This document shows, one piece after another, positions 1 to 64,000 of a DNA stretch of 64,000 nucleotides (position 1 is its first letter; each line of letters opens with the position of its first letter). The translations under genes and the position numbers were made by a program. The notes beneath the pieces are model-generated. The model searched no databases. It saw only the letters and a list, made by a program, of their open reading frames with translations, and had not been told where the DNA came from. Source of the stretch: Tepidamorphus gemmatus (GTDB taxonomy: Bacteria; Pseudomonadota; Alphaproteobacteria; Rhizobiales; Tepidamorphaceae); NCBI RefSeq assembly GCF_004346195.1, contig NZ_SMAK01000007.1, positions 62,001 through 126,000 on the forward strand. Reading direction: 5' to 3'.

Positions 1-490
1 CGCGCTGGCGCATGCCCCCGGAGAACTGGTGCGGATAGGCGTCGATGCGCGTCTCGGGCGCTGGGATGCCGACCTCGGTCAGCAGCTCGATCGCCCGCTT
101 GCGCGCCTGCGACTCGCCGAGCGGCAGATGCGTGCGGATCGTTTCGACGAGCTGCCTGCCGACGGTATAGAGCGGGTTGAGGCTGGTCAGCGGGTCCTGG
201 AACACCATGCCGATGCGGCGCCCCCGGATCCTGCGCAGCGCATCGGCGGAGAGGTTGTCGATGCGGCGTCCCTCGAGGATCACCTCGCCGCCGGCGATGC
301 GGCCGGGCGGCTCGAGCAGGCCGATGATGGCGCTGCCGGTCAGCGACTTGCCCGCCCCGGATTCCCCGACCACCCCCAGCACCTCGCCCGGCGCGATGTC
401 GAAGGACACGCCGTCGACCGCGACAAGGGTTCCCTTGCGGGTCGGAAACTCGACGCGCAGGTTCTTCACCTGAAGGAGGGGCTGCCTCAT
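1..490 (-). CDS. Peptide/nickel ABC transporter ATP-binding protein (OppD/DppD-like), partial at window edge
   Basis: This is an ATPase of a peptide/opine/nickel ABC importer. It would hydrolyse ATP on the cytoplasmic face of the two permeases encoded just upstream. Read on the minus strand it begins MRQPLLQVKNLRVEFPTR and shows a Walker A (GESGAGKS, about residue 38-45), a Q-loop with the DppD/OppD signature QDPLTSLNP near residue 100, and an LSGG-type element (FSGGMRQR) where the window ends. The C-terminal half, including Walker B, lies off the left edge. The ATG at 490 follows the dppC-like stop by 178 bp. Substrate specificity cannot be told from the ATPase. Confidence 0.88.
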   Translation of the reverse strand, partial: MRQPLLQVKNLRVEFPTRKGTLVAVDGVSFDIAPGEVLGVVGESGAGKSLTGSAIIGLLEPPGRIAGGEVILEGRRIDNLSADALRRIRGRRIGMVFQDPLTSLNPLYTVGRQLVETIRTHLPLGESQARKRAIELLTEVGIPAPETRIDAYPHQFSGGMRQR

Positions 491-521
491 CGGCAGATCC
501 CCCACATCCGCCTCATCCCGG

Positions 522-550
522 CCGGGCGCGCATGGCGTGCGCGCGCCCGG
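522..550. repeat. 10-bp perfect inverted repeat between dppC-like and dppD-like genes
   Basis: Arms CCGGGCGCGC (522-531) and GCGCGCCCGG (541-550) are separated by 9 bases. It lies in the 178-bp gap between the permease stop and the ATPase start and is preceded by CATCCCGG, resembling the palindromic repeat family seen elsewhere in the window. It would form a strong hairpin in the operon mRNA. There is no T-tract, so it is not a typical intrinsic terminator. Confidence 0.45.
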
Positions 551-668
551 ATCGGGTCGCAGCACCCTGGCGGCGCCTTCCGATCCTCGCTCGTCGCGCC
601 GCCGGCGCGCGGGCCGGGACGATGCGTCAGACATCGGAGAATCTGCCCCTGCCTGCCCAGCATCCCCA

Positions 669-1625
669 TCACCTCAGCTTCGGATTGAGCGCATCGCGCA
701 GCCAGTCGCCGAGCAGGTTGACGGCCAGCACGAGAATGGCGAGCGCGGCGCCGGGGAAGATGGTGATCCACCATTCGCCGGAGAACAGGAAATCCTGGCC
801 GATGCGGATCAATGTCCCGAGGGAGGGCTGGGTGATCGGAATGCCGACGCCGAGGAAGGAGAGCGTCGCCTCGGTGATGATGGCGAGCGCCAGATTGATG
901 GTGGCGATCACCAGCACCGGTCCCATGACGTTGGGCAGCACGTGGCGCAGCATGATCAGCGCCGGCGGGATGCCGATCAGACGAGCGGCCTGGACATATT
1001 CCTTGTTGCGCTCGACCAGCGTCGAGCCGCGCACGGTGCGGGCGTACTGCACCCAGAAGCTCAGCCCAATCGACAATGTCAGCACCCAGAATGCCGTCTT
1101 CTCGCGCGGCACGTTGCCGATGACCGCGTGAACCGAGCCGTCGATCAGCAGCGCGATCAGGATCGCCGGGAAGGTCAGCTGCACGTCGGCGATGCGCATG
1201 ATGATCGAGTCGGTGCGGCCACCGACATAGCCGGCGACGAGGCCGAGCGTGATCCCGAGCGCGGCGGCGAGTGCGACGCTGGCGAAGCCGACCGCCAGCG
1301 AGATGCGTGATCCGTACATGATGGTCGACAGCAGGTCGCGGCCCTGATCGTCGGTACCGAGCAGGTAGTTCGGATCGCCGCCCGCCTCCCAGGCCGGCGG
1401 CAGCAGCGAATCGAGCAGGCTGATCTGCGACAGGTCGAACGGGTTATGCGGCGCGATCCATGGCGCGAACAGCGCGGCGAGAAAGAAGATCGCGGTGACG
1501 ATGGCGGCCAGCACCGTCACCCTGGATCGTCGGAACGAATACCAGATGTCGGAGTCGAAGGCCCGTCTCAGCGGGCCGAGGCGCGGCGCCATCCACCGTC
1601 CGTCTTCGCCTGTCAACCGGGGCAT
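669..1625 (-). CDS. Peptide/nickel-type ABC transporter permease (DppC/OppC-like)
   Basis: An inner-membrane permease subunit of 318 aa, the partner of the DppB-like protein encoded 8 bp upstream. The N-terminus carries the DppC-type anchor helix (AAIVTAIFFLAALFAPWIAP), then a periplasmic loop with the family motif LLGTDDQGRDLLS and five further membrane spans. The EAA cytoplasmic loop for the ATPase reads EYVQAARLIGIPPALIMLRH. The frame stays open to 1808, but that stretch is the shadow of the preceding gene. The ATG at 1625, eight bases after the dppB-like stop, gives a protein of normal family length. It is probably cotranscribed with its neighbours. Confidence 0.93.
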   Translation of the reverse strand: MPRLTGEDGRWMAPRLGPLRRAFDSDIWYSFRRSRVTVLAAIVTAIFFLAALFAPWIAPHNPFDLSQISLLDSLLPPAWEAGGDPNYLLGTDDQGRDLLSTIMYGSRISLAVGFASVALAAALGITLGLVAGYVGGRTDSIIMRIADVQLTFPAILIALLIDGSVHAVIGNVPREKTAFWVLTLSIGLSFWVQYARTVRGSTLVERNKEYVQAARLIGIPPALIMLRHVLPNVMGPVLVIATINLALAIITEATLSFLGVGIPITQPSLGTLIRIGQDFLFSGEWWITIFPGAALAILVLAVNLLGDWLRDALNPKLR

Positions 1626-1633
1626 GGCGTGAC

Positions 1634-2617
1634 TCACGCGGCTGCCCGGCCGTCGACCCGCACCCGTGGATCGACCAGGGTGTAGAGGATATCGACCGCA
1701 AGGTTGATGACGACGAACAGGAAGGCGATCAGCATCAGATAGGCCGCCATGATCGGGATGTCGACGTTCTGCACGGCCTGCAGGAACAGAAGGCCCATGC
1801 CCGGCCACTGGAACACCGTCTCGGTGATGATGGCGAAGGCGATGATCGAGCCAAGCTGCAGCCCCGTGATGGTGATCACCGGAATCAGCGTGTTCTTGAG
1901 CGCATGACCGAAATAGATGGCGCGTCTGGTCAGGCCGCGGGCGCGAGCGAACTTGATGTAGTCAGTCCGGAGAACCTCCAGCATCTCGGAGCGAACAAGG
2001 CGCATGATCAGCGTCATCTGGAACAGGCCGAGCGTGATCGACGGCAGGATCAGCGCCTTCAGCCCCGAGGCGGTCAGCAGACCGGTGCGCCAGAAGCCGA
2101 ACACCTCGACCACCTCGCCGCGTCCGAAGCTCGGCAGCCAGCGCAGGTTCACCGAGAAGATGAAGATCAGCAGGATGCCGATCAGGAAGGTCGGCAGCGA
2201 GATGCCGATCAGCGACACGGAGAGAAACAGCTTGGACAACCACGACTCGCGGTTGATGCCGGTATAGACGCCCATCGGAATGCCGACGAGCAGGGCCAAG
2301 ATCGCCGAGCAGATCGACAATTCCAGAGTGGCCGGAAGCCGCGACAGGATCAATTCGCCGACCGGCTGCTTGAACTGATAGGCGATGCCGAAATCGAAAT
2401 GCACGGCGTTCCACAGGAAGCGGCCGAACTGCACGATGACGGGATCGTTGAGGCCGAGCGCCTCGCGCAGCGCCGCGCGCTGCTCCGGCGTCGTCTCGAC
2501 GCCGACCATCTGGTTCACCGGATCGCCGATGTAACGGAACATCATGAAGGCGATCAGGGCCACGGCAACCATGACCAGCACGGACTGTGCGAGTCGTCGG
2601 ATGATGAAGGCGAGCAT
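1634..2617 (-). CDS. Peptide/nickel-type ABC transporter permease (DppB/OppB-like)
   Basis: An inner-membrane permease of 327 aa, typical length for DppB/OppB. It starts with the family hallmark MLAFIIRRLAQSVLVM and has six predicted membrane spans. The periplasmic segment has the usual DPV and LGL elements (residues 32-60), and the EAA loop includes KFARARGLTRRAIYFGHALK near residues 223-242. It lies 339 bp downstream of the binding-protein gene, a gap that holds two hairpins, and 8 bp upstream of the dppC-like gene. Peptide is the commonest substrate of the family, but nickel, opines and glutathione are also known. Confidence 0.93.
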   Translation of the reverse strand: MLAFIIRRLAQSVLVMVAVALIAFMMFRYIGDPVNQMVGVETTPEQRAALREALGLNDPVIVQFGRFLWNAVHFDFGIAYQFKQPVGELILSRLPATLELSICSAILALLVGIPMGVYTGINRESWLSKLFLSVSLIGISLPTFLIGILLIFIFSVNLRWLPSFGRGEVVEVFGFWRTGLLTASGLKALILPSITLGLFQMTLIMRLVRSEMLEVLRTDYIKFARARGLTRRAIYFGHALKNTLIPVITITGLQLGSIIAFAIITETVFQWPGMGLLFLQAVQNVDIPIMAAYLMLIAFLFVVINLAVDILYTLVDPRVRVDGRAAA

Positions 2618-2879
2618 GACCCTCCGACTACTGAGCTGCGGCGCCTCGGCGCCTCGGGCTGGACCGGGCCGCGTCCGCGCGCATGAGCGCTGGGGCGGTC
2701 ATGCGGCAGACAGGGACGCTCGGCCGGGGCACCCTTTCCTTGCGACCGCACCGGTCGGACCATGCGCGCCGTGGTCCGCCTCGCTCGGGTCACGCAGGCC
2801 GCCGGCCGGCGGCGACGGACACGGACACGGCTCCGGTCATGGCCTCAGGCTGCCCGATGGCCCCCCGGGCCCGATGACC

Positions 2880-2893
2880 GGCCGGCACCGGCC
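2880..2893. repeat. Short GC hairpin in the SBP-permease gap
   Basis: GGCCGG (2880-2885) and CCGGCC (2888-2893) with a 2-base spacer. It is adjacent to the larger stem-loop at 2905-2938. The rest of the 339-bp gap (2618-2956) shows no convincing coding frame. Confidence 0.3.
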
Positions 2894-2904
2894 GATCATC
2901 CCTG

Positions 2905-2938
2905 GCAGGATATCGGCGATCGCCCGCCGATATCCTGC
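2905..2938 (-). promoter_or_regulatory. 13-bp stem-loop after the binding-protein gene
   Basis: A perfect inverted repeat has arms GCAGGATATCGGC (2905-2917) and GCCGATATCCTGC (2926-2938) with an 8-base loop. It begins 18 bases after the stop codon of the binding-protein gene on the transcribed minus strand and is not followed by a T-run. Stem-loops in this position in binding-protein-dependent operons commonly protect the upstream mRNA and lower permease expression. That role is inferred here. Confidence 0.55.
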
Positions 2939-2956
2939 GCTGTCACAAGCGGCCCG

Positions 2957-4546
2957 TCAGTCGTTCATCGTCATCCACTTGAACAGCACCTGGTTGTCGG
3001 CGCGCTGGACAACGTCGAGCTTCTTCGACTTGCCCCAGGCGAGCGACTGCTGGTGCAGCGGAATGTGCGACACCTCCTCGTGCATGATCGTGAAGGCCTC
3101 GTGGATCAGCTGGTCGCGCTTGGTCGGGTCGTTCTCGCCCAGAATCTGCTTGGCGAGCGCGTCCACCTTCTCGTTGCACCAGCCGCCGAGGTTGAACGGA
3201 CCGCCCTTGCCGGTCTCGTCACGGCAGCCGGCAAGGTTGGTGATGACGTTCCAGGAGTCGAACGAACCGGGCGTCCAGCCGAGCAGATAGAAGTCGGTGT
3301 CGTAGCCGCCGGTCGCCAGCACCTTGCCGAAATACTTCGACTTGGTCTGGGCATTGAGGTCGACCTTGACGCCGATGCGGGCGAGCATCGCGGCAACGGC
3401 CTGGCAGATCGCTTCGTCATTGACGTAGCGGTCGTTCGGGCAATCCATGCCGACGGTGAAGCCATCCGGATAGCCGGCGTCCGCGAGCAGCTTCTTCGCC
3501 GCCTCCGGGTCATAGGGATGGCGGGAAAACTCGCCGGAGCGGGAATAGAGTAGCGGCGAGATCAGCAGCGCGGAGTTCGTCGACAGGCCGCGCATCACCT
3601 TCTGATGGATCGCGTCGATGTCGATCGCCTGGTAGAAGGCCTTGCGCACCCTGGCGTCGCGGAACGGGTTCTTGCCCTTGACGTTGGAGGTCGGCAACTC
3701 GTCGCGGATCGAGTTGAAGCCGAGGAAGATGGTCCTGAGCTCCGGCCCGGTCAGGGCCTCGGCGTTGGCGCTGGCATTCACCCGGTCGATATCCTGAACC
3801 GGCACCGGATCGACGAGGTCGACCTCGCCCGACAGGAGCGCCGCGACGCGGGTGGCATCCTGGGCGATCGGGGTGAAGATCACCTCGTCGATATTGCCCT
3901 CGATCTTGTCCCACCAGCCCGGATTCGGCTTGAACACGGTCCGGACTCCCGGCTCGTGGCTCTCGATCACGTAGGGACCGGTGCCATTGGACATGAAGGC
4001 AGCCTTGCTCGACGCCGTATCGGAGGCCGAGACCACGTTCTCAAGTCCGACCTCTTCCGCCCACTCCTTGTCCATGATGTACCAGGTATCCCACTCGTAG
4101 TGCAGGATGGGATTGGGCGTGGACAGCACGAAGTCGACCGTGTAGTCGTCCACCTTCTCGACCTTGACGTCAGCCGGCAGACGGGTCTTCAGGTCGGAGT
4201 TCTGAGACAGGACGCGGTTCACCGAGAAGATCACATCATCGGCATTGAAGTCGTTGCCGTTGGCGAACTTCACGCCCTGGCGCAGATGGAATCGCCAGCG
4301 TGTCGGCTCGACGATCTCCCAGCTCTCGGCGAGCGCCGGTTCGATCTCGAGATTCTTGCCGCGCCTGGTGAGGCCTTCATAGACGTTGCCCAGCTGGCCG
4401 AGCGTGAAGGTCTCGTTCAGCGTGTAGGGATCGAGGGCTCCGAGCTGGCCCTGAAAGGCCCAGCGCAGCGTCTTGGCGTCGGCGCTGGCACCGAGCGCCA
4501 GTACCCCTGCGACGCCGGCAGCGACCGTGACGGTCCTGAGGGTCAT
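2957..4546 (-). CDS. Peptide-type ABC transporter substrate-binding protein (SBP family 5)
   Basis: A periplasmic binding protein of 529 aa. The start at 4546 is chosen because GGAGGT lies 4 bases upstream and the protein then opens with a Sec signal peptide (MTLRTVTVAAGVAGVLALGA, cleavage probably after ASADA). The mature part shows SBP_bac_5 features: GALDPYTLN, the NVYEGL region, the block WRFHLRQGVKFANGNDF near residue 90, and GTGPYVIESHEPG near residue 180. It is the first gene of the importer operon, with permeases and ATPase to its left. Regulation is unknown. The 182-bp upstream gap holds two direct AATTGCA repeats. The ligand is unknown. Confidence 0.93.
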   Translation of the reverse strand: MTLRTVTVAAGVAGVLALGASADAKTLRWAFQGQLGALDPYTLNETFTLGQLGNVYEGLTRRGKNLEIEPALAESWEIVEPTRWRFHLRQGVKFANGNDFNADDVIFSVNRVLSQNSDLKTRLPADVKVEKVDDYTVDFVLSTPNPILHYEWDTWYIMDKEWAEEVGLENVVSASDTASSKAAFMSNGTGPYVIESHEPGVRTVFKPNPGWWDKIEGNIDEVIFTPIAQDATRVAALLSGEVDLVDPVPVQDIDRVNASANAEALTGPELRTIFLGFNSIRDELPTSNVKGKNPFRDARVRKAFYQAIDIDAIHQKVMRGLSTNSALLISPLLYSRSGEFSRHPYDPEAAKKLLADAGYPDGFTVGMDCPNDRYVNDEAICQAVAAMLARIGVKVDLNAQTKSKYFGKVLATGGYDTDFYLLGWTPGSFDSWNVITNLAGCRDETGKGGPFNLGGWCNEKVDALAKQILGENDPTKRDQLIHEAFTIMHEEVSHIPLHQQSLAWGKSKKLDVVQRADNQVLFKWMTMND

Positions 4547-4728
4547 CTGTACCTCCGTCTGGTTATCATTGGTCCACCTGCGGCGGACTTGGGATCGGAG
4601 CATATCGTCGCTTTCACGAGCTTGTCACCCGTGCACCTCGCCAGAATTGCATGCGGAGCGGAACAATTGCAGAACAAATCTATTAGTCGACTTGATTCCG
4701 TAGCGGAAGAACAGGTGCGGAAACTGCC

Positions 4729-5214
4729 TCAGGTCGCCGCCTTGTCCAGCCGCTTGCGCATCCTTATGGCGGGCGCCCCGTCCTCGTAATAGCCCGGGAT
4801 CCGAGCATGCTCGACATAGCCGCGGCGGGAATAGAGGGCGATCGCCGCCATGTTGTCCGCGCGCACCTCCAGGCTGATCTCGGCGCGGCCCCTGTCACGT
4901 GCGGCCTGCTCGGCGGCCGCGAGGAGACGGCTGCCAAGTCCCCTGCCGCGGGCGCCGGCTGCGGTCGCGATGGAATAGAGACGGGCGCGCATCGAACCGG
5001 CCGGCAGCAGCACCAGGGCGTAGCCCAGGACGCGCCCGTGACCTTCGGCGACGATGAGAGATGCCGAGGGCGAGTGCAGCAAGCGGCGCAACGACCGCCG
5101 ACTCAGCCGGTCGCCGGAGAAGGTCGTCTGTTCGAGCTCGCACAGCGCGTCGAGATCGGCTTGGGCGCCGGTCCTGACCCGCACCGGCACCTCGCCCTCG
5201 ACGCCGTCGACCAT
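4729..5214 (-). CDS. GNAT N-acetyltransferase (RimI-like)
   Basis: A cytoplasmic acetyl-CoA-dependent N-acyltransferase of 161 aa. The pyrophosphate-binding motif A reads ARGRGLGSRLLAAAEQAA (about residues 90-107), followed by the RimI-like block LEVRADNMAAIALYSRRGY and a C-terminal YYEDGAPAIRMRKRL. The ATG at 5214 is preferred because AGGAG lies 11 bases upstream; the frame is open further upstream but that stretch is not protein-like. It is divergent from the ATP-grasp gene at 5411 with a 196-bp shared region. RimI proteins acetylate protein N-termini, but the pairing with an ATP-grasp ligase suggests a peptide or amino-acid substrate (inference). Confidence 0.85.
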   Translation of the reverse strand: MVDGVEGEVPVRVRTGAQADLDALCELEQTTFSGDRLSRRSLRRLLHSPSASLIVAEGHGRVLGYALVLLPAGSMRARLYSIATAAGARGRGLGSRLLAAAEQAARDRGRAEISLEVRADNMAAIALYSRRGYVEHARIPGYYEDGAPAIRMRKRLDKAAT

Positions 5215-5247
5215 GGATTTACCGTCTCCTCGGCGGAACCGCTGGCA

Positions 5248-5268
5248 CTCCGGCGGGTTCTGCCGGAG
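5248..5268. promoter_or_regulatory. Inverted repeat in the divergent GNAT/ATP-grasp intergenic region
   Basis: CTCCGGC (5248-5254) and GCCGGAG (5262-5268) with a 7-base spacer, 34 bp upstream of the acetyltransferase start and about 143 bp upstream of the ATP-grasp start. The symmetric form suits a dimeric regulator or a hairpin in the leader. No regulator gene is adjacent. Confidence 0.3.
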
Positions 5269-5410
5269 CGCGGCGCTGCGCGGCGTCGCAACATACCCGC
5301 TTGTTCTGCGGTGTAAACGGCGTAGATATGCGGGCAATCGAGGGCCGCATCGGCAGCGGCCGTCCGCTCGACCAATGCCGCCCCCGGAAGGAGGGGCCCG
5401 ACGCGTCAGC

Positions 5411-6886
5411 ATGAAGAAGGCGCTCTATTCCGGCTGGGTGATCCTCGTCGATCAGGCGAAGGATTTCCCGAACGCCGACACCCCCCACAAGGTAATCACC
5501 ACCCGCGACTATCTCGCCCGGCCGCAGCTGTTCGACGGCGGCCGGCCGAAAGTGGTCAACCTGTCACGCTCATACGCCTATCAGAGCCGCGGCTACTTCT
5601 GCTCGCTGCTGGCCGAGGCACGCGGCCACAGGGTGCTGCCGTCCGTCGAGGCAATGCTCGATCTGGCCGGCCGCGAGCTCTACGGTCACGCCATCCCGGA
5701 GCTCGAGCAGGAGCTCAACCGCTGTGCCCGGTCGGCCCGGCACACGCCGGAGCGGGAGACATCGTTCCAAGTCTGCATGGGGCTGGTCGCCGACGAGCGC
5801 TACGAACGCTTTGCGCGGCTTCTGTTCGACTGGTTCCGCTGCCCGATCATCGAGGTCACGGTGACACCGGGCGACTGGCTGACGATCCGGCGACTGCGAC
5901 CGCGCGCGATCACCAAGCTGGACGACGCCGAACGCGCGTTCTTCCGGGAGGCCCTGCACCGCCACACGTTGCGCGACTGGCGCTCGCCGAGAACGCGGCC
6001 GACGCTGAAGTACTCGCTCGCCGTGCTGCATGATCCGAAGCAGGCGCTGGCGCCCTCGACGCTCGCCTCGATCCGCCATTTCGCGCGCATCGCCGAACGG
6101 CATGACATCGAGGTGGAGCCGATCACGCGCAAGCAGCTCGACCAGCTCGCCGAGTACGACGCGCTGTTCATCCGCGAGACCACCTCGATCGACAACCACA
6201 CCTACCGCTTCGCGCGCCGCGCGGTGCAGGAGGGGATGCCGGTGATCGACGATCCGATCTCGATGATCCGCTGCACCAACAAGGTCTACCTGAAGGAGCT
6301 GCTGACCGCGAACGGCGTCCCGGTCCCGCCGACCGTCATCGTCGCATCGGCCGCCGACATCGCGGCCGCCGAGGAGCGGCTCGGCTATCCGCTGGTGGTG
6401 AAGATCCCGGACGGCTCGTTCAGCCGCGGCGTCCACAAGGTGGAGACGCCGGAAGCGTTTCGGAAACTGGCCGGCGACCTGTTCAAGGAAACGGATCTGC
6501 TGATCGCCCAGAAGTTCATGCAGACCGAGTTCGACTGGCGGCTCGGCGTGCTCGGCGGCGAGCCGCTGTTCGCATGCCAGTACCTGATGGCGCGGCGGCA
6601 CTGGCAGATCGTCAAGCACCGGCCCGACGGCTCCGCCATCCAGGGCTCGTCCAGGGCCTTCGCCTTCGAGGACGTGCCGGAGGCGGTGATCGATGTCGGC
6701 GTGCGCGCCGCCCGGCTGATCGGCGACGGGCTCTACGGGGTCGACATCAAGCAGAACGCCGATGGCGTGTTCGTCATCGAGATCAATGACAATCCCAATG
6801 TCGACCACGGCTACGAGGATGCCGCGCTGAAGGACCAGGTCTGGTCGAAACTGGCGCGCTGGTTCTACGACCGGCTGGAGATGTGA
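5411..6886 (+). CDS. RimK-like ATP-grasp ligase with N-terminal RLAN domain
   Basis: A 491-aa predicted ATP-dependent carboxylate-amine ligase. The N-terminal third (about 1-180) matches the RLAN domain found only in front of RimK-like ATP-grasp modules. The rest is an ATP-grasp fold: a presenting segment LLTANGVPVPPTVIV, the nucleotide lysine in YPLVVKIPDGSFSRGV, LLIAQKFMQTEFDWRLGV, and the metal-binding EINDNPNVDHG near the C-terminus. RimK relatives add glutamate to peptides or proteins or build short peptides; this family's substrate is not established. GGAAGGAGG lies 16 bases before the ATG. Divergent from a GNAT gene, a pairing that suggests joint modification of a peptide or amino-acid metabolite (inference). 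Confidence 0.87.
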   Translation: MKKALYSGWVILVDQAKDFPNADTPHKVITTRDYLARPQLFDGGRPKVVNLSRSYAYQSRGYFCSLLAEARGHRVLPSVEAMLDLAGRELYGHAIPELEQELNRCARSARHTPERETSFQVCMGLVADERYERFARLLFDWFRCPIIEVTVTPGDWLTIRRLRPRAITKLDDAERAFFREALHRHTLRDWRSPRTRPTLKYSLAVLHDPKQALAPSTLASIRHFARIAERHDIEVEPITRKQLDQLAEYDALFIRETTSIDNHTYRFARRAVQEGMPVIDDPISMIRCTNKVYLKELLTANGVPVPPTVIVASAADIAAAEERLGYPLVVKIPDGSFSRGVHKVETPEAFRKLAGDLFKETDLLIAQKFMQTEFDWRLGVLGGEPLFACQYLMARRHWQIVKHRPDGSAIQGSSRAFAFEDVPEAVIDVGVRAARLIGDGLYGVDIKQNADGVFVIEINDNPNVDHGYEDAALKDQVWSKLARWFYDRLEM

Positions 6887-7070
6887 AGGGGCGGGCCGTT
6901 CGATCTGGTCCCGAACGAGGTTTCATGCCATCCTGGACGATGGGCCCGGATGCGGTAGATTGCGTCTGTTTCACCCCCGTCGTCGCCAGGGATCCGGGCG
7001 CGCCGCGCCTGTTCATCGGCGATGCCTTCTTGCACGCGGACGCCCTCGCCGTCCTGCCGTGAACCGCCCC

Positions 7071-8375
7071 TCACCGGCCCATCATCTGGCGCGGCAGGAA
7101 GGTGGCGATGTCGGGGAATGCCACCAGCAGCGCCACCGCCAGCACCATGAGGACGAACATCGGCGCGGCAGCACGGGCGATGAAGGCCATGTCGCGGCCG
7201 GTCATGCCCTGCAGCACGAACAGGTTGAAGCCGACCGGCGGAGTGATCTGCGCCATCTCGACGACGACGACGAGATAGATGCCGAACCAGATCATGTCGA
7301 AGCCGGAGGAGCGCACCAGCGGCTCGATCACCGCCATGGTCAGCACCACCGCCGAAATCCCGTCCAGGAAGCAGCCGAGGACGATGTAGAACACCGTCAG
7401 TGCGACGATCAGCGCGATCGGCGAGAGCTCCCAGCCGGCAATCGTGGTGGCCAGCGCGCGCGGCAGGCCAGTGAAGCCCATTGCCAGCGACAGGAAGGCC
7501 GAACCGGCCAGGATCAGCGCGATCATCGAGGCGGTACGAGTCGCTCCCAGAAGGCTGTCCATGAAGGACTTGCGGGTGAGCGAGCCCTGCAGCGCCGACA
7601 GCGCCAGTGCGCCCGCCACGCCGAACACCGCCGCCTCGGTGGCAGTGGCAATGCCGGCGTAGATCGATCCGATGACGAAGACGATGAGCAGCAGCACCGG
7701 CGCAAGCTGCCAGAGGCCGCTGAGCTTCTCCTGCCAGCTGGCGCGCGTCTCCTCCAGCGCGCCGGCATTGCGGGTGAGAAGGCCCCAGATCGCCACATAG
7801 CCCATGAACAGGCCGGCCAGCATGATGCCGGGCAGGACACCGGCGATGAACAGCTGGGCAATCGATTCATTCACCGTGACCCCGTAGATGATCAGGATGA
7901 TCGAGGGCGGGATGAGAAGACCGAGCGTTCCGGCGCCGGCCAGCGTGCCGACGATCATCCGCTCGGGATAGCGGCGTCGGCGCAGTTCCGGGATCGACAT
8001 CTTGCCGACGGTGGCGACTGTGGCGGCCGACGAGCCGGAGATCGCCGCGAAGATTGCGCAACCGGCGACGTTGACATGCAGGAGACCACCCGGCAGCCGG
8101 CTCATCAGCGGCGTCAGCCCGCGGAACAGGTTTTCCGACAGCTTCGAGCGGAACAGGATCTCGCCCATCCAGATGAACAGCGGTAGGGCAGTCAGCGTCC
8201 AGGATGAGGACATGCCCCACACCGTGATCGCCATCGCATCACCGACCGGCCGGGGCGTGAACAGCGCCATGCCGAAGGCGGAGACGCCGATCAGGCTGAG
8301 CCCGATCCATACCCCGGTGCCGAGGAAGAGGAACAGGAGCCCGAGAAAGGCCGCCGTGAGCCAGACGCCGCTCAT
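7071..8375 (-). CDS. dctM: TRAP transporter large permease (DctM)
   Basis: The 434-aa ion-coupled transmembrane subunit of a tripartite (TRAP) importer. It is strongly hydrophobic with about 12 membrane spans and carries family motifs AISGSSAATVATVGKMSIPEL (read in two parts around residue 110-130), LGLLIPPSIILIIYGV and the C-terminal half repeat ITPPVGFNLFVLQG. It overlaps the dctQ stop by 4 bp, the usual translational coupling. The convergent gap to the ATP-grasp gene (6887-7070) has only weak short hairpins. The substrate class (C4-dicarboxylate or another organic acid) is set by the DctP protein. Confidence 0.95.
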   Translation of the reverse strand: MSGVWLTAAFLGLLFLFLGTGVWIGLSLIGVSAFGMALFTPRPVGDAMAITVWGMSSSWTLTALPLFIWMGEILFRSKLSENLFRGLTPLMSRLPGGLLHVNVAGCAIFAAISGSSAATVATVGKMSIPELRRRRYPERMIVGTLAGAGTLGLLIPPSIILIIYGVTVNESIAQLFIAGVLPGIMLAGLFMGYVAIWGLLTRNAGALEETRASWQEKLSGLWQLAPVLLLIVFVIGSIYAGIATATEAAVFGVAGALALSALQGSLTRKSFMDSLLGATRTASMIALILAGSAFLSLAMGFTGLPRALATTIAGWELSPIALIVALTVFYIVLGCFLDGISAVVLTMAVIEPLVRSSGFDMIWFGIYLVVVVEMAQITPPVGFNLFVLQGMTGRDMAFIARAAAPMFVLMVLAVALLVAFPDIATFLPRQMMGR

Positions 8376-8926
8376 CCCGCGGCCTTATCGCCTGTCGCAG
8401 TCTCGCCGCCCTGTTCCTCGGGCTCGCTTATGCCGCTGCGGCCGAGCACGATCGCCTCGATCAACGAGTGGGCGAAGGCGACCGCCAGGATGACGGCCCC
8501 CACCGCGACCGGTGTCTGCGGGATCCACAGGAGTGTTGCGGCCGTGCCCTCGCTGCGGTCGCCGAACCGGTAGGAGGTCATGGCAAGGCGGACCATGTAC
8601 CAGGCGAACCAGCAGGAGATCGCGGTTGCCGCCAAGAGGCACCAGAGCTGCACGACGCGCCGGGCCACGCCCTCAAGCCGCCCCAGCAGGATGCCGACGC
8701 GGATCTGCTCGCCGGAGCGCAGCGTATGGGCGAAGGCAAGGAAGCTGGCAGCAGCCATCGCGTAGCCGGCATATTCGCCGAGCCAACCGACATAGACCGA
8801 CATCAGCCGGGTGACGACGCTCGCCAGGACCAGGCAGCCGAGGCCGGCGAGGCAGGCCGCCGCCAGATAGCCGGCCACCAGGTAGAGCCCGTCGAGTGCG
8901 CGGCCGAGCCGCCGGAACACTGCCAT
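8372..8926 (-). CDS. dctQ: TRAP transporter small permease (DctQ)
   Basis: A 184-aa four-helix membrane subunit that bridges the binding protein and DctM. Spans are visible at roughly residues 13-35, 47-66, 87-110 and 130-155. The family's conserved stretch reads YAMAAASFLAFAHTLRSGEQIRV in and after helix 2. The charged C-terminal tail (GISEPEEQGGE) is cytoplasmic. It is coupled to dctM by an ATGA overlap and follows dctP by 164 bp, where I see only a weak 5-bp hairpin. Confidence 0.9.
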   Translation of the reverse strand: MAVFRRLGRALDGLYLVAGYLAAACLAGLGCLVLASVVTRLMSVYVGWLGEYAGYAMAAASFLAFAHTLRSGEQIRVGILLGRLEGVARRVVQLWCLLAATAISCWFAWYMVRLAMTSYRFGDRSEGTAATLLWIPQTPVAVGAVILAVAFAHSLIEAIVLGRSGISEPEEQGGETATGDKAAG

Positions 8927-9090
8927 CCTGATGTCCCCCGTGATGGCACGATCTTCACAGCAACCGCTCGGACCGCCGATCCTCCGCGTCGGCGTGGCCG
9001 ATGGTCGGTCGCTGTCGCGACAAGGAACCGGCGCGCACGTCTACGGCAACGACGCTGGCATGCAGCATCGACAGAACCGCCGTTCCAGCC

Positions 9091-10074
9091 TCACTTCCGG
9101 TAGGCGTCGATCACCGCCTTGCCATTCTGGCCGGCGGTCGCCAGCCATTCGGCGGTCATCGTCTCGCCGATCGCCGCAAAGCCGGCCTTGAGCTGCTCGG
9201 ATGGCGGCTCGACAATCATGCCGTTCCTGGTGAGTTCCGCCTTGTACCAGTCGGAGAGTTCGCGGGCCCTGTCCCAGCCGGCCTTCTCGGCCTTGGCGGC
9301 TTCCTCGAGAATGATGGCCCGGGTCTTCTCGTCAAGGCCATTCCAGGTCTCGAGATTGACGATGACGATGTTCTTCGGCAGCCAGGCCTGGGTGTCGTAC
9401 CAGTACTTCACGTACTCCCAGATCTTCATGTCGTAGCCGGTGGCGCCCGACGAGATCATGCTCTCGGCGACGCCGGTGGCGAAGGCCTGGCCGAGTTCCG
9501 CAGCCTCGATCTTGGTCGGCACCGCGCCCATCAGTTCGGCCAGCCGTTCGGTCGCCGCGTTGTAGGCGCGGAACTTGACGCCGGCCATGTCCTCGACACG
9601 GGCGATCGGCTTGACGGAATAGAGCCCCTGCGGCGGCCAGGCGACGGCGTAGAGCAGCTTGGTGCCCTTCTCTTCCAGCACCTTCTCCATGATCGGCTTC
9701 GAGGCCTGATAGAGCTTCCACGCCTCGTCGAAGGAGGTGGCGAGGAAGGGCAACGCGTCGACGCCGAACACCGGATCCTCGTTCGACATGGCCGAGACGA
9801 GGCGCTCGCCGATGGGCGCCTGCCCGGTGCGCACGGCGCGGAAGATCTCGTCGCCCTTGAACAGCGAGCCTCCCGGATGGGTGACGATCTCGATCTCGCC
9901 ACCGGTTGCCTCGGTGACGGCCCTGGCGAACTCGGCGGCCGTCTCGGAATGGTAGTTGGTAGCCGGATAGGCGAGTGGCATGTCCCATCTCTGGGCAGCG
10001 ACGGCGGTGCCGAGGGACAGAACGGTCAGGGCGGCGGCGCCTGCGAGGGCCCCCGAAATGGCAAATCTGGTCAT
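9091..10074 (-). CDS. dctP: TRAP transporter substrate-binding protein (DctP family)
   Basis: A 327-aa periplasmic solute receptor with a Sec signal (MTRFAISGALAGAAALTVLSL, cleavage after AVAAQ). DctP-family landmarks include the early region with TNYHSETAAEFARAV, the central VKFRAYNAATERLAELMGA with the arginine that usually binds the carboxylate of the ligand, and ESMISSGATGYDMKIWEY. First gene of dctPQM on the minus strand. An 8-bp inverted repeat lies 75-103 bp upstream, so it probably has its own promoter apart from the UspA gene. Likely ligands are organic acids, but no specific compound can be named. Confidence 0.93.
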   Translation of the reverse strand: MTRFAISGALAGAAALTVLSLGTAVAAQRWDMPLAYPATNYHSETAAEFARAVTEATGGEIEIVTHPGGSLFKGDEIFRAVRTGQAPIGERLVSAMSNEDPVFGVDALPFLATSFDEAWKLYQASKPIMEKVLEEKGTKLLYAVAWPPQGLYSVKPIARVEDMAGVKFRAYNAATERLAELMGAVPTKIEAAELGQAFATGVAESMISSGATGYDMKIWEYVKYWYDTQAWLPKNIVIVNLETWNGLDEKTRAIILEEAAKAEKAGWDRARELSDWYKAELTRNGMIVEPPSEQLKAGFAAIGETMTAEWLATAGQNGKAVIDAYRK

Positions 10075-10148
10075 TCACGTCTCCCACTGGTCAGCGAAGC
10101 GCCGGTTGGCCGACGTCTTCCGCAAGATTACCCTACCGACAACAAAAT

Positions 10149-10177
10149 CAAAACATCGACGAATCATCCATGTTTTG
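10149..10177. promoter_or_regulatory. Candidate operator upstream of dctPQM
   Basis: A perfect 8-bp inverted repeat CAAAACAT (10149-10156) / ATGTTTTG (10170-10177) with a 13-base spacer lies in an unusually AT-rich 149-bp gap between the UspA gene and dctP. The position suits repressor or activator binding at the dctP promoter. No linked regulator gene is seen. Confidence 0.45.
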
Positions 10178-10223
10178 TCTGTGTTTCATCATCTGCGCGC
10201 CGGTTGCACGTCGTCTCTCCCGA

Positions 10224-10652
10224 TCACTCCCGCACCACCATGACCGACTGGCTCGCATGGCGGACGACGCGCGCCGCGTTCGGTCCGAGCAGATAGTCGG
10301 AGAGTTCCGGCCGATGTGCCGACATGACGATCAGGTCGGCCGCCAGCAGCTTCGCCACCCTCAGGATCTCCTGATAGATGCGCCCGTGCGCCACATGCCC
10401 CCTGGCCGTCACCCCCTCCGGCACTTCGGCTTCGAGAAACTGTTTCAGCCGCGATTTGATCTCGTCCAGTGCGCGGCGCTCATAGTCCCTGGGAAAGAAG
10501 CCGCCGACGATCGACATGCCGAGGTCCGGCACCACCGTGACGACGTGCAGCGTCGCCGAATAGTCGCGAGCAAGCTGCGCCGCCACCGAAAGCGCCCGCT
10601 TCGAGGCATCCGGCTCGGCGAGATCGACCGGCAGCAGGATCGAGGAATACAT
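10224..10652 (-). CDS. Universal stress protein, UspA family (TRAP-associated)
   Basis: A 142-aa single-domain cytoplasmic Usp protein. It opens with the family strand ILLPVDLAEPD and ends with the nucleotide-binding type C-terminus LGPNAARVVRHASQSVMVV, close to the ATP-binding G-x2-G-x9-G(S/T) pattern but with Asn at the second Gly. It lies 27 bp after the TAXI permease gene and before dctPQM. UspA proteins encoded in TRAP operons (TeaD of the ectoine transporter is the known case) modulate transporter activity, so a regulatory role for the TAXI system is likely by analogy. Confidence 0.9.
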   Translation of the reverse strand: MYSSILLPVDLAEPDASKRALSVAAQLARDYSATLHVVTVVPDLGMSIVGGFFPRDYERRALDEIKSRLKQFLEAEVPEGVTARGHVAHGRIYQEILRVAKLLAADLIVMSAHRPELSDYLLGPNAARVVRHASQSVMVVRE

Positions 10653-10679
10653 CGCATCATCCCCTTGCGCCGCACGACC

Positions 10680-13295
10680 TCAGAAGGCGGGAACCGTCTG
10701 CCGCCGGCGCTGCATGATCACCACCGCTGCCAGCAGCAGCAGCGCGGGAATGTAGAACCAGTCCTTGGCGAAGCGCGCCCGCTCGAGTTCGACCTTCGCG
10801 ATCACCACCGGGGTGTCCGCATAGAAGTCGAAATCGCGCAGGCTCTCGAAGAACGGCGTGCCCTGGAACGGCTCCTCTAACGCCATCGCACCCTCCTCCG
10901 GCAGCACCGTCAGACCGGCGGCATCGAGCCGATCCAGGCCGTCGCCCTCGGGGCCGAGATCGGCGATCAGCGTGATCGTGCGGATCCGGTCCGGATTGCG
11001 GAAGTCCGGTCCGGCAACGGTGACGCGAAGGTCGGCGCCGGCCGGGGCGGAGCCGGCAATGTCGACGATCTCGGTGCCCGGCCGCGCGTCATAGGGCGGC
11101 TCCACCATGTCGAGCCAGAAGCCCGGCCGGAACAGCGTGAAGGCGACGAGCAGCAGCGCGACCGTCTCCCAGAGGCGGTTGCGTGTGAGGAAATAGCCCT
11201 GGGTCGCGGCGGCGAACAGCATCATCGCGACGGCCGCAACGCAGAACACGAAGACCGCCCTGGCGACCGTCACGTCGATCAGCAGCAATTCGGTGTTGAA
11301 GATGAACAGGAACGGCAGCAGCGCGGTGCGGATGTCGTAGGCAAAGCCCTGGAAGCCGGTACGGATGGGATCGCCGCCGGAGATCGCAGCGGCTGCGAAG
11401 GCGGCGAGCCCGACCGGCGGCGTGTCGTCGGCGAGGATGCCGAAGTAGAAGACGAACATGTGCACCGCGATCAGCGGCACGATCAGCCCCGAGGCGGCGC
11501 CGACCTCGACGATGACGGGGGCCATCAGCGAGGAGACGACGATGTAGTTCGCCGTCGTCGGCAGCCCCATGCCGAGGATCAGACTCATCACCGCGACCAG
11601 CAGGAGCATCGCCATCAGGCTGCCGCCCGACAGGTATTCGACGAACTCGCCGACCACCTGATGCGCACCGGTCAGCGAGATGGTGCCGACGATGATGCCG
11701 GCGGCCGCGGTGGCGACGCCGATGCCGATCATGTTGCGGGCCCCGGCGATCATGCCGCCGACGAAATCCGCCCCACCCTGGGAGAGCGCCCGGCCGAGCT
11801 CGCCCTCGCCCCGGAAAAGGGCCTTGAGCGGTCGCTGGGTGAAAACAATCAGGATCATCGACAGCGCCGCATAATAGGCCGACAGCGATGGCGACAGGCG
11901 CTCGACCAGGATGCACCAGATCAGGATGATGATCGGCAGGACGAAGTAGAGGCCGGTCACCGCCACCTCGCCCGGGCGCGGCAACTCGGTGAGCGGCGCA
12001 TCGGGATCGTCCATCTCGAGGTCCGGCTTGCGGGCCGCCACCCAGACCAGCCCCACATAGGCGATCAGGAACAGCACGATCGCCGTCGCCAATGTCATGC
12101 CGGGGAAGGCGACCTTGATCCAGCCCAGCCCGTAGTAGACGGCCGTTGCCAGCACGCACATGGCGATGAAGCCGGTCAGCAGGCCGATCAGCTTCTGCAT
12201 CGCGCCGACACGGGCCGGCGGCTTCGGCAGCCCCTTGAGGTCGAGTTTCAGGGCTTCCAGATGGACGATGTAGACGAGAGCGATGTAGGAGACGACCGCT
12301 GGCAGGAACGCGTGCTTGATGATCTCGGGGTAGCTGATGCCGGTGAACTCGGCGATCAGGAAGGCGGCCGCCCCCATCACCGGCGGAGTGAGCTGGCCGT
12401 TGGTCGAGGAGGCGACCTCCACGGCGCCCGCCTTTTCCGGCGAGAAGCCGGTGCGCTTCATCAGCGGGATGGTGAAGGTGCCGGTCGTCACGACATTGGC
12501 GATCGAAGAACCGGAATAGAGCCCGGACAGCGCCGAGGCGACGACCGCCGCCTTGGCCGGGCCGCCGCGCAGATGGCCGAGCACGGCGAAGGCGAACTTG
12601 ATGAAGTAGTTGCCGGCGCCGGCTTTCTCGAGCAGCGAACCGAACAGCACGAACAGGAAGATCATCGAGGCGGAGACGCCGAGCGCGACGCCGAAGACGC
12701 CCTCGGTCTGCATCCAGTAGTGCCACATCGCCTTGCCGTACGAGGCGCCGCGCCACTGGATGGCGTCCGGCAGCCACGAGGCATGGCCGAAGAACACGTA
12801 AAAGACGAACACGCCGGCGACGATCACCAGCGGCAGGCCGAGCGCCCGGAAGACCGCGATCGCCAGCACGATCAGGCCGACCGTCGCGGCGATCAGGTCC
12901 CAGTCGGTCGGCAGTCCGGCGCGGGCGGCGATCTGCCGGTCGAACACGATCAGGTAGAGGCAGGCAGATACGCCGAGGATCGCCAGCAGCCAGTCGTAGA
13001 GCGGCACGCGGTCGCGCGGCGCGGCGCGGTAGAGCGGATAGGCGAGCGCGGCGAGCGCCAGCGCGAAGGAAAGATGGACGACGCGGATCTGAAAGCTGTC
13101 GAAGACGACATTGAGCCCGGTCAGCCCGGTCAGGATGAACGGCAGATCCGAGGCGACATAGAGCTGGAACAGCGACCAGACGAAGGCGACGCCGGCAATG
13201 AAGGTGCCGACCGGGCCGGCGACGGTCCGTGCCCCGGTATCGACCTGGGCGACGAGTTCATCGACGTCGATTTCGCGCTTGCTGACCTCGACCAT
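10680..13295 (-). CDS. TAXI-type TRAP transporter fused permease (DctQM-like)
   Basis: A large inner-membrane protein of about 871 aa with small (4-span) and large (12-span) TRAP permease subunits in one chain, as normal for TAXI systems. Recognisable blocks are SALSGLYSGSSIANVVTTG (substrate/ion domain), GQLTPPVMGAAAFLIAEF, and the second half repeat LGMGLPTTANYIVVSS with DDTPPVGLAAFAAAAISGG. A C-terminal periplasmic segment of about 150 aa precedes a last helix. The ATG at 13295 is preferred over one 18 bases upstream because GGGGGGAGG lies directly before it. The TAXI binding-protein gene is 79 bp upstream. Confidence 0.93.
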   Translation of the reverse strand: MVEVSKREIDVDELVAQVDTGARTVAGPVGTFIAGVAFVWSLFQLYVASDLPFILTGLTGLNVVFDSFQIRVVHLSFALALAALAYPLYRAAPRDRVPLYDWLLAILGVSACLYLIVFDRQIAARAGLPTDWDLIAATVGLIVLAIAVFRALGLPLVIVAGVFVFYVFFGHASWLPDAIQWRGASYGKAMWHYWMQTEGVFGVALGVSASMIFLFVLFGSLLEKAGAGNYFIKFAFAVLGHLRGGPAKAAVVASALSGLYSGSSIANVVTTGTFTIPLMKRTGFSPEKAGAVEVASSTNGQLTPPVMGAAAFLIAEFTGISYPEIIKHAFLPAVVSYIALVYIVHLEALKLDLKGLPKPPARVGAMQKLIGLLTGFIAMCVLATAVYYGLGWIKVAFPGMTLATAIVLFLIAYVGLVWVAARKPDLEMDDPDAPLTELPRPGEVAVTGLYFVLPIIILIWCILVERLSPSLSAYYAALSMILIVFTQRPLKALFRGEGELGRALSQGGADFVGGMIAGARNMIGIGVATAAAGIIVGTISLTGAHQVVGEFVEYLSGGSLMAMLLLVAVMSLILGMGLPTTANYIVVSSLMAPVIVEVGAASGLIVPLIAVHMFVFYFGILADDTPPVGLAAFAAAAISGGDPIRTGFQGFAYDIRTALLPFLFIFNTELLLIDVTVARAVFVFCVAAVAMMLFAAATQGYFLTRNRLWETVALLLVAFTLFRPGFWLDMVEPPYDARPGTEIVDIAGSAPAGADLRVTVAGPDFRNPDRIRTITLIADLGPEGDGLDRLDAAGLTVLPEEGAMALEEPFQGTPFFESLRDFDFYADTPVVIAKVELERARFAKDWFYIPALLLLAAVVIMQRRRQTVPAF

Positions 13296-13340
13296 GTCCC
13301 TCCCCCCATGCAAGCCCCGGCCGGCGAGACCAAAACGAGA

Positions 13341-13364
13341 CGGGGCAGCCGTCAGGCCGCCCCG
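13341..13364 (-). terminator. Stem-loop with T-run between TAXI binding protein and permease genes
   Basis: Arms 13341-13349 (CGGGGCAGC) and 13356-13364 (GCCGCCCCG) pair over 9 positions with one G-U, with a 6-base loop. On the transcribed minus strand it lies just after the binding-protein stop and is followed after five bases by TTTT (13332-13335). It fits a leaky intrinsic terminator or 3'-end stabiliser that gives more binding protein than permease. Confidence 0.45.
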
Positions 13365-13374
13365 CGAGGCCGGA

Positions 13375-14334
13375 TCACATCCAGCCGCGCTCCTTGTAGT
13401 ATTTCTCGGCCCCCGGATGCAGCGGCGCGCTCAGGCCCTGGCTGATCATCTCTTCTTCCTTGAGGGCGGCGAAGGCCGGGTGGAGGCTCTTGAATTCCTC
13501 GAAGTTCTCGAAGACCGCCTTGACGACGATGTAGACGATGTCCTCGGGAACGTCGGCAGAGGTGACCAGCGTCGCGCCGACGCCGAAGGTGGCCACGTCG
13601 TTGTCCTGACCGGCATAGGTGCCGGCCGGGATCGTTGCCATGCGGTAGTATGGCTTGTCGGAGATGAATGCCTCGATCTTGTCGTCGGCGACGTCGGCGA
13701 TCACGGCGTCGCAGCTCGACAGCGTCTCCTGGATCAGCGCGGAGGGATGGCCGACCGTGTAGAAGTAGGCGTCGATGTTGCCGTCGCACAGCGCCTGGCC
13801 GGTCTCCGCCGGCTTCAGTTCGGCGGCGAGCCGCAGCGCAGCGTTGTCGACCACGCCCGCCGCGGCCATTGCATCCCAGAGCGCCCGCTGGCCTGACCCG
13901 GGATTGCCGATGTTGACGGTCTTGCCGGCCAGATCGGTGTAGTTCCTGATCCCCGAATCAGCGCGCGCGACGAGTGTTGCCGGCTCGGCGTGCAGCGAGA
14001 ACACCGAGCGCAGCTTCTCGAACGGCTTGCCCTCCCACTGTGCGAGCCCGTTGTAGGCGTTCGACTGCACGTCCGACTGGGCAACGCCGAACTCCAGCTC
14101 GCCGGCCTGGATGGTGTTGACGTTGTAGACCGAGCCGCCGGTCGATTCCGCCGAGCAGCGGATGCCATGCTCCTTGCGGTCCTTGTTCACCAACCGGCAG
14201 ATCGCGCCGCCGGTCGGATAATAGACCCCGGTGATGCCGCCGGTTCCGATCGAGATGAACTGCTGCTGAGCCGAGGCCGAACCCGCGCCCAGCGCGAGGC
14301 TGGCGGCAATGGCTCCAAGGACGATCTTGCGCAT
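13375..14334 (-). CDS. TAXI family TRAP transporter solute receptor
   Basis: A 319-aa periplasmic receptor. The ATG at 14334 has GGAGAAG six bases upstream and starts a clear signal peptide (MRKIVLGAIAASLALGAGSA, cleavage after SASA). The mature N-terminus QQQFISIGTGGITGVYYPTGG is the TAXI hallmark, and the basic-Cys stretch HGIRCSAESTGGSVYNVN follows. Later blocks include GNPGSGQRALWDAM and IDAYFYTVGHPSALIQE. TAXI receptors of known function bind glutamate, 2-oxoglutarate or related acids. Here the ligand is unknown. It is the first gene of the TAXI-UspA operon. Confidence 0.94.
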   Translation of the reverse strand: MRKIVLGAIAASLALGAGSASAQQQFISIGTGGITGVYYPTGGAICRLVNKDRKEHGIRCSAESTGGSVYNVNTIQAGELEFGVAQSDVQSNAYNGLAQWEGKPFEKLRSVFSLHAEPATLVARADSGIRNYTDLAGKTVNIGNPGSGQRALWDAMAAAGVVDNAALRLAAELKPAETGQALCDGNIDAYFYTVGHPSALIQETLSSCDAVIADVADDKIEAFISDKPYYRMATIPAGTYAGQDNDVATFGVGATLVTSADVPEDIVYIVVKAVFENFEEFKSLHPAFAALKEEEMISQGLSAPLHPGAEKYYKERGWM

Positions 14335-14547
14335 GTCTTCTCCTTCCGACTGTGTCGGGCGCCGCAAGCCGGCGCCTGTTCATGTATTCGGGAGCTCCGA
14401 CGCGGACTTGAGCCCGCTACCTGCGCCCATGCAGACACTGTCGCCGAAAAGGGAATGTCGACTCAACCCTCGATTCAGGAATCGCATTGCCGAATAATGC
14501 TGCGTCGCAGCATCCGTTGCTGCTCGGAATGCCGGGAGACCCCCCGA

Positions 14548-15345
14548 TTAATTCGACAGGCGGGTCGGATCGAACTGATGCAGATCCTTGAGAAGCGCGA
14601 TCAGGCGCGACACCTGATGGGCGGCGAGCGCTCGGCCCTTGGCCTCGCTCCCGGCCTGCGCATTGCCGCAGGCGCCACTGGCCTGAAGATCGGCGGTGAG
14701 CCAGGCAAATGCCGTCCGCCCGGCGCCGCGCAGCACCTCGAACTCGTGCTCCATGGCGACCGAGGCCGGTACGAAGTCGGCGCAACGATCCTGCCGGACC
14801 GCATCGGGACGCAGATGGAGCATCAGCGAGGTCTCGACCTCGCCGGCATGGAAGCCGTGCGCGAGCTCGACGTCGGCGAACAGGCCGTCGGGGCAGCCGA
14901 GCCGCATCCAGCTCGTCGCGACGACCAGCATGCGGTGGCGGATCCTGAGATCGCGGGCGGCAAGCCCCATCACGTCGTTGTTGCCGCCGTGCGAGCTGAT
15001 GATCACGAGCTTGCGCAGCCCGGCACGCGCCACCGACTCGCCCAGTGCGATCAGCATGTCGAGCAGAAGATGGGCGCCGACTGTGAGCGTGCCGGGAAAT
15101 CCGTGGTGCTCGTCCGACTTGCCGACCGCGAGCGTCGGCAGGATCAGTGCCGGCAGCGCGTCCGGCATCTGCGCCACCGCTTCGGCAATCAGCCCGTCGG
15201 CGATGAAGGTATCGACGCCGGTCGGCAGGTGTGGTCCGTGCTGTTCCGTCGCGGCGATCGGCAGCACGCCGATCCACGCCGAGGTGTCGGTGTCGAAGTC
15301 GGTCGTCGTGAGGTCGTGCCAGAAGCGGCGCGGTGGAAGGGTCAC
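14548..15345 (-). CDS. Creatininase-family amidohydrolase (copy 1)
   Basis: A 265-aa metal-dependent amidohydrolase. The metal-binding signature TEQHGPHLPTGVDT (about residues 33-46) supplies Glu, His and Asp, VIISSHGGNND (about 113-123) supplies a second His, and HAGEVETSLML (about 165-175) the late Glu. The family includes creatininase, formamidopyrimidine-type deformylases (ArfB) and inosose hydrolases, all opening amide bonds in rings or formamides. A related but clearly different copy lies at 17492. A 14-bp palindrome sits 44 bp upstream. The substrate is unknown. The flanking deaminases point to an N-heterocycle (inference). Confidence 0.9.
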   Translation of the reverse strand: MTLPPRRFWHDLTTTDFDTDTSAWIGVLPIAATEQHGPHLPTGVDTFIADGLIAEAVAQMPDALPALILPTLAVGKSDEHHGFPGTLTVGAHLLLDMLIALGESVARAGLRKLVIISSHGGNNDVMGLAARDLRIRHRMLVVATSWMRLGCPDGLFADVELAHGFHAGEVETSLMLHLRPDAVRQDRCADFVPASVAMEHEFEVLRGAGRTAFAWLTADLQASGACGNAQAGSEAKGRALAAHQVSRLIALLKDLHQFDPTRLSN

Positions 15346-15388
15346 GACACTCTCCGGAGCACACTGTCCGCCTGACGGCCTGTTGTAG

Positions 15389-15402
15389 CCGCCGATCGGC
15401 GG
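15389..15402. promoter_or_regulatory. 14-bp perfect palindrome upstream of creatininase copy 1
   Basis: CCGCCGATCGGCGG at 15389-15402, 44 bases before the start codon, is a plausible operator. The rest of the 373-bp gap (15346-15718) has no frame with protein-like content and no other clear signal. Confidence 0.35.
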
Positions 15403-15718
15403 TCGGTCGAGGACGGGCGGGCCGCGGATGCGCGGGTCACGCCCGTGCCGGGCGCCATCGGCACAGGCTCAAGCCACCCTGAACAACCAGCAACGCCGTC
15501 GTTGCGGACGGCCGGAGGCTTATCCGGGATCGCAAGCGCACCGCGGCTGCATGGACGCGGTCCGATCCCGCCTACCCGCGTCGCTCCGGCCGGGCTGCCC
15601 TGCCGGACGACAGCGGGCACAGGGTCTGATCCGAACATCCGCGACTTGCCGATCGCCGCGACCGGATATCGGCTACTTCCATGGCAGGGGCGCATGCGGA
15701 AGCTGCCATCGCTGCCAC

Positions 15719-17062
15719 CTAGATCCCCTCGAGGAAACGCTTCGATGCCTCGCCGTGCTCGCGGCGCAGCCGGGCAACATCGACGCCGACCGGCATGCCG
15801 TCGACGACTTTCCATGCGCCGGCGATCATGACCCGGTCGGCCCTGTAGGCTCCGCACAGGACAAGTGCGGCGAGCGGATCGCCGGCGCCGGAAAACCGCA
15901 ATTCGTCGAGATCGAAGAAGGCGAGGTCGGCCTGCTTGCCGACCGCGATGGCGCCGATGTCGTCGCGGCCGAGGCAGCGGGCGGACCCCTCGCTCGCCCA
16001 GCGCAATACATCGTGATGGGTTACCGCACCGGCACCATAGGTCAGGCGGTTGATCATCAGCGCGTGGCGGACTCCCTCGATCAGGTTGGAATTGTCGTTG
16101 GAGGCCGAGCCATCAACGCCAAGCCCGACCGCTACGCCGGCCGCTTCCAGCTCCTTCGTCCGGCACTGTCCCGACGCCAGCACCATGTTCGAGGTCGGGC
16201 AGTGGCAGACGCCCATGCGGTGGCGGCCGAGCCGCTCGATCTCGGAATCGGTGAAGTGGATTCCGTGCGCGAGCCAGACCCGCGCATCGAGCCAGCCGAG
16301 ATCCTCCAGATAATCGACAGGCCGGCAGCCATAATGCGCGAGGCAATAGGCGTCCTCGTCACGGGTCTCGCCGAGATGAGTGTGGAGCCGGCAATCGAAG
16401 CGCTCGGCGAGAGCCAGCGACTCCCGCATCAGCCGTCGGGTTACCGTGAACGGTGCGCAGGGCGCCAGCGCAACGCGGATCAGGCTGCCGTCCGAGGTAT
16501 CGTGATACCTCGATAGTACCCGCTCGCAGTCGGCGAGGATGGTGTCCTCGTCCTGGACGACGCTGTCGGGCGGCAGGCCGCCATCCTTGACCGACAGGTT
16601 CATCGAGCCGCGCGTCACCGTCATGCGGATGCCGAGGCTCCGCGCCTCCTCGACCTGAATGTCGATCGCCCCCTCGAGACCCGAGGGGAACAGGTAGTGA
16701 TGATCGGACGCTGCCGTGCAGCCCGACATTATCAGCTCGGTCAGCGCAAGCCGCGTCGCCAGCCGGAACGCCTCGGGGGTGAGTCGACTCCAGATCGGGT
16801 AGAGCGCCTCGAGCCAGGCAAACAGCTCCTTGTTGATCGCGGCGGGATGGGCGCGGGTCAGCGTCTGAAAGAAGTGGTGGTGGGTGTTCACGAGCCCGGG
16901 CAGCACCACGTGGCGGCCGGCATCGAAGGTTGCGTCGACCGGGCCGGCCGGCGTCCGACCGGCGCCGACGAGCTCGACGATTCGGCCGCCCTCGATGACG
17001 ATGCCGCGTTGTGCCCCCTCGGCGAGAATGGCCACCGGGTCCCGGATCCAGAGCCTCGACAT
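15719..17062 (-). CDS. 8-oxoguanine deaminase-like amidohydrolase
   Basis: A 447-aa cytosolic metal-dependent aminohydrolase. Ligands of the TIM-barrel amidohydrolase superfamily are visible: NTHHHFFQTLTRA (His61-63), HTHLGET (about 229), AHGIHF (about 265) and GVDGSASND (about 316). The stretch VTRGSMNLSVKDGGLPPDSV is typical of the subgroup that contains characterised bacterial 8-oxoguanine deaminases, which convert 8-oxoguanine to urate and ammonia. Hydroxyatrazine-type hydrolases are close relatives, so the exact substrate is not certain. The RidA gene ends one base upstream, so the two are almost certainly one transcript. Confidence 0.85.
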   Translation of the reverse strand: MSRLWIRDPVAILAEGAQRGIVIEGGRIVELVGAGRTPAGPVDATFDAGRHVVLPGLVNTHHHFFQTLTRAHPAAINKELFAWLEALYPIWSRLTPEAFRLATRLALTELIMSGCTAASDHHYLFPSGLEGAIDIQVEEARSLGIRMTVTRGSMNLSVKDGGLPPDSVVQDEDTILADCERVLSRYHDTSDGSLIRVALAPCAPFTVTRRLMRESLALAERFDCRLHTHLGETRDEDAYCLAHYGCRPVDYLEDLGWLDARVWLAHGIHFTDSEIERLGRHRMGVCHCPTSNMVLASGQCRTKELEAAGVAVGLGVDGSASNDNSNLIEGVRHALMINRLTYGAGAVTHHDVLRWASEGSARCLGRDDIGAIAVGKQADLAFFDLDELRFSGAGDPLAALVLCGAYRADRVMIAGAWKVVDGMPVGVDVARLRREHGEASKRFLEGI

Positions 17063-17063
17063 C

Positions 17064-17453
17064 TCAGTCCACCTTCGCCGCGATGACCTCGACCTCGACC
17101 TTGAATTCCGGGCGGGCGAAGCCGGACACCACCATCAGGGTCGAAGCCGGCGGCGGATTGCCGACAAAGCGGTCGCGCACCGCCATGTACGGCTTGAGAT
17201 ACTCCCGATCCGACACGAAGGCGTTGATGCGCACGATATCGGTGAGCGCCATGCCGGCCTCGGCGAGGATCACCCTGATGGTCTCGAAGCACAGCCGTGC
17301 CTGCTCGCCCGCATCGTCGGGCACGGCGCCATCGACGCCGATGCCGAGTTGGCCGGAGCAGACCATCCAGCGCGCGCCCGGCGGCACCACGACGCCGTGG
17401 CTGTAGGCGGCGAACGGAGGGTGGATGCCTGGGGGTGTGTGATGCGATAGCAT
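17064..17453 (-). CDS. RidA family protein (Rid/YjgF/UK114)
   Basis: A 129-aa trimeric-fold protein. It shows the family core WMVCSGQLGIGVDG, QARLCFETIRVILAEAGM and a C-terminal FKVEVEVIAA. The arginine of canonical RidA imine deaminases appears in the DIVRINAFVSD block (about residue 80), but the residues before the C-terminus differ from archetypal RidA, so it may be a diverged Rid subgroup. RidA proteins hydrolyse reactive enamines/imines, and diverged members work in heterocycle degradation. It is translationally adjacent to the 8-oxoguanine-deaminase-like gene (1-bp gap) and divergent from creatininase copy 2 with only 38 bp between start codons. Confidence 0.88.
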   Translation of the reverse strand: MLSHHTPPGIHPPFAAYSHGVVVPPGARWMVCSGQLGIGVDGAVPDDAGEQARLCFETIRVILAEAGMALTDIVRINAFVSDREYLKPYMAVRDRFVGNPPPASTLMVVSGFARPEFKVEVEVIAAKVD

Positions 17454-17491
17454 GCGGCGCCCGCCTGTGACGTTCTGATCCGGAGACGCTA

Positions 17492-18286
17492 ATGACCGGC
17501 CCCCGCCGCTGGCAAGACCTGACCACCGTGGATTTCGAGACGCTCGATCCCGAACGTACCGTCGCCGTGCTGCCGGTGGGCGCGATCGAGCAGCACGGAC
17601 CGCACCTGCCGCTGGCCACCGACGTGCTGATCGCCGAACGGATCGCCGCAGCCGCGGTGGAGCGGGCCGATGGTCTGCCGGTGCTGCTGATGCCGACCAT
17701 GCCGGTCGGCAAGTCGAACGAGCACATCGACTTTCCCGGCACGCTGACGCTTCCGGTCGAGACGTTGATCGGGCTGTGGCGCGAGATCGGCCGCAGCGTG
17801 GCGCGCTCCGGCCTGAGGAAGCTTCTCTTCATCAACTCCCACGGCGGCCAGCCGCAGGTCATGGAGATCGTCGGACGCGACTTGCGCATTGGCGAGGAGA
17901 TGCTGTGCGTCACCTCGAGCTGGTGGCACATGGGCCTGCCCGACGGGCTGATCCCGGAGACCGAGCGGCGGCACGGCATCCATGGCGGCACGGTGGAGAC
18001 CTCGCTGATGCTGCACCTCGCCCCAGACCTCGTGCGGATGGACCGGGCCGATGACTTCACGCCGGTGATGGCCGACATCGCCGACGAGACCGAACGGCTG
18101 ACCTATGTGGGCGGTGTCGGCATCGGCTGGCAGGCGCAGGACATCCATCCCGCCGGCGTCGCCGGCAATGCCCGCGCGGCAACGGCGGCGATCGGAGCGG
18201 CGATCTTCGAGCATGTGGTCGCCGGCTATGCGACGCTGCTGCGCGAGGTGTCCGCCTTCCCGCTGGCGCGGCTCAAGCGGCGCTGA
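17492..18286 (+). CDS. Creatininase-family amidohydrolase (copy 2)
   Basis: A 264-aa metal-dependent amidohydrolase with all family ligands: IEQHGPHLPLATD (about residues 33-45), FINSHGGQPQVMEI (about 113) and the late IHGGTVETSLMLHL. It keeps the copy 1 motifs WHDL/WQDLTT near the N-terminus and VGKSNEHIDFPGTL, so both belong to one subfamily but differ along their length. CCGGAG lies 6 bases before the ATG. The next gene, a binding protein, is 238 bp downstream on the same strand. Likely role: hydrolysis of a cyclic amide or formamide intermediate (family knowledge). The exact substrate is unknown. Confidence 0.9.
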   Translation: MTGPRRWQDLTTVDFETLDPERTVAVLPVGAIEQHGPHLPLATDVLIAERIAAAAVERADGLPVLLMPTMPVGKSNEHIDFPGTLTLPVETLIGLWREIGRSVARSGLRKLLFINSHGGQPQVMEIVGRDLRIGEEMLCVTSSWWHMGLPDGLIPETERRHGIHGGTVETSLMLHLAPDLVRMDRADDFTPVMADIADETERLTYVGGVGIGWQAQDIHPAGVAGNARAATAAIGAAIFEHVVAGYATLLREVSAFPLARLKRR

Positions 18287-18323
18287 GCCGATGCTGACGC
18301 CGGGCTGTGCAGACGCAAATCCG

Positions 18324-18342
18324 CTGCCCGATTCTTGGGCAG
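18324..18342. repeat. Hairpin downstream of creatininase copy 2
   Basis: CTGCCC (18324-18329) and GGGCAG (18337-18342), extendable by one A-T and one G-U pair to an 8-bp stem with a 3-base loop. It lies 38 bases after the stop codon. There is no T-run, so it is only a possible terminator or processing site. Confidence 0.3.
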
Positions 18343-18374
18343 CCGTCGCCGACATGCTATCGACGTGCAACGGT

Positions 18375-18407
18375 GCGACATCGGAAATGCCGACGCTGGC
18401 ATGTCGC
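18375..18407. promoter_or_regulatory. Inverted repeat upstream of the THI5-like binding-protein gene
   Basis: Outer arms GCGACAT (18375-18381) and ATGTCGC (18401-18407) enclose a shorter ATGCC/GGCAT pair. It lies about 118-150 bp upstream of the start at 18525. It could be an operator or leader structure. It does not match the conserved core of a TPP riboswitch. Confidence 0.35.
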
Positions 18408-18524
18408 TTGCTGCGTCGGCAATTTCGCGGGCGGGCCAGCGGCGGTCAGCGGGCCCGACGCATCGTGAGGACCCGGACGGTTTCGAGGGGAAGCCGTCCG
18501 CCGATCAACGGGAGGACTGGCAAC

Positions 18525-19535
18525 ATGGCCAAGTTTGCATTGCAGGCGGCAGCCGCCGCCGTTCTGGCCGGTCTGGGACTGGCCCAGCCGGCGTGGTCGC
18601 TCGACGAGGTCACCTTCGGCACCAACTGGCTCGCCCAGGCCGAGCATGGCGGCTTCTACCAGGCGGTCGCCGATGGCACTTACGAGAAATATGGGCTCAA
18701 GGTCACCATCCGTCAGGGTGGCCCGCAGGCGGGCAACCAGGCGCTGCTGATCGCCGGCCAGATCCAGTTCTACATGCAGGGCAACATGCTCTCGCCCCTC
18801 CATGCGGCCGAGCAGGACATCCCGGTTGTCGAGGTGGCGGCGATCTTCCAGAAGGAGCCGCAGGTGCTGCTGGCGCATCCTGACCAGGGTCTGGAAACGC
18901 TGGCGGATCTGGCCAAGCTGCCGACGCTGTTCCTGTCCAAGGACGGCTACTCCTCCTATTTCCAGTGGATGAAGACGGCCTTCCCGGGCTTCCGCGACGA
19001 ACAGTACAAGCCCTACACCTTCAATCCGGCACCGTTCATCGCCGACAAGCAGTCCGCGCAGCAGGGCTACATCACCTCCGAACCCTTCGCGATCCAGAAG
19101 GAAGCCGGCTGGATGCCGAAGATATTCCTGCTCGCCGACTACGGTTTCGACACCTATTCGACGCTGATCGAGACGACGCCGGCCTACCTGGAAGCCAATC
19201 CGGACATCGTGAAGCGCTTCGTCGAGGCCTCGATCATCGGCTGGTACAACTACCTCTATGGCGACAATGCCGCCGCCAACGAGCTCATCAAGAAGGACAA
19301 TCCGGAGATGACCGACGAGCAGATCGCGTTCTCGATCAAGACGATGAAGGAGTACGGGATCGTCGATTCCGGCGATACCGAGACGCTCGGCATCGGCTGC
19401 ATGAGCGACGAGCGGCAGAAGAGCTTCTATGACAAGATGGTCGCGGCGGGCGTGATCAAGGCAGGAATCGACTACACCAAGACCTACACCACCGAATTCG
19501 TCTGCAAGGGCCTCGGGCTGGAGCTGAAGAAGTAG
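18525..19535 (+). CDS. ABC transporter substrate-binding protein, NMT1/THI5-like
   Basis: A 336-aa periplasmic binding protein. GGAGG lies 9 bases before the ATG, and the first residues form a Sec signal (MAKFALQAAAAAVLAGLGLA, cleavage after PAWS). The mature protein opens with VTFGTNWLAQAEHGGFYQA, typical of the ThiY/RibY-like NMT1 group that binds pyrimidines, thiamine precursors or flavins, with VTIRQGGPQAG and YGFDTYSTLIETTPAYLE following. It is the first gene of an ABC importer (ATPase 330 bp downstream, then permease). The neighbouring deaminases suggest an aromatic N-heterocycle ligand (inference). Confidence 0.92.
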   Translation: MAKFALQAAAAAVLAGLGLAQPAWSLDEVTFGTNWLAQAEHGGFYQAVADGTYEKYGLKVTIRQGGPQAGNQALLIAGQIQFYMQGNMLSPLHAAEQDIPVVEVAAIFQKEPQVLLAHPDQGLETLADLAKLPTLFLSKDGYSSYFQWMKTAFPGFRDEQYKPYTFNPAPFIADKQSAQQGYITSEPFAIQKEAGWMPKIFLLADYGFDTYSTLIETTPAYLEANPDIVKRFVEASIIGWYNYLYGDNAAANELIKKDNPEMTDEQIAFSIKTMKEYGIVDSGDTETLGIGCMSDERQKSFYDKMVAAGVIKAGIDYTKTYTTEFVCKGLGLELKK

Positions 19536-19607
19536 GAGCGGCATCGGCGGCGCTGCGATCGGGAGCGCGCGGGTCGGGCTGGCTGCCGAAGCAGGCGATG
19601 CCCGCTC

Positions 19608-19704
19608 GTCATCCCGGCCGAGCGAACCGAAGACCCGGGGTCGGGAGTCTCCGATGGTCCGGGCGCCCGGACCCCGGATCGGCCTGAAGACCGTCCGGGA
19701 TGAC
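19608..19704. repeat. Intergenic palindromic repeat, copy A
   Basis: A 97-bp element bounded by GTCATCCCGG and CCGGGATGAC, with internal CCCCGGATC and short sub-palindromes. It fills the middle of the 330-bp gap between the binding-protein and ATPase genes of the THI5-like importer. No coding frame is evident in the rest of the gap. Related copies are at 35581-35679, 43326-43423 and 57241-57310. Confidence 0.6.
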
Positions 19705-19865
19705 CGGAAGGGTCGGGACGCGAATCCGCGGCGGCACCGGCGCCGCTGAAGTCCTTGGGCGCCGCCTGCCTGCCGGGAATGGGGCGGCCTGCGCGGAACC
19801 CTTCCGATGCACGGCCTCCCCCAGTCCGCCGCGGACGACATGACGTGAATGGAACCGAACACCTG

Positions 19866-20642
19866 ATGACTTCCTCCAACGCCGCTCCGCCGATCGTGTC
19901 GCTTCAGGGCGTCAACAAGGTCTTCTCCAACGGCACCGTCGCGTTGAAGGACATGACGTTGGACATCCGGATGGGCGAATTCCTCAGCCTGCTCGGGCCT
20001 TCGGGCTGCGGCAAGTCGACGGTGCTGCGGCTGATCGCAGGGCTCGGCGAGCCATCGTCGGGCCGGATCGTCTGGCCGGCACCGGACGATCACGAGATCG
20101 GCTTCGTGTTCCAGGAGCCGACACTGATGCCGTGGGCGACCGTGTTCAGCAATGTCTGGCTGCCGCTCAGGCTCAAGGGCGTGTCGAAGGCGGCGGCGCG
20201 GGGGCAGGTGATGCAGGCACTCGAGATGGTCGGCCTCGACGGATTCGCGCAGGCCTATCCGCGCGAGCTGTCGGGCGGCATGAAGATGCGTGTCTCGATC
20301 GCCCGCGCGCTGGTCACCCGGCCGAAGCTCCTGCTGATGGACGAGCCGTTCGCCGCCCTCGACGAGATCACCCGGTTCAAGCTCAACAACGATCTGCTGC
20401 ACCTGTGGGAGACATTCGGCTGGACGGTGGTGTTCGTCACCCACTCGGTATTCGAATCGGTCTACCTGTCGAGTCGGATCGTGGTGATGGCGGCGCGTCC
20501 CGGCCGCGTCGTCGAGGATCTGGCCATCGACGCCCCCTATCCGCGCGACGACGATTTCCGTACCTCGACCCTCTACAACGATCATTGCCGAACCGTGTCG
20601 CATGCCCTGCACCGGGCAATGGAGGCGAGGGTGGTGGCATGA
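19866..20642 (+). CDS. ABC transporter ATP-binding protein (nitrate/sulfonate/pyrimidine type)
   Basis: A 258-aa cytoplasmic ATPase. Walker A is GPSGCGKST (about residue 46), Q-loop FQEPTLMPW, signature LSGGMKMR, Walker B LLLMDEP followed by the D-loop FAALDE, and the switch His in VTHS. This order and the MPW after the Q-loop mark the TauB/SsuB/ThiZ class that works with NMT1-type binding proteins. The ATG at 19866 is chosen over an in-frame GTG 21 bases upstream; neither has a strong Shine-Dalgarno. Its stop overlaps the permease start (ATGA). Confidence 0.93.
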   Translation: MTSSNAAPPIVSLQGVNKVFSNGTVALKDMTLDIRMGEFLSLLGPSGCGKSTVLRLIAGLGEPSSGRIVWPAPDDHEIGFVFQEPTLMPWATVFSNVWLPLRLKGVSKAAARGQVMQALEMVGLDGFAQAYPRELSGGMKMRVSIARALVTRPKLLLMDEPFAALDEITRFKLNNDLLHLWETFGWTVVFVTHSVFESVYLSSRIVVMAARPGRVVEDLAIDAPYPRDDDFRTSTLYNDHCRTVSHALHRAMEARVVA

Positions 20643-21502
20643 GCGCGGTCGACTCGAAGCCTGCTCACTCCGGTCTCGACACGGCGGCCGGACGGCCCGA
20701 AGCCGATCGCCGGATGCTCGGCGAGCGGCTGCTGCGCATTCTCGTGCCCGTCGCGATGCTCGGGCTCCTGGTGCTCATCTGGGCCTGGTACGTCACGGCC
20801 TACAACGTCCCGCACTACATCCTGCCGAGCCCGAAGCGGGTCGCGCAGGCGATGATCGAGGACCGGGCACTGCTGTTCACGGCGCTGCTGGTGACGCTGA
20901 AGATCACCTTCACCGCGCTGGCGCTGGCGCTGATCGGCGGCGTGGCGCTCGCGGTGCTTCTGGTCCAGTCGCGCTGGATCGAGCTGGCGCTCTACCCCTA
21001 TGCGGTGATCCTGCAGGTGACGCCGATCGTCGCGATTGCCCCGCTGATCCTGATCTATGCACCTTCCACCCAGGTGGCGCTGCTGATCTGCGCCTGGATC
21101 GTCGCGTTCTTTCCGATCCTGTCGAACACCGCGCAGGGGCTCAAGAGCGTCGACCACAACCTCCTCAACCTGTTCGAGCTGTATGGGGCGAGCCGCTGGC
21201 AGATGCTGTACCTGCTGCGGCTGCCGGCCGCCCTGCCCTATTTCCTGACGGGGCTGCGGATCGGGGGTGGGCTGGCGCTGATCGCCGCCGTCGTCGCCGA
21301 GTTCGCCGCCGGGTCGGCCGGCGCCGGTTCCGGGCTTGCCTTCCGGTTGCTCGAATCGCAGTTCCGGCTGAACATCCCGCGCCTGTTCGCGGCGCTGATC
21401 CTGCTGTCGCTGACGGGCGTGCTGATCTTCTTCGCGACCACCTTCATCTCGCACATGCTGCTCAGAAAGTGGCACGAGAGCGCGCTGAAGCGGGAGAACT
21501 GA
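20639..21502 (+). CDS. ABC transporter permease (TauC/SsuC/ThiX-like)
   Basis: A 287-aa inner-membrane permease with six predicted spans. It has the family cue NVPHYILPSPKRVAQAM after the first helix and the EAA loop FELYGASRWQMLYLLRLPAA (about residues 180-199) for docking the ATPase. It is translationally coupled to the ATPase by a 4-bp overlap, and the deaminase gene starts 4 bp after its stop. The tight packing ties transport to the downstream cytosine-deaminase-like enzyme, so importer and enzyme most likely handle the same compound or its product. Confidence 0.93.
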   Translation: MSAVDSKPAHSGLDTAAGRPEADRRMLGERLLRILVPVAMLGLLVLIWAWYVTAYNVPHYILPSPKRVAQAMIEDRALLFTALLVTLKITFTALALALIGGVALAVLLVQSRWIELALYPYAVILQVTPIVAIAPLILIYAPSTQVALLICAWIVAFFPILSNTAQGLKSVDHNLLNLFELYGASRWQMLYLLRLPAALPYFLTGLRIGGGLALIAAVVAEFAAGSAGAGSGLAFRLLESQFRLNIPRLFAALILLSLTGVLIFFATTFISHMLLRKWHESALKREN

Positions 21503-21506
21503 ACGC

Positions 21507-22838
21507 ATGGCCACGGGCTTCGCCACGGTGCCGGCCGGCCGGCGCTACCGGATCGCGGGCGCGGTCGTGCCGAGCGCGCTGGTCGAGACGTCGGCGCGAC
21601 TTCCCGCCGCCGGCGACGGGCTGGTGCGGGCCGACATCGACATCGACGGCGCGACGATCACGTCGATCCATGCGCCGGGCACGGGGGCGCCGGCAGCCGA
21701 GGTGTTCGACATCCGCTCGGGCATGGTCTGGCCGGGCTTCGTCGACATGCACACCCATATCGACAAGGGCCACATCTGGCCGCGCCGGGCCAATCCGGAC
21801 GGAACCTTCATGGGCGCGCTGATGGCCGTCCAGGCGGATCGGGAGGCCAATTGGACGGCGGCCGACGTGGCGCGCCGCATGGATTTCTCGCTGCGCTGCG
21901 CCTATGCGCACGGCACGGTGCTGCTGCGGACCCATCTGGACTCGCTGCCGCCGCAGGATGCAATCTCCTGGCCGGTTTTCTCGCAGATGCGCGAGCGCTG
22001 GGCGGGACGGATCGACCTGCAGGCGGTATCGCTCGTGCCGATCGACTTCGTTCAGGACCGCGCCGCGTACGAGGCGCTTGCCGACCGGGTGAAACTGCAT
22101 GGCGGCGTGCTCGGTGCCGTCACCTTCATGTATCCCGGTCTCGACGACCTGCTCGACACGGTGTTCCGCACCGCGATGGACCGCGGGCTCGACCTCGACT
22201 TCCATACCGACGAATCGCAGGATCCGGACGAGCGGTCGCTGGCGCATGTGGCGGAAGCGGCGCTGCGCAACCGGTTCACCGGGCGGATCACCTGCGGCCA
22301 TTGCTGCTCCCTCGCCCGCCAGGACGAGGACGAGGCAAGCCGCACCATCGGCCGCGTCGCCGAGGCGGGCATTGCCATCGTCTCGCTGCCGATGTGCAAC
22401 ATGTACCTGCAGGACCGCCATGCCGGCCGCACGCCGCGTTCGCGCGGGGTGACGATGCTGCATGAACTGGCGCGCGCCGGCGTCGCGGTGGCGGTCGCCA
22501 GCGACAACACCCGCGATCCCTTCTACGCCTATGGCGATCTCGACATGGCGGAGGTGTTCCGCGAAGCGGTCAGGACAGCGCATTTCGACCACCCGGTCGG
22601 ACCATGGCCGGCAACCGTGGCGGCGACTCCCGGACAGATCCTGCGGCGGCCGGACAGGGGCATGCTGCGGACAGGCGGCCCCGCTGATCTCGTTCTGTTC
22701 TCCGCGCGCGACTGGTCGGAACTGCTGTCGCGCCCGCAGACGGACCGGACAGTCATCCGCGGTGGACAGCCGATCGACACGACGCCACCGGATTACCGCG
22801 AACTCGACGACCTGTTTGCCGCCCTGCACGAGGATTGA
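21507..22838 (+). CDS. Cytosine deaminase-like amidohydrolase (CodA family)
   Basis: A 443-aa amidohydrolase. Metal-site motifs: MHTHIDKGH (His82, His84), FHTDESQDPDE (His about 232), ITCGHCCSLA (His about 263) and the catalytic Asp in VASDNTRDPF (about 332). The HIDKGH form and the DNTRDPF block place it with CodA-like cytosine/isoguanine/ammelide-type deaminases rather than dihydroorotase or guanine deaminase. It would remove an exocyclic amino group as ammonia. The gene is 4 bp after the permease stop and 2 bp before the FAD oxidase. The real substrate may be a modified pyrimidine. Confidence 0.87.
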   Translation: MATGFATVPAGRRYRIAGAVVPSALVETSARLPAAGDGLVRADIDIDGATITSIHAPGTGAPAAEVFDIRSGMVWPGFVDMHTHIDKGHIWPRRANPDGTFMGALMAVQADREANWTAADVARRMDFSLRCAYAHGTVLLRTHLDSLPPQDAISWPVFSQMRERWAGRIDLQAVSLVPIDFVQDRAAYEALADRVKLHGGVLGAVTFMYPGLDDLLDTVFRTAMDRGLDLDFHTDESQDPDERSLAHVAEAALRNRFTGRITCGHCCSLARQDEDEASRTIGRVAEAGIAIVSLPMCNMYLQDRHAGRTPRSRGVTMLHELARAGVAVAVASDNTRDPFYAYGDLDMAEVFREAVRTAHFDHPVGPWPATVAATPGQILRRPDRGMLRTGGPADLVLFSARDWSELLSRPQTDRTVIRGGQPIDTTPPDYRELDDLFAALHED

Positions 22839-22840
22839 GC

Positions 22841-24241
22841 ATGAGGGATATCGCCGCACTGAAGACGGCGCTCGAAGGCCTGAAGATCGAGGACAATCCG
22901 GCGCTGGTGAAGCAGAAGAGCCGCGACTTCTTCTGGTACAGCCCGGTGCTGAAGCGCGAACTGGATCACGTCACCGCCGATCTGGTCGTCTCCCCGCGCA
23001 GCGAGGCGGAGATTCTGCGGGTGCTCGAGACCTGCTACCGGCACGACGTCCCCGTCACGGTGCGCGGCACCGGCACCGGCAATTACGGTCAGGCGATGCC
23101 GCTCGCCGGAGGTGTGGTGATGAATCTGGCCGAGATGAACCGGGTGCTGAAGATCTCGCCCGGCCGGCTGGTGGCGGAGCCCGGCGCAATTCTCCATGAC
23201 ATCGACGTCGCGGCCCGTGCCAGCAGCGGCCAGGAAATGCGGATGCATCCCTCGACGCTGAAGACCGCCTCGATCGGCGGATTCATCGGCGGCGGATCGG
23301 GCGGCGTCGGCTCGATCCGGTGGGGCGGTCTGCGCGACATCGGCAACGTGCTGCGCCTCAAGGTTGCCACCATGGAGGAGCGCCCGCGCCTCCTCGAACT
23401 CGACGGCTGGGACCTGCAGAAGGTCTGTCATGCCTACGGAACCAACGGCGTCATCACCGAGGTCGAGATCCCGCTGACGGCAGCCTATGACTGGATCGAC
23501 GTGATCGTCGGGTTCGACTCGTTCGAGCGGGCGGCTGCCTATGGCGACGATATCGGCAACCGCGACGGCCTCTTGCTGAAGCTCGTCTCGCCGATCGCCG
23601 CACCGATCCCGCAGGACTATTTCCTGCGCCACCGCCGATTCATCCCAGACGGCCGGCACATCTGCCTGGTGATGGTCGCGGCCCATGCGCTCGGCCCGCT
23701 GCTGGCGGTGACGCGGCGGCTCGGCGGCGAGGTGCTGTTCCGCTCGGATACGGCGGAGGACACCAAGGGCCTGCCGCCGGCCTACGAACTGTCGTGGAAC
23801 CACACCACGCTCAGGGGACTCAGGGTCGATCCGGGCATCACCTACCTGCAGGTGCTCTACCCCTATCCGAACCATCTCGATCTGGTCTCGCGCGTGCATG
23901 CCCATTTCGGCGACGAGGTGCTGGCGCATCTGGAATTCGTCCGCTTCGACGGCAACATCACCTGCTTCGGGCTGCCGATCGTGCGCTTCACCACCGAGGA
24001 GCGGCTCGACGAGATCATGCGCATCCACGAGGACATGGGGTGCGTCATCTTCAATCCGCACCGCTACACGCTCGAGGAAGGCGGGATGAAGCAGACCGAC
24101 GAGGTGCAGCTCGCCTTCAAGCGCGAGGCCGATCCGAAGGGGCTGCTCAACCCCGGCAAGATGATCGGCTGGGAGAAGCCCGACTTCGATTTCGGCTCAC
24201 GCCGCAACTACCTGTTCCCCGGCCTGCAGCCGGCCAGCTGA
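22841..24241 (+). CDS. FAD-linked oxidase (GlcD/PCMH-type FAD-binding)
   Basis: A 466-aa flavoprotein of the FAD_binding_4 class. The PCMH domain runs about residues 45-225 with VTVRGTGTGNYGQAMPLAGG for FAD phosphate contacts and SIGGFIGGGSGGVGSIRWGG. The C-terminal cap domain ends with KGLLNPGKMIGW, typical of D-lactate/glycolate oxidase relatives. The ATG at 22841 is used; a TTG six bases earlier would overlap the preceding gene's stop. It sits in the deaminase operon, so it may oxidise a hydroxylated or partly reduced ring intermediate. No specific reaction can be assigned. Confidence 0.88.
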   Translation: MRDIAALKTALEGLKIEDNPALVKQKSRDFFWYSPVLKRELDHVTADLVVSPRSEAEILRVLETCYRHDVPVTVRGTGTGNYGQAMPLAGGVVMNLAEMNRVLKISPGRLVAEPGAILHDIDVAARASSGQEMRMHPSTLKTASIGGFIGGGSGGVGSIRWGGLRDIGNVLRLKVATMEERPRLLELDGWDLQKVCHAYGTNGVITEVEIPLTAAYDWIDVIVGFDSFERAAAYGDDIGNRDGLLLKLVSPIAAPIPQDYFLRHRRFIPDGRHICLVMVAAHALGPLLAVTRRLGGEVLFRSDTAEDTKGLPPAYELSWNHTTLRGLRVDPGITYLQVLYPYPNHLDLVSRVHAHFGDEVLAHLEFVRFDGNITCFGLPIVRFTTEERLDEIMRIHEDMGCVIFNPHRYTLEEGGMKQTDEVQLAFKREADPKGLLNPGKMIGWEKPDFDFGSRRNYLFPGLQPAS

Positions 24242-24249
24242 TCCCCGCC

Positions 24250-24831
24250 ATGCGGGTTCTCGTGGTCTACGCGCATCCGGTCGAGACCAGCTTCTGCGCC
24301 GCCCTGCACCGCTGCGTGGTCTCGACACTGGCCGACGGCGGCAACGCGGTCGATGATTGCGATCTCTACGCCGAGGGGTTCGACCCGGTGCTGTCGCGCG
24401 CCGAACGGATCGGCTATCACGACGTGCCGGGCAACCGCGCGGCCGTTGCCGCCCATGTCGAGCGGCTCATCGCGGCCGAGGCGCTGGTGCTGGTGTTTCC
24501 GGTCTGGAACTTCGGCTTCCCGGCGATCCTCAAGGGCTGGTTCGACCGGGTGTTCCTGCCCGGCGTCTCCTTCGTCATGCGGGACGGCAAGGTTGTGCCG
24601 AACCTTTTCCACCTGAAGCGGATCGTCGCCGTCACCACCTACGGCGGCTCGCGCCTGCGGGCGATCCTGGCGGGCGATCCGCCGCGGCGGATCGTCATGC
24701 GGGTGCTGCGCGCCACCGCACCGCGCGCGCGGATCCGCCATCATGCACTCTACGACATGAGCCGGGCCGACCAGGCGAGGCGCTCGGCCTTTCTGGAGAG
24801 GACAAGAATGTTGATGGAGACGATCCGGTGA
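24250..24831 (+). CDS. Flavodoxin-fold NAD(P)H oxidoreductase (copy 1)
   Basis: A 193-aa flavodoxin_2 family protein (NQO/MdaB type). The N-terminal FMN/FAD phosphate loop reads MRVLVVYAHPVETSFCAALH, the second flavin loop is FPVWNFGFPAILKGWFDRVF, and TTYGGSRLRA is the third. Such enzymes pass two electrons from NAD(P)H to quinones, azo compounds or free flavin. It starts 8 bp after the FAD oxidase and its stop overlaps the GTG start of copy 2. The pair may supply reduced flavin or re-reduce quinone products of the oxidase (inference). Confidence 0.88.
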   Translation: MRVLVVYAHPVETSFCAALHRCVVSTLADGGNAVDDCDLYAEGFDPVLSRAERIGYHDVPGNRAAVAAHVERLIAAEALVLVFPVWNFGFPAILKGWFDRVFLPGVSFVMRDGKVVPNLFHLKRIVAVTTYGGSRLRAILAGDPPRRIVMRVLRATAPRARIRHHALYDMSRADQARRSAFLERTRMLMETIR

Positions 24832-25415
24832 GGGTTCTGCTCGTCTATTGCCACCCGTGCGAAGAGAGCTTCAACCGGGCGATCCGCGACCGCGCCCTGG
24901 CGACGCTGGCGGAACGAGACCATGAGATCGAACTCGTCGACCTCTATGCCGAGGGCTTCGATCCGGTGATGTCGGGCGAGGAGCGGCGCGGCTACCACAC
25001 GCCCGGCGACAACGAGGTGCCGGTCGCGCACCATATCGCCCTGCTGCGCTGGGCCGAGGTGCTGGTGTTCGTCTATCCGACCTGGTGGTTCGGGTTGCCC
25101 GCCATGCTCAAGGGCTGGCTCGACCGGGTGTTCGTGCCCCATGCGACCTTCTCGATGCCGACCGAGACCACGTCGATGGGGCCGGTGCTGACCAACATCC
25201 GGCGGATCGTCGTGATCACCACCTGCGGCGCCTCGTGGCTCATGTCGAAGCTTGTCGGCGAGCCCGGCCGGCGCACCATCCTGCGTGGATTGCGGCTTCT
25301 CTGCCATCCGCGCTGCCGTACCACCTATCTGGCCCATTACCGGATGGATTCCTCGACGCCACAGAGCAGAACGGCCTATCTGGCGCGCGTCGAACAGACA
25401 TTACGGCGGCTTTGA
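24828..25415 (+). CDS. Flavodoxin-fold NAD(P)H oxidoreductase (copy 2)
   Basis: A 195-aa paralogue of the upstream protein with the same layout: MRVLLVYCHPCEESFNRAI, FVYPTWWFGLPAMLKGWLDR and ITTCGASWLMSKL. PTWWFGLPA is closer to the typical NQO-like consensus than copy 1. The start is the GTG at 24828 overlapping the previous TGA (GTGA), which aligns the N-termini of both copies. It is the last gene of the catabolic run; the AT-richer 88 bp that follow belong to the marR promoter region. Tandem retention of two copies suggests a heterodimer or two substrates (inference). Confidence 0.87.
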   Translation: MRVLLVYCHPCEESFNRAIRDRALATLAERDHEIELVDLYAEGFDPVMSGEERRGYHTPGDNEVPVAHHIALLRWAEVLVFVYPTWWFGLPAMLKGWLDRVFVPHATFSMPTETTSMGPVLTNIRRIVVITTCGASWLMSKLVGEPGRRTILRGLRLLCHPRCRTTYLAHYRMDSSTPQSRTAYLARVEQTLRRL

Positions 25416-25503
25416 AATACTTGACTCTTGCAATATGGTTTGTGGCGGGGTCTGATCTGGGTCATCATCGGTCATCCAAGGGAGTTTTTGGGGGACTCTC
25501 TCG

Positions 25504-25998
25504 ATGAAGAAGTGGTACGAGGATTCGGTCGGTCTGCACCTGACACGGGCGGCCCGGCTCCATAGGGCGCGAGCCCATTCCATGCTCGGGGAGATCGGTG
25601 TCCACCCCGGACAGGAGAATGTCCTGCTCGTCCTGCTCGAGGACGACGGTCAGGCCATGACCAAGCTCGCCGCAGCATTGAAGGTCAAGCCACCGACCGT
25701 CACCAAGATGGTTGCGCGGATGGCCGCGCAGGGACTGGTGCGTCGCATCGCCTCGCAGACCGACGCGCGCAGCGCCAATGTCTTCCTCACCGACGAGGGC
25801 CGCGCCCGCGGCACCGAGCTGAAGACTCGTTGGAAGCGGCTCGAGGACATGACGGTACGCCTCATTCCGGAGAAGGATCGGCGCCGACTGACCAAGCTCC
25901 TGATGGCGATCGAGGAGTCGCTCGGCGAAGGGGCCGAGACCGACGCGGATACCGTCATCAGCGTCGCGTTCGACGAGGCCGACGAATCGGCGGCCTGA
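25504..25998 (+). CDS. MarR family transcriptional regulator
   Basis: A 164-aa winged-helix regulator. The recognition region reads MTKLAAALKVKPPTVTKMVARM (helix-turn-helix, split about residues 54-75), then the wing RRIASQTDARSANVFLTDEGR with the DxR motif typical of MarR. It follows the two quinone-reductase-like genes on the same strand with an 88-bp AT-richer gap and precedes an aminotransferase by 94 bp. MarR proteins next to such reductases often sense phenolic or quinone ligands, so the reductases or the aminotransferase are likely targets. No clear palindromic operator is visible. Confidence 0.9.
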   Translation: MKKWYEDSVGLHLTRAARLHRARAHSMLGEIGVHPGQENVLLVLLEDDGQAMTKLAAALKVKPPTVTKMVARMAAQGLVRRIASQTDARSANVFLTDEGRARGTELKTRWKRLEDMTVRLIPEKDRRRLTKLLMAIEESLGEGAETDADTVISVAFDEADESAA

Positions 25999-26092
25999 GC
26001 ACGTTTTCCCCGCCCGTCCGATTTGCGGTTTGCCTGCGCCGGGAGGATGGCGCTAGGGTCTGCCGCACATTGCCGAGGCGGGAGGAACAATC

Positions 26093-27271
26093 GTGCTGAA
26101 GTCAGTCGCCGCGTTCGAGCGGATCGGCGAGGAGAATGCGTTTGCCGTGCTGGCACGGGCAACCGAGCTGGCGGCGCGCGGCCGCGACATCATCAATCTG
26201 GGGATCGGTCAGCCCGACTTCCGCACGCCCGACCATATCGTCGAGGCGGCGGTCAAGGCGCTGCGCGACGGCCATCACGGCTACACGCCGGCGACCGGCA
26301 TCCTGGCGCTGCGCGAGGCGGTCGCGGCGGACCTCGACCGCCGCTTCCGCGTCACGGTCGATCCTGGCCTCGTGATGATCGTGCCGGGCGGCAAGGTCAC
26401 CATGTTCATGGCGATCCTGATGTTCGGTGAGCCCGGCGCAGAGATCCTCTATCCGGATCCCGGCTTCCCCATCTACCGGTCGATGATCGAGTTCACCGGC
26501 GCCACGCCGGTGCCGGTGCCGATCCGCGAGGAGAACGGCTTTGCCTTCTCGGCCGCCGAGACGCTGTCGCTGATCACGCCGCGGACAAGGCTGCTGATCC
26601 TCAACAGCCCGGCCAACCCGACCGGTGGCGTCACACCCAAACCGGAAATCGACGCGCTGGTGGCCGGCCTTGCCGCCCATCCCGATGTCGCCATCCTGTC
26701 CGACGAGATCTACGGGCAGATGACCTTCGACGGGCTCGCCCACCAGACCCTGCTCGCCTATCCGGAGATCCGAGACCGGCTGATCCTGCTCGATGGTTGG
26801 TCGAAGACCTACGCGATGACCGGCTGGCGGCTGGGCTATTCGATCTGGCCGAAGCGGCTCCATGATCTCGCCCGCAAGCTGGCGGTGAACTCCTACTCCT
26901 GCGTCAATGCCGCCGCCCAGTATGCCGGCATCGCCGCGCTGGAGGGGCCTCAGGATGCGGTCCGCGACATGGTGGCCGAGTTCGACCGGCGCCGCGCCGT
27001 GGTGGTGGAGGGCCTGAACGCCCTGCCGGGCATCTCCTGCGCTACGCCGAAGGGCGCCTTCTATGCCTTCCCGAATGTCAGCCGGACGGGATGGAAGGCG
27101 AAGGCGCTCGCCTCGGCCCTGCTGGAGGAGGCCGGCGTGGCCGTCATCGGCGGGCCGGATTTCGGAGTCCACGGCGAGGGCTACATCCGCCTGTCCTACG
27201 CCAACTCGACCGAGAACATCCGCCGGGCGCTCGAGCGGATGGGCGAGTTCCTCACCGCAAAGGCGGCCTGA
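26093..27271 (+). CDS. Class I/II PLP-dependent aminotransferase (aspartate/aromatic type)
   Basis: A 392-aa fold-type I aminotransferase. GIGQPDF (about residue 38) and YTPATGILALREAV match the substrate-binding N-terminal part. NSPANPTGG (about 166-174) carries the PLP-contact Asn, SDEIYGQM the Asp and Tyr, and DGWSKTYAMTGWRLGY (about 231-246) the Schiff-base Lys and phosphate Arg. The last part holds the carboxylate Arg in GYIRLSYANS. It transfers the amino group of an amino acid to 2-oxoglutarate or similar. If aromatic amino acids are substrates it would feed the indolepyruvate oxidoreductase at 59324 (inference). It overlaps the convergent modC by 20 bp. Confidence 0.9.
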   Translation: MLKSVAAFERIGEENAFAVLARATELAARGRDIINLGIGQPDFRTPDHIVEAAVKALRDGHHGYTPATGILALREAVAADLDRRFRVTVDPGLVMIVPGGKVTMFMAILMFGEPGAEILYPDPGFPIYRSMIEFTGATPVPVPIREENGFAFSAAETLSLITPRTRLLILNSPANPTGGVTPKPEIDALVAGLAAHPDVAILSDEIYGQMTFDGLAHQTLLAYPEIRDRLILLDGWSKTYAMTGWRLGYSIWPKRLHDLARKLAVNSYSCVNAAAQYAGIAALEGPQDAVRDMVAEFDRRRAVVVEGLNALPGISCATPKGAFYAFPNVSRTGWKAKALASALLEEAGVAVIGGPDFGVHGEGYIRLSYANSTENIRRALERMGEFLTAKAA

Positions 27272-28394
27272 TGCGGCCGGGTCGGTCGGGGCCGGCCGGC
27301 ACCATCAGGTGGATGCCTTCCGCGAGCAGCAACACAGAGACCTCGACGCCTGGCTCGAGCCGCTCGCGCCGCGCCACGTGAAGCGGCGCAAGGACATGCA
27401 GCCGGTGGCCGGTGCCGGCCACCCTGAGCACCACCTGGATCGCCTGTCCGACCTGCAGCACCTCGGCGGCCGTCCCGCGCACAAGGGTTCCGTCGGCACG
27501 GCGGGCATGGCCGTCGTCTCCGACCAGCACGACGAAGCCTTCGGGAATGACCCAGCTCGCACGGTCCCCGACTGCAAGATCGCTGCGCAGCGGCGTCGCC
27601 AGCCTGATACCCGACCAGTCGACGAACGTGCGGCCCTCCGCGGGCCGGTGCTCGAGGACCGTCGCCTCGAACAGGTTGCGCAGGTCTACGAGCCCGGCAA
27701 TCGCCGGGCTGGCCGGTCGGGTCGTAATCTCCGCGACGGAGCCGGTCTGCAAGATGCGGCCGCGATCGAGAACGGCAATCCGATCCGCCAGTCTCACCGC
27801 CTCGTCGAGATCGTGCGTGACCAGCACCGTCGGCATCGCCAGCAGGTGTCTCAGTTCGGCGATCTCGCGATACAGGCGCTTGCGGGTCACCCGGTCGACG
27901 GCGGAGAACGGTTCGTCGAGGAGCAGAACCTTCGGGTCGCGGGCGAGCGCCCGGGCCACGGCGACGCGCTGCTGCTGGCCGCCGGACAATTCCGCCGGGC
28001 GGCGCGACTCAAGCCCGTCGAGGTGGACCGTTGCGAGCAGCTGGCGCGCCCGCCCCGCCGGATCGGCAATGCCCGGCCCAAGCGCCGCGGCGACATTGTC
28101 GAGCGCGCTCATGTGCGGGAACAGCGCGTAGGACTGGAAGACCAGCCCGACGCGGCGGCGATGCGGCGCGATGCGGATGCGCCGCGCCGGATCGAACCAG
28201 GTTTCGCCGTCCACCGCGATGCGGCCGCGCGCGGGATGATACAGCCCGGCGATCGAGCGCAGGATCGTCGACTTGCCGCTTCCTGACGGCCCGACCAATG
28301 CCAGCACCTCGCCGGGCGCGACGGCAAACCGCGCATCGAGGGGGATCGGCGCGTCCTGCGCGAGCTCGACGTGAAGCCCGCCAGCCGCCGTCAT
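27252..28394 (-). CDS. modC: Molybdate ABC transporter ATP-binding protein
   Basis: A 380-aa ATPase of the molybdate importer. Walker A GPSGSGKST (about 36), Q-loop FQSYALFPHM, signature LSGGQQQR, Walker B VLLLDEPFSAVD and switch VTHDLDEA are intact. The C-terminal part from about residue 290 is a TOBE/mop-type domain (EPGVEVSVLLLAEGIHLMV) that in ModC binds molybdate and gates activity. It is longer than the roughly 350 aa of E. coli ModC because of an extra linker. ModB overlaps it by 4 bp, and its 3' end overlaps the aminotransferase gene tail to tail by 20 bp. Confidence 0.92.
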   Translation of the reverse strand: MTAAGGLHVELAQDAPIPLDARFAVAPGEVLALVGPSGSGKSTILRSIAGLYHPARGRIAVDGETWFDPARRIRIAPHRRRVGLVFQSYALFPHMSALDNVAAALGPGIADPAGRARQLLATVHLDGLESRRPAELSGGQQQRVAVARALARDPKVLLLDEPFSAVDRVTRKRLYREIAELRHLLAMPTVLVTHDLDEAVRLADRIAVLDRGRILQTGSVAEITTRPASPAIAGLVDLRNLFEATVLEHRPAEGRTFVDWSGIRLATPLRSDLAVGDRASWVIPEGFVVLVGDDGHARRADGTLVRGTAAEVLQVGQAIQVVLRVAGTGHRLHVLAPLHVARRERLEPGVEVSVLLLAEGIHLMVPAGPDRPGRIRPPLR

Positions 28395-29059
28395 CCGAAC
28401 CGCCTGCCGATGCGCCGCGAGACGGCGAAGGTGAGAGCGATCGCAGTCAGCGACAGCGCCAGCAGCAGCGCCGACATCTGCGCCGCCGCGGCATCGTCGA
28501 ATGCCTGCACGCGATCGTAGATCGAGATGGCAATGGTCTTGGTCTCGCCGGGTATGGAGCCGCCGACCATCAGCACGATGCCGAATTCGCCGAGCGTGTG
28601 GGCGAAGGACAGGATCATCGCGGTCACGATGCCGGGCCAGGCGAGCGGCAGTTCGACCCGCAGGATGGCGCGCCAGGGCGGCATGCCGCAGCAGGCGGCC
28701 GCCTCGCGGACCTCGCGCGGAATCGCCTCGAAGCCGCGCTGCATGGGCTGGATGGCAAACGGCAAGTTGAAGATCACCGAGGCGACCAGCAGCCCCTCGA
28801 AGGTGAAGACGAGCTGATGACCGAAGACGGCCTGCCAGACCTGTCCGATCGGCGAGGCGGCCCCGAAGGCGACCAGCAGGTAGTAACCGAAGACCGTCGG
28901 CGGAAGCACCAGCGGCAATGCGATCACCGCCTCTGCAACGCCCTTGCCGGTGAAGTCGCGATAGGCGAGCCAGCGGCCGAGGACGATACCGAGCGGCAAC
29001 AGGATGCAGACCGTCAGCGCCGCCAGCCTGAGCGACAGCCAGAGGGCGGTCCAGTCCAT
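28391..29059 (-). CDS. modB: Molybdate ABC transporter permease
   Basis: A 222-aa inner-membrane permease, normal length for ModB. The start MDWTALWLSLRLAALTV matches family N-termini; upstream open frame is shadow. Conserved blocks are ALPLVLPPTVFGYYLLVAFG, the EAA loop EAAACCGMPPWRAILRVELP (about 131-150) and SFAHTLGEFGIVLMVGGSIPG, the ModB signature. It is coupled to modC by a 4-bp overlap and lies 43 bp after modA. Molybdate import would serve molybdoenzymes elsewhere in the genome; none is encoded in this window. Confidence 0.95.
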   Translation of the reverse strand: MDWTALWLSLRLAALTVCILLPLGIVLGRWLAYRDFTGKGVAEAVIALPLVLPPTVFGYYLLVAFGAASPIGQVWQAVFGHQLVFTFEGLLVASVIFNLPFAIQPMQRGFEAIPREVREAAACCGMPPWRAILRVELPLAWPGIVTAMILSFAHTLGEFGIVLMVGGSIPGETKTIAISIYDRVQAFDDAAAAQMSALLLALSLTAIALTFAVSRRIGRRFG

Positions 29060-29102
29060 CGTTCGATCGCCGCGCCGGCCCGGGCCTGTCCCGCCCGGAT
29101 CC

Positions 29103-29924
29103 TCAGTTGATCGGCTCCTCCCCCGGCAGCACGAAGCCGTAGCGGCGGAACACCGTGCGCGCCGCTGGCTGCTGCACATAGGCGTAGAAGCGTTCGGCGA
29201 CCGGCCCGGCGCCCTTCAGCAGCACCATCCGCTGCAGGAGCGGCGAATGCCACTCCTCCGGAACGAGTGCATAGGTGCCGAGCGCGGAAACCTTCGGCGA
29301 CAGCGCCAGCGAGTAGGCGATCAGGCCGCCCTGAGCATTGGCCGAGGTGGCGAACTGGGCGGCCTGGCTGACATTCTCGCCCAGCACCAGCCTGCTCTCG
29401 ATGGCCTCCCAGATGCCCTTGTGTCGCAACGCCTCCTCGGCGCGCTTGCCGTAGGGCGCGTGCTCGGGATTGGCGATGGCGAAGCGGGTCAAGCGGCCGT
29501 CCTCGAGGGCGGCTGCAAGATCATCGAGCAAGCCGTCCGCCTGCAGCGGCGAGCCGTGCGGCACGATCAGCACGATGCGCCCGATGGCGTAGAGATCGCC
29601 GTCGCCCCGGGTGAAGCCGTCGCGGGCGAGCTCTAGAACATAGGTCTCGTCGGCCGACAGGAACATCTCGAACGGGGCCCCCTGGCGGATCTGCCGTGCG
29701 AAATTGCCGGACGAGCCGAAGGACAGCTTCACGTCCTGGCCGGTATCGGTTCTGAACCTCGCGGCGATCTCCTCGAGCGCGAATTGCAGGTCCGATGCGG
29801 CGGCGATGACCGGTACCTCAGCGGTCGCGCGTCCAGCCCCTGCCGCAAGGGCCAGCAGCAGGATCGCCACACCAAGCCCGACCGTCAGCCAACGCCGCCC
29901 CGTTGCAACCATGGGAATGCCCAT
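29103..29924 (-). CDS. modA: Molybdate ABC transporter substrate-binding protein
   Basis: A 273-aa periplasmic oxyanion-binding protein. A signal peptide runs through VGLGVAILLLALAAGA with cleavage near ATAE. ModA marks are VIAAASDLQFALEEIAARF, LSFGSSGNFARQIRQGAPFE (the SSGN oxyanion loop) and MFLSADETYV, then ANPEHAPYGKRAEEAL. Start 29924 is taken; an ATG 12 bases later is possible. A Mo-box-like sequence (29938-29961) is centred 26 bp upstream of the start and a second one 45 bp further, so molybdate-dependent repression by a ModE protein is likely. Confidence 0.94.
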   Translation of the reverse strand: MGIPMVATGRRWLTVGLGVAILLLALAAGAGRATAEVPVIAAASDLQFALEEIAARFRTDTGQDVKLSFGSSGNFARQIRQGAPFEMFLSADETYVLELARDGFTRGDGDLYAIGRIVLIVPHGSPLQADGLLDDLAAALEDGRLTRFAIANPEHAPYGKRAEEALRHKGIWEAIESRLVLGENVSQAAQFATSANAQGGLIAYSLALSPKVSALGTYALVPEEWHSPLLQRMVLLKGAGPVAERFYAYVQQPAARTVFRRYGFVLPGEEPIN

Positions 29925-29937
29925 CCTGCCGATCCCC

Positions 29938-29961
29938 CGATATGTTTCAACGACTATATCG
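29938..29961. promoter_or_regulatory. Candidate ModE-binding Mo-box 1
   Basis: CGATAT (29938-29943), 12 bases, ATATCG (29956-29961): a perfect 6-bp inverted repeat with the 24-bp length and spacing of known Mo-boxes (CGNTAT-N12-ATANCG). One more C/G pair matches outward after allowing a mismatch. It sits between modE and modA, 26 bp upstream of the modA start. Known for ModE: molybdate-bound regulator represses modABC. Confidence 0.65.
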
Positions 29962-29982
29962 AGGGATTACATGCAGTGCAAC

Positions 29983-30006
29983 CGCTATGTCCCGTCGGAC
30001 ATATCG
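29983..30006. promoter_or_regulatory. Candidate Mo-box 2, overlapping the modE stop codon
   Basis: CGCTAT (29983-29988), 12 bases, ATATCG (30001-30006): the same architecture as box 1, starting 45 bp from it. It contains a perfect hairpin TATGTCC/GGACATA (29986-29992, 29997-30003). The 3' end of modE, including its TAG stop, lies inside the box. Confidence 0.5.
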
Positions 30007-30365
30007 CCCTGGCAGGTCAGAGCGGCCCTGAGCTCCGCGATATCGCCGGCGGCGCCGGCGGCGGCCGAGGCCTCCATCCGCCGGTAGGCGGCGAGCACGG
30101 CCTCGCCGCGGCCGGTGAGCCGGGCCCCCCCTCCCTGTGCGCCGCCCTTCTCGGATTCGACCAGGGGATCGGGGAACCAGCGGTTCATCGAATCGACCAA
30201 TGTCCAGGCGCGCTTGTAGCTCATCTTCATGCGCCGGCCTGCCGCCGAGATCGAGCCGGTGTCGCGGATGCCCTCGAGCAGGTCGGCCTTGCCCGGTCCT
30301 ATGGCGATGCCCGGCGCCAGCACGACGCGCAGGCGGATGCCCGTGGTGATGTTGCTCGTTCGCAT
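29985..30365 (-). CDS. modE: ModE-type winged helix regulator (DNA-binding domain only)
   Basis: A 126-aa regulator with the LysR-like HTH of ModE's N-terminal domain: KADLLEGIRDTGSISAAGRR (about 26-45) with the recognition helix MSYKRAWTLVDSMN. The segment KGGAQGGGARLTGRG is the ModE wing. It stops where full ModE proteins continue into two mop/TOBE molybdate-binding domains, so it lacks the known sensor. Either it acts without binding molybdate itself or it pairs with another protein. Gene order modE-modABC on the minus strand and the two Mo-box candidates support a role in molybdate uptake control. Confidence 0.85.
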   Translation of the reverse strand: MRTSNITTGIRLRVVLAPGIAIGPGKADLLEGIRDTGSISAAGRRMKMSYKRAWTLVDSMNRWFPDPLVESEKGGAQGGGARLTGRGEAVLAAYRRMEASAAAGAAGDIAELRAALTCQGDMSDGT

Positions 30366-30413
30366 GGTGTGATCATCCGCTGCCCGACGCAGCTTGCCAA
30401 GCCTCGCCCGTGT

Positions 30414-33125
30414 CTACGCACGCCGGCGGCGCGCCACGGCCTTCTCGGCCTCGACGATGAGGAACATGGCCGCCGCTGCCGCACCGATCCACAGCCAGTC
30501 TGCGATGTCGAGCGGCACCGTCGCGAACACCGTCTGCAGCGGTGGCAGATAGGTGAAGGCGATCTGCAGAAGCGCGACCAGCGCGACCGCGACCACCGCC
30601 GGAACGCTCCCGGTGAAGGTCCGCCAGGTCAGGGATGGCGCCACGAGCTGGCGGGTATTGAACAGATAGAGCGCCTCGCAGGCGACGATCGCGTTGACCG
30701 CGAGCGTCCGGGCCCGGTCGAGACTGCCATCCTCGTCGGCTGCCATCGCGAACAGCCCGGCCGCGGCCGCCGTCATCAGCAGCGAGACCAGCACGATGCG
30801 CCAGATCAGGAACGGCGACAGGATCGGGGCATCGGGCCGCCGCGGCGGACGCGCCATCGTCCCCGGCTCGGCGGGCTCGAAGGCGAAGGCGAGCGCCAGC
30901 GTCACCGTGGTCACCATGTTCACCCAAAGGATCTGCAACGGGGTCACCGGCAGGGCGAGACCCAGCAGGATCGCACCGATCACGATCAGCGCCTGACCGC
31001 CATTGGTCGGCAGGATGAAGACGATCGCCTTCTTCAGATTCTGATAGACCGTGCGGCCCTCCTCGACCGCATGGGCGATCGAGGCAAAGTTGTCGTCGGC
31101 GAGCACGATCTGCGCGGCTTCCCTGGCCGCCTCGGATCCCTTGATGCCCATGGCGACACCGACGTCGGCGCGCTTGAGCGCCGGGGCGTCGTTGACGCCG
31201 TCGCCGGTCATCGCCACCACCTCGCCGCAGGACTGCAACGCCTCGACCAGCCGCAGCTTGTGCTCCGGCGCGGTGCGGGCGAAGACGTCCACCTCGCGCG
31301 CCATCCGCGCGAGCGCCGGCAAGTCGAGCGTCTCGAAATCGCGTCCGGTGACGACCCGGTCCGCCGCCATGCCGAAGCGAACGGCGATGGCGCGGGCGGT
31401 GGCGCCGTGGTCGCCAGTGATCATCTTGACGCGGATGCCGGCCGCGCGACAGCGCCGGACAGCCTCGATCGCCTCTTCGCGGGGCGGATCGGCGATGCCG
31501 AGAAGCCCGAGCATCGTCAGGCCAGCCTCGAGGTCGGCGTCGGTGATCTCCGCCTTGTCCGGTGCGGTCCGCCGGAACGCGACGGCCAGCACGCGCTGGC
31601 CTTCGGCGGCCATCTCCTCGAGCCTGTCGTGCCACCAGGCGATGTCGAGGTCGCTCTCGCCGGCGGGATCGGCCTGCCGGTCGCACAGCCCGAGCAGCAC
31701 CTCCGGCGCTCCCTTGGCATAGATCACCCCGCCGCTGTCGTCGCGGTGCAGCGTCGCCATCATCCGCCGTGTCGTCTCGAACGGCAGCGTGTCGATGCGC
31801 GGCAGCGGCGCGCAGTCGCGTGCAGGCTCGATCCCCGCCTTGTGGGCGAGCACCACCAGCGCGCCCTCCATCGGGTCACCCTCGACACGCCAGCCGCCGC
31901 CGGCCTGGCGAAGCTGCGCGTCGGAGCACAGGCAGGCGCCGCGGACAAGCTCGCGCAGTCGGGCGCGCCTCGCCTCGGCCCCCGCCGCGCCATCGCGGTC
32001 CCGGATGTCTCCCTCCGGCAGGTAGCCGCTGCCCTCGACATCGAACACGGTGCCGGCGACGGCAACGGTCTCCACCGTCATCTCGTTGCGGGTGAGCGTC
32101 CCGGTCTTGTCGGAACAGATCACCGTCACCGAGCCCAGCGTCTCGACCGCCGGGAGGTGGCGGACGATGGCGTTGCGATGCGCCATGCGCTCGACGCCGA
32201 TCGCCATGGTGATGGTCAGGATCGCCGGCAGCCCTTCCGGGATCGCCGCAACCGCGAGACCCACCACGGCAAGGAAAAGTTCGCCGACATCGTACCCGCG
32301 CACCAGGACACCAAAGGCGAAGATCGCCGCCGAGACCGCAAGGATGGTGAATGTCAGCCAGTGGGCGAACCGGTTCATCTGGCGCAGCAGCGGCGTGGTG
32401 ATCCGCCCCACCGAGCCGACCAGATGGCCGATCCGGCCGATCTCGGTGGCTTCCCCGGTCGCAACGACGAGGCCGGAGGCGGTGCCGCGCGTCAGCAGCG
32501 TGCCGAAATAGGCCATGTCGGTGCGATCGGCGAGCAGGGTCTCCGGCGGAACCTCGGCGGTCGATTTCGCCACCGGCAGCGATTCGCCGGTCAGCGGCGC
32601 CTCGTCCACCTCGACCGACTTGGCATGGAGCAGCCTCAGATCGGCCGGAACGCGATCTCCCGCTTCCAGCACCACCACATCACCGGGCACGAGGTCGGCC
32701 GCGTCCACCGTCATCCTGTGGCCGTCGCGCAGAACCAGCGCCTTGGGCGCCAGCATGGCGCGGATGGCGCCCATCGCCTGCTCCGCCCGTCCTTCCTGAA
32801 CGAAGCCGACGATCGCATTGATCACCACGACAGCGAGGATGACAGCCGAATCGACGACGTGGCCGATCGCCGCCGTGACCACCGCCGCGGCCAGCAGCAC
32901 ATAGATCAGCACGCTGTGGAACTGCAGCAGGAAGCGGATCACCGGATGGCGCGGCGGCATCTCCGGCAGGCGGTTGGGGCCGTGGATCCGCAACCGCCGC
33001 GCCGCCTCCTCGGCCGACAGTCCGTTGTGATGGGCGTCGAGCGCTGCGATGACCTCGTGGACGGACATGGCGTGCCAGGCCCGTGACTCTCGGTCCGGGA
33101 ACTTCGCAGCGGAGGGTGTCGTCAT
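30414..33125 (-). CDS. P2-type cation-transporting ATPase (HAD-IC family)
   Basis: A 903-aa inner-membrane pump. N-terminal cation_ATPase_N domain (about 18-85), actuator motif LTGES (about 186), M4 motif AAIPEGLPA, phosphorylation loop CSDKTGTLT (Asp about 346), GDPMEGAL in the nucleotide domain, and hinge MTGDGVNDAPALKRA. The PEGLP in M4 is like SERCA/PMR1 Ca2+ pumps. However, M5 reads ILPTNGGQAL and M6 reads LWVNMVTTVTLALAF, so the M6 Asp that coordinates Ca2+ in SERCA is Thr. Ion specificity is therefore open (Ca2+, Mn2+, Na+ or other). Ends 48 bp before modE on the same strand. Confidence 0.93.
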   Translation of the reverse strand: MTTPSAAKFPDRESRAWHAMSVHEVIAALDAHHNGLSAEEAARRLRIHGPNRLPEMPPRHPVIRFLLQFHSVLIYVLLAAAVVTAAIGHVVDSAVILAVVVINAIVGFVQEGRAEQAMGAIRAMLAPKALVLRDGHRMTVDAADLVPGDVVVLEAGDRVPADLRLLHAKSVEVDEAPLTGESLPVAKSTAEVPPETLLADRTDMAYFGTLLTRGTASGLVVATGEATEIGRIGHLVGSVGRITTPLLRQMNRFAHWLTFTILAVSAAIFAFGVLVRGYDVGELFLAVVGLAVAAIPEGLPAILTITMAIGVERMAHRNAIVRHLPAVETLGSVTVICSDKTGTLTRNEMTVETVAVAGTVFDVEGSGYLPEGDIRDRDGAAGAEARRARLRELVRGACLCSDAQLRQAGGGWRVEGDPMEGALVVLAHKAGIEPARDCAPLPRIDTLPFETTRRMMATLHRDDSGGVIYAKGAPEVLLGLCDRQADPAGESDLDIAWWHDRLEEMAAEGQRVLAVAFRRTAPDKAEITDADLEAGLTMLGLLGIADPPREEAIEAVRRCRAAGIRVKMITGDHGATARAIAVRFGMAADRVVTGRDFETLDLPALARMAREVDVFARTAPEHKLRLVEALQSCGEVVAMTGDGVNDAPALKRADVGVAMGIKGSEAAREAAQIVLADDNFASIAHAVEEGRTVYQNLKKAIVFILPTNGGQALIVIGAILLGLALPVTPLQILWVNMVTTVTLALAFAFEPAEPGTMARPPRRPDAPILSPFLIWRIVLVSLLMTAAAAGLFAMAADEDGSLDRARTLAVNAIVACEALYLFNTRQLVAPSLTWRTFTGSVPAVVAVALVALLQIAFTYLPPLQTVFATVPLDIADWLWIGAAAAAMFLIVEAEKAVARRRRA

Positions 33126-33194
33126 GAACGCTCGGAACCGTCGGGCTTGCGGACAGGCGCTGTGCGGGCCGTTGCCCGCTGTCGGATTATCAGG

Positions 33195-33494
33195 TTAGGC
33201 CCCCTTGCCGAGCGACTCCTTGACATAGCGCAGGTTGACCGCGCCATCGGCCGCCGCGACGTTCGCGAACCGGTCGCGCAGGGGTTCGTGCAGCCCGGAA
33301 GGGGCGTGGAACGGCACTGCCACGCAGGGCTGGTGCCCGGTGTGATGGAGGATGGTTCAGGCGATGTCGCGCTCGACGCGCGTCGAGCGCGTCGCACGGG
33401 TATCGGCGACGGGATTGCCGACGACGCCGCGCCGGCGCCACATGCCGCTGCCGTGCACCAATCGCCGGCGGCCGATGTGGCAACCCGTCGGCAT
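33195..33494 (-). pseudogene. Small 98-codon reading frame interrupted by one in-frame TGA
   Basis: On the minus strand an ATG at 33494 overlaps the DUF533 stop (TGATG). The frame runs 45 codons to a TGA (33357-33359), then a further 53 codons to a TAA (33195-33197). The second part looks protein-like (CVAVPFHAPSGLHEPLRDRF and NLRYVKESLGKGA). The first part is Arg-rich and less convincing. I do not recognise the family. It may be a decayed small gene, two unrelated short frames, or chance. It is the only coding candidate in the 368-bp gap 33126-33493. Confidence 0.3.
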
Positions 33495-34258
33495 CATCTG
33501 GCCGCGGCGGCGGTCGCCTCGAGATGCGCGACGAGATCCGGTGCCAGCCGCAGACGTTCGGCGAAGGTGCGCAGGAAGGCCGCCTCCTCGGCCGTGTCGG
33601 GATCGATCGTCAGCCGCGCGGCGAGCCACATCTCGGCGGCGAGCTCCGGCGTCGTCGCCTGGCGGGCGATGTCGTCGAGGTCGTCCGGCTGTCCCAGCGC
33701 CTCGATCAGGAATGTCCTGGCGCCGTCCGCCAGACCGGCCTGGGCAAGCGCCTGCTCGACCTTGCGGGTCTCCTCGGCATCGATGCGTCCGTCGGCCCGG
33801 GCGGCGGCGATCATCGCCCGGATGACGGCTCTGGCAAGGACGTTCTGGCCCTCGGGAGTAGCTGGCACAGCGAAGCCGCTCGATTCGGGCGGCGGCAGCG
33901 GCGCCGGAGGCTGCTGTTGCTGAGCAGGGACACCGGTGCGACCGGCCTGCCAGTCGCTGTAGGCCTTGTAGGCGAGACCGCCGAGCAGGGCGAGGCCGCC
34001 CACTTTGATGGCGGTGCTGCCGAGCTTGCGGCCGGCCTTGGTGCCGAGCAGCAGGGCCGTGATCCCGCCGGCCAGCGCGCCGCCGGCAAGTCCCGAACCA
34101 CCAAGGCCCTTGCCGAGCGCTCCGGTCAGACCGCCGAGTGCCTGTTGCGCGCCGGTCAGGACGTCCGTGCCCTTGGCCCCGGTGGTCGCAGGAGGTTCGC
34201 CCTGTCCGCCTGTCTGAAGCTGCGTCAGGGTCTCGAGCAGGCGGCGTGTATCCAGCAT
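33494..34258 (-). CDS. DUF533 family protein (YebE-like, TerB-related C-terminus)
   Basis: A 254-aa protein of unknown function. The N-terminal 45 residues are charged and polar, followed by a long Gly/Ala-rich region (GGLTGALGKGLGGSGLAGG) with a hydrophobic stretch AGGITALLLGTKAG and VGGLALLGGLAYKAYSDW, probably membrane associated. A short Gln/Pro linker follows (AQQQQPPAPLPPPE). The C-terminal 120 residues form the TerB-like helical domain (RAMIAAARADGRIDAEE, which resembles a Ca2+-loop). It lies 69 bp after the urea cluster's last gene on the same strand, so it may be on the same mRNA, but a role in urea metabolism is not indicated. Confidence 0.85.
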   Translation of the reverse strand: MLDTRRLLETLTQLQTGGQGEPPATTGAKGTDVLTGAQQALGGLTGALGKGLGGSGLAGGALAGGITALLLGTKAGRKLGSTAIKVGGLALLGGLAYKAYSDWQAGRTGVPAQQQQPPAPLPPPESSGFAVPATPEGQNVLARAVIRAMIAAARADGRIDAEETRKVEQALAQAGLADGARTFLIEALGQPDDLDDIARQATTPELAAEMWLAARLTIDPDTAEEAAFLRTFAERLRLAPDLVAHLEATAAAAR

Positions 34259-34327
34259 CGTCCGGTCATCCCGTTGCGTTGGTCCAGCACCGCAGATAGG
34301 TAGCCGAACGCCCTTCGGGAAGGGCGA

Positions 34328-34912
34328 TCAGCCCACCGCGAGCGCGATGCCAGCGATCACCACGAGCCCACCCAGCGCGCGCAGGGCAATGGCAGAAACG
34401 CCGACACGGGCGATTCCGACACAGAGCGCGATGCCAATACCGTGCAGCAGGGCGGTGGCAAGGGCGAACCCGATCAGATACTCGAGCCCGCCGACGGTCT
34501 CCGGCACCTCGGTGCCGTGGGCATGGCCATGGAACAGGGCGAAGAAGCCGACGATCACCGCGCCCAGCCACACCGGCGCACGCAGCGCCATCGCGATCGC
34601 CAGACCGAGCACGATGACCGAGGCGAGGATGCCCGGTTCGACGAAGGGCAGCGGCACGCCGGCCATGCCGAGCACGCCGGCAAGCACCATCATGCCGACG
34701 AAGGCGGCCGGCCACGCCCACATCGCCCGGGCTCCGACCATCCCCGCCCACAGGCCGACGGCAACCATCGCCAGCACATGATCGGGTCCGAGGATCGGAT
34801 GCATGAAACCCGAGGCGAAGCCGGATGTGGCGCCGGCGCCGACATGGGCCAGGACGGGCGTCGCGGTGAGGGCGGCGAGGATCGCGGCAGGCGCGGCAAT
34901 CGTCTTCGACAT
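34328..34912 (-). CDS. ureJ: HupE/UreJ family nickel-transport protein
   Basis: A 194-aa membrane protein. A signal peptide (MSKTIAAPAAILAALTATPV, cleavage after LAHVGA) precedes six or seven spans. The HupE/UreJ hallmark HPILGPDHVLAMVAVGLWAG (about 38-57) contains the nickel-associated HxxxxxDH motif, and GFFALFHGHAHGTEVPE (about 127) holds the second His cluster. HupE/UreJ proteins bring nickel to hydrogenase or urease. The position 26 bp after ureG fits nickel supply to this urease. Confidence 0.92.
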   Translation of the reverse strand: MSKTIAAPAAILAALTATPVLAHVGAGATSGFASGFMHPILGPDHVLAMVAVGLWAGMVGARAMWAWPAAFVGMMVLAGVLGMAGVPLPFVEPGILASVIVLGLAIAMALRAPVWLGAVIVGFFALFHGHAHGTEVPETVGGLEYLIGFALATALLHGIGIALCVGIARVGVSAIALRALGGLVVIAGIALAVG

Positions 34913-34938
34913 GACGGTCTCCGGAGTGGCAGATCGGA

Positions 34939-35571
34939 TCAGGGGGCGGCGGACGGGGCAAGCCCCCCGGCCCGTTCGAGGAAGGCGATGATCGTGTCGA
35001 GACCCTCGCGGGTCTTCATGTTGGTGAACACGTAGGGCCGATCGCCGCGCATGCGGCGGGTGTCCTGGTCCATCACCTCCAGCGAGGCGCCGACCAGCGG
35101 CGCAAGATCGATCTTGTTGATGACAAGAAGATCGGAGCGGGTGATGCCGGGCCCACCCTTGCGCGGGATCTTCTCGCCGGCCGCGACGTCGATGACATAG
35201 ATCGTCAGGTCGGCAAGCTCCGGCGAGAACGTGGCAGCAAGATTGTCGCCGCCCGATTCGACCAGCACCAGATCGAGATCGGGGAAGCGGGCGCGCATCT
35301 GCGCGATCGCGGCGAGATTGATCGAGGCGTCCTCGCGGATCGCCGTGTGCGGACAGCCGCCGGTCTCCACTCCCATGATCCGCTCGGTCGGCAGGGCGCC
35401 CACCCGATTGAGGATCAGCGCGTCCTCCTTGGTGTAGATGTCGTTGGTGATCGCGGCGATGTCGTAGGTATCGCGCAAGGCCTTGCACAAGGCCTCCATC
35501 AGCGCAGTCTTGCCGGAGCCGACCGGCCCGCCGATGCCGACCCGGAGGGGTCCGTTGGGTGATGACGTCAT
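34939..35571 (-). CDS. ureG: Urease accessory GTPase
   Basis: A 210-aa SIMIBI GTPase that provides energy for nickel insertion into urease. P-loop [15 protein letters not shown] (about 14-28), metal-site motif [15 protein letters not shown] with the Cys-Pro-His nickel/zinc ligand (about 68-82), [15 protein letters not shown] (switch) and guanine-specificity [11 protein letters not shown] are all present. No N-terminal His-rich extension, so it depends on UreE for nickel delivery. The 136-bp gap to ureF holds a palindromic repeat. Confidence 0.97.
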
Positions 35572-35580
35572 GCCTGCCCT

Positions 35581-35679
35581 CCCGGAATGACCGACCGAGC
35601 CGCGCTTCCGCGGTCGTCATCCGGGACGGCCGCCAGCCCGATCCCGGATCGACACCGGGGCAGTGGCATCCGGAATGAC
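35581..35679. repeat. Intergenic palindromic repeat, copy B
   Basis: Starts with CCCGGAATGAC (35581-35591), then GTCATCCGGG (35616-35625) and ends ATCCGGAATGAC (to 35679), with internal ATCCCGGATC. The alternating orientations of the GTCAT/ATGAC ends make two nested inverted repeats. It occupies most of the 136-bp gap between ureF and ureG. Confidence 0.55.
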
Positions 35680-35707
35680 GGAAGCGCTTGCGGGACGGAT
35701 GTCGCGC

Positions 35708-36415
35708 TCATGTCCTGAACAACCTCGTGTACTGGGTCTCATGCCGCATGGACGCGATGTCGGCGAGGAGCGCACAGCCGCCGATCACCTCGAGATCCGC
35801 CGCCATGGCCTCGGCGGCGACGGCGGCGACCACCGGTTCGAGCCGCGCGATGGCGCGCTGACCGTCGGTCTGACCGAGCGGAACAAGCCGAACCCCGGCC
35901 GACACGAGGTTGGCGGCGAAGGCATGCAGGTAGGCCACCAGCGCAGGTTCGAGCGCAATCCCATGGCGCGCTGCAGCGAGGCCGACCGCGACCGGATAGG
36001 CGAGGTCGGCCGGATCCTCGCCGACGCCCGCCGGCCACGCGGCCTCTGTGGCGAGCGCGAAGGCGCGGCCCTGCGACAAGGTCTCGGTGCGCCGCTCCCG
36101 GGACGGCGAGAGCGCGGCGGCGAGTTCGGCGATCATTGCCAGTCCGGCCGCATCGCCGCCGCGGATCGCCCGCCAGGTTGCCGCCAGCAGGATCGCGTCC
36201 TGGCGGCCGCCACCATGGCGGAGAATGTCGCCGATCCAGCGGGACAGCCCCTGCGCATCGCAAACATTACCAGCCTCGACCTCCCATTCGAGGCCATGGC
36301 TATGGCTGAAGGCGCCGACGGGATAGGCCGGCGACAGCCACGCCATCAGCCGGTACAGAGCGGCTGCGTCAGCGCCTCGAGACGCTCCGGACCCGGCCAT
36401 CCCCGCCTCAGCCAT
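35708..36415 (-). CDS. ureF: Urease accessory protein UreF
   Basis: A helical accessory protein of about 235 aa that forms the UreD-UreF-UreG complex and acts as GTPase checkpoint. LYRLMAWLSPAYPVGAFSHSHGLEW (in two parts near the N-terminus) is the UreF hallmark. Later AWPAGVGEDPADLAYPVAVGLAA and ARLEPVVAAVAAEAM match the helical core. The start is uncertain: ATGs at 36430, 36415 and 36400 are in frame. I take 36415 (overlapping the ureE stop by 8 bp, with GGGGA upstream). The upstream frame to 36472 lies inside ureE. Confidence 0.92.
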   Translation of the reverse strand: MAEAGMAGSGASRGADAAALYRLMAWLSPAYPVGAFSHSHGLEWEVEAGNVCDAQGLSRWIGDILRHGGGRQDAILLAATWRAIRGGDAAGLAMIAELAAALSPSRERRTETLSQGRAFALATEAAWPAGVGEDPADLAYPVAVGLAAARHGIALEPALVAYLHAFAANLVSAGVRLVPLGQTDGQRAIARLEPVVAAVAAEAMAADLEVIGGCALLADIASMRHETQYTRLFRT

Positions 36416-36881
36416 CGCCGTCCCCGTCATGATCGCGGTACATCCGGTCGTGATGATGGGCGTAGGCACCACCCTCGGGCAGGAACTGGGCGCGCACGTC
36501 GCGCACGCTGGCGCCCAGTCCGACCAGCATCTCTGCGATCACATGGTCAGGGCGGATCAGGATGCGGTCCGGCTGGATCTCGGCCGGGATGTGCCGGTTG
36601 CCGATGTGCCAGGCGAGCTTGAGAAGCTGATGTGGCGTCGCCGCCGTGATCTCGGTGAGCGTCTCCTCGGCGGCGCTCACAATGACCACACGCCCGTCCT
36701 CGAGCTCGAGCCCGTCGCCGTTGCCGATGACGGCCGCCTCGGGCAGGTCGAGCAGGAATTCGGTGCCCTTGTCGCCTTTCAGCGCGATCCGGCGGCGGTA
36801 GCGTGCCTCGGCATCCAGCGTGATCGAATCGACCGCCGTCTGGAACGTTCCCCTCGGCAAGACCTTCAGCGCGCGCAGCAT
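36408..36881 (-). CDS. ureE: Urease accessory protein / nickel chaperone UreE
   Basis: A 157-aa nickel metallochaperone. N-terminal peptide-binding domain about 1-75 (with RRRIALKGDKGTEFLLDLPE) and C-terminal metal-binding domain with HIGNRHIPAEI, the interface His in RPDHVIAEML, and a short metal-binding tail YAHHHDRMYRDHDGDGDG with four His. Compared with UreE proteins with long His tails, this one is modest. Lies 85 bp after ureC and overlaps ureF. Confidence 0.96.
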   Translation of the reverse strand: MLRALKVLPRGTFQTAVDSITLDAEARYRRRIALKGDKGTEFLLDLPEAAVIGNGDGLELEDGRVVIVSAAEETLTEITAATPHQLLKLAWHIGNRHIPAEIQPDRILIRPDHVIAEMLVGLGASVRDVRAQFLPEGGAYAHHHDRMYRDHDGDGDG

Positions 36882-36966
36882 AGCCCCTGCTCCCCCGTTG
36901 CAACGTCCAATTCGCAGCCGCGTCCGTCGTCCGCGGTCGGTGCTCTGGCGGGTCTCATCGTTCGCC

Positions 36967-38676
36967 TCAGAACATGAAGTAGCGCTGCGCCATCGGCAAT
37001 TCTCGCGCCGGCTCGCAGGTCAGCAATTCGCCGTCGGCGCGCACCTCGTAGGTTTCCGGATCGACCTCGACATGCGGAGTCGCCGAATTGTGCACCATGC
37101 TTGCCTTGGAGATGCCGCTGCGGGTGTTCTCCACCGCCACCAGCGTCTTGGCGACCCCGAGACGGCCGGCGAGGCCGGCGTCGAGCGATGCCTTGGAGAC
37201 GAAGGTGACGGACGACCCGGACAGAGCCTTGCCGTAGCTGCCGAACATCGGCCGGTAGTGGACCGGCTCCGGCGTTGGAATCGAGGCGTTCGGATCGCCC
37301 ATCGGCGCGGCCGCGATCATGCCACCGAGCAGCACCAGTTCGGGCTTGACCCCGAAGAAGGCCGGCGACCACAGCACCAGATCGGCCCGCTTGCCGACCT
37401 CGACCGAGCCGATATGGGCCGAGATGCCGTGCGCGATCGCCGGATTGATCGTGTACTTGGCGACATAGCGCTTGACCCTGACATTGTCGTTGTCGCCGGA
37501 CTCCTCGCGCAGCCGGCCGCGCTGCACCTTCATCTTGTGGGCGGTCTGCCAGGTGCGGATCACCACCTCGCCGACCCGCCCCATCGCCTGGCTGTCGGAG
37601 GCGATGATCGAGAATGCGCCGATGTCGTGCAGGATGTCCTCGGCGGCGATCGTCTCCTTGCGGATGCGGCTCTCGGCGAAGGCGACGTCCTCCGGAATCG
37701 ACGGATCGAGGTGATGGCAGACCATCAGCATGTCGAGATGCTCGTCGACCGTGTTGGCGGTGTAGGGCCTCGTCGGATTGGTCGAGGACGGGATCACATT
37801 GGCCAGCCCGCAGACCTTGATGATGTCGGGCGCGTGGCCGCCGCCGGCACCCTCCGTATGGAAGGCATGAATCGTCCGCCCGCCGATCGCCTTCACCGTG
37901 TTCTCGACGAAGCCCGATTCGTTCAGCGTATCGGTGTGGATCATCACCTGCACGTCGAGATCGTCGGCAACCGAGAGGCAGCAGTCGATGGCGGCGGGCG
38001 TCGTGCCCCAGTCCTCGTGAAGCTTCAGCGCACACGCGCCGGCCAGCACCTGTTCGACGAGGGCGTCGGGGCGTGAGGCGTTGCCCTTCCCCGACCAGCC
38101 GATGTTCATCGGCAATCCGTCGGACGCCTCGATCATGCGCGCGATGTGCCAGGGTCCGGGCGTGCAGGTCGTCGCCAGCGTGCCGTGCGCCGGACCGGTG
38201 CCGCCGCCGAGCATCGTGGTGATGCCCGACATCAGCGCCTCTTCCACCTGCTGGGGGCAGATGAAGTGGATGTGGGCGTCGAATCCACCGGCGGTGAGGA
38301 TCCTGCCCTCGGCCGCGATCGCCTCGGTACCGGGGCCGACAATGATGTCGACGCCGGGCTGGATGTCGGGATTGCCGGCCTTGCCTATGCCCACGATCAG
38401 GCCGTCCTTCAGACCGACATCGGCCTTGACGATCCCCCAGTGGTCGAGGATCAGCGCATTGGTGATCACGGTGTCCACCGCGCCGGCGGCGCGCGTCACC
38501 TGGCTCTGCCCCATACCGTCGCGGATCACCTTGCCACCGCCGAACTTCACCTCCTCGCCATAGGTCGTGAAGTCCTTCTCGACCTCGATCCAGAGATCGG
38601 TGTCGGCGAGCCGGACACGGTCGCCCACCGTGGGACCGAACATGTGGGCATAGGCGGCGCGCTTCATCCTGGCCAT
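36967..38676 (-). CDS. ureC: Urease alpha (catalytic) subunit
   Basis: A 569-aa nickel urease alpha subunit (urea + H2O to ammonia and carbamate). All active-site residues can be placed: His135 and His137 (FDAHIHF), carbamylated Lys218 ([10 protein letters not shown]), His247 (MIHTDT), His273 ([10 protein letters not shown]), flap Cys320 and general-acid His321 (MVCHHLDP) and Asp361 ([11 protein letters not shown]). Normal full length. ATG 38676 is chosen with AAGGA 10 bases upstream; the frame extends to 38730. An LprI-like gene separates it from the fused gamma-beta subunit gene. Confidence 0.98.
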
Positions 38677-38733
38677 CTGCAATCCGTCCTTCCTGACCGT
38701 CCAGCCGGGCCGAGGCCGGCGGGCGGCCATCCT

Positions 38734-39168
38734 TCAGTTGCCCATGCCGTAAACGAGACCTTCGAGATCCTCGACCCTCTGGCGGGTCAGACGCTCGAGG
38801 CAACCATAGACGATCAGCGCCATCATGCTGCCGCCGCTGACCAGATAGCCTTCCGCCTCGCAGGCCTTGTCGCGGAACGGGATCCAGGCGCGCTGCGCCG
38901 CCCTGAGCGACTCGACCGCACCCCGCCGGCCGGGCTCGAGACGGGAATCGATCTGACGCATCGCCTCGATCGCCTGGGGGTAGATCTCGTTCAGATCCGC
39001 ATCGGCGGCGAGATAGTCGCGCTCGGCGCAATAGTTCAGTTCCATCTGCGTCCCGGCGTTGTTGCAGTCGACGTGCGGCTCGGCGCCGGCGTCACCGGTC
39101 AGGGCGACCAGCAGCGCGAGCGCCGCAACGACCGCCAGTGCGCGGCCGGCGAAACGCCACCCTTCCAT
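38734..39168 (-). CDS. LprI-like (DUF1311) periplasmic protein inside the urease operon
   Basis: A 144-aa secreted protein. The N-terminus is a signal peptide (AGRALAVVAALALLVALTG, cleavage near DAGAE). The mature part starts with CNNAGTQMELNYCAERDY and includes AQRAWIPFRDKACEAEGYL and a fourth Cys in YGCLERL, the pattern of the LprI/DUF1311 family, some members of which inhibit lysozyme. Its ATG overlaps the fused ureAB stop (TGATG), so it is translationally coupled and belongs to the operon. No role in urease maturation is known for this family. Confidence 0.88.
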   Translation of the reverse strand: MEGWRFAGRALAVVAALALLVALTGDAGAEPHVDCNNAGTQMELNYCAERDYLAADADLNEIYPQAIEAMRQIDSRLEPGRRGAVESLRAAQRAWIPFRDKACEAEGYLVSGGSMMALIVYGCLERLTRQRVEDLEGLVYGMGN

Positions 39169-39791
39169 CACAGCTCCCCCATGACCTTGCTGTTGAACCC
39201 ATACACGGTCCGCGTTCCCGACAGTGCGACCAGCCTCACCTCGCGCGTCTGGCCGGGCTCGAAGCGCACGGCGGTGCCGGCGGGAATGTCGAGCCGGAAG
39301 CCGCGCGCCTTCTCGCGATCGAAGGCAAGCGCCTCGTTGGTCTCGAAGAAATGGTAGTGGCTGCCGACCTGCACCGGCCGGTCGCCGGTGTTGGAGACCT
39401 GCAGCGTCACCGTCTGGCGCCCGGCGTTGAGCTCGATGTCGCCAGCGGCGGTGGCGATCTCGCCCGGCACGATGCCGGCGGGGGTGCCGCCCCGGATCGG
39501 CTGGTGCACCGTCACCAGCTTGGTGCCGTCGGGAAATGTCGCCTCGACCTGCACCTCGGTGATCATCGCGGCGATGCCCGGCATCACCTGATCGGCGGTG
39601 ACCACATGGGCAGCGGCCTCCATCAGGTCGGCGACGGATCGGCCGTCGCGCGCTCCCTCGACGACATAATCGGTGATCAGCGCGATCGTCTCGGGATAGT
39701 TCAGCTTCACGCCGCGGGCGAGCCGGCGGCGGGCGACATCGGCGGCAAGAGCCACCAGCAGCTTGTCCTTCTCCCTTGGCGTCAGCTTCAC
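39168..39791 (-). CDS. ureAB: Fused urease gamma-beta subunit (UreA-UreB)
   Basis: A 207-aa single-chain protein. Residues 1-100 are the gamma subunit ([54 protein letters not shown]), and residues about 101-207 are the beta subunit ([51 protein letters not shown]). The join is direct with a short linker ([10 protein letters not shown]). Separate genes are usual in bacteria; fusions are known, e.g. in Helicobacter. The start is the GTG at 39791 matching the conserved UreA N-terminus. It lies 11 bp after ureD. Confidence 0.95.
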
Positions 39792-39802
39792 GGTTCCCCC
39801 CT

Positions 39803-40663
39803 TCAGATCATCCAGGACCGCGGCGCGGCCCAGCCGGTCGCAGCGAACAGTCTGCACAGCGCCTGCCGCAGTCCCGCCCCGTCGCCGGCGACGACGCGGG
39901 CCGACAGGAGACCATCCCAGGCGCTGGCGCCGGCCCGGACGCCGGCACCGTCCAGCGCGCTGCGCGCCCGGTCAAGTCGGGACCCGGCATCCCCCGCCAC
40001 CAGCAGCAGGCTAGCGAATGCCCGACCGCCCGCAAGGGTCGCCGGACCGGCCAGGTGCTCCCAAGCGGCCCCGTCGATCCTCAAATCGTCGGCATAGACC
40101 AGCCGGTCGCCGCGGCGGATGCGCCAGCGGTCCGTCAGCCTGCCCTGCCTCACGCGCTCACCGGACGCGGTACGGCCGAGCACGACCGCCTCGCACAGCA
40201 GCGCCTCGGCACATCCGTCACACGAGAGGGTGAGGGTGCGGGCGAGCCTCGCCCCGTCGAACAGGATCGTTTCCTGCGGAAGCCAGCCCAGCCGGGCCCC
40301 CGACGCCGCAACCAGCGTAACGTCGATCCGGGCCTCGCCGCCCGTCGAGCGGTAGGCCTTTTCCGCGGCCTGCGTCGTCAGCACCGCGGCACTCCTCTCG
40401 CCCGCTTCGGCGCTGATGCGGAACCGGTCGCCGCCGGTGACGCCGCCGGCCGTGTTGAGCAGCACCGCCTCGATCATGCCGTCAGCCTCGTAGTTGCGCG
40501 GGAACCGAACCTTCGCCGAGCCCTGCTGATAGGCCTCGCGGACGCCGCCGCCGGCGCCCGCGAAGGCGAGGCGGATCTCGCCGTCCGCCCGCTGCAGGCG
40601 GCCGGATGGGCAACCGGTGGAGGCGACGGGGCCAGCATCAGACCGTGAGGCGACGTCGTACAT
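39803..40663 (-). CDS. ureD: Urease accessory protein UreD
   Basis: A 286-aa accessory protein that scaffolds UreF/UreG on apo-urease and forms the nickel tunnel. Conserved segments are [33 protein letters not shown] (the UreD signature, about 68-82), [11 protein letters not shown] and [16 protein letters not shown]. The ATG at 40663 lies inside the end of urtE (26-bp overlap) with GGAGG three to seven bases upstream. This links the urea transporter and urease genes into one transcript. Confidence 0.94.
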
Positions 40664-41336
40664 CCTCCTCCACCATCTCGTCGCGCGTGCCGGCGAGCAC
40701 GATCTCGCCGCGATCCATGACGGCGAAACTATCCGCCAGGTCACGGGCGAAATCGAAATACTGCTCGACGAGCAGGATCGCCATGGTTCCCTTGTCGCGA
40801 AGATAGGCGATGGCTCGGCCGATGTCCTTGATAATCGAGGGCTGGATGCCCTCGGTCGGCTCGTCGAGGACGAGCAGGCGCGGCCGGGTGACGAGCGCCC
40901 GGCCGATGGCGAGCTGCTGCTGCTGGCCGCCGGACAGGTCGCCGCCGCGGCGCCGCCGCATGGTGGCAAGCACGGGAAACAGCTCGAACACCTCGTCGGG
41001 AACTGTGCGCCGGACGCCCCGGGGCAGCGCCGCGAAGCCGGTCTGCAGGTTCTCCTCGACGCTGAGCAGCGGGAAGATCTCCCTGCCCTGCGGCACATAG
41101 GCGATCCCGCAGCGGGCCCGATCGTACGGCCTCAGGTCCGCCAGGTCGCGCCCTTCCCAGACGATCCTGCCGGCGGAGACCGCGTGCTGGCCGACAATGG
41201 CCTTCAGCAGCGAGGTCTTGCCGACGCCGTTGCGGCCCATCAGGCAGGTGACCTTGCCGGGCTCGGCGGCGAGCGAGACACGCCACAGCGCCTGCGCCGC
41301 GCCGTAGTGGAGATCGACAGCCTCGACGCTCAGCAT
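40638..41336 (-). CDS. urtE: Urea ABC transporter ATP-binding protein UrtE
   Basis: A 232-aa LivF-like ATPase. Walker A GRNGVGKTS (about 34-42), Q-loop VPQGREIFPLL, signature LSGGQQQQL, Walker B LLVLDEPTEGIQPSI and switch LLVEQYFDFA (Gln in place of His, as usual in the LivF/UrtE group). EPTEGIQPSIIKDI is specifically UrtE-like. Its stop overlaps the ureD start and its start follows urtD by 3 bp. Confidence 0.95.
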   Translation of the reverse strand: MLSVEAVDLHYGAAQALWRVSLAAEPGKVTCLMGRNGVGKTSLLKAIVGQHAVSAGRIVWEGRDLADLRPYDRARCGIAYVPQGREIFPLLSVEENLQTGFAALPRGVRRTVPDEVFELFPVLATMRRRRGGDLSGGQQQQLAIGRALVTRPRLLVLDEPTEGIQPSIIKDIGRAIAYLRDKGTMAILLVEQYFDFARDLADSFAVMDRGEIVLAGTRDEMVEEDVRRRLTV

Positions 41337-41339
41337 CCT

Positions 41340-42092
41340 TCAGCGCCCCAGATAGACCTCGACCACGCGCGGGTCGGCAGAGACGTGGTCGAGCGAGCCT
41401 TCGGCAAGCACCGAGCCCTCGTGCAGCACGGTGACCTTGACCCCGAGATCGCGCACGAATTCCATGTCGTGCTCGACGACCACGACGGACCGGGTCTTGG
41501 CGATCTCCTTGAGCAGGATCGCGGTCTCGGCGGTCTCGGCGTCGGTCATGCCCGCCGCCGGCTCGTCGACGAGCAGCAGTTTCGGCGACTGGGCGAGCAG
41601 CATGCCGATCTCGAGCCACTGCTTCTGGCCGTGGCTGAGATTGGCGGCGAGCTCGTTGCGCTTGTCGGCCAGACGGATGGTCGTCAGGATTGCGTCGATG
41701 CGGGCGCGCTCTGCATCGTCGGTGCGGTGGAACAGCGCCGCGAACGGACCGCGCGGGGCCTTCAGCGCAAGCTCGAGATTGTCCCAGACGGTGTGGCTCT
41801 CGAACACTGTCGGCCGCTGGAACTTGCGTCCGATGCCAAGTTCGGCGATGGCGGCCTCGTCGAGGCGGGTGAGATCGGTCGCCCCCTCGAACAGGATCGT
41901 GCCTTCGTCGGGCCGGGTCTTGCCGGTGATGCAGTCCATCATGGTGGTCTTGCCGGCCCCGTTCGGGCCGATGATGGCGCGCATCTCGCCGGGCTCGATG
42001 ACCAGCGACAGGCCGTTCAACGCCCGGAAGCCGTCGAAGGAGACCGAAACGTTGTCGAGATAGAGAAGGGTATTGGTCAGCCTGTCGTCCAT
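41340..42092 (-). CDS. urtD: Urea ABC transporter ATP-binding protein UrtD
   Basis: A 250-aa LivG-like ATPase. It opens with YLDNVSVSFDGFRALNGLSL, Walker A GPNGAGKTTMMDCITGKTRP (about 40-59, the GKTRP extension is UrtD-like), GRKFQRPTVFESHTVWDNLE (Q-loop region), NLSHGQKQWLEIGMLLAQ (signature in LivG form), LLLVDEPAAGMTDAET and VVVEHDMEFVR. It lies 10 bp after urtC and 3 bp before urtE. Confidence 0.96.
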   Translation of the reverse strand: MDDRLTNTLLYLDNVSVSFDGFRALNGLSLVIEPGEMRAIIGPNGAGKTTMMDCITGKTRPDEGTILFEGATDLTRLDEAAIAELGIGRKFQRPTVFESHTVWDNLELALKAPRGPFAALFHRTDDAERARIDAILTTIRLADKRNELAANLSHGQKQWLEIGMLLAQSPKLLLVDEPAAGMTDAETAETAILLKEIAKTRSVVVVEHDMEFVRDLGVKVTVLHEGSVLAEGSLDHVSADPRVVEVYLGR

Positions 42093-42102
42093 GCCTGCCC
42101 CC

Positions 42103-43269
42103 TCATTCCGCCGCCTGCGGCTTGCTGACGACGATGCCCGCCTTGGCTTCAGCGCAGCCTGCTCGGTCGGCGGCGGGCTGCAGCGCAGAACGGCGGCGGG
42201 ATCGCAACGCAGCGATGGTGCCGACGATGCCCTTCGGCAGGAACAGCGTCACCGCGATGAACAGGCCGCCCAGCGCGAACAGCCAGATGTCCGGCAGCGC
42301 GGCGGTGAAATAGGTCTTGGCGTAGTTGACCAGCACCGCGCCGATGACCGGCCCGACCAGCGTGCCCCGGCCTCCGACGGCGACCCAGACGACGACCTCG
42401 ATCGAGTTGGCCGGCGCGAACTCGCCCGGGTTGATGATGCCGACCTGCGGCACGTAGAGCGCGCCGGCGATGCCCGCCAGCATCGCCGACAGAACCCAGA
42501 CGAACAGCTTGTAGTGCTCGACCCGGTAGCCGAGGAAGCGGGTGCGGCTTTCGGCGTCGCGGACCGCGACCAGCACCTTGCCGAGCTTGGAGGTGACCAC
42601 CATGCGGCAAAGGACGAACCCCGCCGCAAGCGCGAGCGCGGTCGCAGCGAACAGCGCGGCGCGGGTCTCGGCCGCCTGGATGCTGAAGCCGAGGATGTCC
42701 TTGAAATCGGTCAGCCCGTTGTTGCCGCCGAACCCCATGTCGTTGCGGAAGAAGGCCAGCATCAGCGCGAAGGTCATCGCCTGGGTGATGATCGACAGGT
42801 AGACGCCGGTCACCCGCGAGCGGAAGGCGAACCAGCCGAACACGAAGGCGAGCAGGCCGGGTGCCAGCACGACCATCAGCACGGCGAACCAGAACTGGTC
42901 GAACCCGTACCAGTACCAGGGCAGTTCCTGCCAGTTGAGGAACACCATGAAGTCCGGCAGGTCGGGATTGCCGTAGACGCCGCGGCTGCCGATCTGGCGC
43001 ATCAGATACATGCCCATGGCGTAGCCGCCGAGCGCGAAGAAGGCACCGTGGCCGAGCGACAGGATGCCGGCAAAGCCCCAGATCAGATCGACCGACAGCG
43101 CCAGCAGCGCGAAGGCGAGGTACTTGCCGATCAGCGAGACGAAGTAGCTGGAGACATGCAGCGGGTGATTCACCGGCAGGAGCAGGTTGAGCGCCGGCAC
43201 GACGAGGGCAACGGCGAGAAGGAGTGCGACGAAGATCGATGCCTTGTCGCCGAGCGCGCGCAGGATCAT
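42103..43269 (-). CDS. urtC: Urea ABC transporter permease UrtC
   Basis: A 388-aa LivM-like permease with eight to nine predicted spans. WGFAGILSLGHGAFFALGGY (about 65-84) is the LivM/UrtC signature, and FLGYRVEHYKLFVWVLSAML and GGRGTLVGPVIGAVLVNYAKT are typical of UrtC. The long insert with FGGNNGLTDFKDILGF is the UrtC periplasmic region. The 238-bp gap from urtB contains a palindromic repeat. Confidence 0.96.
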   Translation of the reverse strand: MILRALGDKASIFVALLLAVALVVPALNLLLPVNHPLHVSSYFVSLIGKYLAFALLALSVDLIWGFAGILSLGHGAFFALGGYAMGMYLMRQIGSRGVYGNPDLPDFMVFLNWQELPWYWYGFDQFWFAVLMVVLAPGLLAFVFGWFAFRSRVTGVYLSIITQAMTFALMLAFFRNDMGFGGNNGLTDFKDILGFSIQAAETRAALFAATALALAAGFVLCRMVVTSKLGKVLVAVRDAESRTRFLGYRVEHYKLFVWVLSAMLAGIAGALYVPQVGIINPGEFAPANSIEVVVWVAVGGRGTLVGPVIGAVLVNYAKTYFTAALPDIWLFALGGLFIAVTLFLPKGIVGTIAALRSRRRSALQPAADRAGCAEAKAGIVVSKPQAAE

Positions 43270-43325
43270 GGCCGGATCTCCCGCGCGGCCCGGCGGATCG
43301 CAGCGCGGCCTCCCACCTGGACAGC

Positions 43326-43423
43326 GTCATTCCGGATGGCCGAAGGCCGAGCCGGGGCCGGGACCTCGCGACGGCCGACGCGTTCCGATTCCGGATCGCC
43401 GACGGAGCGACATCCGGGATGAC
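43326..43423. repeat. Intergenic palindromic repeat, copy C
   Basis: A 98-bp element bounded by GTCATTCCGG and CCGGGATGAC with an internal TTCCGGATCG, nearly the same length as copy A. It lies in the 238-bp gap between urtB and urtC. The rest of the gap has no coding frame. Confidence 0.6.
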
Positions 43424-43507
43424 GGAGACATTGCATCGGGAACGGCCCGCGGCTCGTCGCCAAGTGGCACGCGGTGCGGCAGCCGGAGCGGCGGGAATAC
43501 CGGGTCA

Positions 43508-45133
43508 TCACGCCTCCACAGCCCGGCCCTTCAGCGCGAACAGTCCGCGCGGGCGCTTCTGGATGAACAGGATGATGAACACCAGCACCAGGATCTTGCC
43601 GAGCACGGCGCCGGCATAAGGCTCGAGGAACTTGTTGACGATGCCGAGCGTCATCGCGCCGACCAGCGTGCCCCACAGATTGCCGACCCCGCCGAACACC
43701 ACGACCATGAAGGAATCGATGATGTAGCCCTGACCGAGATTGGGGCTGACATTGTCGATCTGGCTGAGCGCCACGCCGGCAATGCCGGCGATGCCGGAAC
43801 CGAGGCCGAAGGTCATCGCGTCGACCCAAGATGTGCGGATGCCCATCGAGCCGGCCATGCGGCGGTTCTGGGTGACGGCGCGCATCCTCAGGCCGAAGGC
43901 GGTGTATTTCAGCGCCGCCACGAGCAGCAGCAAGACGGTGAGGGCGAACAGCACGATGACCAGCCGGTTGTAGGTGATCGCCATCCCTCCGAGTTCGAAG
44001 GCGCCCGACATCCAGGACGGAGCGCCGACCTGGCGGTTGGTCGGCCCGAACATGGTGCGCACCGCCTGCTGCAGGATCAGCGACAGGCCCCAGGTGGCGA
44101 GCAGCGTTTCCAGCGGCCGGCCGTACAGGAAGCGGATGATGCCGCGCTCGATCGCCACCCCGATCGCGCCCGCCACCAGGAAGGCGAGCGGCAGGGCGAC
44201 AACGACCGAGGCGTCGAACAGGCCGGGCGCGTGGGCGCGGACGATCTCCTGCACGACGAAGGTCGTGTAGGCGCCGATCATCACCATCTCGCCATGTGCC
44301 ATGTTGATGACGCCCATCACGCCGAAGGTGATGGCAAGCCCGATCGCGGCGAGCAGCAGCACCGCGCCGAGCGAGATGCCGTACCAGACGTTCTGCGCGG
44401 CGTTCCACATCGCGCGCTGCTGCTCGAGGCGCGACACGGCGGCCTCGGCGGCGGCCCGGACCTCGCCGTCGCTGGCCGCCGCGACCGCCGAGAGCATCGC
44501 CAGCGCCTCCTGATCGCCGCGCGCGGCGACCGTCGCGATCGCCGCGATGCGATCGGCATCGCCGGCATCGGAGGTGACGACGATTGCCGCGCGCGCCTGC
44601 TGCATCGCCCGGCGCACGCCCGCGTCTTCCTCCTCGGCGATGGCGTGATCCAGTACCTTGATCATCTCGGGATCCGGCGTACGGAACAGCGTTCGGGCTG
44701 CGGCAAGCCTGACCGAGGCGTCGGGGCTGTTGAGCGTCAGGCCGGCCAGGGCGCTGCGCACCGCGCGCCGCAGGCTGTTGTTGACGCGGATCTTGTCGAC
44801 GGCGGCGCGACCGGCTGTTCCGGCATCCTCGCCGGTCAGCGGATCGGTCAGCGCGAAGTCGGCGCCGTCGCGGCGGGCGAAGAACACCTTGCCGTCGCTC
44901 TTGCGGACATAGAGATCGCCGGCGGCGAGCGTCTCGAGGATCGGGGCGACGGCGGGATTGCCGGTCGCGCCCAGCGCCGCGACCGCGGCCTCGGTTCCGG
45001 CAAAACCGCCGATGGCGAGGCCATCGACGAGGCGTCCGAGATCGGGCGCGGCATCCTGGGCCTCGGCCCTGCCCGCAGCGAGCACGGCGGCAAGAAGGAT
45101 CGCGGCAAACAGTCGGGCGAGAAGCAGGTACAT
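43508..45133 (-). CDS. urtB: Urea ABC transporter permease UrtB (with periplasmic N-terminal domain)
   Basis: A 541-aa LivH-like permease. A signal-like helix (LLLARLFAAILLAAVLAAG) is followed by an N-terminal soluble domain of about 200 aa made of helical repeats (e.g. GFAGTEAAVAALGATGNPAV, LRRAVRSALAGLTLN), usual for UrtB and absent from amino-acid LivH. The permease part starts near residue 245 with AVLLLAAIGLAITFGVMGVI and includes NMAHGEMVMIGAYTTFVVQE and VFGGVGNLWGTLVGAMTLGI. It follows urtA by 117 bp. Confidence 0.96.
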   Translation of the reverse strand: MYLLLARLFAAILLAAVLAAGRAEAQDAAPDLGRLVDGLAIGGFAGTEAAVAALGATGNPAVAPILETLAAGDLYVRKSDGKVFFARRDGADFALTDPLTGEDAGTAGRAAVDKIRVNNSLRRAVRSALAGLTLNSPDASVRLAAARTLFRTPDPEMIKVLDHAIAEEEDAGVRRAMQQARAAIVVTSDAGDADRIAAIATVAARGDQEALAMLSAVAAASDGEVRAAAEAAVSRLEQQRAMWNAAQNVWYGISLGAVLLLAAIGLAITFGVMGVINMAHGEMVMIGAYTTFVVQEIVRAHAPGLFDASVVVALPLAFLVAGAIGVAIERGIIRFLYGRPLETLLATWGLSLILQQAVRTMFGPTNRQVGAPSWMSGAFELGGMAITYNRLVIVLFALTVLLLLVAALKYTAFGLRMRAVTQNRRMAGSMGIRTSWVDAMTFGLGSGIAGIAGVALSQIDNVSPNLGQGYIIDSFMVVVFGGVGNLWGTLVGAMTLGIVNKFLEPYAGAVLGKILVLVFIILFIQKRPRGLFALKGRAVEA

Positions 45134-45250
45134 CGGCAGATCGGCCCGTCGGCAACGGTTTGGTGGAAGGGGCGAGGATTCGCCGCCGGACCGGCAACCC
45201 AGTGCGGTCGCATCGTCCGGCGGCGTCCCCCTCTGGTTAAGCTCCGGCGC

Positions 45251-46546
45251 TCAGGAGCCCTGGCCGCCGCACTTGCCGGTGACGACGTTGAAGTTTCCGC
45301 AGCTGAGCGGCGCCCGCCAGTCGGAGATCAGGTCCTTGGAGCCCTCGAGATAATCCGACCACTCGTCGCCGACGACGAGGCCGGGCGTCTCGTAGACAAT
45401 CTCGAACTGGCCGTCGTCCTGGATCTCGCCGATCAGCACCGGCTTGGTGATGTGGTGGTTCGGCATCATCGCCGAGTAGCCGCCGGACAGGTTCGGCACA
45501 GTGACGCCGATCATCGCGTCGATCACCGCGTCGGGATCGGTCGTGCCGGCCTTCTCGACCGCCTTAACCCACATGTTGAAGCCGATGTAGTGGGCTTCCA
45601 TCGGATCGTTGGTGACACGCTCGGGATCCTTGATGAACTCCTGCCAGGCGGCGATGAACTCCTCATTCTCCGGCGTGTCGACACTCATGAAGTAGTTCCA
45701 GGCGGCGAGATGGCCGACCAGCGGTGCCGTGTCGAGCCCGGCGAGCTCCTCCTCGCCGACCGAGAAGGCGACGACGGGAATGTCCTCGGCCTTGATGCCC
45801 TGGTTGCCGAGCTCCTTGTAGAATGGCACGTTGGCATCGCCGTTGATGGTGGATACCACCGCCGTCTTCTTGCCGGCGGATCCGAAGGCCTTGATCTCCG
45901 AGACGATCGACTGCCAGTCGGAATGCCCGAACGGCGTGTAGTTGATCATGATGTCTTGCTCGGCGACGCCCTTCGACTTCAGGTAGGCCTCGAGGATCTT
46001 GTTGGTGGTGCGCGGATAGACGTAGTCGGTGCCGGCCAGCACCCAGCGCTCGACGCCCTCGTTCTCCATCAGGTAGTCGACGGCGGGAATGGCCTGCTGG
46101 TTCGGGGCAGCGCCGGTGTAGAAGACGTTGCGGGAGGATTCCTCGCCCTCGTACTGAACGGGATAGAATAGGATGCCATTCAGTTCCTCGAAGACGGGCA
46201 GGACCGACTTGCGGCTGACCGAGGTCCAGCAGCCGAACACCGCGGCGACCTTGTCCTGGGCAAGCAGCTCGCGCGCCTTCTCCGCGAACAGCGGCCAGTC
46301 GGAGGCCGGATCGACAACGACCGCCTCGAGCTGCTTGCCGAGCAGGCCGCCCTTCTTGTTCTGCTCCTCGATGAGCATCAGCATGACGTCCTTGAGCGTC
46401 GTCTCGGAGATCGCCATCGTCCCCGAAAGCGAATGCAGGATGCCGACCTTGATCGTCTCCTGCGCCGCAGCGGGCGCGGCTGCGGTCGCCAGCGCCAACC
46501 CCGCCGCGCCGATGCCCGCCAGAAGCCCCTTCCAACATCTGGTCAT
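45251..46546 (-). CDS. urtA: Urea ABC transporter substrate-binding protein UrtA
   Basis: A 431-aa periplasmic urea receptor. A GGGGAGAG ribosome site precedes ATG 46546, and the signal peptide GLLAGIGAAGLALATAAAPA is cleaved near AAAQE. UrtA-specific blocks are ILHSLSGTMAISETTLKDV, AAVFGCWTSVSRKSVLPVFE, GILFYPVQYEGEESSRNVFY and FGHSDWQSIV, which separate it from leucine-binding relatives. It starts the urt-ure run that is continuous on the minus strand to 34328. Two palindromes lie 187-229 bp upstream. NtrC-type nitrogen control is usual for urt operons but a sigma-54 promoter is not evident. Confidence 0.96.
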   Translation of the reverse strand: MTRCWKGLLAGIGAAGLALATAAAPAAAQETIKVGILHSLSGTMAISETTLKDVMLMLIEEQNKKGGLLGKQLEAVVVDPASDWPLFAEKARELLAQDKVAAVFGCWTSVSRKSVLPVFEELNGILFYPVQYEGEESSRNVFYTGAAPNQQAIPAVDYLMENEGVERWVLAGTDYVYPRTTNKILEAYLKSKGVAEQDIMINYTPFGHSDWQSIVSEIKAFGSAGKKTAVVSTINGDANVPFYKELGNQGIKAEDIPVVAFSVGEEELAGLDTAPLVGHLAAWNYFMSVDTPENEEFIAAWQEFIKDPERVTNDPMEAHYIGFNMWVKAVEKAGTTDPDAVIDAMIGVTVPNLSGGYSAMMPNHHITKPVLIGEIQDDGQFEIVYETPGLVVGDEWSDYLEGSKDLISDWRAPLSCGNFNVVTGKCGGQGS

Positions 46547-46732
46547 TCGACTCTCCCCTCGTTGATCGGTGGCCGTGCGGCCACCCGACGTGTCACGCAA
46601 GAGCCGGGCCAATCGGCCGAGATCGTCGACGGGGGCAGTCAAACGTCTGGAGAATGGAGGGTTTCCGACGGCTGGCGGTCTCTGTCAGGGAAATGGTGCA
46701 CCGCAAAAAGAATTGGCGCACTCTCCAGCATA

Positions 46733-46749
46733 TGCCCAACACTTGGGCA
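46733..46749. promoter_or_regulatory. 17-bp palindrome upstream of urtA
   Basis: TGCCCAACACTTGGGCA: arms TGCCCAA and TTGGGCA around CAC. About 187 bp upstream of the urtA start and 77 bp after the RND pump stop. It looks like an operator for a dimeric regulator. Confidence 0.45.
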
Positions 46750-46761
46750 CATGTGAGAGTG

Positions 46762-46775
46762 GCTCAATTCTGAGC
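46762..46775. promoter_or_regulatory. Second palindrome upstream of urtA
   Basis: GCTCAATTCTGAGC: arms GCTCA and TGAGC around ATTC, flanked by GTG and AC that extend the symmetry imperfectly. Thirteen bases beyond the 17-bp palindrome. It may be a further site in the same control region. Confidence 0.35.
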
Positions 46776-46825
46776 ACAAGCCGCGAAAGGCGGCGACTGC
46801 AGGCTCGGTTCGCCCGCCGGCGCTC

Positions 46826-49800
46826 TCAGCGCGCGCCGGGCGCGGGCGGTGCGGCGCCGATCTCCGCCAGCGCCTTCTCCTCCGCGGCGAGCTTCTCGCG
46901 ATGGCCGGCCCGGTCCGAGGCGAGGAAGGTATAGATCACCGGCAGCACGAACAGGGTGAAGAGGGTGCCGATCAGCAGACCGGCGACGATCGGCACCGCG
47001 ATGGCGAAACGGCTTGCCGCGCCCGCCCCGCCCGCGAACAGCAGCGGCGACAGGCCGGCGACCATGGCGGCGGTGGTCATCAGGATCGGCCGCAGGCGCA
47101 GTTCCGCTGCATGCGCGACGGCTTCGGCGCGCGACAGGCCATGCTGCTCCTGCTGCTCGCGCGCCACCTCGCAGATCAGGATGCCATGCTTGGTGATGAG
47201 ACCGATCAGCGTCACCAGCCCGATCTGGCTGTAGATGTTCATCGAGGTGAGCCCCAGCGCCAGCGGGATCAGCGCGCCGACGATCGACAGCGGCACCGAG
47301 ACGAGGATGACCAGCGGGTCGCGCAGGCTTTCGTACTGGGCAGCGAGCACCAGATAGATCACCACGATCGCGAAGACGAACACGAGATAGAGCGCGCTGC
47401 CCTCCTGGACGAATTGCCGCGAGCTGCCGGCATAGTCGATCGAGAACCCCTCGGGCAGGCTGCGCGCCGCCTCCTGCTGCAGGAAGGCAAGCGCGTCGCC
47501 GGGGGTCAGGCCGATCATCGGCACGCCGTTGATGGTCGCCGCGTTGAGCTGGTTGAAGCGGTTGAGGCTCGCCGGCATCACCACCTGCCGGATGGTGATC
47601 AGGCTCGACAGCGGCACCATGTCGCCGCTGGCCGTCTTTACGTAGTAGCTGCCGAGCTGAGCGGGGTCGAGCCGGTCGGCGCGCGGCACCTGCGGGATCA
47701 CCTGGTAGGACCGGCCGCCGAGATTGATCAGGTTGACGTAGTTGCCGCCGGTCATCGCCGCGAAGGTCGTGCCGATGTCGCGCATGGTGATGCCGAGCGC
47801 ACCCGCCTTGTCGCGATCGATCTCGATCACCGTCTGCGGAGTGTCGAACTTCAGGTCGGAATCGATGAACAGGAACTGGCCACTGGCCTGCGCGGCCTGC
47901 AGGATCTGCTCGGTGACCTGGGCGAGCTGCTCGTAGTCGGCGGTGGTCTGGACCACGAAGGAGACCGGGAAGCCGGCCCCCGATGTCGGCAGCGGCGGCG
48001 GCGAGAACACCGATCCCTTGATGCCCGGTATCGCGTTGATCCGGCTCTGCACCTCCTGGCTCATTTCCTTGGCCGAGCGCGTGCGCTCCGACCACGGCAC
48101 GAAGGTGCCAATGCCGAGCGCCGCACTGGGCGTGCCGTCGAAGCCGGTGATGGTGAAGCCGAGATCGGTCTCCGGCATGGCCGTGAATGCTGCCGCAACG
48201 TCATCGGCATAGAGGTTCATGTAGTCGATATTGGCATAGCTCGGGCCGTTGTAGATGGTGAATAGCGCGCCCTGATCCTCCTCGGGCGCCATTTCCTGCC
48301 GGATCTGCGGGAACAGCAGGCCGATCATGCCGACCACGATCAGGGCGAAGGCGACCGTGCTCGCCCGCTCGCGCAGCGACCCGCGCAGCGCCCGCGCATA
48401 GCCGCGCTGCAGGGCGCCGAAGACTCGATCGACGCGCGCGGCGAAGCCGCCGGCGCGGGTATGGCGCAGCAGCTTCGAGCTCATCATCGGCGATAGCGTC
48501 AGCGCGACGATTCCCGACACGATGACGGCGCCGGCAAGCGTCAGCGCGAATTCGCGGAACAGCGTCCCGGTGAGTCCGCCGGTCAGCGCGATCGGCGCGT
48601 AGACCGCCGCCAGCGTGATGGTCATCGAGATCACCGGGGTGGCGATCTCGCGTGTGCCGCGGATCGCCGCCTGGAACGGTGTCAATCCTTCCTCGATGTG
48701 GCGGTGGATGTTCTCGAGCACGACGATCGCGTCGTCGACGACGAGGCCGATCGCCAGCACCATCGCCAGCAGCGTCAACAGGTTGATCGAGAACCCGAGC
48801 GCCCACAGCGCGGTCATCACGCCGATCAGTGACAGCGGGATCGTCACCATCGGAATGATGGTGGCGCGCACCGAGCCGAGAAACAGGAAGATCACGACGA
48901 TCACGATCGCAGCGGCCTCGCCGACGGTCTTCAGCACCTCGTAGATCGATTCCTGGATGAACTCGGTGGCGTCGTAGACGATTTCGAGCTCGAGCCCTTC
49001 CGGCAGCTCGGCGGCAATCTGCGGCAACACCTCGCGCACGTCGCGCACGACGGTGATCGCGTTGGCATCGGAGGCGACCTTGATGCCGAGGAACACCGCC
49101 GACTTGCCGCTCACCACCACCGCCGAGTCCTGGTTCTGGGAGCCCAGTTCGATCGTCGCGACATCGCCGAGCCGGACGATGTCGGTGCCGCTGTTGCGCA
49201 CCACCAGCTTGCGGAATTCCTCGACCGAGGTCGAATCGGTCATGGCGCGGTTGGTAATGACGTCGTAGTAGCCCTTGGTCGCGCCCGCAGCAGCGGAGAA
49301 GTTGTTGGCCTGCAGCGCGGCGACAACCTCGGCCGCGGTCAGCCCGAACTGGGCGAGCTTCAGCGGGTCGATCCACACGCGCATCGCGAAGGTGCGCGAA
49401 CCGAGGATGTCCGGGGAGGCGACTCCCGGCACCACCGACAGGCGCGGCTGCACGACGCGGGTCAGGTATTCGGTGATCTGCTCCTCGGTCAGGACCGGCG
49501 AGGTGAAGGCGATGTACATCGACGCGAATGTGTCGCCGGTTGCCTTGACCAGTACCGGGTCGTTGATGTCGGAAGGCAGCTGCGCACGGACCTGGTTCAC
49601 CTTGGCGGTGACGTCGGTCATGGCGGCGTTGGCGTCATAGTTCAGGCGCACGAAGACCTGGATGACGCTGGCGCTCTGGGCGCTCCTCGAGGTGATGTAG
49701 TCGATGCCGTCGGCGCTGGCGACGGCCTTCTCGATCGGCTCGGTGACGAACCCCTGCATCAGGTTGGCGTCCGCCCCGGGATAGGTGGTGGTGATGGTGA

Positions 49801-49927
49801 TGACGGTGTTCTGCATCTCCGGGTACTGGCGAACCTGGAGATTGGCGGCCGAGTTGAGACCGACCACGAAGATCAGCAGGCTGACGACCACCGCCAGCAC
49901 CGGGCGCCTGATGAAGATGTCGAACAC
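46826..49927 (-). CDS. RND (HAE1) multidrug efflux pump, inner-membrane transporter
   Basis: A 1033-aa proton-driven efflux pump of the AcrB/MexF class. It starts MFDIFIRRPVLAVVVSLLIF, has the expected 12 spans with two large periplasmic loops, and carries the proton-relay Asp pair in TM4 (LAIGLVVDDAIVVLENI, about residue 405) and the TM10 Lys in LIGLITKHGILICE. The first loop begins with QYPEMQNTVITITTTYPGA. It lacks an obvious outer-membrane partner gene nearby, so it probably uses a TolC encoded elsewhere. It lies 48 bp after the adaptor gene. Confidence 0.96.
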   Translation of the reverse strand: MFDIFIRRPVLAVVVSLLIFVVGLNSAANLQVRQYPEMQNTVITITTTYPGADANLMQGFVTEPIEKAVASADGIDYITSRSAQSASVIQVFVRLNYDANAAMTDVTAKVNQVRAQLPSDINDPVLVKATGDTFASMYIAFTSPVLTEEQITEYLTRVVQPRLSVVPGVASPDILGSRTFAMRVWIDPLKLAQFGLTAAEVVAALQANNFSAAAGATKGYYDVITNRAMTDSTSVEEFRKLVVRNSGTDIVRLGDVATIELGSQNQDSAVVVSGKSAVFLGIKVASDANAITVVRDVREVLPQIAAELPEGLELEIVYDATEFIQESIYEVLKTVGEAAAIVIVVIFLFLGSVRATIIPMVTIPLSLIGVMTALWALGFSINLLTLLAMVLAIGLVVDDAIVVLENIHRHIEEGLTPFQAAIRGTREIATPVISMTITLAAVYAPIALTGGLTGTLFREFALTLAGAVIVSGIVALTLSPMMSSKLLRHTRAGGFAARVDRVFGALQRGYARALRGSLRERASTVAFALIVVGMIGLLFPQIRQEMAPEEDQGALFTIYNGPSYANIDYMNLYADDVAAAFTAMPETDLGFTITGFDGTPSAALGIGTFVPWSERTRSAKEMSQEVQSRINAIPGIKGSVFSPPPLPTSGAGFPVSFVVQTTADYEQLAQVTEQILQAAQASGQFLFIDSDLKFDTPQTVIEIDRDKAGALGITMRDIGTTFAAMTGGNYVNLINLGGRSYQVIPQVPRADRLDPAQLGSYYVKTASGDMVPLSSLITIRQVVMPASLNRFNQLNAATINGVPMIGLTPGDALAFLQQEAARSLPEGFSIDYAGSSRQFVQEGSALYLVFVFAIVVIYLVLAAQYESLRDPLVILVSVPLSIVGALIPLALGLTSMNIYSQIGLVTLIGLITKHGILICEVAREQQEQHGLSRAEAVAHAAELRLRPILMTTAAMVAGLSPLLFAGGAGAASRFAIAVPIVAGLLIGTLFTLFVLPVIYTFLASDRAGHREKLAAEEKALAEIGAAPPAPGAR

Positions 49928-49975
49928 GGGATCTGCTCCCCTCGGCTCTGGCCGGGACGCGCCGTAAGGTCCGGT

Positions 49976-51094
49976 CTAATAGGGTTGGGCGGTGACGTCG
50001 GGCTGCGGCATCGGCTCCTCCGACACCGAGATCTGCATCCCCGGCGAAAGCTTGAGCTGGCCGGCGGTAACCACGATGTCGCCGGCGGCCACCCCTTCCT
50101 CGATCACGACCCTGTTGCCGCGCCGGTCGCCGACGCGCACCACGACGCGCTTCACGGTGGGATGCTCGGCACCCTCGGCGGCAGGTTCGACGACGTAGAC
50201 GAAGTCGCCATAGAGATTGTAGCTGATCGCCGAGGAGGGCACGACGACCACCTCGCGTTCGTCCGCAAGCTCGACCGAAACGTTGGCGAACATGCCGGGA
50301 CGCAGCGCCCTGTCGGGGTTGGGGATGGTTCCCTCGACCCGGATCAGCCCCGTGGCCGGATCGACGCGCGGCTCGAGCGACGTGATCGTGCCGTCGAAGA
50401 CCTTGCCCGGAGCGGCGTCGCTGGTCACGCGGATCGCCCGGCCGGGGACGATCTGGTTGAGATCTCGCTGGCCGACGCTGAATTCGACGAGCAGGGTGTC
50501 GAGGTTCTGCAGGTTGACGATCGGAGTGCCGGGTTGGATGTACTGGCCGAGATCGACCTGACGGATGCCGAGCACGCCGTCGAAGGGCGCGGTGACCGTC
50601 TTCTTGTCAATCTGGGCCTGCAGCGCGGCGACCTGGGCGCGCTGGGATTCCATCTGGTAGAGCCGTTCGTCGATGTTGGCCTGCGAGACGGTCGCGCCCG
50701 GCGCCAGCGAGGCGATGCGCTTGTAATTGGCCTCGGACAGCAGGAAATTGGCCTCGGCAGCGCGCAGATTGGCTTCCTCGATCTCGGAATCGAGCTTCAC
50801 CAGCACATCGCCGGCTTTCACGGTGTCACCCGAGTTGAAGCTGATCGACTGCACCACGCCGCCGACGGACGGCGTCACATCGACGCCGTTGACGGCACGC
50901 AGCGTGCCGATCGCCGGGACGGTGGTGTGCCAGCGGTCGGTGGTGGCCGTCGCCGTCGAGACGCTGATCACCGGCTTCGGCATGTTGGCGAAGTACTCGG
51001 CGATCATCTTGTTCCTGAACATGATGAAGCCGTAGACGCCGCCGAAGATCACACCGGCGATCACGAGCATCACCAACATCCTTACCCAGCGCAT
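49976..51094 (-). CDS. RND efflux periplasmic adaptor (membrane fusion protein)
   Basis: A 372-aa MFP subunit. An N-terminal membrane anchor (MLVMLVIAGVIFGGVYGFIM) is followed by the lipoyl half GGVVQSISFNSGDTVKAGDV (about 80-99), a helical hairpin, the second lipoyl half KKTVTAPFDGVLGIRQVDLG and beta-barrel/proximal domains ending GQLKLSPGMQISV. It connects the RND pump to an outer-membrane channel. The tetR gene ends 51 bp upstream on the same strand, giving a likely tetR-mfp-rnd operon. Confidence 0.94.
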   Translation of the reverse strand: MRWVRMLVMLVIAGVIFGGVYGFIMFRNKMIAEYFANMPKPVISVSTATATTDRWHTTVPAIGTLRAVNGVDVTPSVGGVVQSISFNSGDTVKAGDVLVKLDSEIEEANLRAAEANFLLSEANYKRIASLAPGATVSQANIDERLYQMESQRAQVAALQAQIDKKTVTAPFDGVLGIRQVDLGQYIQPGTPIVNLQNLDTLLVEFSVGQRDLNQIVPGRAIRVTSDAAPGKVFDGTITSLEPRVDPATGLIRVEGTIPNPDRALRPGMFANVSVELADEREVVVVPSSAISYNLYGDFVYVVEPAAEGAEHPTVKRVVVRVGDRRGNRVVIEEGVAAGDIVVTAGQLKLSPGMQISVSEEPMPQPDVTAQPY

Positions 51095-51145
51095 GGGACA
51101 TTCCTCGTCCAGAGTGCAGCCGCGATCCGTAACGGCGCGTGATCG

Positions 51146-51739
51146 TCAGGAATTCAGGCTCGACGCGGCGGGGGCGGCGGTGGATGTGTCGTCGTCCACG
51201 AGCGAGCGCATATAGGCGCAGATCTGCGCACGGCCAGCATCGTCGAGCGGAGAAATGCCGAGCAGTTCCCAGAACATCAGACCGTCGGAGGCGAGCCAGA
51301 CCAGGAGCGCCAGGCGGGGATCGGGCGAATCCTGCTCGAGCTCGCGCAGCGTTTCTTCAAGTTCGACGCGCAGCGGCGCCAGCAGATCCGGATTCTCGGC
51401 CACGCCGGCCAGGACCGCGAGCTTTGCGCCGCGATCGAGCGGGATGTCCCGCTTGGCGGCGAGCAGGTTGCGCACCGCTGCGTTCGGGCGGGCGCCATCC
51501 TGTTCGCGCAACTCGGCAAGATAGGCGCGGTGGCGGTCGCAGAAGCTTTGCAACATCCCCTCGATCAGCGACTGCTTGGAGGGGAAGTTGTAGAGCAGGC
51601 CACCCTTGCTCAACCCTGCCTCCGCCGCGACGGCGTCGAGGGTCAGGTTGGCCGGCCCCCGCTTCGCGACCACGCGCTCGGCAGCCTCGAGGATCCTCGC
51701 CTTCGACTTCGGATTGCGGATGCGCTCGCGACCAGCCAT
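51146..51739 (-). CDS. TetR family transcriptional regulator of the RND pump
   Basis: A 197-aa repressor-type protein. The TetR HTH is clear: KARILEAAERVVAKRGPANLTLDAVAAEAGLSKGGLLYNFPSKQSLIEGM, read in pieces across residues 14-62. The C-terminal ligand domain has the ELEETLRELEQDS region and a hydrophobic core LALLVWLASDGLMFWELLG. ATG 51739 is chosen since it gives the normal N-terminus; the open frame runs to 51841. A perfect 14-bp palindrome lies 17-30 bp upstream of the start, so it likely represses its own operon. Confidence 0.93.
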   Translation of the reverse strand: MAGRERIRNPKSKARILEAAERVVAKRGPANLTLDAVAAEAGLSKGGLLYNFPSKQSLIEGMLQSFCDRHRAYLAELREQDGARPNAAVRNLLAAKRDIPLDRGAKLAVLAGVAENPDLLAPLRVELEETLRELEQDSPDPRLALLVWLASDGLMFWELLGISPLDDAGRAQICAYMRSLVDDDTSTAAPAASSLNS

Positions 51740-51755
51740 TACGGCAGCTCCTTGT

Positions 51756-51769
51756 ACCGTCCGGACGGT
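51756..51769. promoter_or_regulatory. TetR operator (palindrome ACCGTCCGGACGGT)
   Basis: A perfect 14-bp palindrome with imperfect extension TGT/GCA on each side, 17 bp upstream of the tetR start codon. The form ACCGTCC-GGACGGT is like operators of TetR regulators of efflux pumps. Confidence 0.65.
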
Positions 51770-51918
51770 GCAGATAAACCGGTCGCAGGGAACGGTCAAG
51801 CAGATGCTGCGCTGCAGCGACAGGTGCCGCGATACCGGCAAGTCAGGAACGCTGCAGATGACCGGCAGGCCCCTCGGCCCGGGACCTGCCGCTCCGCCGC
51901 GGGGAGGGAATGCGGGGA

Positions 51919-53277
51919 TCAGCCGCCGGCGGTGACGGCGACGAGCACCGACGTCGCGGCCGCCATCGACCTGACAAGGCGCTTCACGGCTGGGCTCGCC
52001 ACAACCTCGCCCTTGTTGGCGTAGGCCTCGTGATTGCGTTCGATCTGCCTCGGATCATAGAGATAATTGACCATCAGGCCATAGGATTCGGCGATGCCCT
52101 TGGGCGAGGGATCGCCAAGGAAGTCGAGCCGCTCGAGCCGTGCGCCGTTGCCGAGATGGAACCGGGCGACCGGATCGGGCGGCGTTCCGCGGGAGGTCTT
52201 GGCAAGCAGGAAGTAGCGTGCGGCGAGCGCCATCAGCTCCGGCCTGACACGTTCGGCCCGCTCGTCGGCCCACCAGCCCTCGCTGTCCAGGATGTCCAGC
52301 ACCTTCGGGTCGATACCGGGGATGCCGCCCGCGTCGGCGCGCTGCGCCTCGACCCAGGCGCGGAAGCCCGGAACCGGCGAGAGGGTGACGAAGGTCTTGA
52401 GGCCCGGCAGCGTGCGGGCCAGCTCCTCGACCACCTGCTTGATCAGGAAGTTGCCGAACGAGATGCCCTTCAGACCGGCCTGGCAGTTGGAGATCGAGTA
52501 GAACACTGCCGTGGTCGCCTGCTGCGGGTCGATCGGCTTGCGGCCCTCGGCCAGGATCGGTCCGATCGCCTCGGGAATCGAAGGGGTCAGCGCCACCTCG
52601 ACGAAGATCACCGGCTCGTCGACCAGGGCGGGGTGAAAGAAGGCGTAGAGGCGACGGTCGCGCGGGTCGATGCGGCGGCGCAGATCCTCCCAGCCGTTGA
52701 TCGCATGCACCGCCTCGTAGCGGATGATCCGCTCGAGAATGGCCGCAGGCGTCGACCAGTCGATGCGCTTGAGGACGAGGAAGCCGCGATTGAACCACGA
52801 GGCGAGCAGATGCGCGAAGTCGGCATCGACGGCCCGGAACGAGGGATGATCGCGCAGCCGCTCGAGCAGGTCGGCGCGCATGGCGACCAGCGCCGCGGTA
52901 CCGCCGGGCGCGCGGTTGAGCCGTCGGATCAGCTCCTGACGGCGGGGTTCCGAGGCCTCGTGCAGGCGGATCGCGTTGTGATCGCTAGGGTCGTCGAGAT
53001 AGGCGCGGGCGGCCGCCGCCAGAGTTGCAGGATCGGCGCCGAACTCCTCGGCCAGCACCCGGAAGAACGCCGTCTTGCCGGCCGAATCGAGCATGTCGTA
53101 GCTGTCGAGCAGTTCGCGCGCCAGCGCCACGCCGGTGGCCTCACCGCGTCCCGACAGCAGCTCGGCGGCAAGACTGCCGAGCGAGCGTCCCGATGGCCGT
53201 CTCTCGCGGCGGTCGATCAGCGCGCGACCGCGGTCGACAATCACCGACAGCAAGTCGTTGAAGAAGGACGTATCCAT
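51919..53277 (-). CDS. Malonyl-CoA decarboxylase
   Basis: A 452-aa enzyme converting malonyl-CoA to acetyl-CoA and CO2. The N-terminal helical domain covers about residues 1-150. The C-terminal GNAT-like catalytic domain has KTFVTLSPVPGFRAWVEAQ (about 310-330) with the catalytic Ser region, RFHLGNGARLERLDFLGDPS with the His, and ESYGLMVNYLYDPRQIE. Length and order match bacterial MatA-type enzymes. GGAAG lies 5 bases before the ATG at 53277; an upstream ATG at 53322 is less likely. No matB (malonyl-CoA synthetase) or malonate transporter is adjacent. It lies 216 bp from the importer operon. Confidence 0.93.
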   Translation of the reverse strand: MDTSFFNDLLSVIVDRGRALIDRRERRPSGRSLGSLAAELLSGRGEATGVALARELLDSYDMLDSAGKTAFFRVLAEEFGADPATLAAAARAYLDDPSDHNAIRLHEASEPRRQELIRRLNRAPGGTAALVAMRADLLERLRDHPSFRAVDADFAHLLASWFNRGFLVLKRIDWSTPAAILERIIRYEAVHAINGWEDLRRRIDPRDRRLYAFFHPALVDEPVIFVEVALTPSIPEAIGPILAEGRKPIDPQQATTAVFYSISNCQAGLKGISFGNFLIKQVVEELARTLPGLKTFVTLSPVPGFRAWVEAQRADAGGIPGIDPKVLDILDSEGWWADERAERVRPELMALAARYFLLAKTSRGTPPDPVARFHLGNGARLERLDFLGDPSPKGIAESYGLMVNYLYDPRQIERNHEAYANKGEVVASPAVKRLVRSMAAATSVLVAVTAGG

Positions 53278-53461
53278 CTGAGCTTCCGATTCCACACGCG
53301 TCCGGCCAGTGCGCTGCAGCATGCAGACTCCGCCGGCAAGGGCAACTCCCCATGCGGCCACGAGGTTGGCCCCGGCCGACCTCGCGGTGAAGATTGCCCC
53401 GCATGTATGACGCGCCGGTGGCGCGGCAAGGCCGGGTCTCGATCGCACCGATCACCCCCCG

Positions 53462-53479
53462 GGTGGCTGACCAGCCACC
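53462..53479 (-). terminator. Hairpin after the dppF-like gene
   Basis: GGTGGCT (53462-53468) and AGCCACC (53473-53479) with a 4-base loop, 15 bases after the stop codon of the ATPase gene on the transcribed strand. No T-run follows. It could end the importer transcript before the malonyl-CoA decarboxylase gene, or protect its 3' end. Confidence 0.35.
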
Positions 53480-53493
53480 GTCCCGCACGGTCG

Positions 53494-54336
53494 TCAGGCG
53501 GCGTCCTCGGACACGGCTCCACGCTCGAGCCAGCCCGGATCAGGGTCGGGCAGCGGAATCGCGTCGATGAGCATGCGCGTGTAGGCGGATTTCGGGGTGC
53601 GGAACAGGGCCTCCGATGTCCCTTCCTCCTCGACGATCCCCGCCCGCATCACGTAGACCCGATCGCAGAGCGCGCGGACGACGGAAAGATCGTGGCTGAT
53701 GAACGCCATCGCCAGGCCCATCTCCGCGGTCAGCCCCTTGAGGATGGTCAGCACCTGCGCCTGGGTGGAGACGTCGAGACCAGAGACGATCTCGTCCGCC
53801 AGCACGAAATCCGGTCTCAGCACGACGGCCCTTGCTATGCCGACCCGTTGGCGCTGGCCGCCCGACAGTTCGTGGGGATAGCGGTCGATCGCGGCGGCCG
53901 GCAGCCCGACGCGGTCGAGGACGTCGCCTGCGATCCGCTCCGCCGTGTGGCGGTCCGGGGCGAGGCCGTGCAGCAGCGCCGGTTCGGCGAGGATCCGTCC
54001 GATCGTGTGACGCGGATTGAGCGAGGACATCGGGTCCTGGAAGATCATCTGCATGCGCCGGCGCAGCGGCCGCCAGCCGGCCTCGTCGAGCCCGAGCAGG
54101 TCGATGCCGTCGAAGGAGACAGTTCCCGCCACCGGCCTGACCAGCCCGAGCAGTGCCCGACCGAGCGTGCTCTTGCCGGATCCGGATTCACCCACGACAC
54201 CAACGGTCTCGCCTCGGTGGACGGCGAAATCGACACCCCTGAGCACCGGAACACCGAGGCGCCGGCGCGCGAACAGCCCGCCACCGCCGCCATAGGCGAC
54301 GACCAGCCCGCGCGCGGCGACCAGCGGGGCGCTCAT
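53494..54336 (-). CDS. Peptide-type ABC transporter ATP-binding protein (DppF/OppF-like)
   Basis: A 280-aa ATPase. Walker A GESGSGKSTLGRALLGL (about 49-65), Q-loop IFQDPMSSLNPRHTI, signature LSGGQRQRVGIARA, Walker B FVLADEIVSGLDVSTQAQ and the switch ISHDLSVVRALCDR. The C-terminal oligopeptide extension (SAYTRMLIDAIPLPDP) is present and short. It overlaps the dppD-like gene by 4 bp and ends the importer operon. Confidence 0.94.
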   Translation of the reverse strand: MSAPLVAARGLVVAYGGGGGLFARRRLGVPVLRGVDFAVHRGETVGVVGESGSGKSTLGRALLGLVRPVAGTVSFDGIDLLGLDEAGWRPLRRRMQMIFQDPMSSLNPRHTIGRILAEPALLHGLAPDRHTAERIAGDVLDRVGLPAAAIDRYPHELSGGQRQRVGIARAVVLRPDFVLADEIVSGLDVSTQAQVLTILKGLTAEMGLAMAFISHDLSVVRALCDRVYVMRAGIVEEEGTSEALFRTPKSAYTRMLIDAIPLPDPDPGWLERGAVSEDAA

Positions 54337-55217
54337 GCAGCTCTCCCCTGGGCCGGGCCGTCGCCGGCGAGAATCTCGGCCCGCAGGCTCGCGATCAGTT
54401 CGGGCGGGATCGGATGGAAGTCCGCGCCCGGCCGGTCGTAGCGCGGATTGGCGTCGATCAGCGCCCGGGTATAGGCGGCGCGCGGGTCGCGCAGCAGCTC
54501 GGCGGTCGGACGCTGCTCGATCACCTTGCCCATGTAGAGCACGGTGACGTGGTCGCAGATCTGCGCGACGACCCCGAGATCGTGGGTGACGAAGACGATG
54601 GCCGTGCCGTGGCGGGCCTGCATGGCGCGGATCAGACGCAGGATCTGCTTCTGAACGGTGACGTCGAGCGCGGTGGTCGGCTCGTCGGCGATGACCAGCT
54701 TCGGGTCGAGCGCGAAGGCGGCGGCGATCAGCACCCGCTGGCGCATGCCGCCGGACAGTTCGTGCGGATAGACCCGCATCACCCGCTCGGGATCTCGGAT
54801 ATGCACCTCCTCGAGCAGCGCCAGTGCCCTCTCCTCGGCCTCGCGCCGCGACAGGCCGCTCTTCAGGCGAAGGCCGTCGGTGAGCTGGGCAGCGATCCGG
54901 CGGCCGGGGTTGAGGGCGGTCAACGGATCCTGCGGAATGAGGGCGAGCTCTTCGCCGAGCAGCGCACGGAATTCGCGGCGCGGCATCGTCACGAGGTCGC
55001 GCCCCCGGAACAGGATCGCGCCGCCGTCGATGCGCACGCCGGACGGCAGGATACCGAGGATCGCCTTGGCGATCGTCGACTTGCCGGCGCCCGATTCGCC
55101 GACCAGCCCGTGCACCTGGCCGGGCTGCATGACGAGGGAAACGTCGCGCAGGATTCGCTCGCCGTCGCGCAGCGAGGAAGCCGACAATCCTGCGATCTGC
55201 AGCAGCGGCGCGGTCAT
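54333..55217 (-). CDS. Peptide-type ABC transporter ATP-binding protein (DppD/OppD-like)
   Basis: A 294-aa ATPase, partner of the DppF-like protein. Walker [20 protein letters not shown]-loop [15 protein letters not shown], signature [16 protein letters not shown], Walker [19 protein letters not shown] and switch [13 protein letters not shown]. The C-terminus has the oligopeptide-type motif [15 protein letters not shown] but lacks the Cys-rich 4Fe-4S segment of some DppD. It overlaps both neighbours by 4 bp. Confidence 0.94.
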
Positions 55218-56104
55218 CGGCGCATCACCGGGTCGAGGCTGCGGGTCAGCCCGTCACCGAGCTGGTTGAAGGCGATCACGGTCAGACAGAGCAGAGTCAG
55301 AGGCGCGACCAGCACCCACCAGGCGTGATGAACGATCTGGCGCCCTTCCGCGATCATGCCGCCCCAGGTCGGCGTGTCGGAGGACACCGACAGTCCGACG
55401 AAGGACAGGATCGCCTCGACGATCACGGCGATCCCCATCTCCAGCGTCACCAGCGCGATCAGCACCGGCGCGACATTGGGCAGGATCTCGCGGAACAGGA
55501 TGGCGCCACGCCCGAAGCCGATGGTGCGCGCCGCGGTGACGTAATCCATCCGCGCCTGCGCCATGGTTTCGGCGCGCACGACGCGGCAGAAGCGCGTCCA
55601 GTCGATGACCACGATGGCGACGATGACGGTGAGGACGCCGGAGCCGAGCACGGCGACAAGCAGGATCGACAGCAACACCGGCGGGAACGCCATCCAGACA
55701 TCGACGAGGCGCGACACCACCATGTCGGCATGCCGCCCGTACCAGCCGGCGATCAGGCCGAGCAGGGTCCCCAGGATTGCAGCCAGTGAGGCGGCGACGA
55801 AGGCCACGAGCAGGGCAATGCGCGCGCCATAGATCAACCGCGAGAGCACGTCGCGGCCGAGCGCATCGGTCCCAAGCCAGTAGCCGGGTTCGGCACCCGC
55901 GAAACCCCAGGGCGGCAGGCGACCGAACATCAGATCCTGCGCAAGCGGATCGTGCGGGGCGATCCATGGCGCCAGCAGCGCCAGGAGCGCCAGCAGCAGG
56001 ATGAACCCGCCGCCGACGACGACCTTGGCATCGTGCAGCAATCGGCGCAGCACGGCGCGGCGGCGGGCCGGCACGGCGCCGGGTACGGCGGCTGCCTCAA
56101 CCAT
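55214..56104 (-). CDS. Peptide-type ABC transporter permease (DppC/OppC-like)
   Basis: A 296-aa permease. The N-terminal anchor (VVVGGGFILLLALLALLAPW) leads to PHDPLAQDLMFGRLPPWGFAG and the DppC motif WLGTDALGRDVLSRLIYGAR. The EAA loop reads VTAARTIGFGRGAILFREIL (about 191-210). Six spans are predicted. It overlaps the DppB-like gene by 8 bp and the ATPase gene by 4 bp, so it is one coupled unit. Confidence 0.94.
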   Translation of the reverse strand: MVEAAAVPGAVPARRRAVLRRLLHDAKVVVGGGFILLLALLALLAPWIAPHDPLAQDLMFGRLPPWGFAGAEPGYWLGTDALGRDVLSRLIYGARIALLVAFVAASLAAILGTLLGLIAGWYGRHADMVVSRLVDVWMAFPPVLLSILLVAVLGSGVLTVIVAIVVIDWTRFCRVVRAETMAQARMDYVTAARTIGFGRGAILFREILPNVAPVLIALVTLEMGIAVIVEAILSFVGLSVSSDTPTWGGMIAEGRQIVHHAWWVLVAPLTLLCLTVIAFNQLGDGLTRSLDPVMRR

Positions 56105-57104
56105 GCCGCAGCCTCGGATTGAGGGCCACCGCCAGCATGTCGACGACGATGTTCACCACGATGAAGATCAGACCGAAGGTCAGCACGATGCACTGGATGA
56201 GCGGGAAGTCGCGGTTGATCACCGCGTCGATGGCAAGGTTGCCGACGCCCGGATAGGCGAAGATCCGCTCGACGATGACGGTGCCACCGACGAGAAAGGT
56301 GAACTGCACCCCGGTCAGCGCCAGCGTCGGTCCGACGGCGTTGCGCAGCGCCTCCTGCAGCACCAGCCGCAGCTCGGAATGACCCTTGATGCGGGCGAGC
56401 GTCACATAGTCCTGCACCATCGCCTCATTCAGCGACTGGCGCAGCACCCGACCGATAACGGCGGCGAGCGGCAGCGCCAGCGCAAGTGTCGGCATCAGCA
56501 TGTGGGCGAGCACGTCGCGGGCAATGGCAAGGTTCCCGGTGAGAACCGCCTCGGACAGGTAGAAGCGCGTGGTGAAGGGCACCTGGATCGACGGGTCGAT
56601 GCGGCCCGTCAGCGGCAAGACCGGCAGCGCAAAGCCGAACAGCAGCACAAGCACGAAGGCCCAGATGAAATCGGGGATGGAGATGAACAGGCTGTTGATC
56701 CCGTCGAACAGTCCGGAGAGCCGGCTTCGCCGCAACAGCGTCGAGGCGATCGCCACCGCGCTTCCGCCGAGCACCGCCACCGTGATCGCCAGCACCGCCA
56801 GCTCGATCGTCGCCGGCAGCCGGCTGGCGACGATCTCGAGCGCCGGCCGGCGCATCGAGATGGAGGTGCCGAAATCACCGGCCACCACCCCCTGTAGCCA
56901 GAGGCCGAACTGGACCGGGATCGAGGCGTCGAGGCCATAGCGGGCGCGCAGCGCCGCAATGTCGTCGGCGGAGGCGCCGGGGGCGATCATCATCGCGATC
57001 GGATCGCCCGGCACGACACGGATCAGCACGAAGACGATCACCGCGACGCCAAATAGCGTCACAATGGCGATCATGAGGCGGTTGAGGACGTCCGTCGCAG
57101 TCAC
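56097..57104 (-). CDS. Peptide-type ABC transporter permease (DppB/OppB-like)
   Basis: A 335-aa permease with six spans. Family marks are VLIRVVPGDPIAMMIAPGAS (about 27-46), LRARYGLDASIPVQFGLWLQ and the EAA loop ARIKGHSELRLVLQEALRNA (about 235-255). The start is taken as the GTG at 57104, which gives the normal N-terminus VTATDVLNRLMIAIVTLFGV. The longer frame up to 57191 is not supported by family length. It lies 250 bp after the binding-protein gene, a gap with a palindromic repeat. Confidence 0.92.
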   Translation of the reverse strand: MTATDVLNRLMIAIVTLFGVAVIVFVLIRVVPGDPIAMMIAPGASADDIAALRARYGLDASIPVQFGLWLQGVVAGDFGTSISMRRPALEIVASRLPATIELAVLAITVAVLGGSAVAIASTLLRRSRLSGLFDGINSLFISIPDFIWAFVLVLLFGFALPVLPLTGRIDPSIQVPFTTRFYLSEAVLTGNLAIARDVLAHMLMPTLALALPLAAVIGRVLRQSLNEAMVQDYVTLARIKGHSELRLVLQEALRNAVGPTLALTGVQFTFLVGGTVIVERIFAYPGVGNLAIDAVINRDFPLIQCIVLTFGLIFIVVNIVVDMLAVALNPRLRHG

Positions 57105-57240
57105 GGGTCTCGCTCGGGATCCTTCGGGGAGTAAACGCCAAGGAATGGCCGAGACAACCGAAGCCGCATCGGCGGCGGACCCGACCATCACCTCCCTCGA
57201 CAGCTTCTCCCGCCTCGTCCCGGACGGTCAATGGGCCCAA

Positions 57241-57310
57241 CCGGGATCGGGATGAGGTAGCCGTTCTCACGTCCCGATCCCGGAAGCCGCGTTGCGGCCT
57301 CCGGGATGAC
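57241..57310. repeat. Intergenic palindromic repeat, copy D
   Basis: CCGGGATCGGGA (57241-57252) and TCCCGATCCCGG (57272-57283) form a perfect 12-bp inverted repeat; GCGTTGCGGCCT follows and the element ends CCGGGATGAC (57301-57310). It lies between the binding-protein gene and the DppB-like gene. Confidence 0.6.
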
Positions 57311-57354
57311 CGGGACAGTCGAGGCGGGGCGGATCGCCCGCCGTTGCGTCCGCT

Positions 57355-58890
57355 TCAGCCCTTCCTGACCAGCGTCGGCTGCAGCGCGCCGGAGACGTTC
57401 GGCGTCACCTTGAGGCCCTCGCGGAAGACGATCGGCTGGACGTACTGGATCAGCGGGATGACGTAGCCGTTCTCGGCGATGTAGCGGGACACGTCCTTCC
57501 AGCCCTGGATGCGCTTCGCCTCGTCCTTCTCGCCCCAGAGCGGGCCGATCTTGGCATCGAGATCGTCGGTGTCCCAGACCGAGTGCGGCGACGGGCCGAA
57601 CATCGCGAAGCCGGTCGATGTGGTCGGATCGCCGATGGCGTTGCCCCAGTTGTAGAAGGCAACCGGCGCCAGCTGGTCGGCGGCACGCAGCTCGAAATGC
57701 TTGGCCACCTCGTAGACCTCGATCTCGGCCTCGATGCCGACCCGGCGCCACATGCCGACGATCGCCTGGATCATCTCGTAATCCTTCGGCTTGAAGCCGC
57801 GCGTCGTCTGGATCGTGAACTTCACCGGGTTCTCCGGCGAGTAGCCGCTGGCGGCGAGCAGCGCCTTCGCCTTGTCCGGGTCGTAACCGACCTTGATGGT
57901 CTCGTCGAAGGCCGCATACTGGGGCGCCTCGAGCGTGTCGATCGGCACGCCGTAGCCGCTCAGCAGCCGATCGACGATCGCCTGCTTGTCGATGGCGTGA
58001 TGGGCGGCGAGACGGACGTTCCTGTCGAGCATCGGCCCGACATTGTTGATGAACAGCATGGCGATGTCGGAAACCGGCGTCGTCACGCCGTCGAGCCCGT
58101 CCTTGGCGACGAGGCGATCATACTCCTCGTAGGGAATCTCGAGCGTGATGTCGGAGGAGCCGCTCTCGATCTCCGCGACACGGGTGGTCGCATCCGGCAC
58201 GAACTTGAAGACGACCGTCTCGAAGTCCGGCTTGCTGCCCCAGTAGTGGGGGTTCGCCTTCAGGCGCAGGAAGGCATTGCCCTCGTAGGCATCGAACATG
58301 TACGGCCCGGTGCCGACGGGATGGCGCTCGAAACCTTCGGCGCCGACCTTCTCGTAATAGGCCTTGGGCAGCACATAGCCGGTCAGGAAGGCCATCCACA
58401 TGAAGATGGTCGGCTCGAAGCGCAGCACGTCCGCCGTGATACGGTTGCCATCGACCTGGAAGTTTCCGATGGTCGACCAGATGAACTGGATCGGGTTGCC
58501 GCTGTCCTCGCGGCCGGCGCGCTCGAGCGACCAGACGACGTCCTGCGGCCCGAAATCCGAGCCGTCATGCCACTTCACGCCCTCGCGCACATCCATCCAG
58601 ATCTGGGTCTTGTCGTCGTTCCAGCCCCAGTCGGTGAGCAGGCCCGGCTCGAAGGACAGGTCGGGCTTCTGTCCGATATACTGGTCGAAGATCGACCGGT
58701 AGATCGCCTGGATGGTCGGATTGACCGCCGAGACCCCGACGGTCGGATCGAAGGACGGCAGGTTGACGTTGTAGGCGATGGTCAGCGTGTCGCCCGACTG
58801 GGCGAATGACAGGCGCGACAGCGGCAGCGTCCCGGCGATGAGGCCGGCCGCACCGGCGAGCAGCGCCTGGCGACGTGTGAAGTTGAACAT
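57355..58890 (-). CDS. Peptide-type ABC transporter substrate-binding protein (SBP family 5), Tat signal
   Basis: A 511-aa periplasmic binding protein. The N-terminus MFNFTRRQALLAGAAGLIAG carries a twin-arginine motif, so export of a folded protein through Tat is likely, ending near SFAQS. SBP_bac_5 marks: LTIAYNVNLPSFDPTVGV, FEPGLLTDWGWNDDKTQIWM, VREGVKWHDGSDFGPQDVVW and VGTGPYMFDAYEGNAF. First gene of the second peptide-type importer. The 433-bp region to the divergent iorA holds inverted repeats. The ligand is unknown. Confidence 0.94.
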   Translation of the reverse strand: MFNFTRRQALLAGAAGLIAGTLPLSRLSFAQSGDTLTIAYNVNLPSFDPTVGVSAVNPTIQAIYRSIFDQYIGQKPDLSFEPGLLTDWGWNDDKTQIWMDVREGVKWHDGSDFGPQDVVWSLERAGREDSGNPIQFIWSTIGNFQVDGNRITADVLRFEPTIFMWMAFLTGYVLPKAYYEKVGAEGFERHPVGTGPYMFDAYEGNAFLRLKANPHYWGSKPDFETVVFKFVPDATTRVAEIESGSSDITLEIPYEEYDRLVAKDGLDGVTTPVSDIAMLFINNVGPMLDRNVRLAAHHAIDKQAIVDRLLSGYGVPIDTLEAPQYAAFDETIKVGYDPDKAKALLAASGYSPENPVKFTIQTTRGFKPKDYEMIQAIVGMWRRVGIEAEIEVYEVAKHFELRAADQLAPVAFYNWGNAIGDPTTSTGFAMFGPSPHSVWDTDDLDAKIGPLWGEKDEAKRIQGWKDVSRYIAENGYVIPLIQYVQPIVFREGLKVTPNVSGALQPTLVRKG

Positions 58891-59038
58891 CCTTCTCTCT
58901 CCCTCGTTCCCCGGTGTGAGGCCGCCGCCGGGGTGGAACCCCCGAACCGCCGAGCGCGCGACCGCACGGATCGACCGCCGGTCGGAGCCGCGTCCCGGCA
59001 GCTTCGGACCTCGCGGCCACGGACCGCACCTGTGCGAT

Positions 59039-59073
59039 AGCCTATGCATCCGCATAAAACTTCGCAATAGGCT
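59039..59073. promoter_or_regulatory. Inverted-repeat cluster in the SBP/iorA divergent region
   Basis: AGCCTAT (59039-59045) and ATAGGCT (59067-59073) with a 21-base spacer that itself holds TATGC (59043-59047) / GCATA (59052-59056). It lies about 150-183 bp upstream of the binding-protein start and about 250 bp upstream of iorA. Candidate regulator site. Confidence 0.35.
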
Positions 59074-59201
59074 GTCGTGACATCCTGGTCTCGCGAATTG
59101 CCCCGTCTCGCATTACGCTGACCAGAGATGATGCACTGCAGCGAAAGATGGGTGTTCGCTGCGTCGCCGACGGGCGAGTCCTCGACTCTCGGGTGGGACC
59201 G

Positions 59202-59225
59202 GATAAATATGGAATTGCATTTATC
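59202..59225. promoter_or_regulatory. AT-rich inverted repeat upstream of iorA
   Basis: GATAAAT (59202-59208) and ATTTATC (59219-59225), perfect 7-bp arms with a 10-base spacer, in an AT-rich pocket about 100 bp upstream of iorA. The length and AT content suit an operator or promoter element. The rest of the 433-bp region shows no convincing gene. Confidence 0.4.
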
Positions 59226-59250
59226 GGACAGGGCGCGATACTCGTTGCCC

Positions 59251-59269
59251 CCGCGCGGTTGCCGCGCGG
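59251..59269 (+). promoter_or_regulatory. GC hairpin in the iorA leader
   Basis: CCGCGCGG (59251-59258), TTG, CCGCGCGG (59262-59269): a very stable 8-bp hairpin with a 3-base loop, ending 54 bases before the iorA start. No T-run follows. It could affect mRNA stability or leader structure. Confidence 0.4.
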
Positions 59270-59323
59270 AGCGGCATCCGCCCGGCGCGAGCGGATGGGC
59301 GAGCGGGCGGGATGGAGGAGGAC

Positions 59324-61474
59324 ATGGCGGAGAGATCGTTCGCGCGCGAGGTCCAGGATCTCAAGCTCGGCGCCGGAGAGGAGTTCCGCGGCGAGGGCAT
59401 CCTAGCGATCACCAAGGCGCTGCTGCAGTCGGGCGTGGCCTATGTGGCCGGCTACCAGGGAGCGCCGATCTCGCATCTGATGGACGTTCTGGCGGACGCC
59501 CGGGATGTGCTCGACGAGCTCGGCGTGCGCTTCGAATCCTCGGCTTCGGAAGCAGCGGCGGCCGCCACGCTGTCGGCATCGGTGATGTATCCGGTGCGCG
59601 GCGCGGTCACCTTCAAGTCCACCGTCGGCACCAATGTCGCCTCCGATGCGCTCGCCAACCTCGCCTCCGGCGGCGTCACGGGAGGTGCCCTGATCATCGT
59701 CGGGGAGGACTATGGCGAGGGGTCCTCGATCATGCAGGAGCGCAGCCACGCCTTCGCGATGAAGTCGCAGATCTGGCTTCTCGATCCCAGACCCAACCTC
59801 GAGACGATCGTGCGCTGCGTCGAGGAGGGGTTCGAGCTGTCGGAGGCGTCCAACACGCCGGTGATGCTGGAAGTGCGGATCCGCTGCTGCCATGTGCACG
59901 GCCGCTTCATCGCCAAGGACAACAAGCGCCCGCGGTTCACGCTGAAGGAGGCGCTGGAGAGCCCGAAGCGGGATGTCGGGCGCATCGTGCTGCCGCCGGC
60001 CTCGTTCCTGCACGAGAAGGAGAAGATCGAGCGGCGTTGGCCGGCCGCCGTCGAATTCATCAAGTCACGCAGGCTGAACGAGCACTTCGGCCCCGCCGAC
60101 GGCGAGATCGGCATCATCCTGCAGGGCGGCATGTACAATGGCGTGATGCGGGCGCTGCAACTGCTCGGCCTCGCCGATGCCTACGGCGAAACCGCCGTCC
60201 CGCTCTATGTCATGAACGTAACCTACCCGGTCATCGAGGACGAGGTGGCAGCGTTCTGCGCCGGCAAGCGGGCCGTGCTGATGGTCGAGGAGGGCCAACC
60301 CGACTATCTCGAGCAGGCGCTCAACACGATCCTGAGGCGCCGCGACATCAATACCGTCATCTGCGGCAAGGACGTCTTGCCGATGGCAGGAGAGTACACG
60401 GCCCAGGTGATGCTGGCAGGGGTGCGCCGGTTCATCGAGACCCATGCGCGGCCGATGCTCGGCAACCAGCCGCCGCTGCCGGACCCGAGCCCCGTGCTCG
60501 CCGACCCCAGGGTGAAGGCACTTGCCGAGGTCGTGCCGCCGCGGCCGCCGGGCTTTTGCACCGGCTGTCCGGAGCGGCCGATCTTCGCGGCGATGAAGCT
60601 GGTCGAAAAGGAGCTCGGTCCGCACCACGTCGCTGCCGACATCGGCTGCCACCTGTTCTCGATCCTGCCGCCGTTCAACATTGGCGCCACGACGATGGGG
60701 TACGGACTTGGTCCGGCATCGGCCTCGGCGCTGAACGTGCCGGCCGACAAGCGCGTGATCTCGGTGATGGGCGACGGCGGGTTCTGGCACAACGGGCTTG
60801 CCTCGAGCGTCGGCAATGCCGTGTTCAACAAGCATGACGGCGTCATCATGATCATCGACAACTTCTATTCGGCGGCGACCGGTGGCCAGGACATTCCCTC
60901 CTCGCGCGCCCGGAACGCCCGGCGGGCGACCAACAACTCGATCGTCGATGCGGTGAAGGGCATCGGGGTGAAGTGGGTGCGGCAGATCGACCGGACCTAC
61001 GACGTCGCGAAGATGCGCGACACGCTGCGCGAGGCGTTGACCACATCGGAAGGGGGGCCGAAGGTCATCGTCGCCTCCTCGGAATGCATGCTGAACAAGC
61101 AGCGCCGCGTGAGGCCGCAGATTGCCAAGGCGATCGCCGGAGGCCATCGGGTCGTCAAACAGCGCTTCGGCGTCGATGAGGACGTCTGCACCGGCGATCA
61201 TGCCTGCATCCGCCTGTCCGGCTGCCCGTCGCTGTCGGTGAAGCACACGAGCGACCCGCTGAAGGACGACCCGGTCGCGGCAATCGACTCCTCCTGCGTC
61301 GGCTGCGGGAATTGCGGCGAGGTGGCGGAAGCCGCCGTCCTGTGCCCATCCTTCTATCGGGCCGACGTGATCCACAATCCCGGCCGCCTCGACCGGTTGA
61401 TGGCGTGGCTGCGCCAGCGGGTGATCGGCGCCCTGCAGCGCCGCCGCGACCGGCGCCGCGTCGCCTTCGCCTGA
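59324..61474 (+). CDS. iorA: Indolepyruvate ferredoxin oxidoreductase alpha subunit
   Basis: A 716-aa thiamine-diphosphate and 4Fe-4S enzyme subunit, converting indolepyruvate (or other aryl pyruvates) plus CoA to the acyl-CoA, CO2 and reduced ferredoxin. The N-terminal POR-type domain starts GEGILAITKALLQSGVAYVAGYQGAP. The TPP-binding part is in the second half (ADIGCHLFSILPPF, GDGGFWHNGLASSVGN). Near the C-terminus are CTGDHACIRLSGCPSL and the 4Fe-4S set CVGCGNCGEVAEAAVLCP. ATG 59324 with GGAGG AGGAC spacing is preferred over one 12 bases upstream. It is coupled to iorB 13 bp downstream. Confidence 0.93.
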   Translation: MAERSFAREVQDLKLGAGEEFRGEGILAITKALLQSGVAYVAGYQGAPISHLMDVLADARDVLDELGVRFESSASEAAAAATLSASVMYPVRGAVTFKSTVGTNVASDALANLASGGVTGGALIIVGEDYGEGSSIMQERSHAFAMKSQIWLLDPRPNLETIVRCVEEGFELSEASNTPVMLEVRIRCCHVHGRFIAKDNKRPRFTLKEALESPKRDVGRIVLPPASFLHEKEKIERRWPAAVEFIKSRRLNEHFGPADGEIGIILQGGMYNGVMRALQLLGLADAYGETAVPLYVMNVTYPVIEDEVAAFCAGKRAVLMVEEGQPDYLEQALNTILRRRDINTVICGKDVLPMAGEYTAQVMLAGVRRFIETHARPMLGNQPPLPDPSPVLADPRVKALAEVVPPRPPGFCTGCPERPIFAAMKLVEKELGPHHVAADIGCHLFSILPPFNIGATTMGYGLGPASASALNVPADKRVISVMGDGGFWHNGLASSVGNAVFNKHDGVIMIIDNFYSAATGGQDIPSSRARNARRATNNSIVDAVKGIGVKWVRQIDRTYDVAKMRDTLREALTTSEGGPKVIVASSECMLNKQRRVRPQIAKAIAGGHRVVKQRFGVDEDVCTGDHACIRLSGCPSLSVKHTSDPLKDDPVAAIDSSCVGCGNCGEVAEAAVLCPSFYRADVIHNPGRLDRLMAWLRQRVIGALQRRRDRRRVAFA

Positions 61475-61487
61475 AACGCCGAGCACC

Positions 61488-63050
61488 ATGATCTCGCACG
61501 ACCCGCATACGAGCCGCCTCGCCCCGACACGCCCCATCACCGTGGCAATCCTCGCCATGGGCGGGCAGGGTGGCGGCGTGCTGGCCGACTGGATCGTGGC
61601 GACGGCCGAGTCCGTCGGCTGGTACGCCCAGTCGACCTCGGTCCCCGGCGTCGCGCAGCGCACCGGCGCAACGATCTATTACATCGAGACGATGCCACCA
61701 AAGGACGGCCGGCCACCGATCCTCGCGCTGATGCCGACACCGGGTGACGTCGACATCGTGCTCACGGCGGAGCTGATGGAGGGTGGCCGGTCGATCCTGC
61801 GCGGCCTCGTCACGCCGGAGCGGACCACGCTGATCACCTCCACCCACCGCGCCTATGCGGTGGCCGAGAAGGAAAAGCCGGGCGACGGCACCGGCGACCC
61901 CCTCGTCGTGTCGGATGCCGCCGGCGTCGCCGCCAGGCGTGTCATCGCCTTCGACATGCAGGCGCTCGCCGAGAAGCATGGCAGCATGATCTCCGCGGCG
62001 ATGTTCGGCGCGCTCGCCGCGTCCGGCGCGCTGCCATTCCCGCGCGATGCCTACGAGGCGGTGATCCGAGCCGGCGGAAAGGGGATCGAGGCCAGTCTGA
62101 GGACATTTGCGGACGCCTACGACCGGGCCGTGTCGAAACCCTCCGAGCCGCTGCGGCGCGGCGTCGACAAGGAGCTGCCGGGGCTGCCGGAGGCTTCCTC
62201 GGGTCACCCGGAGCTCGACCGGCTGGTCGATAGGATCCGCAGGGAATTTCCCGACGCCCTGCATCCGATGGTCTTCGCGGGCGTGCGCCGGTTGGTCGAC
62301 TGGCAGGATCCCGCCTATGCGGACGAGTATCTCGATCGGCTCGCCGCCATCCGCATCGCCGACGCCGCCGCCGGCGGCGACGCGGGCGGATTCCGCTTCA
62401 CGCTCGCCGCCGCCAAGTATCTTGCCGTCGCCATGGCCTATGACGACGTGATCCGCGTCGCCGATCTCAAGACGCGCGCGAGCCGCTTCGCGCGGGTCAA
62501 GGCCGAGGTCGGCGTAGGCGAGGATCAGATCGTCTACACGACGGAATTCATGCATCCGCGCATGGAGGAAGTCGCCGGTACGCTGCCGCGCCGGCTCGGC
62601 GAATGGATCGAGGCGCGGCCACGCCTGTTCGCCGCGCTTAACCGCCTCGTCAACCGCGGCCGGCGCGTGCGCACCGGCACGATCCGCTGGTTCCTGCCGC
62701 TCTATGCCCTGGCGGGGATGAGGCGGATGCGCCGCAGCACCTTGCGCCATGCCCGCGAGATGGACCACATTGCGGCGTGGCTTGGGCTTGCGCTCGACCG
62801 GATCGGCCGCGACTACGATCTGGCGGTGGAAATCATCAACACCCGCCGGCTGGTAAAGGGCTATTCGGACACCCATGCGCGGGGGACCTCGAAATTCGAG
62901 CGGGTCCTCGCGACGCTGCCACTCATCGAGGGCCGCCCCGACGCTGCCGACTGGCTACGTCGCCTGAGGCAGGCCGCGCTGATCGACGAGGACGGCATCG
63001 CACTCGACGGCGCGATCCGGACGGTGGAGAGCCTCGACGCGGCGGTCTGA
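61488..63050 (+). CDS. iorB: Indolepyruvate oxidoreductase beta subunit with DUF6537-type C-terminus
   Basis: A 520-aa protein. The first about 200 aa are the POR gamma-type domain (VAILAMGGQGGGVLADWIV, STSVPGVAQRTGATIYYIET). The remaining about 300 aa form an extra domain typical of long proteobacterial IorB proteins (DUF6537), with FAGVRRLVDWQDPAYADEYL, SRFARVKAEVG and LVKGYSDTHARGTSKFERVL. Short archaeal IorB has only the first part. It pairs with IorA from the preceding gene. The 219 bp that follow hold no clear gene. Confidence 0.92.
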   Translation: MISHDPHTSRLAPTRPITVAILAMGGQGGGVLADWIVATAESVGWYAQSTSVPGVAQRTGATIYYIETMPPKDGRPPILALMPTPGDVDIVLTAELMEGGRSILRGLVTPERTTLITSTHRAYAVAEKEKPGDGTGDPLVVSDAAGVAARRVIAFDMQALAEKHGSMISAAMFGALAASGALPFPRDAYEAVIRAGGKGIEASLRTFADAYDRAVSKPSEPLRRGVDKELPGLPEASSGHPELDRLVDRIRREFPDALHPMVFAGVRRLVDWQDPAYADEYLDRLAAIRIADAAAGGDAGGFRFTLAAAKYLAVAMAYDDVIRVADLKTRASRFARVKAEVGVGEDQIVYTTEFMHPRMEEVAGTLPRRLGEWIEARPRLFAALNRLVNRGRRVRTGTIRWFLPLYALAGMRRMRRSTLRHAREMDHIAAWLGLALDRIGRDYDLAVEIINTRRLVKGYSDTHARGTSKFERVLATLPLIEGRPDAADWLRRLRQAALIDEDGIALDGAIRTVESLDAAV

Positions 63051-63269
63051 GGCCGTGCCGGCGCTGTCCCGCCGCCCAAGCGCGACGCATGACAGCGTGG
63101 CGCAGCGTGGGCGAGATCGCGGGGCGGGCGCGGGATCGTGAGGCGAGCCGCCCCGCCGATGCGGCCGCGCCGCTCTGGAAGGCAACGGAGACTCCGCCCA
63201 TATTGGGCCATGTGGCAGGCTTCGGGCACCCGGCCCGAGGCCAAATGTCGTCGGTCGGGAAACACATCC

Positions 63270-63839
63270 ATGCCTGCGATCCATGTCTGCTCGCTCGCCC
63301 GCCTCGCCTCGGTGGTGGAGGAGACGGACGCCTCGCATCTGGTCACGCTGATCACCGAAGGGACCGAGGTGGTACGTCCTCCAGCGATTTTGCCGGAGCG
63401 GCATCTGTTCCTGGCGATGCATGACATCGTCGAGCCGCAGGACGGCATGATGCCGCCCAACGAGACGCATGTCGCCAACTATCTCGATTTCATCGAGCGC
63501 TGGGATCGCAACCAGCCGATGGTGGTGCATTGCTTCGCCGGCATCAGCCGCTCGACGGCGGCCGCCTTCATCGGTGCCTGCGCGCTCAATCCGCGGCTCG
63601 ACGAGGCCGAGATCGCCGCCGAGATCCGCGCCAGTTCGCCAACCGCCACGCCCAACGCCCGACTGGTTGCGATCGCCGACCGGCTGCTCGGCCGTGGCGG
63701 ACGGATGAACGCCGCGGTTGCGGCGATCGGGCGCGGCGCCTTCGCCTACGAGGGTGTGCCGTTCGCCCTGCACATCGGCCCGCGCGAGACGGCTGCGGCC
63801 GCCCCGTTCGCCCCGCGCCAGCTGCCGGGCAGCGCATGA
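63270..63839 (+). CDS. Protein tyrosine phosphatase-like protein
   Basis: A 189-aa protein with a Cys-based phosphatase signature HCFAGISRSTA (His87, Cys88, Arg94) following MVVHC, and a possible general-acid Asp in MHDIVEPQDG (about 52-59). The fold is of the short dual-specificity/tyrosine phosphatase class common in Rhizobiales. The substrate is unknown. Start ATG 63270 aligns with MPAIHVCSLARLASVVEET. Its stop overlaps the ATG of the next gene (ATGA), so the two probably work together. Confidence 0.88.
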   Translation: MPAIHVCSLARLASVVEETDASHLVTLITEGTEVVRPPAILPERHLFLAMHDIVEPQDGMMPPNETHVANYLDFIERWDRNQPMVVHCFAGISRSTAAAFIGACALNPRLDEAEIAAEIRASSPTATPNARLVAIADRLLGRGGRMNAAVAAIGRGAFAYEGVPFALHIGPRETAAAAPFAPRQLPGSA

Positions 63840-64000
63840 GCAGCACCGGCGCGCCCTCCTCGCGCGCCAAAGCGCCATCCACCGGGCCTCTGCCCGCGCG
63901 CACGCCGATCGAGATCGGCCTCAATGCCGCCATCGTCACCGTCGAGGCTGAACGACCGCTGATCCTGGTGGTGCCCGGCGATGCAATCGAGCGGCGCGAT
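63836..64000 (+). CDS. Probable NUDIX/NAD-regulator-type protein, start only
   Basis: The first 55 codons of a gene cut by the right edge. It overlaps the phosphatase stop by 4 bp. The segment TPIEIGLNAAIVTVEAERPL, then ILVVPGDAIERRD, resembles the N-terminus of rhizobial NUDIX-fold NAD-regulator proteins, but the NUDIX box is outside the window, so the call is tentative. Confidence 0.5.
   Translation, partial: MSSTGAPSSRAKAPSTGPLPARTPIEIGLNAAIVTVEAERPLILVVPGDAIERRD

Follow-up and report, generated by a model that had tools for sequence, protein, structure and literature searches.

Introduction

In the Rut uracil pathway a pyrimidine ring is opened in a flavin-dependent reaction with the help of a RidA-family protein. 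For the pteridine ring, Fan et al. 2013 reportedly found pterin-6-carboxylate and pterin to be good substrates of Arad3529 and are said to have proposed an undescribed pterin degradation pathway. Pterin deaminases have already been published, namely Arad3529 from Agrobacterium radiobacter K84 and PDA from Variovorax sp. F1, and removal of the 2-amino group from pterins is documented for the Variovorax and Agrobacterium enzymes in the sections of the F1 report considered here (PMC9513972). According to the same sections, the F1 enzyme comprises 399 residues and acts on folic and pteroic acid, Arad3529 and Variovorax enzymes share 36-37% identity (37% for the F1 enzyme), an 'endoribonuclease' gene lies downstream of the Variovorax pterin deaminase gene, and the branch formed by these pterin deaminases also holds predicted cytosine and cyclic-amidine deaminases (PMC9513972). 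Those sections nowhere mention creatininase, RidA, a transporter, FAD or an oxygenase.

A flavin enzyme has also been deposited, as PDB entries 6v42 and 6v43 (released 2020-12-02); its folate role is that of the deposited title of 6v42, 'Crystal structure of the flavin oxygenase with cofactor bound involved in folate catabolism'. Roles in pterin/folate breakdown have already been assigned to a pterin deaminase and to a flavin enzyme. In the open-licence literature, which leaves most subscription papers outside its scope, we found no paper naming 6v42 or 6v43 and no description of the later ring-opening steps or of a full pathway; two riboflavin-catabolism papers, in the portions considered, mention neither folate nor creatininase. 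The locus analysed here had been called an undescribed catabolic system in a sequence-only reading. This is only partly right because pterin deaminases are published and 6v42 is deposited, and what stands of it is that no account of the remaining steps was found in the open-licence literature. Here we describe a gene cluster that is likely to serve the uptake and catabolism of pterins, the pteridine-ring portion of folates.

Results

Gene content and organization of the locus

All coordinates are positions in the window, the whole 64-kb stretch of DNA that was analysed. The locus and its immediate downstream neighbours comprise the following genes.

14548-15345, minus strand: creatininase-fold hydrolase 1 (creA); PF02633, 228 bits
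15719-17062, minus strand: 8-oxoguanine deaminase-family amidohydrolase, accessory second deaminase; NCBIfam PRK08203, 660 bits, cut-off 532
17064-17453, minus strand: RidA-family protein, imine/enamine hydrolase by family; PF01042, 74.5 bits
17492-18286, plus strand: creatininase-fold hydrolase 2 (creB); PF02633, 256 bits
18525-19535, plus strand: NMT1/THI5-type periplasmic binding protein; PF09084, 80.3 bits
19866-20642, plus strand: ABC transporter ATPase; PF00005, 113.7 bits, scored on a longer ORF from 19755
20639-21502, plus strand: ABC transporter permease; PF00528, 82.6 bits, scored on a longer ORF
21507-22838, plus strand: CodA-like amidohydrolase, probable pterin deaminase, annotated as cytosine deaminase; PRK07583, clade and active-site signature
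22841-24241, plus strand: VAO-fold FAD enzyme; about 66% identical to PDB 6v42
24250-24831, plus strand: flavodoxin-fold NAD(P)H reductase 1; PF02525, 105 bits, scored on a longer ORF
24828-25415, plus strand: flavodoxin-fold NAD(P)H reductase 2; PF02525, 118.5 bits, scored on a longer ORF
25504-25998, plus strand: MarR-family regulator, possible cluster regulator; PF12802/PF01047
26093-27271, plus strand: PLP aminotransferase, membership of the system uncertain; PF00155

Every gene named in the sequence-only reading exists, and the stretch 14548-25415, for which ten genes had been claimed, holds eleven. The tight junctions were as claimed: the ATPase and permease genes overlap by 4 bp (20639-20642), 4 bp separate the permease gene from the CodA-like gene, 2 bp separate the latter from the ATG of the FAD gene at 22841 (an alternative TTG start at 22835 gives a 4-bp overlap), and the FAD gene is followed after 8 bp by reductase 1, which overlaps reductase 2 by 4 bp. 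The RidA and 8-oxoguanine deaminase genes, 1 bp apart on the minus strand, had been described as a facing unit. They are divergent instead, since RidA stands back to back with creatininase 2, 38 bp from its ATG; creatininase 1 lies 373 bp past the 8-oxoguanine deaminase gene on the same strand. An Rfam scan of window positions 8000-31000 gave no match at gathering thresholds.

On the flanks, a TAXI-family TRAP transporter with fused permease and binding protein adjoins creatininase 1 (10680-14367), and a TAXI binding-protein gene occupies the identical position in two genomes from the same family as the window. Molybdate ABC transporter genes lie immediately 3' of the aminotransferase gene (27252-29924), the ModB- and ModA-type proteins scoring above cut-off and the ModC-like ATPase below it.

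The FAD enzyme is a full-length homolog of 6v42

The FAD enzyme is the key to identifying the system. It is 65.7% identical to PDB 6v42 over 464 residues, end to end, and 6v42 is its sole close solved relative, with 732.6 bits compared to 59.9 bits for the next chain. In structure comparison 6v42 gave a Z of 45.7, compared to 29.5 for the next entry, and stood at Foldseek rank 1. The fold is thus shared with 6v42/6v43 and the identity extends across the whole enzyme, well above other VAO-fold enzymes. Based on the title of 6v42 and on the gene neighbourhood, we infer that the protein may be a pterin/folate-pathway oxygenase.

This type of enzyme is common. Among 397 genomes sampled from the window's order, 138 gave matches to the 6v42 chain at E <= 1e-100, a count that takes in the window's own genome and some genomes with only 46-50% relatives; the best genome matches reach 75-76% identity. 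The FAD enzyme was also present in 141 plasmid records, 109 of which are from Rhizobium. Several genomes (loci L030, at 3776-5113, L060, L077 and L121) have, close to the main cluster, another paralog of the FAD enzyme with 40-47% identity.

The CodA-like amidohydrolase lies apart from cytosine deaminase

The CodA-like protein scores 654.8 bits against NCBIfam PRK07583, cytosine deaminase, above the curated cut-off of 403, a result that provides a family name only. With E. coli CodA it shares the amidohydrolase fold, an alignment over 401 residues and the catalytic His, Glu and Asp residues. The two differ in their placement and active-site signature. In a tree of 27 rows (23 cluster-linked proteins, one unlinked relative, E. 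coli CodA and two paralogs of about 30-33% identity), the 24 rows of the window type split from E. coli CodA and the two paralogs with 100/100 support; two cluster-linked proteins with long branches (L040 and L187) were left out of this tree and, when included, were both placed among the cluster-linked rows. At three diagnostic positions, which we picked from the alignment, K87 and N334 occur in 24/24 rows and T309 in 23/24 (Ser in L183), whereas on the CodA side K87 is replaced by Thr or Ala, N334 by Asp or Cys and T309 by Tyr; E. coli CodA itself carries T, Y and D in place of K87, T309 and N334. The window protein therefore falls within the FAD-enzyme-linked deaminases and apart from cytosine deaminase. 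The unlinked relative (L039) has the same signature and no other cluster genes nearby. From family placement, the clade of FAD-enzyme-linked deaminases would appear to hold the characterised pterin deaminases, and the CodA-like protein is probably a pterin deaminase.

Related clusters in a second class and their likeness to published pterin deaminases

Family f86 belongs to the same phylum as the window and to another class. The amidohydrolase of one genome (G733) was matched in 15 of 299 f86 genomes at E <= 1e-90, and loci were taken in from G733 itself (L182) and from ten others of these 15 genomes. Among the ten loci, one of which (L209) ends at a contig end, the FAD enzyme is near in nine, a creatininase in nine and RidA in eight. 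The gene directly 3' of the amidohydrolase gene is RidA in L182 and three of the ten other loci; five others have RidA elsewhere in the cluster. The f86 amidohydrolase is 400 residues long and is 34-45% identical to the CodA-like proteins of the clusters (median 37%, 84 rows). 'Endoribonuclease', the name given to the gene downstream of the Variovorax deaminase, is a RidA-family name. To the extent of the published sections considered, the gene order reported for Variovorax matches that of these f86 loci, and the 36-37% identity reported for Arad3529 and Variovorax enzymes is close to that separating the f86 protein from the cluster CodA-like proteins. Equating f86 with the family of Variovorax is a guess, and a 16S search of f86 genomes yielded no hit.

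The first Variovorax PDA primer, used as a degenerate pattern on 398 genomes of the phylum, matched in six. These belong to a single genus (g66) within the window's order, and their matches are more than 200 kb from the FAD gene or on other contigs. With all three PDA primers and up to three mismatches, only g66 loci were matched, and the f86 loci gave no close match, the nearest being a single 5' match with four mismatches (L195). The link to the F1 enzyme is hence drawn from family, length, gene order and reported identity.

In one f86 genome (L216, 1-6313), the CodA-like cluster has beside it a Klebsiella-type FAD enzyme together with an ABC importer and a relative of 8-oxoguanine deaminase (37%), an arrangement that suggests a swapped deaminase.

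Conservation of the cluster

A whole-genome search with the CodA-like protein gave matches in 19 of 61 genomes, the window's own included. The 18 others are all of the window's order, and from each of them the best locus was compared. The FAD enzyme is beside the CodA-like gene, directly downstream, in 16/18, and the gene layout is therefore not due to chance. A reductase, RidA and all three importer genes are each present in 14/18, a creatininase in 12/18, MarR in 7/18 and 8-oxoguanine deaminase in 5/18; these counts are lower bounds because the contigs of three loci (L027, L029 and L040) are short and stop inside or close to the cluster. The pair of creatininases seen in the window recurs in only three of the 18, all in the window's family. 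The neighbourhood comparison thus bears out the expectation that homologous genes are neighbours in other genomes.

Starting from the FAD enzyme, we compared 82 loci, two of them from plasmids and the others the 80 best among at least 579; these 80 relatives are mostly from Hyphomicrobiales, inferred to be the window's order. The set is rich in Mesorhizobium and Rhizobium, its members are not independent, and contig ends truncate some of its loci. It has the CodA-like gene in 82/82, a reductase in 81/82, all three importer genes in 74/82, RidA in 70/82, a creatininase in 66/82, MarR in 15/82 and 8-oxoguanine deaminase in 9/82, where one of these nine genes matches at only 26%. The core that recurs widely consists of the ABC importer, amidohydrolase, FAD enzyme, reductase, RidA and creatininase.

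Related gene sets were found on two Rhodobacterales plasmids, a Nitratireductor plasmid and a Klebsiella plasmid, in which a PDR/VanB-type reductase gene replaces the flavodoxin-fold reductases, and in a record that is labelled Roseateles and flagged as unverified. Relatives of the aminotransferase that are 76-88% identical lie near the cluster in eight loci (L023, L024, L025, L031, L035, L080, L081 and L093); the other loci have 28-31% relatives or none. Cobalamin genes, dimethylglycine-dehydrogenase-like, LysR, EamA and other neighbouring families look lineage-specific and outside the parts list.

Other neighbours were seen on individual plasmids. PaoABC-type molybdenum hydroxylase genes are near the cluster on a Rhizobium plasmid (L041, 1-3692) and an Agrobacterium plasmid (L042, 15208-19012). 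On the Nitratireductor plasmid (L125, 3849-7708 and 16297-19549), hydantoinase/oxoprolinase, ureidoglycolate lyase and ring-hydroxylating dioxygenase genes surround the core, hinting at ureido-acid products.

Accessory proteins

The minus-strand deaminase shares the family score of PRK08203, its 660 bits exceeding the NCBIfam equivalog cut-off, and its nearest solved structures are 3hpa and 7ww2. Relatives at least 58% identical are found in 18 of 61 genomes, the window's own included. In six of these (G000, G004, G007, G017, G021 and G047) the gene is adjacent to the cluster; in the other twelve it lies away from the cluster or in a genome that has none. Its linkage to the core is not constant, and we regard it as accessory because only a minority of clusters have it and it is often elsewhere in the genome. 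We take it to be an addition of particular lineages; a role with oxidised pterins, for instance isoxanthopterin, is speculation.

Both creatininases, which are 48% identical to each other, belong to the creatininase fold only, with 96.1 and 107.7 bits against NCBIfam TIGR04448 (cut-off 235), and creA scores too low for the NCBIfam creatininase, MftE and IolN families. The binding protein has only two solved relatives, 4nmy and 3ix1, of which 3ix1 is a formylaminopyrimidine binder. Reductase 2 is 44% identical to reductase 1 and its solved relatives are NQO-like.

Discussion

The evidence presented here consists of gene identity, family placement and conservation, and the catalytic steps below and their order are read from these. 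The NMT1-type ABC importer, whose binding protein resembles a formylaminopyrimidine binder, would take in pterins, for example pterin or pterin-6-carboxylate from oxidised folates. Judging from its family placement, the CodA-like amidohydrolase would then remove the 2-amino group to give a lumazine. The 6v42-type FAD enzyme, with O2 and electrons from the flavodoxin-fold reductases, may oxidise the lumazine, as its gene neighbourhood and the deposited title of 6v42 suggest; one or both creatininase-fold enzymes could hydrolyse a cyclic amide product and RidA an imine or enamine product, freeing ammonia. Flavin-dependent ring opening with a RidA-family helper is shared with the Rut pathway; unlike that pathway, the window has a VAO-fold FAD enzyme, not one of the RutA type, and adds a deaminase and creatininase-fold enzymes. 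It is quite possible, though somewhat less likely than not, that these genes represent a complete and unpublished aerobic pathway in which a VAO-fold oxygenase opens the lumazine ring, creatininase-fold hydrolysis and RidA follow, and interchangeable deaminases feed the pathway in different bacteria, CodA-like in some and 8-oxoguanine-deaminase-like, for oxidised pterins, in others.

The sequence-only reading had proposed that an aminated N-heterocycle is taken up and broken down by one pathway, and a single pathway is supported because the genes form a widely conserved cluster. That independent catabolic genes became adjacent by chance is extremely unlikely: the 8-oxoguanine deaminase, MarR and aminotransferase genes do vary among genomes, but the CodA-like gene and the reductase accompany the FAD gene in all, and all but one, of the FAD-selected loci, and related sets recur in Rhodobacterales, Klebsiella and f86. 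The substrates named earlier, 8-oxoguanine and ring-opened purines (Fapy), are not supported. Creatininase-fold Fapy deformylases exist, and these and the minus-strand enzyme, which is above the curated 8-oxoguanine deaminase cut-off, would suit uptake and breakdown of such purines with 8-oxoguanine deaminase as the key enzyme. However, that deaminase is linked in only 5/18 and 9/82 loci and in many genomes is off-cluster or occurs without a cluster, the steady elements of the cluster are the CodA-like enzyme and the FAD enzyme of the 6v42 type, and 6v42 is assigned to folate catabolism, so that we consider this explanation very improbable.

Another aminopyrimidine-like substrate, such as hydroxymethylpyrimidine, 5-methylcytosine or a creatinine-like ring, would mean that the folate link of 6v42 does not transfer to the window. 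A thiamine-derived pyrimidine is the ligand of one of the two solved relatives of the binding protein, and the CodA-like protein exceeds the cut-off for the NCBIfam cytosine deaminase name, both of which speak for such a substrate, while the identity of the FAD enzyme to 6v42 and an amidohydrolase signature unlike that of CodA speak against it; on balance we judge it unlikely. The uptake and catabolism of pterins itself has to accommodate the absence of RidA from 12/82, of a creatininase from 16/82 and of the full importer from 8/82 loci, some of them cut by contig ends.

Folates and pterins are produced by many organisms, and mineralisation of the pteridine ring by bacteria is poorly described. 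In the sections of their report considered here, the Variovorax authors pose the question of whether the accumulating pteroic and deaminopteroic acids are broken down by bacteria, and in what way (PMC9513972). The cluster provides an ordered gene list for such pteridine-breakdown steps. If the proposed function is correct, many genes annotated as 'cytosine deaminase', 'creatininase' or 'FAD-binding oxidoreductase' would be those of pterin-breakdown enzymes.
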